From Argopecten irradians (Eukaryota > Mollusca > Bivalvia > Pectinida > Pectinidae), in the NCBI RefSeq assembly GCF_041381155.1, contig NC_091147.1, positions 36,601,553 through 36,665,552 on the forward strand: 64,000 nt of DNA. Reading direction: 5' to 3'. Below are positions 1 through 64,000 of the stretch, one piece after another; position 1 is the stretch's first letter; each line of letters begins with the position of its first letter. Both the position numbers and the translations under genes were made by a program. The notes under the pieces were generated by a model. It made no database searches. It was not told the origin of the DNA and saw nothing but the letters and a program-made list of their open reading frames with translations.

Positions 1-1591
1 GATGTCTATACATATTTGTTTACGCTGTGTTAACTAACCTTCGAGAGCCAATCAATCACTCTTTAGTGTATGGTTGTAGTACATGGTAATATTATACATT
101 TGTAAGGAATAGCACGAAAGCGATACACATCGATATTGGAAAGTATTCATGTCTTTTCGATATTTAATACGAAAGTTATGAAATCTTAAATATTAATTGC
201 TTAGTCCTTAAAACAATGTTGTATTTCGAATGTTCCGTATTTACACTGAAACCTACCTTAGCGACCACCTCTGTAGAAAGACAATCTGGGCATTGAGACC
301 ACTTTCTTAGGGTAATAAATTGCATTTTGTAACATTATTTGAAAGATCTATAGATACTACCACCTTGTCCTTTGAAAAGTGTTTATAGACAAGTTTTATC
401 AGAATTTTTCTAGTTGGCTGAATCTCGTTAAAGTTTCAAGGTAAGGTGTAACCTTCATCTTTCTTTTTTAATTTAAGACCTTAGAGTCAATTTATTTATA
501 TTAGGAGTCAGGTACATGGCTAATTTTATAACGTCTTTCCTTTAAAATCAAATTTTATTTGTTTTCATACTAAATACTTTCGGATTGGCAGATTATTTTC
601 CTCCATACTACATATGTACTATGAAGAAAAAAATCCGAGAATAGCGCGAAAATCCAACGTCATTATGACGTCACAATAAAGATGTCGGCGTTGCGTATTA
701 ATTTGGAAAAAAGTAATCCATTTGACATTCAACTGAATCGTTCGTTTAAACGTAATTTATTTGATCATGTTGTCTAAAAAATAATTATACACATTGATGT
801 CACTATTTTTTAGCTTCATCGGATTAGAATATTGGGCAAAATGATTGAAACACCGCTAAGATATCGTTAAACTACTAACGCTTAAACACCCACTACGAAA
901 TAAAAGTTGTATGATTCTTAAGAACAATAATAGCATAAGAAAACGAATATATATATTGATTGCCTAAGATGATTTTATAAATGAACAAATTCTAGATTTC
1001 CTGCCTAATCAATGTTAATAGTGAAGATTAATTTTGCTGTCTTGCCGTCTGAGGTAGTGACAGTCAACTTATTTATCTGTTACAATTAACTGTACCAGTC
1101 AATCTCTGTTATAAAAATTTCAAAGGGGCATGTTCTTGTATCGGTTGTAAATTTGCTGTATGGATAGATCTGAATTATATAAGCGTTAAAGGTCCAAACC
1201 TTTTTCGAAACGGCTTTTGATTTTTAAAATGGGAATATCAAACGAAATTGATAATTTTGTTGAATGGCATATGTTATTATAGTACACTTATAATTGCCTC
1301 CAAAACAATTTAATTAAAAACAATTCATTATGTTATTTGTAATAGCGAGGGTAGTATTATATTTCCCGCCATCGTCCTAAATACCGCACATTAGTTGATT
1401 ATCACTACGCCAGGCAAAACAGCGAGATGAATCTTCACTGTAAACAAAAATTACAGAAGGAAAACTGAAATGCACGGTTTTGTACTTACCTAAGGCCATC
1501 GATATAAATTTTATTTGTTGTTATTGTTTTTAAGGACCTTTTTTTCGGAAAAAATTGAGGGCTTTTGATATCATTTTATTTCAAAGTATTT
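1..1591. other. intergenic, no gene recognised
   Basis: AT-rich sequence with no reading frame resembling a known protein and no convincing exon. A TGACGTCA-like site lies near 667. A short stretch near 255-270 (ttagcgaccacct) resembles the end sequence of the element at 39.8-41.2 kb, so it may be an old transposon fragment. Confidence 0.5.
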
Positions 1592-1805
1592 AGTTTCGTT
1601 TAATTAGTTTAATGTCCTATTAACAGCTATGATCATGTAAGGACGTGCCAGGTTTGTTCGTTGGGGAACCGGAGTACCCGGAGAAAAACCACCGACTAGC
1701 GATCAGTACCTGGCAAATGCCCCACATGGGATTCGAACCCGCATCCCAGAGGTGGAGGGCCTATGGTGATATGTCGAGACGTCTTAACCACTCGGCCACC
1801 GCGGT
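1592..1805 (-). mobile_element. tRNA-derived SINE (family 1), minus orientation
   Basis: Read on the minus strand this is a tRNA-like head with an A box (GTGGCCGAGTGGTTAAGACG) and a B box (GGGTTCGAATCCC), then a core containing TTTTTCTCCGGGTACTCCGG and a tail ending in the complement of TCCTATTAACAG. The same unit occurs at 40541-40749, 50931-51125 and 56611-56828. The head does not fold as a complete functional tRNA and is followed by the constant core, so this is a retroposon and not a tRNA gene. Confidence 0.85.
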
Positions 1806-2418
1806 CACATGTTTCAAAGCGATGACACTGGTTAATTACAAATGTCGAAAAACACGTGATAAAAATGATTTAATTCGCAGAACGCATAAAGTTTACAGAC
1901 AAAACAAAATTTGTACAATATATTTTATCTAATTAAAAAGTTTGTTATATTTGAAAATGAAATCATTTAAAAAAATATATATAATTCTGATAGCTTGTGA
2001 TTGAAACAACTGGTATAAGTTGTCTGTGTATATATATTGTATAACATGTTATGCATACGTGTTATGCGTTTTCTATCACATTCAGCCAGCTGGATGTGTA
2101 ATATATATTGAAAATCTTACATGAGTGGCTATGTAATATGAACTATGTAAAATGAGTTCAATAATTTAGGTGACTGGCTTGACAAATTATTTAACGAGTG
2201 ATAATTTTCGTATTAACTACTCAAGAGTGTAAGATTGTATCTATCATATACGTTTTATAAATATAAATATAAATCACTTTAATGGAATTTTTAATTTCGT
2301 CTCTATATAAAACTGTAGATATCTGGCTCGGACTTCGCTTTTCCGTCTACTGAGACAACCACGTTATGTTATATATAAATCACGTCAAAACTACATAATT
2401 ATGTAACGGCACAGTAGT

Positions 2419-2722
2419 GTGTTATTACACGTGGCTTAAGATATTGATGACATGGCCGTATGACATGGCTGGACGGGTCAGTTATGTGATGATAGTGTTA
2501 TTACACGTGGCTTACGATATTGATGACATGGCCGTATGACATGGCTGGACGGGTCAGTTATGTGATGATAGTGTTATTACACGTGGCTTACGATATTGAT
2601 GACATGGCCGTATGACATGGCTGGACGGGTCAGTTATGTGATGATAGTGTTATTACACGTGGCTTACGATATTGATGACATGGCCGTATGACAAGGCTTG
2701 ACAGGCCTATTAGGTAATATAT
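2419..2722. repeat. tandem repeat, 76-bp unit, 4 copies
   Basis: Units start at 2419, 2495, 2571 and 2647, an exact 76-bp spacing, each beginning GTGTTATTACACGTGGCTTA. Copies 2 and 3 look identical and the last one decays after about 55 bp. No coding potential was recognised. Confidence 0.95.
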
Positions 2723-2979
2723 ATAGATGTTCCATAACGAGTCACTGTTGTTTTTTTTTTTAAAAAGACATGAGCTTTGGTGAAAAAATTAACCTGAAAA
2801 TCTGGACTTGTGGTACAGGCATTCCTATGTTATCAGCAAATTTTAAGATAATTTTCGCTAAATTAATAAAAAAAAAACAATTATTAAGTTCTTACCGGTA
2901 AATAGTGTAAAACATCACATCATATTTAAACAAACATAATACTGATCTACTACTGCTGTCTATCAGCACTAGTTATTGT

Positions 2980-3190
2980 TTGTTTGTTTGTTTAATTAAC
3001 GTCCTATTAACAACCAGGGTCTTGTACGGACGGCCTCCCATGTATGCAGAGTGTAACGTGTATGTAGCGGAGGACGACTGGTTCGGCCCTTCTCAGTATA
3101 ATGTGACCGGGTTAGGTGTGTTTCTTGCTGTCTTCGCTGGACAAGAAGATACTACACGAATATACCGAAGTCTCCCAAACAGGCACTAAT
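2980..3190. mobile_element. rearranged SINE fragment (family 2)
   Basis: The first ~75 bp match the common SINE tail in minus orientation (AACGTCCTATTAACAACCAG, then GGACGGCCTCCCATGTATG). From about 3075 the sequence switches to the body of the family 2 element in plus orientation (CAGTATAATGTGACCGGGTT and onwards). Complete copies at 41808-42060 and 62701-63075 keep one orientation throughout, so this copy contains an internal inversion or is a junction of two copies. The short open frame across it is not a gene. Confidence 0.65.
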
Positions 3191-4363
3191 CTAATTAGTT
3201 TACAAAGCTCAATCTCATGCTTTGGTAAAGAAGAATCAGATCAAATGGACGCTCTTTGTACAGTTCCTGCTATTAGACACTAATTTAATAGCTATTTGTT
3301 GCGAACCCGGTGGACTTGGTTTATTGAAAAGTACTATTTTTCAAATATTTTGCCAAAATATACAAGCCACACAACAGTTTATGAGAAGAGTTATACCTTA
3401 TTTTAGCCCTAATGCATACACACTTTATGAAAAATCATGTCCTTCGGCAGTCACATAATTACCATATAGATAGAATAACAGATATTTATTACATTTACAA
3501 AAATGTTAAATAGATGAAACACATATATAACAAATTAATTAGAAATAAATAATGCAGTCAAATACGGTGTGTTTGCAGTAAAACGTGTAAGGTCATTCCT
3601 TCACTGTTAGAATACATGCATTACAACTACAAACATGACATAAAATTGCACCCATGACAAGAGAATATGATAATACAAATTACAGTTTTTACATAGCGGC
3701 AATACATTATCTTAATGGAAATAAGCAAATTGAAAAATGCATGACACAAATGCATAAAACATATTATACTTTAAAAAATCAGTCCTTCCATCCCATCATT
3801 CCGTCTACCCATCGGTTCATCCGTCATTCCGACAGTCTATCTGTCCTGTAATCAGCACATCCATTCTGCTTGCAGTCCTCCGCCAATCTATCTGACTGTG
3901 ATCAGACCCGAGAGTCCAACGTCCCCGTCACATCATCCAAAAGTCCCTATCAGGGGGGCCTACCAATCTATCTGACCACTGTCAGACCCCCACGACTCAA
4001 CCATTTCGAGTAGGAACAAATTTCGCAACCTGATCAATACACCATATAAATTTTCTATCAAAAAGATCAATCACCATTTGCCTCGTCGTTTGCTTTTGTC
4101 TAAACACTGAACGCACTCGAAGCCAGAAAGCCGCTGACTGCAGTAAATAGGAACACTATTATTACACACACCGTACATTCATTTCCTATTTGTAACATTG
4201 AGCAAATAGTTATTTTGAGAGATTTGGATAGTCTAAACTTGTCTACAATAATCGACACATGTCTTAAATCCAATACCCTACTTTCTGTTTCCTAATATTA
4301 AAACTATACACTAAACCCCATGTACTGCGTAGTTGCTTATATCCGCAAAGGTTTTAATTTTGC
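3191..4363. other. intergenic, no gene recognised
   Basis: AT-rich with no recognised exon. A weak tandem duplication of about 80 bp is present (CCAATCTATCTGAC at 3883 and 3963). Confidence 0.5.
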
Positions 4364-4369
4364 TTTATT
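4364..4369 (-). promoter_or_regulatory. candidate poly(A) signal of the PAN/fibrinogen gene
   Basis: AATAAA on the minus strand (TTTATT on the plus strand), about 257 nt past the stop codon at 4626. It is the first such hexamer I see downstream of the stop. Inference only. Confidence 0.4.
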
Positions 4370-4625
4370 CCCTGATCCCCCTAAATTTATCAAAATTCTG
4401 GTTTTTACGTATTATATATTCTATCGTAAGAATGAGGTTTTCAAAGACTACACAGAGGATCGGCATGATAATAACCCCAACAAATTTGTTTTAAAAGATC
4501 AGCTATGAAATTTTACATCAGTGTAGGGACTATACAGTAGTACCACGGTAATAGTGGAATTATCTTTTTTTTAAATATTGATGATGACGCGGGTCAAAAA
4601 CTTAAAAAAAAAGTTTACGGTAAGT

Positions 4626-4873
4626 CTATCGAATCATCATCTTCGTCGTGCCTAACGGCTGATATCTCACACTTGGGTCTGGGAAGTACGACCACCGCAT
4701 AACCTGAGCATCAACAACAGATTTCCTGAAAATCCCATTTATTTGAGCTTCCACACAGTTATTCAGCCACCAGCTACTTTTGGTGTGCTGAGTACATTCG
4801 TAAGGAATCGATTTGTCGTTGTCTCTATCTGGCGTGCTGAACTGGCAGTCATTGCTGTACGCCATGCTATCAA
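4626..4873 (-). CDS. PAN/fibrinogen gene exon 5: C-terminal end and stop
   Basis: 248 nt after ATTGCAG, ending in TAG at 4626-4628. It encodes [25 protein letters not shown] and the final TTKMMIR. The calcium-site-like acidic cluster and late disulfide pair are intact. Confidence 0.92.
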
Positions 4874-7800
4874 CTGCAATGGAATAATAAGGTTTTTAAA
4901 AGCAGCAATATGATCCCACAAAGGTCTGCTTTGATGACTCATTTTGGGTGAACGAACACGGACCTTGTTTAATTAATACCTTGATACCTTCCCATATTTT
5001 GTTGCTTTTATTATGAAAAAAGATACACTAGATGAACTACCCTATCGAAATAGAGAGTAATATTTCTAAGTCGTATGATAAACGCGTGAACATTTACTGC
5101 CTCCCTCGTCCATTAGTGAAAGGTGGTATATAGCAAGAGGATGGGCAATACATTATAGGAACATTTGCGCCACGTTTGGCAGCAAAACGAGAACAGGTAT
5201 ATGTGCCACAATTATTTGATGATTCAAATTACAACTTGATTCGTATTATATAAACATAACTCTGATATGATACAGATTCTGATTCCTGAATAACATTACT
5301 TACTGTATTATCCTACTGACAAAATCACGATTTTTTTTTCACAACAACTGGATTATTTGCAGTAACCAACACATGTGTATTGACCACATATAATTTCATA
5401 TAGCGTAATAAATTTTGATGTTACAATAGCACGACTAATAGTCTAGATATCAAGCAGCTCGTTTTTTCCTTGGAAATTTTTCAAGGATTTAACATAGTGC
5501 AGTTAGTTATTGTGGTGACAGTTTGGCAGCCATATGTAACGTATGGGAACAACGCTGCGGCATATGTAGGATACAGAGTTGTCTTTCATTGCCCATCCAC
5601 GGATGAACATTATATTCTTCGGGATCAAAAAAAAATTCTAAAATGTGAAGCGTAAAATTTGATAGTAGCATATTATTATTTACATAGTTTAGTTATGTTT
5701 AGAATTTAGTTTGCACTGATATTGTCCTACCTAATAAGTAACCTCTTGGAAATCTTTATTTCCCTGGTATACTGATACCAAACATGTTATTATCTTAACT
5801 GACATATAATACTGCAAGTAGAAGGAATAACTTAGATTATGAGGTACTATGCTAATGGATTATATGTGTTAAGTACCACTTTTCCCTAATAACCTTCATC
5901 AAATTTAAAATAAAGGTATTTCCTTTAATCGATCACCATTCGGAATGCATTATTTTCAAATGAAAAGAAACCAGCACGCTTCTGTGTTATTCCAACTGTA
6001 TTTTGAATGTAAGTATCTGCACATACGTGCTTTATAAGCTCATTCATGACCGGAACTTAAATTGGTATACTGGGAAATAATACCATGCAACCCTAAACCA
6101 AGCTACATTGTAACCTACCTTTAGCATACATTTGTCAACACAAAGTTTACAAAGGACAATAACTATAACCTTACTTATCTGGCAATAAATTAGATAATAA
6201 CATCAATAAATCCGTTGTATGTTTCGTAATCAGTACTACTTTCAAACGAAAACTTCTGTGTTATGGTAATTTTATTTTGGACCGATACGTTTAATTTCAG
6301 AAAGGGCATTGGGTTGCTCAGGAGTTTAAATTGCGGAAATATGGATTGGAAACTTACATGAAAGATTTCCGGAAAAGCCATTCACAAACAGTTTGTAATT
6401 TTGAGATTCATCAGCAACCTGGAAATTGGAGTACTCTGCATACCCCCTTTCCCCAGTTAAAGCTTCAAGTTCCACACGCAGGATCTTAGACACGTTTGTT
6501 AGGAGGTGAAGGCAATCGTTACCTGTAAAAGGGAAGACAACGATTCAAAGAATGGTCCCCGAGACAAACAATAGCACAATTTGATTTATGTTCAAAGCAT
6601 ATTGAATATGATATTCTATATTATTACACAAGTTTTCATGGATAGAAAGTAAATTTCCGAAAAGTGATAAGGAAGTATGCTTTTTGTCATATTTGTGTAT
6701 AAACACCATTCAACATTGCATTTCCTGATATAAATGTCCTGCACAATGCATCTTAGTTTCTATGATTATTTTGCCAGATATAGTGGAAATTACCATTGGA
6801 GTAATTAACACAATCCTTGCTAATGTAACCATCATATAACCAGTTTTGTCTCACGTATTTTTGCTATGATTTCCATAAATAAATTAATGTTCCAATCAAC
6901 TGCAAGATACTATTATCGCCACTTACCGAGCCAGAAGTCCCCATTGACGTCACCAAATCCATTCTTAAAATCACTCCATGGACGATAGAAATCGACATCT
7001 CCCTGTGTTCGTCTTTGGATTACCTATTTAAAAAATCGTGTATTAAATGACAACTAAACTGACATGCATCTCAAAGTCTCAAACCCTGAATAGTTGGCTA
7101 TAATTCAATTTTGCTTTTTACGGGAATTTTCATTGGCTTAAAAATTTACTTTATCAGCCCGTAAAGGAAAAAATGGCGTCGCCGTATGTAACGCTGCTTC
7201 TGATTGGCTGAGATGACGGCGTAGTGATTTCATAGACAAAAGAGTCCCAAAATAAATTTTGAATATTGAAGAGATCGTCTTCAGTAAATTAAATTATAAG
7301 GATTAATTTGAATAGATTTTTTATGTGATGGAGATATAACACAAAAAACTGATTGTACTATCATCATAAACTGCATCGCGGTTTACATAATAACTCGTAT
7401 TTAGATTACACTCAGATTTTTGTGTTATATCTCCATAACATAAAAAATCTAATCAAGTTAATCCTTTAATAAGCCATGCTCTAACTTGATAAGCGAATCA
7501 GTATCAGGATTATAAAGATACTGTCATAATTATTAATTCTTTTTAAGATCCCCGTCAAGAAAAAAAAACCATAATAAACATTTTGCACGTCTCTGCGTCC
7601 TCACGTAGATTACGTGCCCCGGTTCTGCACTTCCGGTGAAGGTAAAAGCTATCATACCTAGGGCAAGACATCCTGCACGCGTAGAAAAGATTCGCGTGAT
7701 AAAGCGGAAGTTGTAAAATAAAGGTTTTGATAGAATATATGTTATATTTCTTTGAACTTTAATATTTCAAAATAACGAAGATTTCTTGTCACAGTGGAAC

Positions 7801-10800
7801 AACGTTTATGACAAAGTAAAGGAACAAAAATTCTCCAGATATGATGTGATATGATAAGTCAATAAGATATGTCTTTAGTTTTTTAATATTTTTTTAATTG
7901 TAGTTTTAAGTATTTTGGTTTTGAAATCACCGAGGACAAAAAAAGGATCATTTCCTAAAAAAATTGTGGGAGGGATTAGACAGTCGTGAATCTTAACCTC
8001 GGGTAGAAATTTTTCTATCCAAACCTCTAGGTAGGGAATATCATATTATTCTCTTATTCTGAACATCTGCTATTTACCGGTGAAAATTTGATCGATCTTC
8101 CCATATGATAATGACAAGCTACATGGGGTGCGTTCTCCACGATTATGTGACGTTGTAGTAACAGCAGTATGACGTCACGACAACAATTAAGTAACGTCAC
8201 GACGACCATAATGTCATGTCACGTCATCTTTGCATCTTGAATTTTTATAGTGTGATAAATTGAGTTATACGTCTGTCAGTCATCAACTTTATTTATTCCT
8301 TCTGTTGGAGCATCATTGGTTTATGTGAATCATACTCACAGTCCAAGGTCCACCTTCAGTATCCATATCACAGTATACAATAGGGCCGTCTGTTCCTATT
8401 TTGTATACACCAGAGCTATATCCAATCAGGTCTGCGCAGTGGTTTATCACTAAAATAATGGAATTGAGCAGTGCATTATCATGTAACGATGTTACAATAT
8501 ACAGTGGGACACACTTAATTTGAAAACGGTTACATTGATATACTACTTAATTTTAAAAGAATTATAATCCCTACTCACACATATCCATAGTATTTTTCCT
8601 TGTTGATATGAATATATGAATAATTTGAAGAGATTTCCCATTCCCCAAGGACTTCAATTTAACCAGGTTCTACTGTAATACATTCAAAAACATATCTATT
8701 AGCAAATAATAGTTATAACTTGAATAGTATATAAGAATATTAAACAATACTAGCGTATCTGTAACAATATACAATATTCATCGACATATTTATAAACGTA
8801 TGGTAATTATAAATGCAACATCAGTTAAATATATTGCAATGTTAGAGTTACTATAATAATACCTAAAACATTAAAAAATAAATGTACATGATATCCAGAT
8901 CAGTTTCATGTGTAACACAAGACAATTCAATTCCATTTCAGAGGGATTAACATGCGCATTAAATCATATTGTCATAAATACTGGTGTCAAGTTTACAATT
9001 CTGGTATACAATTTAGCTGATATTGATACATCTTGCCTTTAACTTAAGTCAAAAACTGATTTTAGTCATAAATTTTCATATAAGTTACATATGGAGAAAA
9101 ACTTAAATTTTGACTGAAGTCTACACTTTTGTTTCGAGAAATCGGGGCTGGGCGTGATAATAGAGTAACAAAAATATCTAATATGTAACCAAAGGTCATG
9201 GCCCGTTTTATTATCTTTAACAATAAATTTCTATTTGAGAAACAAAAAAGCTTATATACCTGTGACGGGATATTTCTGGGTTGTACTTTTATTAATATGT
9301 TCTTACAAAGGCTATACCATTTGACCTGTAAACTATATGACTTGTATTGTATTTTAATATATTCGTAAGTTGGCATGTGACTTTATTCTGGACACCGATC
9401 AGAAGCTCAATAGTGTATTATTTTAGTAACTAATACTTTGAACTAACTTTGACACTTTTTTCTTTGCTGTCAAAGCATTCACATTTCTACTATAAGTCGT
9501 TGGATGAATTTAACAGCTAGATCTATCGTAAGTATAGATAATTATTACCATTACATATTTCAGAGGTATAAATTAAGTAAGTATCTAAATAGATTTAACA
9601 ATCGTATAAAGTAAAATTAATTATAAGTTCATAAAGTATGAAAATTATTTTAAAAAGTATTATAAAGTCCTTGTTTCCAGCTTGTCCGTTTTAGAGGTTT
9701 ATAATTGTCAGTCCGTACTGTCCCTATATAGTGATGTCAGCTGTTGGACCCCCGCCCTATCCCGTGGGGTAAGTGTACATAATGAGGTAATTTAGATTTA
9801 ATTGTGATATTCGTTGTATTGAGTTTGGCGTAAATGGAAGTTTCAGTTATATTATAATATATATTCTGAAAGAAGTCTTTAATTCGTAGTATGCTAATTC
9901 TTAATGATTATTATACAAAAACGATGAAAGTGTTTTATGTACAGTAAATATTATATCAACTTATAAGACTATATTGTTAACTCTTGAAATGTAATTTAAA
10001 TCACCACTTATTTGGATAAAGATATATTACAGATAAACTTGGTTATAGTCCGAATTAATAGTTGCCGTTTCTGCCGCTGTGCGAGTGTCTGTTAGAGTAC
10101 ATGAATTTATGTGTCATTATTTATGCTTCAATTATTGTTTTTCTACACTGATGTAATAAATTGATATTAAAGACCCCTTTATGTTTTTTTCATATCTGAC
10201 GGCTGGTTAAAACGTCAACTAAATTGATTAACAGAAACAAAACAAAATGACGTCAGGAAAATGGCGTGACTTCTGTATTTCGAGTACAGCGGGACAAAAT
10301 GGCGACTTCCGCTTGATTTTTGGAATACATTTTGACGTAAAAAATTCTTTGTAATGTAGGTTTTGCTAGCTATGTGATCAAAACTATCTTAAAGTATTCG
10401 TTTTATATTCACCTAGGTTGCAAAAAAAACTTCTTAGACTCGTTTCATAAAATGTCATGTGAAATAATCACTAGTGTGATATCCTATATGTTTAAAATTA
10501 CTGTTTAAAATGAATAAAATCAACAATCATGACACTGTCACCACTTATATAAACGTCATTTGTGAGGATTCGTCATATCCTCGTCTGCACTGCATACGTA
10601 CGGCCGCAGTTAAGTTATACACCCATGCATATGGTTATCTAAAAAATACAAATGGCTTCGGCTTCTTCGAAATGAGAACATGTATAACAAAAGTAGTTAA
10701 CTCATGTGAGAACTCAAAATTGATTTCAAAATTTCCTCAGTTCTAACTCTACTGTTTTTCATAGAGCAAAACATTGACCCATGTGCAGCCTACTGGCACG

Positions 10801-11607
10801 ATGATAATTTGTTTTGTTTAATTAGCTTCAATTCATCTGGCACGATGATAATTTGTTTTGTTTAATTAGCTACAATTCATTATGCAGACAATAAACTTGA
10901 TTAAACCATTACCTCCTTGGGTGTAATTAGTGTACTAAAATAGTCTTCACACCGGTACAGAGTCATGGATACGAGTGTGCATTTCATGGTCGGTATATCA
11001 GACGTTGCTCATTAGGTAAGGCCGGTTTCAAGAAGTGATGCCAGTTTCATTTGAGTGTTCAGATCGCAAACCGGTCCGGTTTTCGGGATCCAGAGAGATC
11101 GGTATCGGAAAGTTTTAATTACTAATGATATATTGAAAGTTATTCCAAATATCACACCCGCGTTCGGTTTTTGAAGGTGATCAATTTTGAGCAGGATCAG
11201 TCGTGGAAAAATCTCTATTAATTAGGTGATTTGGTGAAGTTGTGTACATTTATGTATTTGAATTAATCTGCCTTATTTTGACAAATCGTGAGGAAAAATA
11301 TTTAAAACTTACCCCTGTTAAAGTACGAAGTCAACTGTGAGATTTCAGCATGCGTTGACTCTTCAAAAAAGCGGGAGTAAGTCACGCATGTTGAGTTATC
11401 TGTCGTGTACGAAAAAGCAAGGCATGGTTCAGTTTTGCAGTACTTGGCACATGCTCCATGATTCGAAATCTCAGAAATTGAGTCCAGTTTGTATACACTT
11501 TGATTCGCTGGTGCAACACGAAGTACTCTTTTGCTATGTTGCGGAATTCCAACCCCATTGAAAGCCTCCACTGTCGAAACGAACAACGCTAAAATGTTCA
11601 GTTTCAT
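4626..11607 (-). CDS. secreted PAN/apple + fibrinogen C-terminal domain protein (FReD), 5 exons
   Basis: Spliced model, 5' to 3' on the minus strand: 11313-11607, 8340-8449, 6927-7023, 6358-6522, 4626-4873. That is 915 nt, 304 residues plus stop, with GT-AG borders and consistent phase throughout. Residues 1-15 form a signal peptide. Residues about 45-90 have a PAN/apple-like cysteine pattern (C53, C57, C62, C74). Residues 99-304 are a fibrinogen C-terminal domain, with [13 protein letters not shown] and [12 protein letters not shown], then WLG, a calcium-site-like DRDND at 238-242, a WW at 257-258 and the late cysteine pair C249/C262. Family knowledge: such proteins are secreted, often oligomeric lectins that bind acetylated or microbial sugars, and they are expanded in molluscs. 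Ligand and role here are inferred. The usual GGGW is GGPW in this protein. A decayed copy lies at 19.2-23.3 kb. Confidence 0.92.
4874..6357 (-). other. intron 4 of the PAN/fibrinogen gene
   Basis: AT-rich, with no recognised nested element. A 61-codon open frame on the plus strand near 5470-5655 resembles no known family. Confidence 0.5.
6358..6522 (-). CDS. PAN/fibrinogen gene exon 4
   Basis: 165 nt, flanked by TTTTACAG and GTAAGTTT. It encodes the [20 protein letters not shown] and [10 protein letters not shown] segment. Phase 1 enters and phase 1 leaves. Confidence 0.9.
6927..7023 (-). CDS. PAN/fibrinogen gene exon 3
   Basis: 97 nt, flanked by AAATAG and GTAAGTG. It encodes [21 protein letters not shown] and FWL, the conserved central block of fibrinogen domains. 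Confidence 0.92.
7165..7310 (+). repeat. dispersed repeat copy (related to 31675-31770)
   Basis: The order AAATGGCGTC, CTTCTGATTGGCTGA, ATTGAAGAGAT and ATAAGGATTA is repeated in the same order on the opposite strand at 31675-31770. It directly adjoins and probably forms part of the fold-back element at 7295-7470. It lies in intron 2 of the PAN/fibrinogen gene. Confidence 0.65.
7295..7470. mobile_element. fold-back (MITE-like) element with ~55-bp inverted arms
   Basis: The left arm (7295-7350) contains AGATTTTTTATGTGATGGAG and ATATAACACAAAAA. The right arm (about 7410-7470) is its near-perfect reverse complement. A ~60-bp unpaired centre separates them. No transposase frame is present, so it is non-autonomous. 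Confidence 0.75.
8150..8226. promoter_or_regulatory. cluster of TGACGTCA-like sites
   Basis: Within about 75 bp there are TGTGACGTTG, TATGACGTCACGA, TAACGTCACGA and GTCACGTCAT. These resemble CREB/ATF sites, but ACGTC motifs also come from dispersed repeats here (see 17640-17815). Regulatory use is speculation. Confidence 0.2.
8340..8449 (-). CDS. PAN/fibrinogen gene exon 2: start of fibrinogen domain
   Basis: 110 nt between TTTTAG and GTGAGT. It encodes residues 99-135, including CADL, SSGVYKI and [10 protein letters not shown], the hallmark N-terminal block of fibrinogen domains. Confidence 0.92.
8450..11312 (-). other. intron 1 of the PAN/fibrinogen gene
   Basis: 2.9 kb, AT-rich. It holds the small tandem duplication at 10793-10880 and otherwise nothing I recognise. 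The 104-codon minus frame at 9062-9376 has no family resemblance. Confidence 0.5.
10793..10880. repeat. tandem duplication, 44-bp unit, 2 copies
   Basis: CTGGCACGATGATAATTTG starts at 10793 and 10837. The two copies differ by about one base (AGCTTCAATT versus AGCTACAATT). Confidence 0.9.
11313..11607 (-). CDS. PAN/fibrinogen gene exon 1: signal peptide and PAN domain
   Basis: Starts with ATG at 11607 ([15 protein letters not shown], a clear signal peptide) and ends at a GTAAG donor after phase 1. It carries the whole PAN-like segment. A TATA-like stretch lies about 60-85 bp upstream (around 11668-11690), but no promoter can be fixed. Confidence 0.9.
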
Positions 11608-14600
11608 TTTCGTTTTCTCCTTGTTAAAAGTATTTACAACCCTTAATTGTGGAGAGTGGCTTCTGATTATATATCATATATATGATCACATACTCGACAT
11701 GATATAGCCAAATCCTTGTTAATCCCTTGCTCGTGGAATCTGTGATGACTGTATTTATTAGAGAAAAACCGAAGTAGGCGTGGCTAAATCTCTATCCTAT
11801 ACCCAATAACAGTATTTGTTATGGAAATAATTATCAAGCTGGCACGCTTCTGCGCATTTTTGTTTTCTATCAGCGAAAAAATCTAAACGTCATATATGAA
11901 AATTAATTTCATATTGCGTTTCTTTTGTTTTATTATGCTAATCATTCTGTCAATTGAAATAGTTTCGAGGCACTTCTGACCACAGTTACAATCTTCATTA
12001 TATTGTCAATTCGTCGTTGGTCTCATGTTTGCATGATTTTATTGGGTGCTTTACCATACATCATTTAAAAAGCCCAGCAATGGGTGGAGTCATATTTCTT
12101 CATATATCTGGCAGATGTTTTATGTTGATTACTTTGCTGGAAGCGAATAATTGAATTGACAGGTTCAGACAGATGTAGCTTACAAACGCAATCTATCTGG
12201 CGTTATGAATTACAGTAGTAAAGATCAATGGGTTAGATATAGTATACAAGGATAACAATATCATGGACCCATGAACGGCTGCTAATGAAATACTATTGAT
12301 TATATAGTTTTCATGTAAAGCTAAACGCTTCGTCATTACTTTTTTTCATTATCTAAGGTCACCAATATCCTGCAATAGGTTGTCATTTAATCACTGAGAG
12401 CCATTTTTGTAGTTTGTTTTCTCTATGCTTTAGCATGCTTTCATGTTATTATTGGTCTCATTAACAGTTGCGATATTATCCCAAATGACCTCAAATTTTA
12501 TTAAGTATGATGCTAGTGATTACACTTCTGCTACTTTTCATTTAGATTAATTTCCTTTTATACCTTTTCAAGCATAAGATCAAATTTAAGCGTCAATAGA
12601 TATTTATATATTGTTGGTAACAATATTGCATTTCAGGTTCTTGAAAACCTACATTAATGTATCAGATATATACTCACACATTTTGTCTTTGCTTATTGCT
12701 GTCACCTCACTTGAGGGCAGGCACCCAATGTGACCTCATTACTTTGTTAGCGAAATCCACACCTTTTCCATGAAAAGTATGACATTCATCTCGCAAATAC
12801 ATGATGTCACATCAATACTTACCCGCAAAGTCAGATGACTCTGTAATATGCAGAAAAGCCATATCTCATTTTGATATTGATGACGATTTAACAAGATTCT
12901 ATTTTACAATACAGTATTCATATCTGCATTTTTCAACATTGCTACTGCAAGTTACTAAGTAGCCCAAATTTTCATTGAAACCTAGGCTCTAGCGTAATCA
13001 TACATTTATCAGAGTTCCTGAGGTCACGAAAAGGCGGTTCACGTTAGTATAGATAACATAGAAATATATTATAATATAAATATGTAAAGTGGAATGAAAA
13101 CTTGCATTTATCATTTTACATTCGGCCGAAGCTCACTGCATGGGATTTGTATTAATGTAGTCTGATATTTTTGAATGTTAATATGATTCTCTGTTAGTAT
13201 AAAAAAGTATAACAAGAATAAGTAAGAAGCATAGTATATTTATATAATTTAAAATGTTAATATAACATCTCCAAAGACTTCATATCAACAGACAAATGTA
13301 AAATAGAATGATTATATGCACGTATAACTCATTTGCTTAATTATAAGCATAAACATCACATTTTTAATACCATAAGGGTTTCACCCTGGACTGAAACCGA
13401 AGGCTTTTGAAGAGATAAGACTCACCAATCACTGGTGTATACAATATATTTAAAGATTTACATAGAGCATACAGTTTGCCGTTATTCGATTTTTTTATGT
13501 ACATCAATGAACCAAAGTACCTGTTTCATGTTTTTGTCGTACACCGAGCCTGAAGGCTCGTTATGGCATACATATCTTATATAGTACAGCCGTTAATATA
13601 ACAATAACAAAAGTAACCTCTTGAATGCCGGGGATGAAAACACCAAGATTTACCAGAATACATATTCTGACATAACTGTCTGTGTTTTAGCACCAACAAT
13701 ATTGTCAAAATACTTTTTAATGACTCATTTAAGCTTACACATGTCGAGATATCAGTAGTTGTATTGCGTAGAAGTCAACATACCGGTAAGATTTTGTGAC
13801 AATCTTTTCGGGGTCACGCATATGCCGACGATGTCCTTAAGTAAATGTCCTTTTTCAATATATCCATGCATTGCTAATCATTATAAATGACAAAATCGAT
13901 TTATTAATAGTTTGTCTGAATCTAACATATCACAAAAAATATGTTTATGTTTTATTAATCATTCTTGGCCAACTGATTAGAGTGTGACAAACCAGAACTT
14001 ATACATATGTAACAACACCTTCTTAAAATGCCAATAACGGGACATCCTTAATGTATTCCAGGGGTTACTATCACTGTCATTATATTCAGCAACCTCTGGA
14101 GTATGTAAGGGAGATATGCCGAAAACTTGTTATCATGTGAAATATTGGATTGTCTGAGACTTCGTAATATGTTTTGAATCCGTCTTCACTTTGGATTTTT
14201 ACCTGTATGCGGAAAATACGACCATTGAAATGTACATGTTAATATCCATTTGTAGTAACATATATGAGAAAAGCAAGGGCGTTGAATTTCTGTATTCATT
14301 TTTCTTTGTTTATTTAAATCACTTGTTTACTAAAAACTTCACCCAGTGCTGTCCATTATGTTACCTTTGATAGTCCATCATTAACCTGTAGCTACCCAAG
14401 GTCCTACTTAAATAATAAACTGTAACGTAAATTTTAACATGAACTTTGATATATTTTAACATATGTCTTCGCGCAAGAAAATATTCTGGGCCTACTTTTG
14501 CCTAAGAAGGTGCAGCTTCTGTAGGCCTACTGTGGTGGTAGGCCTAGATCCTAACAGTGGTTTATTTAAATAGTGCAAATATTACAGACTTCTACCATTT

Positions 14601-15374
14601 AAATTTCAAAAAACATTTTTATGAACCCTCATTTTGTAGTTTTAGTATTAGTTTTGATCACGTCGTTAGCAAAGGAAGAGTGTGAGACATTGTTAAGCTT
14701 ACTTTTTTGTAGAGTGGGGGTAGACCTAATCAGTAGGCATATAATACACATTTAGAGGTTTAGGAATGATTTAATTGGGTCTATAGAATTATTTTTTCTC
14801 CTTTAATCGTTTTACTGACCCATGTTCATCATTTGAGTCGAGCAACATTGTGGTACCGAAAAAGAATAAAATTTGCCATGTCCCTGTGTGACGCGTGTCA
14901 AAACTGAGAACGTCTTTGTAACAAGTGATATGAAGGCGAAACGACGATAAGAAAAGCTTCATGAAAGTCAATGAATATTGATTTACCTTTAATCAGTTGT
15001 TTAACTAGTATCAAGTTTAAAGGGTATATAAACCACTAGGCCTAGAACAATTCCAGTCCCATCACGTTACGGTGACTCTCTACTTTGAATCGAAGCGGGA
15101 TACAACCTTATCACAGAGCCTAGACATTATCCTTCTTTTTGCAATAATTTCAAACTCTAGTTTAACTGAATAACACTGATTAGATAATTGTTTGTAAATA
15201 AATGTATGAAAAAATATCATCTTTGCACTTTTTTATTTTAATTAGTTGTAATCTAATGACGGACTTCTTTCTCATGTCTCTTATTATAGACTTGCACGAG
15301 TCCAGAGACTCGCAAAACGTTTTAATTGATTAATATCGAAATAATTAATTAAATACGACTGCGTTGATATAGAA
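11608..15374. other. intergenic, no gene recognised
   Basis: Upstream flank of the PAN/fibrinogen gene followed by AT-rich sequence. A small perfect hairpin (CGAGCC, TGAA loop, GGCTCG) sits at 13545-13560 with no assigned role. No exon was recognised. Confidence 0.5.
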
Positions 15375-15578
15375 GGATTGAGTCTTGCTTTGGTCGATTT
15401 CATTGGGGCGATGAGTAGAGTTCCTCTTGAAACATGTTTAACATAAACTACTTCGCACTTCATTCAACTGGGTTCCTCTTGAAACAATTAAAATACTCTG
15501 CTTCGCAGTTCATTCAATTTGTTTCAAGAGGAACTCAATTCATCAACCCATTAAATCGACCAAAGCAAGATTCAAACC
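15375..15578. mobile_element. fold-back element with ~60-bp inverted arms
   Basis: The left arm 15375-15436 (GTCTTGCTTTGGTCGATTTC to GAGTTCCTCTTGAAACA) pairs with the right arm 15520-15578. The centre carries a second direct copy of TTCATTCAACTGGGTTCCTC-like sequence. The open frames across it are incidental. Confidence 0.7.
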
Positions 15579-17639
15579 TTAATTACTTGTACTTGTATGC
15601 CTGTATGTTCTTGCCTAAGATAATTTCATCAACCCCTCCGTGGCTATATATTGTATTTGTTAAATGTGCGTGACATTAGCTCAGGTATTGGTACAGCTTA
15701 CATATTGTACCTGCTGAATCGTATTAATCAACGATTTAGACTTTCAACAGTATTAATCAAAATACTCAACAATGTTGTGAAATTTGTCATTATTTATTGC
15801 CATATGTTTCATAAGGGATGTAGAAAAATACATTCATGTCATGTTTTGCTTCGTGGTTATGTAACAGAATTCGCCTCACTGAATTGTCTCTTTAACACAA
15901 GAGGTAGGTGCAAGTTATTGTTCGTTGTCAGATTAAGGTTTTATCTTCAAAATGGCAACATACAACAATCATTGTTTATAGGTGTCGGACATAATAACAA
16001 ATTTAAAATTCATTCAATTTATAACAAACTATCAAATTAGTTTCTATTATCACCGTTACATAGCTAAAGACAAACAATTTCTTAAAGACGGCTTTTTTAA
16101 TGTTATAATATAACAATGTTTACCTTTTTTATTTTTAACTTGGCCCTAAATTATCAAGGCGGTCGATGACCCTTTGAACCTATACATTACAAATCAATAT
16201 TACAATTTTGTTTCATTAAGACCTGGAGTCCCTCCCCTAGAACGCAATACAACACACATAATAGTTATTTCTCATATATCGGATAATATCAATGGTGCCT
16301 CTTTAAAAACACAGACTAATGTATGATTCATTTTAGATGCTTCATTTTGCTTCAGCTTCGAAGGACAGCGTGGACACAAATATGGCTTCACAATAAACTA
16401 ATCAGCGCATGGATTCGAGAACAGAACAAAGTGGCCGCGAAATCTGCAAACTTTCAAAATAACATGGGATTAAACTTATTGTGATGGGGTTGTGAACAGG
16501 TTAGTGTTGATATATGCAAAGAATAACATCTAATCGTATTATAGGCGCGGTGACACATGCAGACATTGCACTTTTACCGAAGGTGGTGAAAATTCTAGCC
16601 AGCCATGCATTTTATTCCTGATGTTTTTACATAGTATATATGTGTATTTTGTATTTATCTATACTATATATTATTGACAGAACATCAACCTCCTTTGCCA
16701 ATATAATAGTCAAGAGACCACATTATGAAATCGGATACTCGGCGAAGTTGAGGTAAACACTGTTTAATTGGGCATTTACATCAATGAAATGTTTTAATGA
16801 TTGTAATTATGGTTTTTCATTCACTTGCAGAGTATTTTCTTGAAATATTTCAGATATGTAAACAATGGAATGCACGGACGCTGAAGTCAATATACTCCCA
16901 TTTCACTTAGTTCAAAGTAATACTAATTTCTGACAGACAAAGGAACGTGTGAACACCGAACGTGCTGAACAGTGTTGTGTCTTTTCATTCAAGGATCTTA
17001 CCGATGCGTTTTGTTTCCTGCTTATATGTACATCCCCATAGGTCTTGAATGAAAATTGTCAAAATGATATTTCATAATTAGATATTGTTTCATTAATATT
17101 AAGTGGTAAGAAGATGACAATGACAGATTAAAACGAAGTTTAATATTTTCAAGTAACTGAAAAAAAGGAAAAAGACATTCAATTAAGAACAAAACTTAAA
17201 TCTTTAATTCAAATGTTCATGATTCACTGATAATTCAAGATTTTTTGTCTTTCGTAGTTAAAAATCATTCTGAATCAAGGATGTTTTGAAATGATAATTA
17301 TTCAGTAAGTATTACAATTAAAGGTGAATCATACTAAGAGATCTAAAGATTTTAAAGTAAAAGACACATACCATGCATTTTTGTTTAAGAAATAAATTTG
17401 AAAAATCTACAGTTAAATTGTAATTTGTGTTATTTTTTATATTACTTTGTACCTCAAGGTGAAATGCGTTATTCAAGTAAGTGGTAAAAATGAATGCAAA
17501 TGTGCCAAGTGTCTTAATTAGATGGTAACAATATCAGTGCTGTTGAGTTTAAATTATTTAAAAAAAGCTATGTCCTGAAGTGCTGCACTTTTGCATTCAT
17601 TTTTATCACTGACAATTAAAAGGACAAACCAGCTATAAT
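15579..17639. other. intergenic, no gene recognised
   Basis: A 129-codon open frame lies at 15651-16040, but its composition is that of AT-rich noncoding DNA and it resembles no family. Nothing else was recognised. Confidence 0.45.
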
Positions 17640-17815
17640 AATGGCGTCTAATACCACGTCAAAACCTGACGTCAGATTACAACGTCTATGCAAGGTCAGA
17701 ATTTGACATCTAAAAAACCTTCGCATCCAACTGTATCTGACTAAAATCCAACGTCGGATTCCGACGTCCTTCTGACGTCTATGTGACGTCATGTGCCTGC
17801 TGGGATGCCATAATC
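17640..17815. repeat. dispersed-repeat-like block rich in ACGTC
   Basis: Repeated ACGTC words occur (ACCACGTCAAAACC, CTGACGTCAG, CAACGTCGGATTCCGACGTC, TGACGTCTATGTGACGTC), ending in TGCCTGCTGGGATG. This composition and terminal motif recall non-autonomous DNA transposon ends in other animals. The boundary and family are uncertain. Confidence 0.4.
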
Positions 17816-19219
17816 TGAGAAATAAGGTTTAAGGTTATATATACCATAATTTCCATACTCAGGAATCAAGAGGATCTTCATGGATATATCTAATTTAACA
17901 AGACGGCAAATGTCTATATATTTTAACTACGGCTCGGCACAAATGACTACAACGGTTACCTGTAGTGACGTAATTCTCCCCGATATGACGTCAAAATGTG
18001 TACAATGTAGTTACAAATGTATGAGGGAAATGAACGATAATAATTTTTATTTTATTTTTTTACCAGGATTTTGTTTTATTTGTAAGAGAAATTTTACATT
18101 AACTGCAAAATTCACCAATACAGTTAGCCGTGCTTACCTACAAATTATACAGCCTCTTATGATGTGTGTCATAGAGGTGGGTTGCTGTGGTCTAGAAATT
18201 AGGTTGGCGTTGTAAAATATGAGTGATGTTTAACAAATAAGAACTTTTTTTTTGCTTTTGGGGGAACCCAGTGCTTATGTTAAGTATACGTAAACTTTCA
18301 TATGTACAAATATCTAGATACACAAGACCAAAATTTTCATCTTTATTTTGAAATACACTGTATTCACCAAAGTGTGTATTTACTTTATATTCAGAGCTAC
18401 TATTTATGCGCTTTGGCTTGTTTGCTTGTTAAAATATTTATTTCATTTGCTTGATATTCACACTAACATGTTTTTGATATTGATAAGTCGATTACCATGT
18501 TTAAATTATTACACATAAATGTACATTCCCGACCCAATAAGTTCACAATGCTGCTTCTTCCAGTGTCACTTCTAAACATTTCTTCAAACATTGTTTTGAT
18601 ATGTCTTTGTGAATTCGATAACTGAACTCCGCTAAAAGAATTTTACGGAAGTTCCTTTGCAGAAATAACCTTTAAATATGATTCCGCCATTAAATATCTC
18701 AGAGTTAATCAAGGCTTATGAGAACTTTGATCCCCGTTAACGTTAATGATCGTTTGTGTAACGTTATATTTCTGGAAACGACGTCATAAAACTAATGATG
18801 GTTTAACGTAGGTGTAATCCACGATTAAGTTTTAATAGAACTTTGAACAACCGACCCCAGATTTATCTCTCACGTGGGTAAAGAAATGTTTCTCAATATA
18901 TCTGTTTTCTTTCAAAAACACCTAAATAAACAACACATTTGTCTCCAAAATTGTTAGGTAAAAAGAATTGTTTTACTTCTTTGATCACTGTAAACGTTAC
19001 ACGGGGATCATTTCTCAGAACATCGACACCTGTTCATAAATATGTCATTGAGTTCTGTAGCCGCCATCCACGAACCCTCCACCTTACATAACATCACGAT
19101 TTCCGCTCCATTTAACAGTAGAAAACTATTGATATTTTTGCTATTTTTACATTTAAGAAATATCTAAAAATATTGCTAATCAATAAAATACTAATTGAAA
19201 TAATGAGAATTGTTAATTT
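17816..19219. other. intergenic, no exon 5 copy found
   Basis: This is where a copy of the last PAN/fibrinogen exon would be expected for the duplicated gene. I see no similarity to it. The 111-codon plus frame at 17880-18215 has no recognised relatives. Confidence 0.45.
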
Positions 19220-22200
19220 ACGTTTTATGTTTCCAGAAAAGCCATTCACACTCAGTTTGTAATTTTCAGATTTATCAGTTGCAAATTGGAGAACTCTGCA
19301 TACGCCCATTCCCCAGTCAATGATTCAACTTCCACACGTAGGATCTTAGACACGTTTGTTAGGATGTGAAGGTTATCGTTACCTGTAAAAGTGATCTACA
19401 AATAATACCGTAAGAGTTGATGTAAACCGTTATATAACGTTGTAACAAGGTTATTCTATCAAAGACACAAGACTTTCGTGATAGAAAGAAACTCCATATA
19501 ATATAGTTTTAAAAAATGAAAGTATGATGGTCAAAATTTTCGGACTTGATCAATCGCTGTTGTTCTGTCCACTGACCGAGACACACTCATAATCTCTCAA
19601 GAGGTAGTGTCTGCTCCCGATTAAGGTTCAGTATAACGAAAGTGAAAGGAATGTGGTTTGCCCGCTGTCAATATAATAGGATCAGATGTGTTGCGTTTCA
19701 GTGAGATGGACTTAAAAAAAATTACAAGCGTTCCACCGTTACAACACGAACATACTGCAATTTCTCGGAACATACATGTTTTCCACACACGCTACGCATC
19801 GTAAACATGGACTACATTTTTGAAATGCCACTGGTTGTCAATAGGACTGTAATTTTTAATAAGCCAACTATCCAACCAACCAACCAACAAGTCACATAGA
19901 GGATCCATGCACAATTTTCAATTGACCATATTTTCAGACATATAATGAATTAAAAAGCATTATATACAATGTTACAAATTCAAAATTTTGTTATTAAACC
20001 AATTGAAGCATATTGCCTGTAAATCTGCTTTGATTTTCATACGAAAGCAGTAAAAATTATAAATTAGCTACAAAACACAATCATTGTCTCTAACCGAGCC
20101 AGAAGTATCATTGGGGATCACCAAATCCATTCATGTAGTCACTCCATGTACGAAAGAAATCGACATCTCCCTTTGTTCGTCTTTAGATAACCTAATTGAA
20201 ATATACGTGAACATTTAATTCCTGACAAGAAAACAGACACTGATTAGAGAGGTCCTATCCGAAATGATTGAAAATTTCTTGACGAGCATAGCCCGGATAA
20301 AGATTCTTGTGGATTTTACCTCATTGTGTTTAAATAATTAAATTTCTTGGTTTTTATATAATATTAGGAGATGGTAACACGCTGGCATTTTATATAAGCT
20401 TGCATTTCTTCAAGGAAATGTTCACTGCTTATGCGACTTTAGAATTTATTTAATAAAGTTAATTATTTTCAAAACCTTACGATATCAAATCCACCTAGTT
20501 CTTTAACAAAGAAGGTGTTTTTATTATTTCAATTATATATTCGCTATCACTAAAATTTATCTAGCAAATATTGTATCGGTGTATAAGAGAAATCATTACG
20601 GTTTTTCGTATACGCATCTACCTTTCATTTTTAAAACTCCAAGTTTATTATATCATGACGGGTTTCACGGTACTTAATTATAAGCTTAATATATACTTGT
20701 ACATGTATCTGTATTGCATTTAACACATGCATTGTAATTTGTACGGTTTTATTACAGAAATCCTAACGATTTTTAATTTGTAATCGTAATTTTTATATTG
20801 AAATTTAAGAGGCATTTAAATCTAAACAAACCCTGCGTTTTTAATTTTCCTTGTGTTATTAACATTAGCCTACAATTTGAAATTAGATTTTATAGGCCTA
20901 TATGTGTGTGACAAAATTATAACATTTCAGTATGATGGCCAAAATATACCAAACATACCAGAGATGTTAGATGAAGATTTTTATATGTACGTTCATTACT
21001 ACGAGCCGTACATTATATTATTAAACTTCATGCATGTTCGATTTTATGTATAGATCATGAGTTTCCTGACCATCCCGACTTCAAATTGTCGATAATAAAA
21101 ACTAAGCCGAGTACTTATTAATTAAGAATTAAGACACCAACGATAATTTGGTCAATCTTAGAATATCATAATTGTTTATTTTGATATATCATCAGTCCTC
21201 GCTAATACATATGTACATATGAAAGCCCCGTCCATCTTCGGCACAAACACCAAATTGTAACATCCAAACTCACGTGCCCTTCAAGTCATATTTGGCCACG
21301 CCCACCTCTTAAACGAACCATGCCATGAGAAAACGTTTTGATTCTCGACGCCGCGGTGTACTTGTCTTTGATCATATATATATGTACTATCGATACTTGT
21401 CGTAATTGTATTACACTTTCGGCGTTCACAGATAAGGTTCAACGGCAATAATGAATTATAAACATTGTATTTTTTTCTCAAATATAAATGATGAATCGAT
21501 GTTTTTCTGCCGTCCTCAGTGATCCATAGCTCTCTTGGGACAGGTTTGGTAGAAACACAAATGTACGTATGTGTTCATTCATTATAAAGGTTTTTATCAC
21601 TAGTAACAATCACTCACTGAACGATCTATATAACCAGGTAAGATGTATCTAACAACATACTCAGAAAGCACATAGAAAGTTAGATGTATACATGTACAAA
21701 TGTCAAATTGCATTGGAGAGTAGTGTCAATTTTGTCAATTTTAATCCCCAATGGAAAAAACCCATTCTGGTTACAGTTTTGCTAGTATATGGGTTTAATG
21801 TGAACAATACTTTCAGTTCAAGGTCCATCTTCAGTATCCATATCACAGTATACAATAGAGCCTCTCTTTCCTATTTTGTATATATCAGAGCTGTATCCAA
21901 TCAGGTCTGCAGAGCTGTTGACAATCACTGCAATAATGAAACGAAAGAGTTACCATAAGAAGACACTTTAAGGTGATAAAAACAAATTATAATATGCTAT
22001 TTTTGTCTTGATGTTTGTTTATTGTGGTGCACTTCATGATTTTCAACAAAAAATGCAGGTTGTATTTAACTTATTTTCAATAAAATATGCTTGAAACGAA
22101 GTCCACAACGATGTCACCAGGTCTAGAACAATCGCATAGCTTATCGCCCCTGATGTCACCAGGTGGCCGTAGATTCGTGCCGTCATATGAGACAAATAGC

Positions 22201-23341
22201 GGTGACAAGAGCCGGGAAATTCAATGGGACAGTGTTGCGGTATTGGCGATTATAAATATTTAAAACAGTCGCGCTACGTGTACTTTCTACATTAATAAGT
22301 GGAAATGTATCCGTATATATAATATACAATCTATAAAATACCCTGATATAATAAAAACGATCGTTTACTCATTTTAATCGTTATATTCTGGGCTATAAAC
22401 TTGTTATGTTCTTGAAGTCAAAAGCCATTTGACATCGCGTACGTGTGTGTCCACTCAGGTTCGAGGGGGTTGCGCTTGATTTTTGTCTGTAAATTAAAAT
22501 TCTAAACATAGACTTTAAAGTTTATATCAACAAGATGACATAATTTTACAAGAAAATGGACCCAAACAACAATGACACTACATGCTACAGGTACATACAT
22601 ATATTTGCATATTTATAAAAGCAGACCCCGCCACCTTTTTTGAATACCCTTTCTAAAACCCTATCATACAGCGACAAACGTGCCCCTATCCCGCAATATG
22701 TATGTACTACACACGTCTATTTCCTATTTGGAACTTAATCCTTCAGAACATCCCACAGAAAAGGTAAGGCTTATTTATTTTTAAAAGTTCTGTAATTAGT
22801 TTTGCGGATTTATTCGACAAAATTTCAGGGCTTTTCGGGTACGAAAATAGAATAACATGTACAGTAGTAAAAATACGACCGATAAAAAAGACGGGACAAA
22901 GCACAGACACTAAATACAATGACCAAATATGCATGATATGTACAGTGGACAAGATACGCATTTGATAGTTCAACTAACACAGGGCCATGAAACAATATGT
23001 ATTTCTTATAAAACACAAATCATTTATAAGACCGCTTATCCATATTATCTAACCGTGAGCAGTTTTGGAAATAACAAACTTGTCGACCTTAAGTAAATTT
23101 AAAAGTATACGAACAGTCCACAGAGATTTCAGAATTAGTTAATTTATATCAATATGGACACACTAGATAGCCTATTGAATATAATGAAAAGATCTTGGTG
23201 TCTAGATAAAAAAACGGTAAAATTCGTATTCTTCATATAGGCAAGTGCCACACGAAGTACTATTTTGCTCAGTTGTGGAAATCCAGCACATGTAAAAGAC
23301 TGTACAGTCGAAAAGATCACTACAAAAATGCTCAGTTTCAT
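19220..23341 (-). pseudogene. decayed tandem copy of the PAN/fibrinogen gene
   Basis: Four exon relics lie in the same order and strand as the intact gene. (1) 23245-23341: MKLSIFVVIFSTVQSF signal peptide, cut off after RVALA, so the PAN domain is lost. (2) 21815-21927: [11 protein letters not shown] block, with TGG changed to TGA, the first cysteine lost and the donor GTGAGT degraded to GAAAGT. (3) 20095-20191: GDVDFFRTW block, with a TAA in the third codon, a later in-frame stop and a degraded donor. (4) 19220-19382: ILRVEVESLTGEWAYAEF block, followed by a 4-nt deletion that shifts frame. No exon 5 relic is seen. It cannot encode a fibrinogen domain. Confidence 0.9.
21229..21455. repeat. 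dispersed repeat, copy 1 of 2 in window
   Basis: Shares a long diverged match with 23867-24058 in the same orientation, including CCAAATTGTAACATCCAAAC, GTCATATTTGGCC and CTTGTCGTAATTGTATTACA. It lies between relic exons 2 and 3 of the pseudogene. The other copy lies beyond relic exon 1, so this is either an inserted family or a local duplication. Confidence 0.75.
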
Positions 23342-23866
23342 TTCACTATTCCTGTTTTCTACCGTATTTCTCTACCATATTCAGTTATGTTAAAAACCGA
23401 ATATCGATAAATGATTTTCAATTATATGTCCACTTCATATACTATAGTTAAATCTTTCAGGCCAGAGGAATCATTTCTGTCTGAGCCGATGTCAACATGA
23501 ACACTCTACTCATTATAGAAAACACAAATTAGACGTGGTAAAATATTTGTCAATATATGACCTGTAGCCAACAGTAGACCTTTGTATGCAAACAGTAACT
23601 AAGCAACCGATGAAATATAACGTTCATCAGTTATAGTATGTTAACCGCTCTATAGATGGTATATATAAAACTGAGTGCCGTTACGTGTATCACGCTTTAG
23701 ATTTTCTGTTTATATTTTCTATTATGCTAACGAGGTTTTATTCAATTAATAACTATTGAAATAAGCATATGGAATGTATATACCTCCCATAGTAATACTT
23801 AGACACTACATATAAACACTGCCTACTTTTAAAACAGTCTTATATCTCTGGATATTTCCCCGACGG

Positions 23867-24058
23867 CCCTGTCCATCTTCGATACAAATACCAAATTGTA
23901 ACATCCAAACCCACGTGCCCTTTAAGTCATATTTGGCCCCGCCCACCTTGTAAACGAATCTCGACGCCGCAGAGTACATGTCTTTGATCATGGACTATTG
24001 ATACTTGTCGTAATTGTATTACACTTCCGGCGTTCATAGATTGGGTTCAACGGAAGTA
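23867..24058. repeat. dispersed repeat, copy 2 of 2 in window
   Basis: Partner of 21229-21455, about 85 percent alike by eye. It lacks a ~25-bp stretch present in copy 1. The open frame over it is incidental. Confidence 0.75.
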
Positions 24059-24237
24059 GTTTAATAAAAATATTTTTTTACCAATATTATCAAAAATCAT
24101 TCGGTTTCATTTTCATATTTGGGGCTTTAAACCCCATTCACCGCACCTTCCCCCTTGGTGACAAATTCCTGTGCGACATACCGTGTTCCATGTTCATTTA
24201 TCATAAATATAGGAATAACAAATAATGCTTGTCTACA

Positions 24238-24960
24238 TCATACAGGCCACAGGATAAAACTTCGTAGATCAGAAGTTGACATGCTCTAGATCTACTGGAG
24301 AAAATCCCAGTGCCTGGTTACCATCCCAACACAATGTATATCATACAGGCCACATGATTAACCTACATAGATCAGAAGTTGACATGCTCTAGATCTACTG
24401 GAGAAAATCCCAGTGCCTGGTTACCATCCCAACACAATGTATATCATACAGGCCACATGATTAACCTACATAGATCAGAAGTTGACATGCTCTAGATCTA
24501 CTGGAGAAAATCCCAGTGCCTGGTTACCATCCCAACACAATGTATATCATACAGGCCACATGATTAACCTACATAGATCAGAAGTTGGCATGCTCTAGAT
24601 CTACTGGAGAAAATTCTAGTGCCTGGTTACCATCCCAACACAATGTATATCATACAGGCCACATGATTAACCTACAAAGATCAGAAGTTGACATGCTCTA
24701 GATCTACTGGAGAAAATCCCAGTGCCTGGTTATCTTCCCAGCACAATGTATATCATACAGGCCACATGATTAACCTACTTAGATCAGAAGTTGACATGCT
24801 CTAGATCTACTGGAGAAAATCCCAGTGCCTGGTTACCTTCCCAACACAATGTATATCATACAGGCCACATGATTAACCTACGTGGATCAGAAGTTGACAT
24901 GCTCTAGATCTACTGGAGAAAATCCCAGTGCCTAGTTACTTTCCCAACACAATGTATAAG
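24238..24960. repeat. tandem repeat, 103-bp unit, 7 copies
   Basis: GATCAGAAGTTGACATGCTC recurs at 24267, 24370, 24473, 24576, 24679, 24782 and 24885, an exact 103-bp spacing. Copies differ by a few substitutions only, so the array is young or homogenised. Confidence 0.97.
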
Positions 24961-25759
24961 GTAGGTGTCTAAAGCATTATCATTTTGTGATATATCATTA
25001 ACACATTATTTTTGTAAAGTAAAATTGCTAAGTGAATTTGCGACCCGAATTTTGGTCCTATTTTTCCTACACGTGTTCAATACCCATGACGTTATACAAA
25101 TATTGCTCATCCTATTGGCATTCAACAAAGTAATAGTAACATTGGCTGGAAGGAAATTCCTTTTTCTGGAAACAAAATAATTGTATTAATTGTTTTCCGA
25201 AGAAATAACAATATGCTACCAAAAACCATGTCAGATGTTGCAGTTTGCGATTATTTTACAATCAATGTTCATTGTAAATATAGTAATTACAAGTAAATAT
25301 ATGTTGATATTAATAAGTAGTATGTTTTTGCGTTTATTATCATAAATGTTACACTGGAGAGTGTTTGATAAAACCAAGGCAAATTTAAATATTGGCGTTC
25401 TTAACTCTATATTGACCTGAAGGAACTTGGTTCTTCTTCAATATAAGAACGTGAGTGGTAAAGAGAAGTCTTCTGTAAATCGTTTCATTTGTTTCCAAAT
25501 GAAAAAAAATCTAAAGGATGCAGTGTATATTATTAAGATTTGCATTCCAAAATGAGTTGGCGTGATCAAAGATAGTTCTTAGTGTAAACATTATTATATT
25601 TATATTTCGATAAATATACATAGAAACCATGGAAATGGGATAGATCTTTTCTTATTTTTCTAATACAATTACACACAAATTATTTATGTTGAAACTTTAT
25701 TATACAATTGATTTTCCCATGATGGAGCGTCATTTGACCACCCGAGAGTTGTTCACATG
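24961..25759. other. intergenic, no gene recognised
   Basis: AT-rich. No exon-like segment was recognised. Confidence 0.5.
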
Positions 25760-26352
25760 AATTTCTCCCATACTTGACAGAATTAACCCGCAAATGACGT
25801 CATCAATAGATGCCGCGTAGCCGCGGTGTGCATTGTCGATGACGTCGTCAATTTTGACGCATAACGACGTTCCTTTGATCATGACGCGATGAAAATGCTG
25901 GAAAGCAACAAAAATTTCATTTTTTTGCAAATAAGTATGGGAGAAAAAGAATCAAACATGGGTCTGTCAAGTAGACAGGGATATCTCAACCCTCGTGAAA
26001 GATTTTTGGCCGTCAACCCTCAGTATGTCTTGGAAAGAAAGAAATAGAATCTTACATGGGTCTGTGAAGTGGACATGGATATCTTAAACCGAGTGAAAGA
26101 TTTTGGTTGGTCAACTCAAGGCTTGCCGAGTGTTAACGGCCAAAATCTTTCACGAGGGTTGAGATATCCCTGTCCACTACAAAGACCCATATAAGATTCT
26201 TTTTCTTCCATACTTAGAAGAAAAAATGATGAAACTCCACTTGGTTTTCAGCTCTTTCATCGCGCCATTATCGCAAGAACATCCCTTTGTAAAATAGAGA
26301 TATCTTTTCCCTAGCAACCACGGGATATCCCTGTGAAGTATGGGAGAAATCA
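25760..26352. mobile_element. nested fold-back element, ~590 bp
   Basis: The outer arms are ATTTCTCCCATACTTGACAG at 25761 and its near complement (CTGTGAAGTATGGGAGAAAT) at 26331-26350. The inner arms of ~85 bp are 25933-26020 and 26132-26215, both containing GACAGGGATATCTCAACC or its complement. No transposase is seen. A diverged partial copy lies at 29213-29415. Confidence 0.75.
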
Positions 26353-28724
26353 CTGTCCACCTGGAAGGATTCCATTATTCTTGGTGCAACTGTTAAACAC
26401 GTCAAGAATGAACATTTATACACCTTTTAAATTGTAGTTTCATCCATAATGTGCAACGATGGATCCTTGTCAGCATATGCTTAATGTGCGCTGATTGGAG
26501 TGTGAGCTAGGGGGAGATGTTACTTTATCTTTAACATTACGCGGGACTAAATCTTTATACGGTGGTACAAGATCATTTCCTGAAATTGAATTGAAAATGT
26601 CTAAATTGAATCTACACATATCATGGTTTCAGTTCTATCGAAACACCTGGCCCAAGTAAACGAAGGGACATAACTCTAATAGATAAGATTGTACAACTTT
26701 TGGTGGTTGTCACTACAATGATGCAGATAAACCGAAATAAAGAGTTAAGAAGATATATTATTTACCCTCTGTCAATCATTTTCAAACATCCACAGCACAT
26801 GCTTAAAGCGGGCAAGGCCACTTAAAAAGTATTTAATTGAGATGTTAAATAATACGTATATTAACTTGTATTTCCAGAATCATTTATAAGATATCCCCCT
26901 GTCGAGGTCAACCAATTTTGTTTTTATCTCTACCAATTTTCCAACTGACTCACTGACCCCTCTATACATGTATAAGGGACGGCAGGCGATTATATCCGAG
27001 CAGGGTTAAACAAAAATAGCGAATGTACTTCCTTAGAAACGAAAGGGGTTACCTCAGAAACGGTTTTTTTATTTTAAGAAAAAAAAATTATTACTCAGAT
27101 ACTAACTTGCATTAACAGCTAAATGACATCGAACGTTTGCTAAAGACTGATTCAGAGAAACTGCAGTCAGAAAGTGTTTTTGTACAAGGAGAAGACATCT
27201 TTGTTATATACAACATATATATATGCTACAATTGCAGATATAGGTTTTTGTTGTATTTAGCAGTTTGCAAACCGTCTAACTTGCATCTACGCATAACATG
27301 TACATATTTCATTACTAAAAATCGGAACACCCCGCCAGCGTGAACGAATTGAACTAACTAGAAAAACAGAATGAAATATTTGTGTCACTGTTTAATATAA
27401 ACAGATATGCAGTAAGCGAACAGAAAAAGTGTTTTAGTCTAGCGAAGAGACCATTTTATTTGAGCAGCCATCTAGAACATATCTCGGTAGGTCTAATGCG
27501 TGGCTGGGTATGTAGTCAATTCATCTGATGTACTCCACAGATACGTACCAGACAGGTATGTTACACTTTTATAGCATGTTTACCTTAGCCTTTCGCTCCT
27601 TTAACACAAAATTAGACATGATACACAGCCGATTAATCTTCATGCAAGTGAATGGTATATATATGTAAATGTTTATCTATCTTATTGAGACAATAATTAA
27701 TAATTATGTAATTGCTGTGCTTACCTCGTATATCTTTCATGATAAAAATGATATGACTGTACAATGAATGTTACAAAATGATGTCATGATCATGATATCT
27801 GTTTTGTTTGTATTTTGTTTAAATATGATGGAATGAATATACAACGATGATTTACGTATCACTTGTACCACTATAGGATTTGGTTTTAGTTAGAATTGTT
27901 ATCGATTTCTTTCTGCACAGAAAGTTTGTTTTTAAAGAAAATATATAGAGTAAAAAACAATAGAAAAGTAAATTGCCATGAATTTAGGTTGATCAAAAAT
28001 GTTATTTAAAATGCATACTGTCTGAACCGGATGTCGCCGGAACCAACTTATTGGCTGGTATAGTCAAATTTCCTGATTATACGTCTTTTGAATGATAAAA
28101 AATATTAATGATAATGGCATACAAATGAGCCGGAATAGACAAATATCTAGATGAGGCAAGGGTCAGTTTCGACAAGTTATATTGTTATTCATTTCTTGAT
28201 TATTATGTAACACGATATTTAATATCAAATGCAATAAACGCTTCTGTTACTACTTAAACTAGTACTCGATTTAAATCTACGCAGCCAAATGCACTTGATT
28301 TTTTAACGTCATTTATTCCTCAACGTTTCCCGAGACGTCATAACTCAAACAAAATAAATCTTAAAGTAGAAATAACAAAATGCTCAACATATTGAAAAAA
28401 AATGTTCGTAGCAAGCAGGATCTCAGTATTCAAAGTTATTGTACAGATACCTTTCACCTTGTAACGTCTATGAACTGGATCAGGTGCGACAAGAAGCAGG
28501 ATAAGGTTTCTCTAAATATCATTCAGAACAGGTAGGATTTTGTTTACTTAGAACCATTTTCTCCCTATAAATATATTATTTACACACCATTAACATCATT
28601 ACTGAAGCGTGAAAGTGGATTTAAAGAGGCTAGATAGTACAAACGCATTTAAACGAACATTGTTCACCTGTTGATAAATAAACCGTCAACACGTTCACAA
28701 ATCATGACCATAACCCTTTACTGA
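26353..28724. other. intergenic, no gene recognised
   Basis: AT-rich, with no recognised exon or element. Short open frames such as 27137-27343 have no family resemblance. Confidence 0.45.
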
Positions 28725-29208
28725 TACCCTGAAATCTCGATAATAAGCCGCGACTTATATTATTTTTGGGAGGAAATCCCAGGCTTATTTTCAGGACCGG
28801 CCTATTTTTAAGTCTCATTTTCGAAGTTATTTATCACGTAACGTAGGATAGGCTTACTTACGAGATCGGCTTATTTTCGAACCATTCAAATTAAAACTAA
28901 AGAAAACAATGCATTTAGTACATCAAAAATTTGATAGTCAATACAAATATACATTTATTCATACCTATCCATGTATTTACTTATATAATAAGATAACAAC
29001 ACCACTACAGAACGTTTTGGGATGTTCATTTTGACTACCATCAGACATTGTTGTTCTATCTTTTTAATACACATGGCTTACATTCAAGTGTGGTATTTCT
29101 TTCAAAATCCGGAATATTTTCCAAATACATTTGACTGCAAGAAATCTAGGGCTTATTTTCAAGACCGGCCTATTATCGATTCAGGCTTATTATCAAAAAT
29201 TTAGGGTA
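28725..29208. mobile_element. TA-flanked MITE-like element, ~480 bp
   Basis: Terminal inverted repeats of ~24 bp: CCCTGAAATCTCGATAATAA at 28727 pairs with the complement of the segment ending TTATCAAAAATTTAGGG at 29206. A TA dinucleotide sits outside each end, as expected for Tc1/mariner-type target duplication. Internal GGCTTATTTTC motifs repeat. No coding capacity. Confidence 0.7.
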
Positions 29209-29212
29209 TACA

Positions 29213-29415
29213 CTTAGTGGTCTTAATGCCCAACAGGCGTACTTTGTCGTTGACGTCATCAAATTTTGAAGCATAAGTGTATTTCTGTGATGACTGCTGT
29301 TGAAGTTCTTCAAAACAACAAAAAATACTCTTTTCTTATATTTCACAGGTAAATGTATCAAACACTAGTGTGTCAAATAGACAGGTATATATCAACCTTT
29401 GTGAAAGCCTCTTGG
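29213..29415. repeat. partial copy of the 25.8-26.4 kb fold-back family
   Basis: The order GTTGACGTCATCAAATTTTG, AAGCATAA, CAACAAAAAATAC, GTGTCAAATAGACAGG and CAACCTTTGTGAAAG matches 25835-26010 in order and orientation, with divergence. Confidence 0.6.
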
Positions 29416-29537
29416 TTGACTTGTCTAAATCTCCTGAGCCCTGAGTTGTGATTAATACATGTTGGCACAATGTTGTTTTTTTTTTTTACTTTTCTTGTAT
29501 ACAGACAATAAATTGTCTACTTTCGCTTAATTCATTT

Positions 29538-29680
29538 TACTGTAAACCAAGTTTCTTTCGCAGCTATTAAATTACACGATTTTCATTTCAAAACAAGTTC
29601 GCGAAAATAAATTGCGAATTAACTTGGATCGCGAAATTCGCAAAAGTAAATTGCCCAGGAATGAAAGAATATTTACAGTA
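29538..29680. mobile_element. short MITE-like element with TACTGTAAA ends
   Basis: Bounded by TTACTGTAAACC and ATTTACAGTA, with internal TTCGCGAAAATAAATTGCGA-like words. A related copy with the same ends lies at 55156-55296. Confidence 0.6.
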
Positions 29681-31243
29681 TACAAAGTACAAATTAAATT
29701 TCCCAAGAAACGCTGATTTTTTTATATAATCTTATCTCAATACAGTCATCTAATCGTGGTACGGATGCGGTCTCATATTGCTATGGTTAATTTGGTACCC
29801 AAGCGCTAAAAGTATTACCTGTGGAAGCTATCATAATTATCTACACATCATACTTGCAATGTAGGTGTTGTAACAGATTCTCTCATACAACAAATTTATA
29901 TAACTTAAAACCTACTTAAACATTAAAAACAGAAGATGTTCAGTTGTCAGACGATTTCATTCATTTTACCATATATTTTCCCAACACCCATGCTTATACA
30001 GTCCTTGTATATAATCATCTCAAGCACGTTGTTTCAAAATCCACATGTAGTGCTTTTAAATCGCATTAATATCAAGTTATCAAATGGTTAAAAATGAATA
30101 TTTTCGCCAAGATCACTAAAAGCCAAGGTTTAAATTGAACAAATACCTTACTAGGTTCCTGTGACCTACGTCAGCTATTTTAACAGTCAAATAAATCAAT
30201 ATACTCTTAACTGTAATCCATTAGAACTTAAACACTTAAATGATCATTTTTACCCTTTGACCTATTAGGTTTATCTTAATTATGGACATTTTGTATTGAA
30301 AATCACAAAAAAAGGAAAACCAACAAACTCTCATTCTTGACGGTGAACTTATATTGTTAATTTTGTAAGTTTATTTTTTTGTAGAGATATTTCCGAGGCT
30401 AATTGAGACTGAAGAGATGCTGATGTTTTTTGCTAGGTACCAGCGGTAATATATCAGATTGATGGGCAGACATTTTAATTGATATTACTATTGATACTCC
30501 TATGATCGAAATTATGAATCAATGATATATTACAGAAGATCTCTCTAGTACCAGATATAATTACACATAAATAAAACATATTCTATGTACAGATATATAT
30601 ATATATATTCGCATTTGTTTTCGAATATTTTCAGTATCAGAATCTAAGCTGCTGTTCTTATAGAGACAAAGTGAACTGTACCGTAGCATTTGAAGGTATT
30701 TTTTTTATTATTAAATCTTTGAAGCCATTTTGCCGTATGTAATTTTTTTTTATTATTACTATTTTATACAAATATATCAAAACATAGTGCTGCTTTTTTT
30801 CTATTTTAACAAAATTCATGATAGTACTATTCAATTGTTCCGTGAACCTTTCAAAATTAAATTTATCACATATAACTGTGATATGATGAATTGGATTTTA
30901 TACTCGTATATAAAATTCATCAAAAAGCTCTTGGCATATCAAATTATTGAATTCGTTTGATTAGGTCCATATCACATAATCACTTATATATGATCTTTAC
31001 ATATTTAAGCGATTTCTTAAAAATGTGTTTTCTAAATCATAAACTATTACTTCTTGTAAATAGCGTCGGTAAAAAATGCCGACGCATTAATTTAAAGATT
31101 AATCTTAAAATCCATTAAATAATAGCACTCTGATTCGCACCTACCTACGATTATTTTCTTATCGTTTAAAATATATAGAGATTAGCAGGTCATACTTGTA
31201 CAATATCGTAACATGATGTAACCGAATACTTTTCATGTTCTAG
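29681..31243. other. 5' flank of the DUF885 gene
   Basis: AT-rich, with a short (TA)n tract near 30593-30608. Apart from one possible noncoding exon at 30635-30695, nothing was recognised. Confidence 0.45.
30635..30695 (+). other. possible 5' untranslated exon of the DUF885 gene
   Basis: A 61-bp segment of more exon-like composition lies between AATATTTTCAG and GAAG|GTATTT. The coding start at 31244 directly follows a TGTTCTAG acceptor, which implies an upstream noncoding exon. This segment is a candidate only. Confidence 0.25.
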
Positions 31244-31298
31244 ATGACGCCCTACGCTTTGTTGTTTGGCCTCGTTACTTTGGCGACAGCTGTGACAG
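31244..31298 (+). CDS. DUF885 gene exon 1: signal peptide
   Basis: Encodes [18 protein letters not shown]. The ATG directly follows a TGTTCTAG acceptor. Ends in phase 1 at GTACAG. It is chosen as the start because it supplies the signal peptide and joins in frame to exon 2. Confidence 0.8.
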
Positions 31299-34200
31299 GT
31301 ACAGTAACCAACACATTATAACAATAACAATATATTGGAGATTTCTGTACCATGCTTTTTAACCAAAATTATTTGCATTTGCTTGTCAAAATTATTATCA
31401 TATAAAGATTAACTTTTTTATTTTATCCGGGTATGAAAAATAAATCATAACCCAATAAATTGATTTTCAAGACTAATTGATCAAATAAGATAATTTTATA
31501 CGTGCGATTTAATTGATTTCGTAAAGGATTTTTTGTTCAAATCAAAACGGTTTTTGTTCATAGTGGAATAAAAAAATGAAATTGGCCAATCAGAAAACCA
31601 TATTTAGCATAAAAAATTATAACAAAGAAATTAGAGAATACTCTTTATAAAACCGATATTATAAAAACTATAGTTTAATCCTTATGATTCAATTAAATTT
31701 CGATAATCTCTTCAATAATCAAAATTTTCAGCCAAACAGAAGCGATGTTAGTAAAGGTGACGCCATTTTGCCTTCTTGGGATGATAAACAAACGGAAATC
31801 CTCTTTACACGTAAAATGTAATTAAATAAGTATTAACTGACAATACAGAAGTGAAGTATATGACCATCATGACCTCAATAATGAAAAATTTAAAAATGTC
31901 AAATTCGATTTTCCATCTTATGAATTAAGCCATCGTTGATAAACGGTTTACAAGGTCTGATATCCACAACACTAAAGAAGGACCCCAAAATGAGTAAATA
32001 ATGTAAGTCCGAGTGTTAAAGTATCACTTGAGGGAAATATATTGAGACTTCATAGCTATGTAGATATAATGCGCGCTTGATTTCATATGCTCTACCGCCG
32101 ACAAAGCATAAACGCTATTTAGCATTTGGATAATACCTCATTATAATCATGTTTATTTAAGCATTGAACGCCTTTCAGTTGGCATTCATAGCCAATCGGA
32201 ATGCAAACTCGACAGGGGCAAATTCCATGAAGCGCTAGCGCTTCATGTTGGATTTGCCCCTGTCCAGTTGGCATTAATATTAGCTACGAATGCTAACTGA
32301 CTATATTTACATTTGGCTACAATTTTATGTTAAAATACCAAATGATTTTGCATCTATAGTGAATTAATCAAACGTTATCGCCAAAGATGGAACAACCATT
32401 TGAACAACCGTTTTCCATGATCGCTGACACGATAATTGTGAGAATGATAATGACGTCATGATAAGCGATTGAAGTTTATAGTTTATATGACTGCCAACTG
32501 CGCTTGGTAAGGTTACATAGTGAGAATGCAGTGAAAATGTAAAGATATGTGTGTAACTAACACATAAATGCAAATAAAGTTATTTATTTTACTTTTTGTC
32601 CATGCAGTCCCTTAATAGAAAATAAGATTCATAAGATATTAATTATAACTGTACAAGACTTTTGAAGATTTATTTGTGCAGTGAAGCTACCAAAGACAAA
32701 GGATTCCATTAGCAGTAGCGGTTCGTTGTTGATAACTATTAATAATTTCTAGTTGGAAGTTTCCGCTCAAGTTTTATACCATCTAAACTTCACAGTAACG
32801 GCTACTATTACCTGAGATTACCTGTGATTCTATGAATCTATACTGGGAACATTTCGGAAACAGGTCATAATTCTGCATTAACCCTCCCTACAAAAACACC
32901 CTACCCAGAATTGGTGTTCGGATAAGACTGCTACTTCAATTCATTCAATGTAGCGAATGTCACAAAATAATATATCATGTCTTTTTTGTACTGTATGGCA
33001 CAGGCAACGACCTGGCACCGATTTCTCAAAACAAAAGTGTATACTTAAGGCAAAACTTAAGTTTTTCTCGTTATGTAACTTATATGAAAACTTAAGACTT
33101 AAGTCAGTTTGGGACCTTAGTTTGTTTCGAGAAATCGGGGCCAGATCCTTTTCACTGAATTCCTAGTAATTTGACTCTAGTATAAGTATCATTGATACGT
33201 TTTTAGGTCAGTATAGCTCAGTCATTCGTCTGGAGAAGGAGTTCTGGTCGTGGAGAATGAAAGACTCACCGGCTTACTCCACATACCTAGGTTACTACGG
33301 TTATAACGACAGACTGCGATCATATAACACGTCGATTTTCGACACAAGGAAGGTATACCTGATATATCGAAATGTTTACAAAATTGAATCTGTCATATAA
33401 ATTTTCTTTGTCGGCATTGTTTTGTTCTTAAAATATTCCGTTATGATATCCACATGGATACAAAGAGCACAGACATATTCATATTCAAAATACGAAAAAG
33501 AATAATTACCGTGCAAACAAAATGGTTTACAGTACCAGATATTTATCTAAACAATACAAAAGTATTTTTTCTTTAAGTTTATAATTGAAACAACAAAGAT
33601 ATTAATTTGAAAATTGTACCCTTTTAAAAGAGCAGATTATGAGATTGAGTAAAAAACAACAAGAGGAAGAGAAAAGTAGAAAGAATGGAGAGAAAGATGA
33701 GGTTGGAATGGACTGACAAGGTTCATCACTCTCACTGGTGATGAAGTGATGTTATTCAAAAATCCCATTTTCTCTAATCATTGGCCATAATATGTGTTTT
33801 ACCCTTGGTACATATCTTTCCAAAGATTTTTAAAAACATTCATTGATAAAACAGTTTTGATACATCTAACACTATATGTATATTGCTTCAACATTAGTTT
33901 GATAAAATTATCTGTATAATTTTTACTGTCAGAAAGGCCAAAAATGTAAAACTCTTTATTAAATGGAAAAGAGATTACAAGCATCTCTAATACGGTTTCA
34001 AAAAATCTAAGGTCATCCAGACGCGGTGTCTCTTAATCCCTACTTATCAATTTGACTAGAAAACAAAGCCAACAATTTATCCTGAATGACATTTATTATC
34101 AATAAGACGTAAATATTATCTTCTAGCCTCCACAGATAACTAGATTTATGGAATTTGATGAAACTTTTTTTATCATGAATGGATAAGTCGTTTTATTTCT

Positions 34201-37200
34201 TTGTGGGTGGTACTTATGGGATTGACACAGTATTTAATTTCTCTTATAGGACGACATCGTAGCATTTAATACCAGATTAGGAACAATATCCACAGAAGGC
34301 TTCACTGCTAAACAAAAGGCTGATTACGACATCCTGTCAAACACGTTTACCACTTTTATAGAGGGACATCAATGGGCACTGTAAGTAAGACAACCTATCA
34401 ATCACATATAAAGGGGCACCAGCGGACACTGTAAGTAAGACGGTCCATACATATTATTTACAGGGGCATCAGGGGGCACTGCAAGTAAGACGAGCCATAC
34501 ATATTATATCCAGGGGCACCAGGGGGCACTGTAAGTAAGACGGTCCATACATATTATATTCAGGGGCACCAGGGGGCACTGTAAGTAAGACGACACATAC
34601 ATATTACATACAGGGGTACCAGGTGGCACTGTAAGTAAGACGACACATACATCTTATATACAGGGGTACCAGTGGGCACTGTAAGTAAGACGACACATAC
34701 AGATTATATACAGGGGCACCAGGGGGCACTGTAAGTAAGACGGTCCATACATATTATATACAGGGGCACCAGGGGGCACTGTAAGTAAGACGACACATAC
34801 ATATTATATACAGGGCACCAGTGGGCACTGTAAGTAAGACGACACATACATATTATATACAGGGGCACCAGGGGGCACTGTAAGTAAGACGGTCCATACA
34901 TATTATATACAGGGGCACCAGTGGGCACTGTAAGTAAGACGACACATACATATTATATACAGGGCACCAGTGGGCACTGTAAGTAAGACGGTCCATACAT
35001 ATTATATCCAGGGGCACCAGGGGGCACTGTAAGTAAGACGACACATACATATTATATACAGGGGCACCAGTGGGCACTGTAAGTAAGACGGTCCATACAT
35101 ATTATATACAGGGGCACCAGGAGCACTGTAAGTAAGACGGTCCATACATATTATATACAGGGGCACCAGGAGCACTGTAAGTAAGACGACACATACATAT
35201 TATATACAGGGGTACCAGGGGGCACTGTAAGTAAGACGGTCCATACATATTATATCCAGGGGCACCAGTGGGCACTGTAAGTAAAACGACACATTCATAT
35301 TATATACAGGGTCACCAGGTGGCACTGTAAGTAAGACGACACATACATATTATATACAGGGGTACCAGGGGGCACTGTAAGTAAGACGGTCCATACATCT
35401 TATAAACTTGGGCACCAGGTGGCAGTGTAAATAAGACGAGCCATACATCTTAAGTAGAGAAGCACCAGGTGACACTGTAAGTAAGACGACCCATACATAT
35501 CATATACAGGGGCACCAGTGGGCACTGCAAGTAAGACGACCTATACATATTATATAGAGGAGCACCAGGGGGCACTGTTAGTAAGACGACTCATACATAT
35601 TATATAAAGGGGCACCAGCGGGCACTGTAAGTAAGACGACCCATACATCTTATATACTGGGGCACCAGGTGGCAGTGTAAATAAGACGAGCTATACATAT
35701 TATATACAGGGGCACCAGGGGGCACTGTAAGTAAGACGACACATACATATTATATACAGGGGTACCAGGGGGCACTGTAAGTAAGACGGTCCATACATAT
35801 TATATACAGGGGCACCAGGGGGCACTGTAAGTAAGACGACACATACATATTATATACAGGGGTACCAGGGGGCACTGTAAGTAAGACGGTCCATACATAT
35901 TATATCCAGGGGCACCAGGGGGCACTGTAAGTAAGACGACACATACATATTATATACAGGGGCACCAGGTGGCACTGTAAGTAAGACGACCCATACATAT
36001 TATATACAGGGGTACCAGGGGGCACTGTAAGTAAGACGGTCCATACATATTATATACAGGGGCACCAGGTGGCAGTGTAAATAAGACGAGCCATACATCT
36101 TAAGTAGAGAAGCACCAGGTGACACTGTAAGTAAGACAACCCATACATATCATATACAGGGGCACCAGTGGGCACTGCAAGTAAGACGACCCATACATAT
36201 TATATAGAGGAGCACCAGGGGGCACTGTTAGTAAGACGACTCATACATATTATATAAATGGGCACCAGGGGGCACTGTAAGTAAGACGACCCATACATCT
36301 TATATACTGGGGCACCAGGTGGCAGTGTAAATAAGACGAGCCATACATATTATATACAGGGGCACCAAGGGGCACTGTAAGTAAGACGACACATGCATAT
36401 TATATACAGGGGTACCAGGGGGCACTGTAAGTAAGACGGTCCATACATCTTATATACAGGGGTACCAGGGGGCACTGTAAGTAAGACGACACATACATAT
36501 TATATACAGGGGTACCAGGGGGCACTGTAAGTAAGACGGTCCATACATATTATATTCAGGGGCACCAGGGGGCACTGTAAGTAAAACGACACATTCATAT
36601 TATATACAGGGGTACCAGGGGGCACTGTAAGTAAGACGACACATACATATTATATACAGGGGTACCAGGGGGCACTGTAAGTAAGACGGTCCATACATAT
36701 TATATACAGGGGCACCAGGTGGCAGTGTAAATAAGACGAGCCATACATCTTAAGTAGAGAAGCACCAGGTGACACTGTAAGTAAGACGACCCATACATAT
36801 CATATACAGGGGCACAAGTGGGCACTGCAAGTAAGACGACCTATACATATTATATAGAGGAGCACCAGGGGGCACTGTTAGTAAGACGACTCATACATAT
36901 TATATAAAGGGGCACCAGCGGGCACTGTAAGTAAGACGACCCATACATCTTATATACTGGGGCACCAGGTGGCAGTGTAAATAGGACGAGCCATACATAT
37001 TATATACAGGGGCACCAAGGGGCACTGTAAGTAAGACGACACATGCATATTATATACAGGGGTACCAGGGGACACTGTAAGTAAGACAGTCCATACATCT
37101 TATATACAGGGGTACCAGGGGGCACTGTAAGTAAGACGACACATACATATTATATACATTGGCACCAGGGGCACTGTAAGACGACCCATACATATTATAT

Positions 37201-40200
37201 ACAGGGGTACCAGGGGACACTGTAAGTAAGACGGTCCATACATCTTATATACAGGGGTACCATGGGGCAGTGTAAATAAGACGAGCCATACATATTATAT
37301 ACAGGGGCACCAAGGGGCACTGTAAGTAAGACGACACATACATATTATATACAGGGGTACCAGGGGGCACTGTAAGTAAGACGACACATACATATTATAT
37401 ACAGGGGTACCAGGGGGCACTGTAAGTAAGACGACACATACATATTATATACAGGGGTACCAGGGGGCACTATAAGTAAGACGGTCCATACATATTATAT
37501 ACATGGGTACCAGGGGGCACTGTAAGTAAGACGATCCATACATCTTAAGTAGAGAAGCACCAGGGGGCACTGTAAGTAAGACGACACATACATATTATAT
37601 ACAGGGGTACCAGGGTGCACTGTAAGTAAGACGATCCATACATCTTAAGTAGAGAAGCACCAGGGGGCACTGTAAGTAAGACGATCCATACATATTATAT
37701 ACAGGGGCACCAGGGGGCACTGTAAGTAAGACGAGCCATACATATTATATACAGGGGCACCAGGGGGCACTGTAAGTAAGACGGTCCATACATATTATAT
37801 ACATGGGTACCAGGGGGCACTGTAAGTAAGACGATCCATACATCTTAAGTAGAGAAGCACCAGGGGGCACTGTAAGTAAGACGACACATACATATTATAT
37901 ACAGGGGTACCAGGGTGCACTGTAAGTAAGACGATCCATACATCTTAAGTAGAGAAGCACCAGGGGGCACTGTAAGTAAGACGACACATACATATTATAT
38001 AGAGGAGCACCAGGGGGCACTGTAAATAAGAAGAGCCATACATATTATATACAGGGGCACCAGTGGGCACTGTAAGTAAGACGATCTATACATCTTAAGT
38101 AGAGAAGCACCAGGGGGCACTGTAAGTAAGACATCTATAAGTAGAGAAGCACCAGGGGGCACTGCAAGTAAGACGACCCATACATATTATATAGAGGAGC
38201 ACCAGGGGGCACTGTTAGTAAGACGAGCCATACATATTATATAGAGGTGCACCAGGGCCACTGTAAGTAAGACGATCCATACATCTTAAGTAGAGAAGCA
38301 CCAGGGGGCACTGTAAGTAAGACGATCCATACATATTATATAGAGGAGCACCAGGGGGCACTGTAAATAAGAAGAGCCATACATATTATATACAGGGGCA
38401 CCAGTGGGCACTGTAAGTAAGACGATCTATACATCTTAAGTAGAGAAGCACCAGGGGGCACTGTAAGTAAGACGATCTATACATCTTAAGTAGAGAAGCA
38501 CCAGGGGGCACTGCAAGTAAGACGACCCATACATATTATATAGAGGAGCACCAGGGGGCACTGTTAGTAAGACGACTCATACATATTATATAGAGGGGCA
38601 CCAGGGGGCACTGTAAGTAAGACGGTCCATACATATTATATACAGGGGCACCAGGGGGCACTGTAAGTAAGACGACCCATACATATCATATACAGTGGTA
38701 CCAGGGGGCACTGTTAGTAAGACGACCCATACATATTATATAGAGGAGCACCAGGGGGCACTGTAAGTAAGACGACACATACATATATATACATTGGCAC
38801 CAGGGGGCACTGTAGAGACGACACATACATATTATATACAGGGGCACCAGAGGGCACTGTAAGTAAGACGACCAATACATATCATATACAGGGGCACCAG
38901 GGGCACTGTAAGTAAGACGACCCATACATATCATATACAGTGGCACCAGGGGGCACTGTAAGTAAGACGACCCATACATATCATATACATTGGCACCAGG
39001 GGGCACTGTAAGACGACACATACATATCATATACAGGGGCACCAGGGGGCACTGTAAGTAAGACAGTCCATACATCTTATAAATAGTGACAACAATGAGC
39101 ACTATGCATCAATGGGCACTGTAAGACGACTCATACATCTTACCAGTGGACACTGTAATTATGACAACTCTGACATGATTTTTTTCGTTTTGTACAGTAA
39201 TTCATTGCTTTTGTGGTTGCATTGTACTATGGGACCACCTGTATATGCATGTAATGCAGTACAGTGAATTTAGAAAATTAAAATTTACAAATTAAATGGA
39301 ATATACTATAAAACCGCTTATTTTCGCAGTGACGTCTTCACTTATAACTTTTTGTGGCTTTTCCCCCCGTTTTATAGGTAAAACGCTTTAATGTAAATGT
39401 GGTAGATTAATTATTTTTACTGATTTTGCAATATACGCGGGCAAAATCGCACGCGAAATCCCTACAATGGTTATTTTTCCTCACAATCTGTAAAATTAAA
39501 ATGTCCTAAAGTAACATTCTAAGTAAATATTTTCCTTTATGCGTTTCTTATGCGTTTCTACAGAAAACGAAAGCTGGGTTAGAATTACAGGGTGCCCCAT
39601 AATTCACCTTACACTTTCAAAATGCTATAGCTTTTGACATACACAACCAACAAAAAGATAGTTATAGTATATAAAGGCACACAATCCAGTTTTCTGGTAT
39701 GAATATCATAAAGGAATAATTGATTCTGCTATAACAAAACATCGAAGTTATAATGACGTCACCACGTCAAGCTTGATAATTATATTAATTAGTTTAAACT
39801 AATATACTAAACTGTCTGAGCGACCCCCTGTATGTAGCGACTCCCTGTCTTATGTGACCTTACTTGAGACCCCCCAACGTATTTTGCTATATAATGGGTC
39901 TGTTTTCAGCGACTCCCTGTCTTAAGTGACAAGCGACCATGTTTTTACAACCCAAACATCATAAAAAAGTCTGTCTTGAGCGACTTTTCATTCGCCTGAG
40001 GCCATAATTATGATAGATAAAGAGGTGTGAACATCGAACTAAACATCGACTGTTGACTACGATAAGAGTACATTACTGTGTAACCAGTTTTTGACGGATC
40101 ATGAAAGATCGTTTTTTTTCCACAAAAATTATGCCTTAAACTATTAAAAAGGCTAGATATCATTCAGATATCTCTCAATACTAAACAATGGTAAACATTG

Positions 40201-43200
40201 ACAATTAATAACGGAACACATTAAATAAATCGGCATGTTTTATTTTGCCTACCGTCAGCTGACCGTATCATCCTATGGCTTGGCGTGGATTAGTCGTGGG
40301 TGACTCTCTTCTTGTTTTGTACATGGCATTTACGACCAAACATAATTTCGTTCTTTGATATGAGTAAACAGTCATTATAACTGCCATCCCATAGTCAGAA
40401 AACCCTATATTTTCTTCATAACACCAAAAAGTCTTTTAAAAACAAATGCACACGACTTGGGCTTCTGTAATGGCCGCCATTTGGTAGCAGAGTACAGTAG
40501 ATTTGTAAAATTCAGCAAAATAAAGCCCAGGTTTTAAAATGGTTTGGTTTGATTAGTTTAACGTCCTATTAACAGCCAGGGTCATTTAAGGACGTGCCAG
40601 GTTTGTTGGTGGCGGAAAGCTGGAGTACCCGGAGAAAAACCACCGACCTGCGGTCAGTACCTGGCAACTGCCCCACATGGGATTCGAACTCGCGACCCAG
40701 AGGTGGAGGGCATGTGGTAATATGTCGGTACATCTTAACCACTCGGCCATTTTTTAAAAATGGTACCTCTACTGTACAGTAGTAATGGGTTTATTTAATT
40801 TACACAACATCTGCAATTGTTTTGCTATGGTTGTTTTCTGACAAGTGTGATTTTTGTATTTGTTTTCAAGCCTGAAAAACCATGACACACAATTTTTTTT
40901 TTTTAATTGCAAAAAAATGAGATTTTTAACCCAAAAATGCACCCCCTCCAGATAGATTTTTTTTCTTGAACAAAGTTTAAAACCAAGCATCAATGTATGT
41001 CTGCTTGTAATTTATAACTAGATCTAAATGATTTTTAATTAAATAAAAATCAGGTAATTGATATATTTATAATGAAGAATAAATTAACAGACAATTAAAG
41101 ACAGATTTTTGTACAGTGATGTTGCGGATGAACTTGGACTGCCTTAAGTGACTCCCTGTCTTATGTGACTTTTTGTGATGGTCCCTTGGAAAGTCACATA
41201 AGACAGTCTCGACTGTAATATACTAAAAAGTAATTAACAAAAAACCTGACGATATAGCTGAGTTTCCTACGCCGTGTCGAATATTATGATTAAGTTGCCA
41301 ATGTTTCCAATCAGTAGTATGTATACTGTTTGTTGTATGTTATTTCGTGATACATGCTGCGCTGATCGCATAGATTGTTATATTCTGTATTGATTTTTGT
41401 ACAGATACAGTTCTATAAATCCAGTGAACTTTCTAGGAGGGATCCACTTATATTCCCCAGCTGGAATGGCATCCACCAACACTCGAGGGGACTTTGAGAA
41501 TTACATAGTACAACTTAAAGGAATGCCAAAACTGGTAGGATGATAAACACATTAAAATCTATTGAATTAGCCAAAAGTAAAATTATATCCTTTCAAATTT
41601 AGACGGAGCTATCTGCTCCAGAAACAATGGGGATCATCGGTAACCTGGTCGAACATTTCAACAATATTTACAAGATATATACAGTATGCACACAGGCCTC
41701 TGTCCCTATCGTCTGCCTAGCCATGCGTCATCCGATGTAAATATACTATGTACCGCGTCCTGTGGTATTCTCGAAATTGTCTCAGTGTCATCGTCTGTAA
41801 CCCTTGCCTCACAATCAGCTTAACGGGAGAAGGGCGACTGGTTCCCCCGTTGTCAGTTTAATATGACTGGGTGAAGTGTGTTGCTTGGTGCCTTCATGTC
41901 GGCATGTTTCGGTGATATAGCACTACAAAAAGGGCAAAAAGACACAACATAAATAACCGGACTCTTCCAAACACACACCTGCATATATGCAACACACCGC
42001 ATACATGAGAGACTGCCCTTATATGACCTTGGCTGTCAATATGACGTTATTTAACAAACAAAGCTTGCAAATGACCTGTACTCTAATCAATGTACAGATA
42101 CCACCCCTACACTTGAGTCCTAGTAGTAACAGTTGCCGCTGATCTGTAAGCATCCTATTGCAAGGCATGTCATGTTTTATACTCTGGTGATAACTCCTTT
42201 CACGACTGCCAGAATCCAACCCCGAGGCACCTTACTTACAACAGTCCCGGTGTAACTCCTGGCACGACTGACAGTGTCCAACTCAGAGGCACTTAACCGG
42301 TGTCTTGGCAACTTCCCCAGGCACGACTACCAGAGTCCTGTTGAGCGAGACACCTTACCACTGTCGTGGTGACGACTCCGAGGCAACTTATCACTCTCTT
42401 AGTCACGACTCCGAGGAACCATACCACTGTCTTGGTGACGACTCCGAGGCACCTTACCACTGTCTTGGTGACAACTCCTGAAACGACTGTCGGTGTCCTT
42501 CTCCGATGCACCTTATCACTGTCATGGTGACAAAGCCATGCACGACTTCCATTATCTTGATCCAAGGCACCAAACCGATGTCATGGTGACAAAGCCTGGC
42601 ACGACTTCCAAAGTCTTGATCCAAGGAACCTTACCGATGTCATGGTGACAAACCCTGGCACGACTTCCAGAGTCTTGATCAAAGGCACCTAACCGATGTC
42701 ATGGTGACAACCCCTGCACGACTGCCAGAGTCCTGATCCAAGGCACCTAACCGATGTCATGGTGACAACCTCTGGCACAACTTCCAGAGTCTTGATCCGA
42801 GGCACCAAACCGATGTCAGGATGACAATCCCTGGCACGACTGTCGGTGTCCTTCTCCGATGCACCTTACCACTGTCATGGAAACAAAGCCTGGCACGACT
42901 TCCAGAGTCTTGACCCAAGGCACCTAGCCGATGTCATGGTAAAAACCCCTGGCACGACTGACAATGTCCTTCTTTGAAACATCTTACCACTGTCACGTAC
43001 CAGCCTGGGGTTGTTCCTGGGGTAGAACAGGGACAGAGATTGTAACGTTGGAGTAGGTGGCAGTTGTTAACAGCGTGACTCGGAGAAGTCGTGGTGTCTG
43101 TACATGGCAAAGAATACTTGTCTCTGGACACAAGAAATGCCAGAGTAAATAAACATAGCCCGGTTACAAATGTATATTGCTAAGTCTATCATTTACTGTC

Positions 43201-46200
43201 ATATATATCCGTGGAATTATGTAGATTACTGACCTTGCTATAAAGATACATTCTCTTTTTCTTTTTTTTGTAGATCCAAGAAGTTATAGATTCCATGGCG
43301 TTAGCGATCACATTGAACAGAACACTTCACCGATTTTCCATAGTATGTCTATCGAATCAATGATGGTTCTCTTAGACAAAATATTATTTAAGCAAATTAA
43401 ACAAGATTCTTGTAACTGTCATGAACGCAAATCACTGGGCCTAAAATAAAAAAAATATAAAAGTTTGCTCTTCTCCAATATTTTATTTCAAGTCTTCAGT
43501 TACTTTATTGTTAAAAATTTATTTCCTTTAGCATCGTTTTCGTGCAGACTACGTGATGATGTAAGCTCTATACAATGGTGATAACGTGAACTTATATACT
43601 CTCCTATAATGAAACACAAATTCTATTTAATGTATATACTTTCCTATAATGAAACACAAATTCTATTTAATGTATATACTTTCCTATAATGAAACACAAA
43701 TTCTATTTAATGTATATACTTTCCTATAATGAAACACAAATTCTATTTAATGTATATACTTTCCTATAATGAAACACAAATTCTATTTAATGTATATACT
43801 TTCCTATAATGAAACACAAATTCTATTTAATGTATATACTTTCCTATAATGAAACACAAATTCTATTTAATGTATATACTTTCCTATAATGAAACACAAA
43901 TTCTATTTAATGTATTTACTTTCCTATAATGAAACACAAATTCTATTTAATGTATTTGAACCAAAGATTTGTTCTTTCGATTTATTGTCATTGTCGTTGG
44001 CCACTTGCAAACAGATCATAATAACTTAACCTGTATGTTTTTGTAGGAGGCAGTTCCAGCACAAATTGTGCCCAGTCTCGTCAATAACTCAAAGGACTCT
44101 TACCTCTATGGACCTTTTAGAGAGCGACTGAATTCTACAGAACAACTCACAGAAGAAGATAAGTATGTCGACCTAAAGAATTTCAAATAGAAGGCGATAC
44201 GTATGTCTAACTATATGATGATACTTATGTCTATTTCAAACGTTTTAACAGAGGAAGATTTAAATAACATTGTCTAAAAGCTATTATGGTTGTTTGATAA
44301 TATTCATAAATCTCATGTATTCTTGACTATTTTAAGTATGATAAAGATGACCATTGTTTGTAACATGCTACTTAAGTTTGTAACTAAGAAATGAAGGAAT
44401 ATTATCACATATTGGAAAAAACCTATATCAAGAGCCTTCTATATTGGTTGTAAAACTCAGATAGCACAATCCAATATTCTTAAATTGTAGACATTTTGCC
44501 GAAAATAATTTCGATACTGCTGCTATCACATTCAACTATACGTTTTTATGTAATGATGCAATCGCAACAATTTGTTCCCGAATATTATAAGTTCGACAGT
44601 ATGTAACATATATTACAGACATGATTTACGAACGAGGGGAGCGGCAGCTATTCAGGAGGTCATTCAAGCTCTCACTGATTTAAAAGCTTTTATTGAAAAC
44701 GTAAGTTAAAGTCATTATATTTACATGTATTGTTACATGTAGAGTACAAATGGAGTGGGGAAATGTTATTTGTATCATTTTTAAAGCATTTATATTGATT
44801 CTGCATATTCGTTATTGTGCTAATCATAATTAAAATAATATGTTCATGACTTCATTCACTATTTAAGACGCCTGACATCTAAGAATACACCAAGGTCAAT
44901 TTTAAAACAGCACATCTGTTTGGCCTATTTTAAATGAATGTTCATAAGACCTATGGTCAACTGAATGTGACGCACCGGAGGTAACAAACAAGCCATGAAG
45001 AAATGGTTTTAAGCTGAGTCTATCGTGCTAACTGTTCAACACCATGCTTAATCTTGAGTTTGAAACATATAAGTGTTATTTTTAAAATTATCATCAAATT
45101 AAACATGGAGATCCTATTAGCGTATAATGGCGAATGCATCTATGTTTAAATTTTGATACCTAATCTACATTTACCTACATTTTTTTGAGAATTCTTTTGG
45201 TTTTTTTCAACCAATATAACTACCCTATATAGATTCGGTTATCATTTTACTTTAATTAATATTAAAAGTGTTGTTGAATTTCCATTTTACTGTGACACCT
45301 CTGGTTTCGAAACTTTTGCATTCCTTTATTATTTGATTATATTTGATTATAAGATTACCTCCGGACATACGTTTACAACCCAGTATTATATGCAGTATTT
45401 TGTAGAGTTCTTTTTACAGATTTTTTCAGTCAAGCATTTTCTCGTGGAAAGCTGAAAAGATGAAGATGTCCTGACTCTATTGTTATTATGTTTTATTTCT
45501 ATGCTATTTTTCAGTGGTATTTGATTTGTGATTGTTAGAAAAATGCTGGGTTTTTCTCATTTGATTAATAGGCTGTATTGTTTTCGACAGGTTTACATGA
45601 ATAACACCAGACCCGATACAGGGGTAAACACTATAGACAATGGTGCGGAATTCTATAAGGCATGTCTTAAATGGCATCTGTCAGCGGACATGACGCCAGA
45701 GGAAGTTCACAATCTGGGTCTACAAGAGGTTCAGAGGATCTACCAAAACATGTTAAATGTAGGCTATTCTTTTTTTTGATATTTCACCTGTTATCGTAGT
45801 TAACTCGTTACAGAAAAACATTGAAATTCATAAGACACAATTCATACATGATACTCAAACCCGGTTGATTGATATTATGCCCATCTTCTGCACTTTTTAC
45901 CACGTTTATTACTAAATATTTACTTATTTTTCCTGATCTAAAGCTTTATAAACATTCCTTAACCTATAATTTCCCAAAATGATACAGAAGCTAGAGAGTG
46001 TAACATTTCTCAAGGGCAAACATTGAAGGTATGGGAAATATTAGCTTAAGAACCTTCCTGAACTACTCTAATGTCAATATATTTTCCTTATATCATGATA
46101 TGGTATTACGTATATTCGGCTTAGATGCTTAAACTTCATGGTTTCCAGTCTGTATCAGAATATTCGCATTTGATCTATTCATAGTCTGTATCATATAAGT

Positions 46201-49200
46201 GAAATATGTATGATGAAAAACACATAGATTTATTCCTTATATGTTATGGCATGTAGGGCCTGATACGTTCTTTTTTCCCTCTAACAGGTGATGCAGAAAC
46301 AACAATTTGACGGCACTGTGAAGGAGTATTATGCTTCCTTAAACAACGACTCACGATTCATTTTGGATAATGCGGTAAATAAAATTTTATAAAATTCACA
46401 AAAAAAATCTGCGGTATTGGGATTAAGTACTTTAATACTCTAGCTTTTGATCACCTAACAAGGAATTATTGGTCATGTGACGTCGATTAAGTAGAGGACA
46501 TTTTCTCATTCAAAACCCAAGTTCTAATCCTTTTGTGTCCCTTTTTATAAAACGATTAAACGGCTATTCGAGGGGTTTCAATGACACTTGGTGATACTAA
46601 TCCTTTTTTTCAATTTAGATGCGAGAACTATATTGGAACGAGTATACATATGTCTGAAATCATTGGCATATTTGTGGCGATGGAAGTATAAGTTGGCCTA
46701 CTGGTTGACAATTATTACATCTTATCTGTTTCTAATATTGTTATTCATTGGTTAATCTTAATCCTGTAATTAACGTATTCGCTTTTTGTAATATCAAAAT
46801 GTATAAATGAGACAAAAGCAATTATTTTGTACTACATCGAATTATTAAAAAACCCTATTGTTCTAAAATTAAATTTTCTATTGTCATGATTTCTTATTAG
46901 GAACAAATTATCCAGGAATATGAGAACATGATCCATGATCGGATTGCCCCAAAGATTTCGGAATATTTCGAGGACATTCCAGATATACCTGTAGTGTAAG
47001 TTAAGGAGGGGTATCATTTGGATCGGGTTATTGTATTGTTATGTCGACAACGTACAGCAATTAAAATTCACATTTACGCCAACAAGGTACAAAAGATTTA
47101 TTTTACTTCCATGTAGATAGGTCACAGAAGATTTATTTTAATATTGTGTTCAAATGGTATATAACATGTGTTTTACTTTTATGTCGACATGTTACGGAAG
47201 ATTAATGTTTACTTTCTTGTCGACATGGTACAAAAGATACATATTTGTGTATCTTACTTTTATATCGGCATGGTACAAAAGATATACATATTTTGTGTAT
47301 CTTACTTTTATATCGACATGGTACAAACGATGTTTTAGGTACATACTATCTATGTCACTGTTATGTCGACAGGGTACATAGGGTAATTAGATTTATGTTA
47401 CTATTATCCCGACAGTTTATATAAAATCTATGTTACTGTTATATCGCCAGGGAGAATAAGATTTATGTATATCGACAGGGTATATATAATTTAGGTAACT
47501 ATTATGTCGACAGAGTACATAAACTTTATGTTACTATTATGTCGTCAGGGAACATAAAGTTTATGTTACTATTATGTCGTTGGGTACATAAAAGTTTATA
47601 AATGTCGTTGGGTATAAAGTTATGTTGCTACTATGTCGTCAGGGTACATAAACTTTATGTTACTACTATGTCGTCAGGGTACATAAACTTTATGTTACTA
47701 TTAGTTTCGTCAGGGTATATAAACTTTATGTTACTATTATGTCGTAGGGTATATGTCGTCAGGGTACATAAAGTTTATTGTTACTACTATGTCGTCAGGG
47801 TACATAAAGTTTATGTTACTACTATGTCGTCAGGGTACATAAAGGGTAACTACTATGTCGTCAGGGTACATAAAGTTTATGTTACTACTATGTCGTCATG
47901 GGGTACATAAAGTTTATGTTACTACTATGTCGTCAGGGTACATAAGTTTATGTTACTATAAAGTAGTCAGGGTATAATAAACTTTTTATGTTTACTATTA
48001 AGTCGTCAGGGTACATAAACTTTATGTTACTATTAAGTAGTCTGTCAGGGTACATAAACTTTATGTTACTATCTACGTCGTCAGGGGTACAAAAACTTTA
48101 TGTTAGTTTTGGGGGGGGTGGGTCAGGGTACATAAACTTTATGTTATTGTTACTATTACTGGTATGTAGTCAGGGTATATAAAACTTTATGTTACTATTA
48201 TGTCGATCAGGGTACATAAACTTTATGTTACTATTATGTCGTCAGGGTATATAAACTTTATGTTACTACTATGTCGTCAGGGTACATAAACTTTATGTTA
48301 CTATTAAGTCGTCAGGGTACATAAACTTTATGTTACTACTATGTCGTCAGGGTATATAAACTTTATGTTACTACTATGTCGTCAGGGTATAAACTTATGT
48401 TACTTATGTCGTCAGGGTACATAAATTTATGTTACTACTATGTCGTCAGGGTACATAAAGTTTATGTTACTACTAATGTCGTCAGGGAACATAAAGTTTA
48501 TGTTACTATTATGTCGTCAGGGTACATAAACTCTTTATGTTACTATTATGTCGTCAGGGTATATAAACTTTATGTTACTACTATGTCGTCAGGGTACATA
48601 AACTTTATGTTACTACTATGTCGTCAGGGTACATAAACTTTATGTTACTACTATGTCGTCAGGGTACATAAACTTTATGTTACTACTATGTCGTCAGGGT
48701 ACATAAAGTTTATGTTACTACTAAGTGTCGTCAGGGTACATAAAGTTTATGTTACTATATGTTCGTCAACATAAACTTTATGTTACTACTATGTCGTCAG
48801 GGTACATAAACTTTATGTTACTATTAGTGTCAGGGTACATAAATTTATGTTACTAATATCAGTTGTCAGGGTACATAAACTTTATGTTACTATTAAGTCG
48901 TCAGGGTACATAAACTTTATGTTACTATATTGTTGTCGGGTAATAAATTTATGTTACTATTATGTCGTCAGGGTACATAAACTTTATGTTACTATTATGT
49001 CGTCAGGGTACATAAACTTTATGTTACTATTATGTCGTCAGGGTACATAAACTTTATGTTACTATTATGTCGTCAGGGTACATAAACTTTATGTTACTAT
49101 TATGTCGTCAGTCGTCAGGGTACATAAACTTTATGTTACTATTATGTCGTCAGGGTACATAAACTTTATGTTACTACTATGTCGTCAGGGTACATAAACT

Positions 49201-52200
49201 TTATGTTACTATTAAGTCGTCAGGGTACATAAACTTTATGTTACTATTAAGTAGTCAGGGTACATAAACTTTATGTTACTATTATGTCGAAGTCAGGGTA
49301 CATAAACTTTATGTTACTATTATGTCGTCAGGGTACATAAATGTTTATGTTAAATTATGTTACTATTATGTCGTGGGGTACATAAAGTTTATGTTACTAC
49401 TATGTCGTCAGGGTACATAAACTTTATGTTACTACTATGTCGTCAGGGTACATAAACTTTATGGTACATAAACTTTATGTTACTATTATGTTGTTAGGGT
49501 ATATAAGATTGATGTTACTATTATGTCGACAGAGTACGGAGCTTGCCTTATGATGGTCCCAGTGGCGCATACAGCCCTGCTACAGAAGGCCAACCAGGAT
49601 CATTCTACGTAAATGTATACAGGCCAAAAGAGCAGTATGATATTTTATATTTTAAACATTATGATTATATCTTGGTTGAAAAGCAATTTGTCTTTGGTTA
49701 AATCCTTCTGTCCACCAAGTCATAGACTGAGAACTGAAAAATCTTACCACAAGGTTCTCATGAAATAACTTTTGTTTACTACTGCCACGTATAACCAATT
49801 TTTCATACCAGTTTTCACCAATTTTACTAGTCGGAAACTTTGATTATACCTGTAATGTTTTACAAGTAAATAAAGGTTAACGTTTAACGGACTCTGGTTT
49901 GGTCGACGGCATATATATTGTATCATAGGAAACCATCATTTTTATACGTTTGCCACAATGCGTATAAGTTTTAACAATTGGGTATAGACTAATCCAAACC
50001 AAGGATGGACTCAATTTCATAAAACGCTTCGCTTTAATAAGAATACATATCGATTCAATCTCTATATGTAAATAAAAAATCAGTTAAGTAATATTAAGGT
50101 CTTTTTAAAGATTATCGATTAAAAATGTATTTACGGTAAAAATACCAAAACCTATTCAGGTATCTCTTCAGACTGTTACATATTTTAAAGATTTTTTAGT
50201 GACTCAAACCCGATATATGTAAACAATATCTCTCTCAAGATTGAGAATATGATTTTTCTTTCTATGAACTTTTTTTCTTTTCGGTCACGATTTCCTACAT
50301 TATTCAGAGAATCTATGAATTAATGATAATATTTAATTTTAGCCCTACCTATGAGTTCATTATGATTGTATATCAGCACTACTGGTATGGTTTTATGATA
50401 ACTGTATTTCAGCCCTACGTATGATTACATGAATCTTGCTTTGCACGAGGCGATCCCTGGTCATCATCTCCAGGTAGGTAAACAGATACTGCATAATACA
50501 ACATATTCATGAACATTATTGTCGTGGTTTTGATCGTCGTGGTTTCAGAGGAATATGCTCCAATGAAGTGGGTTTTTTTCGTTTTGCTTATTCACACTTT
50601 TCATTTATTTATTTGATTAGTTGTGGGCATGACTAGCTGTGTTTATCGTTTTAGCACATCGTTGCTCTCAGGGCCAACTTGCCTGATTACCGAAGGCAAC
50701 CACAACTCTCCTATTATGAGCCACCTTTCTATTTTCCGTTTTATACAGCATACGTTGAGGTAAGACCTAGCGAGCTTGGATACTTTTATTGTCGAAATTT
50801 AATCTCATATGGATTATTATTATTTTCTTATGAATTTAGGTATTACAAATGTTCATGACGAATTATTTCCCTTTGTACGTTCTAGCCATATCCAATGTTA
50901 ATGCAGAACTACTTCCCTTTGTACGTGTACGGTCGTGGTAGCCGAGTGGTAAAGATGTCCTAACACATTACCACAAACCATCCGCCTCTAGGTTGCGAGT
51001 TCGAATCCCATGTAAATACTGACCGCATGTCGGTGGTTTTTTCTCCGGGTACTCAGACTTTCATTCACCAACAAACCCGACACGTTCTTAAATGACCCTG
51101 GTGTAATAACGGGATAAACTAACATACACAAAACTAAAAGAAAATCTCAGTAAAGTTATAAGTATTAGTTATTGAGTAAGAATATGTGTAACTTTAGATG
51201 TAAAGGCGTAGTTATACCGTAGCTATGGACATACTCAGACATCGCTCTGTTCAATAGTTTACATAATAATGCTAATTGTATGAGATGTAAAACTAGTTTA
51301 TTGTTGATATAGGGGTGGGCTTTGTACACGGAATACCTCGGTGAGGAGATGGGTCTGTATAAAGACGATTATGAGCTGTAAGTTACAATTATTTTCCAAC
51401 CATTCTGTGATTTTATCACATCTGTATACACATTGTTATATCATGATATTGTTAATGTTTGATTTGTTGCATGCATGACAAAAGACATTCCCTCGGGTTT
51501 TGGTGGGGTTTTTTTTATTTTCAAAAGATTAAAATATACTTTTATTGGATGTATTGATTTTTGTTTGACCGATGAAGGCGATTAAAGTTAATCAACAAAG
51601 AAAAATATGTTTACCATATTATCGTTTTTGAAACCTTTTATGTACTTATGAGATTAGTTTTTGCTATACACATTGATTTTGTTCAGAAAACTAATCAATT
51701 CCTTGACAGGATGGGGCGATACAGTGCCGAAATGTTAAGGGCTTGTCGGCTAGTAGTAGATACCGGACTACATTATTTCAAGTACGTATTTAAGAACAAA
51801 AGATAACAATGAGAGTTTATATCCACAGCCTAGTATTTCTTTAAGGTTAATACTGCAAATCACTTCAACTTTGGAGTAAAATATATGTTAACGTCTTCGA
51901 TACTTTCAGCATATTTGTAAACACATAAATTCGCGATCAAGGTCTCTTACTGACAATCGTACATTCATGTATACATTTTACACAATTATTTGAGAAATAT
52001 TTAATTCGCGTTCGAGATCTTTTCGAAATTACGCGAAAAGTTGAATCATGAAACTGAAGTGATTTATAGTATAAACTTAATGGAGTCTAGTTATTGTAAA
52101 TAAATCTGTCGTATCAAAACTATAACATATCCAAATATGATTTTTAATGGAATTTACGTTTATAACATTTGATGAAGAAGTTCATACATGAAAGAACGCA

Positions 52201-53236
52201 CTCACTTTTTTCACTACATACACAGGCAATATACCTTTAGGTAAATTAAGGTCAATTTCAGGTCAAGATTTATTCACGTCAAATTGACCTGAAGACATAT
52301 TGTATGTATCATTTCCAGCCCATATATATCTTAACTACAATAATGACTTACATATTCACATCTCATTCAGTTTATAAATCGTTGATATTGATTAATTAAA
52401 CCTATCTCATATGTTCAAGTGTGTTTTACTTAATGATTTGATCACTTTGTAGTTGGGACCAACAGAGAGCTATAGAATACATGCTAAACTACACTGCTTT
52501 CTCCCGCGAAGCAACCACTATCGAGGTCAACCGGTACATAACCCTTCCGGGTCAGGCGTGTGGATACAAAGTGGGAGAAATACGTATCAAGGAGCTGAGG
52601 TCTAAGGCGGAAACGGAACTGGGTATGCAATAGATAAAACTATAGTTCAACTTACTCCGGAAAATGCATTCAAGAACAATATAGTACTGAATATAATAAT
52701 GCAAACATACTTTGAAATAAATTCAGTTAAGATGAATGTTCGCACATATCTTGATTTCTAACGTAAATAAGCTAAAGAGGTTATCGTATCTATCTTTGAT
52801 TCCATTTTAATCCCGGAAAATTTAACCATACAATTTTTTATGTGGATATTTTAGTAACCAGCAACCATCCTGTAAGTATGATGTTTCTTTCAACTCCTTA
52901 TTTCCAAAACATGTTTTGTTTTCTCCCCAGGTTCGCTATTTAACCTGAAAGACTTATACTCTCGACTTATGACTTTTCTTTCAACTCCTTATTTCCAAGA
53001 CATATTTTGTTTTCTCCCCAGGTTCGCTATTTAACCTGAAGGACTTCCACACTGTACTTTTGACGAATGGCCCTATGCCTTTAGACGTACTTGAAACGAC
53101 GGTCGACGATTGGATAACAAACACCAAGAACTCCGCTCCGTCACCAACATCAGCTGCCTCAGCCATTAGGCAAAGCGAGATAATCCATACGATCGGGTTG
53201 CTCAATTGTGCGCTATTAGGATTTATATTTGTTTAA
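31244..53236 (+). CDS. secreted/GPI-anchored DUF885 family protein (metallopeptidase-like), 17 exons
   Basis: Spliced model: 31244-31298, 33207-33352, 34250-34380, 41405-41534, 43274-43342, 44047-44162, 44619-44700, 45591-45758, 46288-46374, 46901-46995, 49533-49634, 50413-50473, 50655-50759, 51313-51377, 51710-51781, 52453-52622, 53022-53236. That is 1869 nt, 622 residues, with all introns GT-AG and all phases joining. Residues 1-19 are a signal peptide. The rest matches the DUF885 domain (Pfam PF05960), common in bacteria at 550-600 residues. Key blocks: [13 protein letters not shown] (HExxxGHH, 405-412), GWALYTE (450-456), RLVVDTGLH (484-492), [15 protein letters not shown] (522-536) and [10 protein letters not shown] (567-576). 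A serine/proline/alanine-rich stretch and a hydrophobic tail (609-622) suggest a GPI anchor. The HExxxGHH motif suggests a zinc peptidase-like enzyme, but substrate and activity are unknown. Introns 3 and 10 are filled by minisatellites built from splice-site sequence. Confidence 0.95.
31675..31770 (-). repeat. dispersed repeat copy (related to 7165-7310)
   Basis: On the minus strand it shows AAAATGGCGTC, CGCTTCTGTTTGGCTGA, TATTGAAGAGAT and ATAAGGATTA in the order seen at 7165-7310. It lies in intron 1 of the DUF885 gene. Confidence 0.65.
32161..32547 (+). mobile_element. non-autonomous element with a ~125-bp palindrome
   Basis: A palindrome spans 32176-32300 around AGCGCT|AGCGCT at 32231-32242. 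The inner arms GACAGGGGCAAATTCCA and GGATTTGCCCCTGTC are nearly perfect, and the outer arms are built on CAGTTGGCATTC and GAATGCTAACTG. The whole 32161-32547 stretch is related to 55990-56345, sharing the starting GCATTGAA..TTCAGTTGGCATT and the ending TTGGTAAGGTTACATA. It lies in intron 1 of the DUF885 gene. Confidence 0.75.
33207..33352 (+). CDS. DUF885 gene exon 2
   Basis: Follows TTTTTAG and ends at GTATAC. It encodes residues 19-67, including [15 protein letters not shown] and [11 protein letters not shown], which match the N-terminal part of DUF885 proteins. Confidence 0.93.
34250..34380 (+). CDS. DUF885 gene exon 3: source of the donor minisatellite
   Basis: Follows CTCTTATAG and encodes [14 protein letters not shown] through FIEGHQWA. 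It ends in phase 2 at GGGCACT|GTAAGTAAGAC. Its last ~26 nt plus the first ~24 nt of the intron are the apparent founder unit of the 50-bp array that follows. Confidence 0.93.
34374..39172 (+). repeat. 50-bp minisatellite made of the exon 3 donor; ~95 copies
   Basis: A continuous array fills most of intron 3. The consensus unit runs GTAAGTAAGACGACACATAC, ATATTATATACAGGGGCACC, AGGGGGCACT. The real exon 3 junction, GGGCACT|GTAAGTAAGAC, is reproduced exactly in most units, and similarity extends ~26 nt into the exon. Most units keep GTAAGT; variants are GTAAATA, GCAAGT and GTTAGT. The part CACCAGGGGGCAC (or CACCAGGTGGCAG) resembles the CTCF core. Larger repeats of 650 bp and 300 bp are visible inside. 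Open frames on the minus strand are by-products of the period. Confidence 0.97.
39800..41235. mobile_element. non-autonomous DNA transposon-like element with nested SINE
   Basis: The left part (ACTGTCTGAGCGACCCCCTG, then CGACTCCCTGTCTTATGTGA) and the right part (GAAAGTCACATAAGACAGTC, then TCGACTGTAATATAC) are loosely inverted. Motifs CTCCCTGTCTTA(T/A)GTGAC occur at both ends. A family 1 SINE is inserted at 40541-40749. No transposase frame was found. Limits are approximate. Confidence 0.45.
40541..40749 (-). mobile_element. tRNA-derived SINE (family 1), minus orientation
   Basis: Same head, core and tail as 56611-56828. The B box here reads GAGTTCGAATCCC and the head ends at the complement of ATGGCCGAGTGG. 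It is nested in the 39.8-41.2 kb element within intron 3 of the DUF885 gene. Confidence 0.88.
41405..41534 (+). CDS. DUF885 gene exon 4
   Basis: Follows TTGTACAG. It encodes [14 protein letters not shown] and [14 protein letters not shown], resumes phase 2 from exon 3 and ends in phase 0 at GTAGGA. The 7.0-kb intron before it holds the minisatellite and a transposon-like element. Confidence 0.93.
41808..42060 (+). mobile_element. SINE-like element (family 2), plus orientation
   Basis: Body CGACTGGTTCCCCCGTTGTC, then GTGAAGTGTGTTGCTTGGTG and GGTGATATAGCACTA, then the tail TATGACCTTGGCTGTCAATA shared with family 1. It matches the reverse complement of 62701-63075. It lies in intron 4 of the DUF885 gene. 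Confidence 0.75.
42190..42995. repeat. tandem repeat, ~59-bp unit, about 13 diverged copies
   Basis: Units carry GTCATGGTGACAA, GGCACGACTTCCAGAGTC and CCAAGGCACC. GTCATGGTGAC recurs at 42521, 42580, 42639, 42698 and 42755. It lies in intron 4 of the DUF885 gene. Confidence 0.9.
43274..43342 (+). CDS. DUF885 gene exon 5
   Basis: 69 nt after TTTTTGTAG, ending at GTATGT. It encodes [18 protein letters not shown], matching the helical segment after the first DUF885 block. Confidence 0.9.
43593..43957. repeat. tandem repeat, 40-bp unit, 9 copies, nearly identical
   Basis: TTCTATTTAATGTATATACT recurs every 40 bp from 43621. Copies are almost identical, so the array is recent or homogenised. It lies in intron 5 of the DUF885 gene. 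Confidence 0.97.
44047..44162 (+). CDS. DUF885 gene exon 6
   Basis: Follows TTTTTGTAG and encodes [15 protein letters not shown] and [11 protein letters not shown]. It ends in phase 2 at GATAA|GTATGTC. Two diverged copies of the donor word follow in the intron (GATACGTATGTCT near 44196 and GATACTTATGTCT near 44219). Confidence 0.92.
44619..44700 (+). CDS. DUF885 gene exon 7
   Basis: 82 nt between ATTACAG and GTAAGTT. It encodes [20 protein letters not shown] and the following segment to phase 0. Confidence 0.92.
45591..45758 (+). CDS. DUF885 gene exon 8
   Basis: 168 nt between TTCGACAG and GTAGGC. It encodes [20 protein letters not shown] and the [14 protein letters not shown] segment, typical of the middle of DUF885 proteins. 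Confidence 0.94.
46288..46374 (+). CDS. DUF885 gene exon 9
   Basis: 87 nt between CTCTAACAG and GTAAAT. It encodes [20 protein letters not shown] and a short tail, phase 0 on both sides. Confidence 0.9.
46901..46995 (+). CDS. DUF885 gene exon 10
   Basis: Between CTTATTAG and GTAAGTT. It encodes [20 protein letters not shown] and DIPDIPV, ending in phase 2. The minisatellite begins about 40 bp downstream. Confidence 0.92.
47035..49532 (+). repeat. ~35-bp minisatellite ending at the exon 11 acceptor; ~65-70 copies
   Basis: It fills almost all of intron 10 (46996-49532). The consensus unit runs GTCGTCAGGGTACATAAACT, TTATGTTACTATTAT. The last unit, ACTATTATGTCGACAG|AGTAC, is the real 3' splice site of exon 11. 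The first ~500 bp contain longer, diverged units (GTCGACATGGTACAAAAGAT). CATAAACTTTATG inside each unit is an inverted repeat whose centre is C in some units and G in others. Plus-strand open frames here are artefacts. Confidence 0.95.
49533..49634 (+). CDS. DUF885 gene exon 11
   Basis: Follows ATTATGTCGACAG, the last, exon-abutting unit of the minisatellite. It encodes [32 protein letters not shown]. It ends in phase 2 at GAGCA|GTATGA. Confidence 0.93.
50322..50424 (+). repeat. duplicated exon 12 acceptor, 70-bp offset
   Basis: ATGATAATATTTAATTTTAG followed by CCCTACCTATGA (to 50354) resembles ATGATAACTGTATTTCAG followed by CCCTACGTATGA (50394-50424). Use of the upstream acceptor would shift the frame and reach a TGA after about 25 codons, so the downstream site is chosen. 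Confidence 0.65.
50413..50473 (+). CDS. DUF885 gene exon 12: HExxxGHH motif
   Basis: 61 nt between GTATTTCAG and GTAGGT. It encodes [20 protein letters not shown], the family's signature metal-site-like block. A duplicated acceptor lies 70 bp upstream. Confidence 0.95.
50655..50759 (+). CDS. DUF885 gene exon 13
   Basis: 105 nt between CGTTTTAG and GTAAGA. It encodes [20 protein letters not shown] and FPFYTAYVE, leading into the GWALYTE block. Confidence 0.94.
50931..51125 (+). mobile_element. tRNA-derived SINE (family 1), plus orientation
   Basis: A box GGTAGCCGAGTGG, B box GAGTTCGAATCCC, core TTTTTTCTCCGGGTACTC and the family tail, diverged. It lies in intron 13 of the DUF885 gene. Just upstream, CTTTGTACGT with flanking sequence is duplicated (about 50869 and 50916). 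Confidence 0.85.
51313..51377 (+). CDS. DUF885 gene exon 14
   Basis: 65 nt between GATATAG and GTAAGT. It encodes [20 protein letters not shown]; the conserved glutamate of this block is a likely functional residue. Ends in phase 2. Confidence 0.95.
51710..51781 (+). CDS. DUF885 gene exon 15
   Basis: 72 nt between TTGACAG and GTACGT. It encodes [20 protein letters not shown] and HYF, a conserved DUF885 block. Ends in phase 2. Confidence 0.95.
51848..52076. mobile_element. MITE-like element with ~26-bp inverted ends
   Basis: TTAATACTGCAAATCACTTC at the left pairs with GAAGTGATTTATAGTATAAA at the right. The interior holds TTCGCG words. No coding capacity. It lies in intron 15 of the DUF885 gene. 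Confidence 0.6.
52453..52622 (+). CDS. DUF885 gene exon 16
   Basis: 170 nt between TTTGTAG and GTATGC. It encodes [33 protein letters not shown] and [12 protein letters not shown], the most conserved C-terminal block. Ends in phase 1. Confidence 0.96.
52884..53060 (+). repeat. 91-bp tandem duplication of the exon 17 acceptor and first codons
   Basis: CTTTCAACTCCTTATTTCC, TTTTCTCCCCAG and GTTCGCTATTTAACCTGAA occur twice, with acceptors before 52931 and 53022. The offset of 91 is not a multiple of three. The upstream acceptor reads [15 protein letters not shown] and stops at TAA 53032-53034, inside the second copy. Confidence 0.93.
53022..53236 (+). CDS. DUF885 gene exon 17: C terminus and stop
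   Basis: Follows TTCTCCCCAG and encodes [20 protein letters not shown], a small-residue linker ([10 protein letters not shown]) and the hydrophobic tail [14 protein letters not shown], then TAA at 53234-53236. The tail is typical of GPI-anchor signals. The same acceptor and first codons also occur 91 bp upstream (see 52884-53060). Confidence 0.94.
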
Positions 53237-53787
53237 AATCATACAGATTTTTTTAACTTTGATAGCAATATTGGGGATAATGTGTAAATGCTAATGCATG
53301 TTCTTTTTTTGCCGAAATTATTGTTGCCATAGTGACCTGGACATTATCTTTAATTTTGAATTAGTTGCTGTTGATTTTTATTTGGGGGGGGTGGTGTTGT
53401 CGAAAATATTTTAAAACGGCTCCTTATATTAATTTCCTGAATTTTCTGAATCCATTACAACGAAGCTTGGCAGTGATGTGGATTTCATGTGTAGATGTTT
53501 TCCATTGTGTTAGATAATGGATATCAACCCATTAGTTTTTTAATCATTTTTTATCGCACATGGTCATGTTTTAGATATTCATGATTATGTATCTGTATTG
53601 TTTAACGTTATACCTTTTGTGTATTGTTATAATGTTCATTTGTTATTGCCGATTACCACTGGAGCGTAACACTGTTTCAAGTCATAGGAAGAGGTGCGTT
53701 TTTTTTCTTATTTCAATGTGTCGCATTTTTGTTAAACTAGTAAAAACACTGAACTGCTCACATCTTGACGTACTGGACCAATTACAC

Positions 53788-53793
53788 AATAAA
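53788..53793 (+). promoter_or_regulatory. candidate poly(A) signal of the DUF885 gene
   Basis: The first AATAAA I see after the stop codon at 53236, giving a 3' untranslated region of about 570 nt. The next transposon-like element starts about 170 bp further on. Confidence 0.5.
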
Positions 53794-53959
53794 GATTATA
53801 GAATATTACAATAGAAAATACAATAAGACAAAATACTTATCAAAAATCAGCATGACCAGTGTATCTTCTACCATGATACAATGTACCTAAACTATACTTG
53901 GCAGTATTTACCTTCACAAGCGAAATGAGATAAGCAACTTTGGAAAAGAAGTAGATATG

Positions 53960-54512
53960 ATAGGACCAGTATTTGGCCTTAATTTTTCAGGCCGAAAAAA
54001 ATTAACTCTGATCCCCATCAATTTCATATCAATAAATACTCTCATACTTGCCATTCATCAAAACATATTTTTTTATAACCATGTACACGATGTTTCCCAC
54101 CTATGACGTCAACAAGTTGATGATTTTCCTCTTCTCGCCAAATTTTGCTAGAAATTCATCATCTTTAGGTTAGAAAAGGCTTGAAATGGATTTGGCCGCC
54201 ACCTTGGAGCAATTTTACATTTTGCATGGATATGCGTAAACACACGATACACAACGTGTGAAAATCTCTTTCTGCTCTACGAAGGCGGCCACATTCATTT
54301 TTAGAGAAAACCACTCAAAAAGTATGATTTTTCAAGGATTGTTGTGAAAAATGGCGGGAAACTGCATGTTGATGACGTCATAGTGAACATAATTGGCACA
54401 TGCGGGATATTTTCGAGATGTAGTGTGTTAGCAAATGTATTCAGCTGTTATATGGCAAAATATGTTGTCCTTTACTGGAGAATTAATTTTGAGGCCATAT
54501 TCGGGTCTTAAC
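53960..54512. mobile_element. non-autonomous DNA transposon-like element, ~550 bp
   Basis: Inverted ends: TAGGACCAGTATTTGGCCTT at 53961 pairs with the complement of GAGGCCATATTCGGGTCTTA ending at 54510. Inner arms also pair, around TGATGATTTTCC and GACGTCA. No transposase frame. Confidence 0.6.
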
Positions 54513-54650
54513 GGACCTTCTCCTTTGTTTTCTTATGGCAAGTCAGAAAACCATTAAACCAAATCAGAAAAAAACACATTCTACAGTGATGCTTTGAAAT
54601 TAAACCTTACAAAATTGTATCTGAATACAAAGTGAAATTCCTATTTAAAT

Positions 54651-54654
<4 letters not shown>

Positions 54655-54683
<29 letters not shown>
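54655..54683. repeat. C29 homopolymer
   Basis: 29 consecutive C. It can form G-quadruplex or i-motif structures. Its length may be affected by sequencing or assembly. Confidence 0.9.
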
Positions 54684-55155
54684 GATTATTGTGTACTTTT
54701 TTTTATAAAAATCTGCATGTCAAATTACATATTATATCGTTATCTATAATATATATTCAGAGGATAATCAATTGTAAATAAGGCTTTTATCTTATGCTTG
54801 CTGAATATATATTTCTAATAAATGTTTTCAATATTTCTTTTACTTTTAGTTTATTAATTTTATGCATATTGTCTTTACCAGATTTTACAAAATACGTTTT
54901 TTTTATGTTAGCAACTTTAAAAACATTCAATTTGATTATCACAAGAATAAAAAAAAAACATTACAGCAAAGGTATGTTTTGTGTTCTGTGTTGTTTTTGG
55001 GGGTTTTTTTGAGAAGCAAATTGACATAATTTGAAGTTGGCAAGCGAATTGGTCATTGCCATAGAAGTATTCATGTCATGATAGATGCATCATATACTGA
55101 TTGTTATTTTGGGTTGGGTTAGCATATTTAATAGATTTAGATGTGGTAACAAGGA

Positions 55156-55296
55156 TATTGTAAACCAGCTCTCTTTCGCGGCTACTAAATTTCGATAACT
55201 TAAGATAATTAAGATATCAATTCGCGGAGAAAACCTTTCGCGAATTGACCATGAAATTCGCGAAAATAAATCGCGGAAGAAAGTTGTTTTACAGTA
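55156..55296. mobile_element. short MITE-like element with GTAAACC / TTTTACAGTA ends
   Basis: A relative of 29538-29680, with ATTGTAAACCAGCTCTCTTTC, GAAATTCGCGAAAATAAATC and TTTTACAGTA in matching places. Confidence 0.6.
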
Positions 55297-55331
55297 TCAA
55301 CTTGCAGCAAAATTGCAGAACATAGACCCCT

Positions 55332-55362
55332 CCCCCCCCCAAAAAAAAAAAAAAAAAAAAAA
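55332..55362. repeat. C9A22 homopolymer pair
   Basis: Nine C followed by 22 A. The A tract could be the tail of an old retroposed copy, but no body was recognised next to it. Confidence 0.85.
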
Positions 55363-55989
55363 TCCTACTTCATTGTTTGCGTGTACCATGGCTAATAATA
55401 GAAAAAGAATCCACTGCAATACAGTATTATTTTTGTCTAAAGAGTTGTCAGCAGCGTTCAAAATAAACGCCTGTCCGTCTGCCCGTGACCGGCAACTTTA
55501 TAGTAGGGCAGACAAGTTTTACCATGCAACTGGTCCTTTGACTGGCAACTTTTTGGTCCATTTCTGATAGAGTACTAAAGATATACTATACACAAATAGC
55601 AGTAGCATTGTATAAAGGTTGAAGATTAAATTGTACAAAACAGATTTTCGTAAAATTCTGGTTTTCAGTCAACTTTGTTGAGAGTGCACGATACTAAAAC
55701 AGATAGGTGGATATTAACTATTACTTTGCAAGTATATAAACTACAAGTATGAATTGTAACTTTGTAAGGACCAGTAACTTTTATTCAGACCAGTAACTTT
55801 TAAGGTCAGCTGGTCCTTGTCCTTAAGGGAGAACACTGGTTGTCAGTCTTCTCTAATATCGCCAATTATAAGCTTAAAGCGGTGCTGAATTTATTCACAC
55901 GCACATGAATACAACAACTTAGTTATTAAAAAACCCTCATGATGTTATTTAGCACGTTAGCACGTGGAAGTCTATCAAAATAGTCTTAA

Positions 55990-56345
55990 GCATTGAAATG
56001 TATTCAGTTGGCATTAATGAGACGAACAATGCCAACTTGACAGCCGAAAATTCAGCATGAACGCACTTTACTTTTGCTATCTAGTTAGCATTCAAACTCC
56101 CATCAATTGCCAAGTGAATGCGGTTCTATGTTTATATTTACATTTATTGGTTTTTATTAAAGTTTATAATAAAATATCAAGACATTCAGTATCTATAAGG
56201 AATAAAGAGTCCATTATCGACATTGTCCGTTATCACAAATCACACTGACAATGGCAACAGAGTAAGTGAATGGAAGTTCATCGACTATGGAATGTCAACT
56301 GCATTTGGTAAGGTTACATAATGAGGTTGCAGTGAACATGCTAAC
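55990..56345 (+). repeat. dispersed element copy (related to 32161-32547)
   Basis: Begins GCATTGAAATGTATTCAGTT and ends TTTGGTAAGGTTACATAATG, in the order and orientation of 32161-32547. The central perfect palindrome of the other copy is absent or decayed here. Confidence 0.65.
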
Positions 56346-56610
56346 ATAGCACAATGTTTAAACCTGAAGACATTTATCTTTCAGTTATAGAACTCATGTG
56401 TTTCTTTTATTTGTTTTTCGTTCCGCCCTTCGCAGGTACTCAGTATCCGAATAAAAATCGAATTACGATGACATGAACAATATGTTTGAAACGGTTTCGC
56501 ATATGCCAAATCAAATATGTCGTAAAAAGTAATAAGGGAAGGTTAGTGCAATATCTAGGAAGTACACATCTGATGATCAACTGTAATGTGTCTACGGCAG
56601 ATAAATAGAT

Positions 56611-56828
56611 GGGGGCCGCGGTGGCCGAGTGGTTAAGATGTCCCGACATATTACCACAAGCCCTCCACCTCTGGGATGCGGGTTCGAATCCCATGTGGGG
56701 CAGTTGCCAGGTACTGACCGCTGGTCGGTGGTTTTTCTCCGGGTACTCCGGCTTTCCTCCACCAACAAACCTGGCACGTCCTTACATGACCCTGGCTGTT
56801 AATAGGACGTAAAAAAAAATAAACCAAA
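56611..56828 (+). mobile_element. full-length tRNA-derived SINE (family 1) with 12-bp target duplication
   Basis: The head has an A box (GTGGCCGAGTGGTTAAGATG) and a B box (GGGTTCGAATCCC), followed by the core TTTTTCTCCGGGTACTCCGG and the tail CCTGGCTGTTAATAGGACGT, then an A-rich end. AGATAAATAGAT flanks it exactly on both sides (56599-56610 and 56829-56840). This is the best-preserved copy in the window and defines the element's limits. Confidence 0.95.
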
Positions 56829-57004
56829 GATAAATAGATAATGGTCATTGAATAATGTATTTAGAAAAAGATCGGTGTGATATTTAATGAGGCACATATT
56901 TGATGTCATTATAATGTATCTAGAAAGATATCTGTGTAATATGTAGGGGGTACATATTTGATGATAAACGAGAATGTATTAATGAGAAGTAAAAAGATCA
57001 TGGT

Positions 57005-59880
57005 CATTGAAAAATATCTAAGGGGATTTGAGTAATATCTAGGGGGATTTGGGTAATATCTAGTGGGATTTGGGTAATATCTAGGAGGATTTGGGTAATA
57101 TTTACGCGGATTTAGGTAATGTCTAGTGGGATTTGGGTAATATCTAGTGGGATTTGGGTAATATCTAGGGGGATTCGGGTAATATCTAGGGAGATTTGGG
57201 TAATATAAACAGGGATTTGGGTAATACCTAGTGGGATTTGAGTAATATCTATGGAAATTTGGATAATATTTGAGGGGATTTGGATAATGTCTTGTGGGAT
57301 TTGGTTAATATTTAGGGGGATTTGAGTAAAACTTAGTGGGATTTGGGTAATAATCGAGGGGAATTGGGGAAATGTCAGGGATATTCAGATGGTTTCTAAT
57401 TTGTAGGGGGATTGGGGTAATATATAGGATATGTAAAAGTGTGTAATATGTAAGAGAATCTAGGTAATATCTAGTGGATTTGGGTAATGTCTAGTAGAAT
57501 TTGGGTAATATCTAGTGGGATTTGGGTAATATCTAGGGGGATTTGGGTAATATTTAAGGGGATAAGCAGATGGTCCGTAATATATAAGGGGATTGGGGTA
57601 ATATATAGGATATGTAGATGTATGTTAGGTGTGTGTAATATGTAGGGGGATATGGATAATATCTAGGGACATGTAGATGTGTGTAATATGTAGGGGGATA
57701 TGGATAATATCTAGGGACATGTAGATGTGTGTAATATGTAGGGGGATATGGATAATATCTAGGGATATGTAGATGTGTGTAATATGTAGGTAGATGTGTG
57801 TAATATGTAGGGGGATATGGATAATATCTAGGGATATGTAGATGTGTGTAATATGTAGTTAGATGTGTGTAATATGTGGGTAGATGTGTGTAATATGTAG
57901 GGGATATGGATAATATCTAGGGACATGTGATGTGTGTAATATGTAGGGGGATATGGATAATATCTAGAGATATGTAAATGTGTGTAATATGTAGGGGGAT
58001 ATGGATAATATCTAGGGACATGTAGATGTGTGTAATATGTAGGTAGATGTGTGTGATATGTAGGGGGATATGGATAATAATATCTAGGGATATGTAGATG
58101 TGTATAATATGTAGGTAGATGTGTGTAATATGTGGTAGATGTGTGTGTAATATGTGGGTAGATGTGTGTAATATGTAGGGGGATATGGATAATATCTAGG
58201 GATATGTAGATGTGTGTAATATGTAGGGGGATATGGATAATATCTAGGGACATGTAGATGTGTGTAATATGTAGGTAGATGTGTGTAATATGTAGGGGGA
58301 TATGGATAATATCTAGGGATATGTAGATGTGTATAATATGTAGGTAGATGTGTGTAATATGTGGGTAGATGTGTGTAATATGTAGGGGGATATGGATAAT
58401 ATCTAGGGACATGTAGATGTGTGTAATATGTAGGGGGATATGGATAATATCTAGGGATATGTAGATGTGTGTAATATGTAGGGGGATATGGATAATATCT
58501 AGGGACATGTAGATGTGTGTAATATGTGGGTAGATGTGTGTAATATGTAGGGGGATATGGATAATATCTAGGGACATGTAGATGTGTGTAATATGTAGGG
58601 GGATATGGATAATATCTAGGGACATGTAGATGTGTGTAATATGTAGGGGGATATGGATAATATCTAGGGATATGTAGATGTGTGTAATATCTAGGGATAT
58701 TTAGGTTGTATGTAGGGACATGTAGATGTGTGTAACATGTAGGGGGATATGGATAATATCTAGGGACATATAGATTTTTATAATATGTAAGAGGATTAGG
58801 GTAATATATAGGAATAGGTAGATATGTGTAATATGTAGGGGGATATGGATAATATCTAGGGATATGTAGATGTGTGTAATATGTAGGTAGATGTGTGTAA
58901 TATGTGGGTAGATGTGTGTAATATGTAGGGGGATATGGATAATATCTAGGGATATGTAGATGTGTGTTAGATGTGTGTAATATGTAGGGGGATATGGATA
59001 ATATCTAGGGATATGTAGATGTGTGTAATATGTAGGGGGATATGGATAGTATCTAGGGACACGTAGATGTGTGTAATATGTAGGCGGATATGGATAATAT
59101 CTAGGGATATGTAGATGTGTGTAATATGTAGGGGGATATGGATAATATCTAGGGACATGTAGATGTGTGTAATATGTAGGTAGATGTGTGTTATATGTAG
59201 GGGGATATGGATAATATCTAGGGATATGTAGATGTGTGTAATATGTAGGTAAATGTGTGTAATATGTGGGTAGATGTGTGTAATATGTAGGGGGATATGG
59301 ATAATATCTAGGGACATGTAGATGTGTGTTAGATGTGTGTAATATGTAGGTAGATGTGTGTAATATGTAGGGGGATATGGATAATATCTAGGGATATGTA
59401 GATGTGTGTAATATATAGGTAGATGTGTGTAATATGTAGGGGGATATGGATAATATCTAGGGATATGTAGATGTGTGTTAGATGTGTGTAATATGTAGGT
59501 AGATGTGTGTAATATGTAGGGGGATATGGATAATATCTAGGGATATGTAGATGTGTGTAATATGTAGGTAGATGTGTGTAATATGTAGGGGGATATGGAT
59601 AATATCTAGGGACATGTAGATGTGTGCAATATGTAAGGGGATATGGATAATATCTAGGGACATGTAAATGTGTGTAATATGTAGGGGGATATGGATAATA
59701 TCTAGGGATATGTAGATGTGTGTAATATGTAGGGGGATATGGATAATATCTAGGGACATGTAGATTTTTATAATATGTAAGAGGATTAGGGTAATATATA
59801 GGGATAGGTAGATATGTGTAATAAGTAGGGAGATTCAGGTAATATCTAGGAACATGTAAATGTGTGTTACATGTAGGGGT
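57005..59880. repeat. modular minisatellite: 22-bp units passing into 48- and 21-bp modules
   Basis: From 57005 to about 57560 the unit is ~22 bp (GGGATTTGGGTAATATCTAG). From about 57600 it becomes a string of a 48-bp module (ATATGTAGGGGGATATGGAT, AATATCTAGG, GATATGTAGATGTGTGTA) and a 21-bp module (ATATGTAGGTAGATGTGTGT, A) in irregular order. The 48-bp module contains a changed form of the 22-bp unit. Because 48 and 21 are both multiples of three, minus-strand frames stay open for up to 265 codons. I do not consider them genes. Confidence 0.95.
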
Positions 59881-62499
59881 TACTTATGTGATTTTCAAAG
59901 CTCTTGAAGCAGAATATCTTTACATAATAAAGTACTACTCTTGTTTTGAGTTTGCTATAAAACCAAGGAGGTACTTAGACTCACTTAGATTCACTGCTCA
60001 ATGACACGGTTATAGATTACCATAAAACAAGTGTGACGAGTTACGTTGCGTAATTACTTCCTTTTCATACTGGTTTTGTGTATATCCATATGTATTTGTG
60101 AATGTCTGGTCAATAATTAAAATATACATTTATTTATTTGAGGACTACTTCAGGAGGTTAATACGAAGAATTGTTAACGATATAAAAGAAGACAAATATA
60201 TGTTCATAAAAACATAATATTTGAAAGTATCGATTAGGCATACAAATTATTGGTTATATGTAGGCTCTACCAGCAGTGTATTATCTTTACGATATAGATG
60301 TGAAAATTTTTAATATAAATCGTTAAATAAAAAGCTCATATAAGTGGTCTTTACATATGAGAAGATTTCTTATTCTTACTTTTCCCTTTGAATATAAATA
60401 GAGATGTATGTACAATATGTTTAGTTATGTCATTAACATAACATGAATATATGTAGGTAAAACAGATGTGAACAAAAGCATGGAATAAACATAGAAACTC
60501 AAAACACAAAAAATAATAGCTGAAACTTTATCTAGATTGACAAACAATGTAGTTTATACTGTAAAGTCACGCAATTAAAGAAAAGAATTGTATTTGGAAT
60601 GTAAAGCAGATTGCAACTTGAGTATGTACATATATGTACATATACAGCTATTATTAGTAGTAAGAGGAAATAAATTGAGATATCTTCAACATTTATCAAC
60701 ACAGATCCATTGGCGGACGTACATTCAATTGATTTTAACAAACCATGAAGATATTCATATTCATGAATAATAAAAAGCTGAAAACCCGAAATTACTAAAA
60801 CTACAAAAACACACAATATTAAAATAACATTCAAACTTCAGACTTAAGTCAGTCTGTTTACAAAATACATTATAGAGAGAAACATAGCTAAAACATTCAA
60901 AAAATCTATTTAGAGGGGGAGCAAATGATATCAGTCTAATAAGAAAGTAGAAAGGTAAAAAAAATCTGTAAGCCTGTGTAGCGATACCTAGAAAGTAAAT
61001 TGAAATAGCTCGAAATGTATATATACAGGACGCATTGGCGTTCAGCCAATTATGTAACACCAGTCACTTTTATACGGTGTCTAGTGCAAGGTATGATCAT
61101 AACAAATCATCTCCCCATCGCCGAACAGTGCATGCACTGCCAGCTGATTGTTTACAAACTTGTGATATCGTAGTGCCTACTACCTGGTGTACTGGTGATA
61201 CCTGTATGTAGGTAGACGGTTACAAAGGTAGGTATTACCTGTGGTAATGTTGATAAACATTTACATATTTTAAGTGTGATTATTATTGCCTATCATGGAC
61301 TCTTATAGTTTATGAACAGTGTTAGACTCAATTATGTAGTATCTTATTGCATCCAAAAATAAATATAATAATAAAATATTTCAAAATTTAGACAAATTTT
61401 TATCTTCACTGGAGAACTAGTATTTGGAAGTTTATATTTATTTAGATAAATCTTTTTATATTATTAATATCAAATATACAATTGTGCATTATCTTCTGAT
61501 GCTTTTTTGATTATTTCAATCACTTATAAAGTCATTTTAATTTCATATTTAAAGATATATGTGCCGTAAGTGGTCGACAATTTGACAAGTTATTTTTTCT
61601 TCATTTATCTATCTAAAACCAAAGGTTTAATTAATACAGCTGTGAAAGTATTCAAACAGATAGACAGACATATATAATGCGTTTTAAACATTTAGAAACA
61701 TAAGCTACATTACAGATATTATGCACTGTTAAATTCTTGTTTTATATGCCTTGTGTATGTTTAGATAGAAAGATACCTTCATCATTCACTTTTTACAACT
61801 AATAATAATACTGTAGAAATATGAAATGACATTGTAGACAACAACTTGGCTTCATAGTCTGACCGTATATACTCATTTCACTGACACTGAAGATATTAAT
61901 AGTAAAATGATTATGGCAGTATTACCAAAAACCATTTTCAGTTCTTATTTGTACTTGTAAATTTTCAACCTATGCATTGAAAGTATTTTAATTTTCAAAA
62001 TGTTGGTATCATTTGGTGGCGAATTTCTTCATTTTGCAGCCTCATCAATAACGGAAGCTCTTGATTCATTTTGTTTCTTGGCAGTGACAGTTATCGAGTT
62101 TAAAATTGGGATGTAGAAGTGTTGTATCGATGATAAACCAATCAGTAGAACAGCCGGTTAGTGTTCGGCCTCTCCACCACCCGTTTCACCACCCATAACA
62201 GGAGATCAATTACTATTGATGTTTGAGTATTCCGCTGTCACATTGTATTGGGAAGTATTGATATACATCGTATGCAGTATAGGATTTAAATATCAATATA
62301 GGATATACTTGACCTGTACACAATGACATTAAACTAGAAGACGGAGTGTAAACCCCGATAGGTGTTTTTAAATATCAATATAGGATATATAAAGAACATA
62401 ACGTCATACACTAACGTTAAACTAGGAAGTGTAAAACCTGACATGCTTCTTCCTCTTTGGTTATAAAATAATATTTTTAAATTTTCGACATTTTTACAT
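59881..62499. other. intergenic, no gene recognised
   Basis: AT-rich. Open frames of about 100 codons on the minus strand at 60532-60834 and 60761-61060 resemble no family and have noncoding-like composition. Confidence 0.5.
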
Positions 62500-62655
62500 A
62501 ACCGCTACCTCTGTACTGCGTGTTCGAATTCGATGTCACATTTACCGATACTAAGAGCTTGACGGTGTTTCCTCGGGTACTCTGAGTTTTCTCTCCTTTG
62601 TATATCCGACATGTCCTTCAAGACCATGAGTGTTTATAGGATATTTTACTAGCCA
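62500..62655 (+). mobile_element. decayed family 1 SINE
   Basis: Traces remain in order: TGTTCGAATTCGATGTCAC (B box region), GACGGTGTTTCCTCGGGTAC (core) and CATGTCCTTCAAGACCATGA (tail). Confidence 0.55.
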
Positions 62656-62700
62656 AACTTACCCAAACAAACATAACGGAATAGTGAAACTATGATTATT

Positions 62701-63075
62701 TTTGTTTGTTTGATTAATTAAACGTCCTATTAACAGCCAGGGTCATGTAAGGACGGCCTCCCATGTATGTGGTGTGTGGTGCATATGTAGTTTGCGGTGC
62801 GTGTTTTGGGAGACTGTGGTATGTTCGTGTTATGTCTTCTTGTATAGTGGAGCTTTTGCCCTTTATATAGCTATATCACCAAAGCATGCCGCCAAAGACA
62901 CAAGGCAACACATTCCACCCGGTCACATTATACTGACAACGGGTTAACGAGTAGTCCCATTCCCTTTATGCTAAGAGCTAAGCAGGAGAGAAACTAACAA
63001 GTTTCATAGATGACTATGATGTGTCTCGGCCAGGAGTCAGAATCCAGAGCCTTCCTCACGGGAGCAATCGCTCAA
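62701..63075 (-). mobile_element. SINE-like element (family 2), minus orientation
   Basis: Starts with the common tail (AAACGTCCTATTAACAGCCA, GGGTCATGTAAGGACGGCC). The body, read on the minus strand, has GTATAATGTGACCGGGTGGA and GGCGGCATGCTTTGGTGATA. Further out it has CCTGGCCGAGACACATCATA and GGCTCTGGATTCTGACTCCT. It ends shortly before the next gene. Confidence 0.75.
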
Positions 63076-63228
63076 CTGAAGGGAAAAAATGAGGTGGTGT
63101 CAAGGACAATGTCAGGGAAAACAAGATATGGTTACAATTAACATCACAAGCTACAAGATACACCATGAAAATAATTATATTTTTACTATTTCTAGTAAGA
63201 TACAATGTAAGTATTTTCAGTTTTCAGT

Positions 63229-63974
63229 ATGGCCTCCTCCACCCAGACCCCTTGTGGACATAACCAAAAACCACCCGTGTATTCGTCATTGGTACCATGT
63301 GGAGCACATCCAGGCCGGTCGATTAGCGAAAGTTCTGAGACGGAACTTCTCCCACAGGTGAACAGAGTGAAAACCAAATCCTGCAGTACCTACCGGACGA
63401 TATTGGTCACCGTGGTTCTGAGTGTAGTGTTCTGTATTGGACTGTCAATATGTGTCGTTGTCCTGTTCACGCTGGTCGGGAACCTGCAGCACAACTTACA
63501 GCAGCTTCAAAATTCTAAAGAAGTTGGTCAGAAATTGTGTCAACCTTGTAGTGAGCTCAAAACAGGGCCGTTCGATGATGACAACCCTATGATTGGTAAA
63601 CTCGACAGAGATGGTGATAACTGCTGTGCCACGACGGCTCGACAAACACAAATAATGATGACTTTGGTAAAAACTTTGTGCCATATTCAGAATCAAATAT
63701 TCTATATAATCAGATATCTTTATATCACGTGCTCTAAATAATACTAATCATAAATGAATAAATTAATAAGCATCAGTCCCGAATGTTCTTGAATAAGGTG
63801 TTATTATCATAATAATTTCAATGTGCTAATAAGCATAGAGTGGAAAGTATAATAAGTATTATTTTAGTGTATTACATGTATCGCGTTCATTTTAAATGTA
63901 AAATGCTGTATAATAACGTTGGATCTTCATGTTTCAGATGTTTCAAAGGCAGAAAACAGTTTCGGATAATCTTG
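63229..63974 (+). CDS. type II single-pass membrane protein, 5' part (possibly TNF-ligand-like); runs off window
   Basis: Exon A is 63229-63666 (146 codons, phase 0, donor TTG|GTAAAA). Exon B is 63938-63974 (37 nt, between TGTTTCAG and GTAGGC). The rest lies beyond the window. The protein has a ~55-residue cytoplasmic N terminus, one transmembrane segment at about 56-84 (TVVLSVVFCIGLSICVVVLF), then an extracellular stalk (HNLQQLQNSKEVGQKL), CQPCSEL, and an acidic block ending DRDGDNCC. This layout and the C..C / CC pattern resemble molluscan TNF-ligand-like proteins as I remember them, but the TNF domain itself is not in view, so the family is unproven. The ATG follows TTTTCAGT and may be preceded by a noncoding exon. 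Confidence 0.65.
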
Positions 63975-64000
63975 GTAGGCTATGTTTATATTATTCTAGT

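Follow-up and report, generated by a model that had tools for sequence, protein, structure and literature searches.

Minisatellites lying over exon-intron boundaries have been described under the name 'mirages' in the amphioxus genes Adh3, BflGb6, BflGb9, PGBD5 and TnC, and no aberrant mRNA is reported for the Adh, globin and TnC cases (PMC3087553, PMC3902484). In human genes within segmental duplications, variable tandem repeats are found at exon-intron boundaries with an average of four copies of a 30-bp unit, and these are reported to alter transcripts and to form new introns (PMC2812944). Both literatures cite a model by Rogers wherein introns are gained through the tandem duplication of segments that carry splice signals (PMC3087553, PMC2812944). 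In our search of the open-licence literature, mostly at listing level, boundary minisatellites came up for amphioxus and for human genes, with no molluscan case among them. Here we describe an array of this general kind in the scallop Argopecten irradians, found in a stretch of 64,000 nucleotides that we call the window. The myosin regulatory light chain encoded in this genome also places the host with the scallops: over residues 23-156, exact runs cover 133 of 134 positions of a chain that PDB lists as 'scallop myosin' and that comes from Argopecten irradians, whereas the first 22 residues gave no exact run in the locus. A COX1 search gave no match, and the myosin-head loci did not help to place the host.

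A tandem array at the exon 3 donor of a DUF885 gene

The window carries a DUF885 gene on its forward strand, whose later exons, when joined, match the PF05960 domain far above the cut-off of 32.4 bits (E 7.5e-70, 237.5 bits), whereas exons 2 and 3 joined fall below it (E 2.5e-4, 21.2 bits). The coding part of exon 2 (33206..33352, +) and an exon encoding HEAIPGHH (50423..50473, +) were located by tblastn of exon peptides, with positions for exon 2 converted from C14. Exon 3 (34250..34380, +) was recognised by its translation, which shares 77-81% amino acid identity with exon 3 of two paralogues. Searches with paralogues by tblastn also yielded exon 4 (41415..41537, +), which is the first exon found 3' of the array, and a further exon at 45645..45758 (+), while the exon at 52457..52624 (+) is 88-89% identical at the amino acid level to both array-bearing paralogues. 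A Pfam match with an enterotoxin name (E 0.095, below the cut-off) was taken as a chance hit.

On the basis of sequence and reading frame, the authentic 5' splice site of exon 3 is the GTAAGT at 34381..34386 (+), and reading through this donor gives CTG TAA, an immediate stop. The array begins on this same junction. TRF reports a single array at positions 34374-39081 of the forward strand, with a period of 50 bp, 94.7 copies and 86% matches, and our parse divides the region from 34364 to approximately 39170 into 97 units with the ragged ends counted in, of which the first coincides with the authentic boundary between exon 3 and intron 3, and the two at the far end are ragged. The first-pass annotation had described about 95 units at 50-bp spacing within one intron; their number and spacing are confirmed, but the array is not simply intronic: it opens on the donor of exon 3 and goes on to repeat that site. 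Each unit joins the terminal part of exon 3, its donor and the opening bases of intron 3, with the exon backed by homology and its last ~28 nucleotides (the codons for ..TFIEGHQWA plus CT) forming the founder part, and therefore a splice donor recurs in nearly all copies. Among array units tallied without real junctions and ragged ends, GTAAGT is unbroken in 69 of 94.

Two DUF885 paralogues located 12 Mb away (L009 and L010) carry arrays of this unit at the homologous exon 3 donor, with 81.7 and 54.8 copies, respectively, when counted from the donor on as for the 94.7 copies of the window. By the same tally, their units retain GTAAGT in 72 of 80 and 48 of 53 cases. The 18-mer GGCACTGTAAGTAAGACG occurs 136 times in the 846 Mb genome, always on the forward strand, and every occurrence falls in one of these three loci (54 in the window, 48 in L009 and 34 in L010). 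The real junction differs from its own array consensus at one of 50 bases in L009 and two of 50 in L010, compared to 12 of 50 in the window. Units differ between loci by 0.10-0.16, which is less than the 0.23-0.32 seen at four-fold sites of the genes; turnover explains this low divergence, and constraint could do so as well. In three other paralogues (D, E and F) the donor of exon 3 is present, but no array has arisen from it.

The host gene contains a second array, of 35-bp units (47468..49467, +), recognised by TRF, by acceptor-side copies and by reading of the sequence. It extends to the acceptor side of an exon at approximately 49513-49659, and is possibly boundary-born too.

Candidate functions of the repeated unit

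The resemblance of the unit to the binding site of CTCF was reported initially. We scored units with matrix MA0139.1 and counted best matches to the 14-position core consensus CCASYAGRKGGCRS. The uniform orientation is borne out, given that 81 matches of at least 8 bits lie on the forward strand and none on the reverse. The claim that every unit includes GCACCAGGGGGCAC is too strong: this sequence is exact in 36 places, and the best match reaches 13 of 14 positions in 45 of the 97 units and 12 of 14 in a further 36. Sixty-five units score at least 10 bits and 45 at least 14 bits, whereas the window outside the array has, on both strands, four sites of at least 10 bits and none of at least 12. 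The array consensus scores 17.24 bits, a value attained by one of 3000 dinucleotide-shuffled units, such that the likeness withstands the shuffling control, and by two of 20000 random units of like composition. From the latter rate we roughly estimate that one to about a dozen of the genome's many arrays would match this well by chance.

A functional reading of these scores holds that the tandem same-strand cores bind CTCF and halt cohesin, creating a one-sided boundary, or else slow the polymerase near exon 3. Aside from the scores themselves, the host protein and genome lend this some credence. The anticipated conservation of DNA-contacting residues in the host CTCF (L016), compared by eye, holds for fingers 3, 4 and 5, where all four positions equal those of human, and nearly so for finger 7, while finger 6 is changed; with fingers 3-5 retained, CTCF binding to the array is possible. 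Perfect cores number 710 genome-wide versus 46 for the reversed pattern, and this 15-fold richness suggests that CTCF probably works in this host. In the squid Euprymna, an enrichment of CTCF sites is also reported for TAD borders (PMC10658181). However, the core is not kept across the homologous arrays, where only 16 of 82 and 14 of 55 units reach 10 bits and median unit scores are 5.96 and 6.15 bits, compared to 11.59 in the window. Rare variants are evenly distributed over the unit, and we detected no constraint on the core columns of the array (37 rare variants against 33.0 expected, p 0.41; tallied, as above, without real junctions and ragged ends). Moreover, the first C of the core is replaced by G in 93 of 94 units and by T in the other. 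Tandem CTCF-like cores are little commoner genome-wide than their reversed control (208 versus 167), whereas tandem donors stand tenfold above theirs; these counts are not independent, but they speak against cores as the seeds of arrays. With a number of chance matches to be expected as well, we judge a CTCF platform to be quite improbable.

The proposal that the array had moved toward the motif rested on exon 3 of the window, which indeed fits only 10 of 14 positions (0.09 bits). This comparison misleads because the window exon has diverged: in both close paralogues the corresponding end of exon 3 agrees at 12 of 14 positions (13.34 bits). Starting from these 13.3 bits, the window array went up and the two paralogue arrays went down. 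Of 150 single substitutions in a founder-like unit, one yields the window score; among 20000 random double substitutions, 180 do so. Thus the gain is unusual, yet one event suffices, and with both sister arrays going the opposite way we rejected a trend of array evolution toward CTCF.

Two other proposals concern splicing. The repeated GTAAGT might bind U1 snRNP, either strengthening exon 3 or shielding the long intron against premature cleavage, with the arrays retained for that purpose. The proportions of intact GTAAGT given above, the retention of arrays in three paralogues and the genome-wide excess of tandem donor-type triples all fit this proposal, but conservation in the donor columns does not significantly exceed that of the remaining columns (10 rare variants versus 14.2 expected), and paralogues D, E and F have an arrayless donor at exon 3. 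We consider this function unlikely. Alternatively, hairpins within each unit could mask the extra donors and leave the first alone open, since CUGUAAGUAAG is able to pair with CUUAUAUACAG. A two-unit stretch from a paralogue folds better than all 200 of its shuffles (z -3.31), whereas the first two units of the window do not (z +0.32), and units folded singly do not stand out (z -0.49 and -0.95). Relative to shuffles that keep periodicity, the window unit has a z of -2.54, the paralogue unit -0.86 and eight other units -1.58 to 1.11. In the window, the real donor has a local unpaired probability of 0.10 against a median of 0.019 for 84 decoys, 11 of which equal or exceed it, but the paralogues exhibit no such difference (decoys equal or exceed the real donor in 26 of 68 cases in L009 and 20 of 45 in L010). 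On the single-unit, paralogue and periodicity-keeping results we rejected masking as a general rule, and we regard the hairpin proposal as very unlikely.

Probable origin at an exon-intron junction

We strongly favour the interpretation that the array is a tolerated minisatellite, or mirage, born at an exon-intron junction, wherein the CTCF likeness is a by-product and no function is needed. In an ancestral DUF885 gene, approximately 50 bp across the junction of exon 3 with intron 3 would have been duplicated in tandem. Because the same unit occupies the same place in three paralogues, this birth most likely preceded gene duplication, and the similarity of units suggests that the array then grew and was partly homogenised inside each locus. 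The first donor is presumably used, and later donors would be skipped because splicing at any of them would retain an in-frame TAA from GTAAGT. Together with their flanks, the codons GGG CAC CAG TGG GCA (Gly-His-Gln-Trp-Ala) agree with the core at 12 of 14 positions from the outset, and a single T to G change, spread through the non-coding copies of the window, would have lifted the match to 13. The CTCF story is thus probably coincidental.

A like process appears to have struck other exon ends of this genome. Tandem donor-type triples number 8740 genome-wide versus 886 for the reversed control, and acceptor-type triples 4178 versus 2187, in counts where one array can give rise to many non-independent matches and where the donor totals include ordinary single donors. 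Donor-side arrays with unrelated units are present in DUF885 genes D (43 bp), G (71, 83 and 42 bp) and H (23 bp), as well as in an LRR gene (47 bp) and at C1:2890660 (41 bp); gene G has about 119 copies. Among 81 exons of eight DUF885 genes, eight (two of them entered by eye) have at least two extra donor-side copies and two have acceptor-side copies. In a weak test of random placement, six arrays touch donors (mean 2.74; attained in 88 of 2000 simulations) and one touches an acceptor (mean 2.68). Two arrays were sampled outside DUF885, and no clear exon was evident at one of them.

These observations lead us to propose, tentatively and at somewhat less than even confidence, that minisatellites of this scallop genome arise preferentially at exon-intron junctions, most of all at donors, and that many introns open with tens to more than 100 copies of their own donor. 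If so, duplication might be coupled to splicing or transcription (linked to R-loops or U1), or selection might favour donor arrays, and mirages would reach from lancelets to bivalves. Donor-born arrays as common as the counts suggest would contribute to intron growth and length polymorphism, perhaps also to the gain of introns, and chance resemblance to regulatory motifs would be frequent.

Comparison with described systems

The general lesson is that large tandem arrays can be seeded by exon-intron boundaries, and a gene that repeats its own donor dozens of times offers a natural experiment on how the spliceosome chooses among near-identical sites. CTCF-bearing tandem repeats include DXZ4 and the subtelomeric 61-bp repeats, and the SLC6A4 VNTRs are reportedly linked to CTCF as well. 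The scallop array shares with these a tandem unit with a CTCF link, which in its case is a motif match, and it differs from them in that its homologous arrays do not preserve the core. As in the Rogers model, a tandem copy brings its own splice signals, yet we see no new intron or exon at this locus, where the intron merely holds the array. The human cases are likewise minisatellites at exon-intron boundaries of duplicated genes; their average of 30 bp by four copies contrasts with 50 bp by 94.7 copies in the scallop.

The amphioxus mirages provide the closest parallels: their tandem units also hold the last exon bases and a splice site, the repeats are internally homogenised, and both 5' and 3' boundaries are hit. 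Copy numbers of two to seven in the amphioxus globin and PGBD5 cases compare with about 95 here and about 119 in gene G. The scallop case further departs from those examples by its occurrence in a bivalve, by an array kept in three paralogues, and by the bias toward donors in genome-wide pattern counts.

The 50-bp array and the junction it copies

The array comprises 94.7 tandem copies of a 50-bp unit, recognized by TRF as a single array at window positions 34374-39081 on the + (gene) strand. Its host is a DUF885 gene (PF05960) with + strand exons, whose homologues were detected exon by exon; in the Pfam search the later exons match at E 7.5e-70, and exons 2 and 3 on their own fall below the PF05960 cut-off. 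Wrap-around alignment from 34364 to about 39170 parsed 97 units, unit 1 being the authentic exon 3/intron 3 junction and the final two being ragged.

Exon 3 terminates in ..GHQWA-CT, followed by GTAAGTAAG, and each unit derives from this junction, combining approximately 28 nt of the exon end with approximately 22 nt of the intron start. The origin is clearest in two paralogous genes (loci L009 and L010), because the real junctions there nearly equal the consensus of their own arrays, differing at 1 and 2 of 50 bases, respectively (12 of 50 in the window). The donor is present in nearly every unit, with GTAAGT exact in 69 of 94 window, 72 of 80 L009 and 48 of 53 L010 units. Read-through beyond the exon 3 donor encounters a stop (CTG TAA), and the first donor of the array is presumably the one used in splicing.

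A later intron of the same gene holds a 40-bp array (43593-43955, 9.1 copies, 99% matches by TRF) that appears very young. Elsewhere, the window contains a long degenerate array (57013-59878) whose G-rich units are exemplified by AATATCTAGGGGGATTTGGGT and whose strands are extremely asymmetric (GC skew 0.80 at 58001-60000); dispersed-repeat copies at 1633, 40590 and 56443, one frame of which reads a shared or similar 19-residue peptide; a PAN_1 domain (E 1.2e-5) encoded by a - strand ORF at 11305-11673; and, on the + strand, an ORF at 63211-63738 whose product has a membrane-spanning-like stretch, gives a sole Pfam row below the cut-off and is reminiscent of molluscan TNF ligands.

Sister arrays in paralogous genes

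Searches of the genome (845.8 Mb, 1508 contigs) showed that L009 (81.7 copies) and L010 (54.8 copies) carry this array too, at the corresponding donor; they lie at 24.40 and 24.44 Mb of C14, the contig of the window (C14:36601553-36665552). The donor-core 18-mer has 136 genome matches, all on the + strand; the window (54), L009 (48) and L010 (34) account for every one, and thus it occurs nowhere else. In paralogues D, E and F the exon 3 donor is present, but no donor-born array accompanies it.

Four-fold sites differ at 71/220 and 65/219 between the window gene and the two paralogues versus 52/230 between the paralogues, and the corresponding mean distances between units are 7.36 and 7.95 versus 4.81 of 50. 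Within arrays, the mean unit distance is 6.68 (window), 3.88 (L009) and 5.18 (L010) of 50. The L009 and L010 consensus sequences are identical and differ from that of the window at 3 of 50 columns. Among the blastn matches listed between the window gene and the paralogues, non-array blocks are mostly short and on exons; between L009 and L010, similar blocks extend past the exons, with 64-79% identity in places. The array probably originated before the gene duplications rather than being transferred between loci, and would have grown via slippage or unequal exchange.

Likeness to CTCF sites

The first-pass annotation described the units as same-strand CTCF-like motifs, each matching 13 of 14 core consensus positions. 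Matches of at least 8 bits (vertebrate matrix MA0139.1, entered by hand) are indeed confined to the gene strand, and the window unit scores far above shuffled units. The CTCF-like matches are real, but only 45 of the 97 units reach 13/14, with 36 at 12/14 and 16 at 11/14 or fewer. The likeness also differs among the sister arrays: median scores are 11.59 bits in the window (65/97 units at 10 bits or more), 5.96 in L009 (16/82) and 6.15 in L010 (14/55).

The further proposal that the array moved toward the motif from a poor founder is not supported. The exon 3 end scores 0.09 bits in the window and 13.34 bits in both paralogues, indicating that the window exon drifted by synonymous changes (GGA CAT CAA) and that the array need not have begun from a poor site; the paralogue-type founder sequence placed in tandem context scores 11.42 bits. 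Likeness was gained in the window array by TGG to GGG, which would alter Trp in a coding copy, and lost in the sister arrays by CAC to CAT. Rare variants, meaning those seen in no more than two units of an array (118 over 94, 80 and 53 units, with real junctions and ragged end units dropped), are spread evenly over unit columns, with 37 observed versus 33.0 expected in the 14 core columns and 10 versus 14.2 in the six donor columns. Of 20000 random 50-mers matched in base composition, 21 reach 13.34 bits and 2 reach 17.24 bits. An array density of 40 per 258 kb, drawn from sequence around DUF885 genes and thus only a rough guide, would yield about a dozen such matches by chance genome-wide, or about one if the true density were a tenth of this.

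Judging from sequence, CTCF binding to the window array is possible, because contact residues are kept in a host CTCF candidate and perfect cores are in genome-wide excess. Across residues 2-196 of the searched stretch, the candidate (L016, C2:51442436-51443017) shares 63% identity with human CTCF. With the host fingers read by eye, the four contact positions of fingers 3, 4 and 5 are the same as in human, finger 7 keeps Arg and Asp, and finger 6 is changed at three of four. The perfect core pattern CCASYAGRKGGCRS occurs 358+352 times versus 23+23 for its reversal, a 15-fold excess as expected of a working CTCF repertoire. The close pair CACCAGRKGGC..CACCAGRKGGC shows little excess over the reversed control (42+166 versus 92+75), although these counts are not independent, with one C3 array supplying most listed places and the reversed pattern containing CpG; they provide no indication that arrays are preferentially seeded by CTCF cores. 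Other tandem arrays with CTCF-like cores and unrelated units lie at C2:9340383-9341649, C3:50956745-50959951, C6:19741627-19742230 and C7:1125248-1126447. The window array is probably without function.

Arrays at other splice junctions and known counterparts

Among 81 exons of eight DUF885 genes, eight have at least two additional donor-side copies within 3 kb downstream, including two whose exons were added by eye (gene G, 42 bp; gene H, 23 bp), and two have acceptor-side copies upstream. The best-scoring GT/AG is off the junction in the window, D and G 42-bp rows, whose donor junctions were taken from direct sequence reading, and both acceptor rows are uncertain. Counting window, A and B as one, there are six donor-side events, with unrelated units of 43, 71, 83, 42 and 23 bp among them; both acceptor rows represent one exon, in the window and B. 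Random placement of arrays indicates a weak excess at donors (6 versus 2.74; 88/2000 simulations) and no excess at acceptors (1 versus 2.68).

In gene G, the exon 2 end and donor (..EFDRLK|GTTAGT) form a 71-bp unit of about 119 copies (TRF 97.7 + 21.3) over 8.5 kb (C14:1536861-1545328), followed by an 83-bp array at the exon 3 donor. Outside the DUF885 family, an LRR exon (PF13516, E 8.3e-10) precedes a 47-bp donor array, and a 41-bp donor array of at least 6.4 kb (C1:2890660-2897056) starts at an exon-like ..FYFYRFWR|GTAAGT, a stretch with no Pfam match that we take to resemble nrf-6-type acyltransferases. The second sampled array, C1:1099220, showed no clear exon. On the acceptor side, a 35-bp array in the window gene (47468-49467; 37.1 copies at 48156-49467) extends up to the acceptor side of the DUF885 exon at about 49513, with a unit similar to the region where that exon starts (TATGTCG-CAG-GTAC); this may be an acceptor-side mirage, a minisatellite grown over an exon-intron boundary.

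Genome-wide, the donor triple AGGTAAGT N20-50 AGGTAAGT N20-50 AGGTAAGT occurs 4777+3963 times versus 394+492 reversed, and an acceptor-type triple with TTTACAGG 2107+2071 versus 1444+743, where a single long array yields numerous matches and ordinary donors are counted in as background; many listed acceptor-type places are TTTACAGGTGT, which is donor-like too. The asymmetry between donors and acceptors could be a matter of tolerance, because splicing can pass over a surplus donor downstream of the first but tends to use a surplus acceptor placed ahead of the authentic one; tolerance, however, leaves the seeding of arrays by junctions unexplained.

Two amphioxus reports (PMC3087553, PMC3902484) name such boundary minisatellites mirages and describe units of 10-160 bp at both 5' and 3' boundaries, variable copy number and, for several, normal splicing. 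Another report (PMC2812944) describes variable tandem repeats at exon-intron boundaries of human duplicated genes, some forming new introns. The host here is a scallop rather than a lancelet: its myosin regulatory light chain is identical to the scallop chain at 133 of 134 residues compared, and the query sequence used matches scallop chain 1b7t_Y along all 156 residues. The window array fits the mirage definition on the criteria tested.
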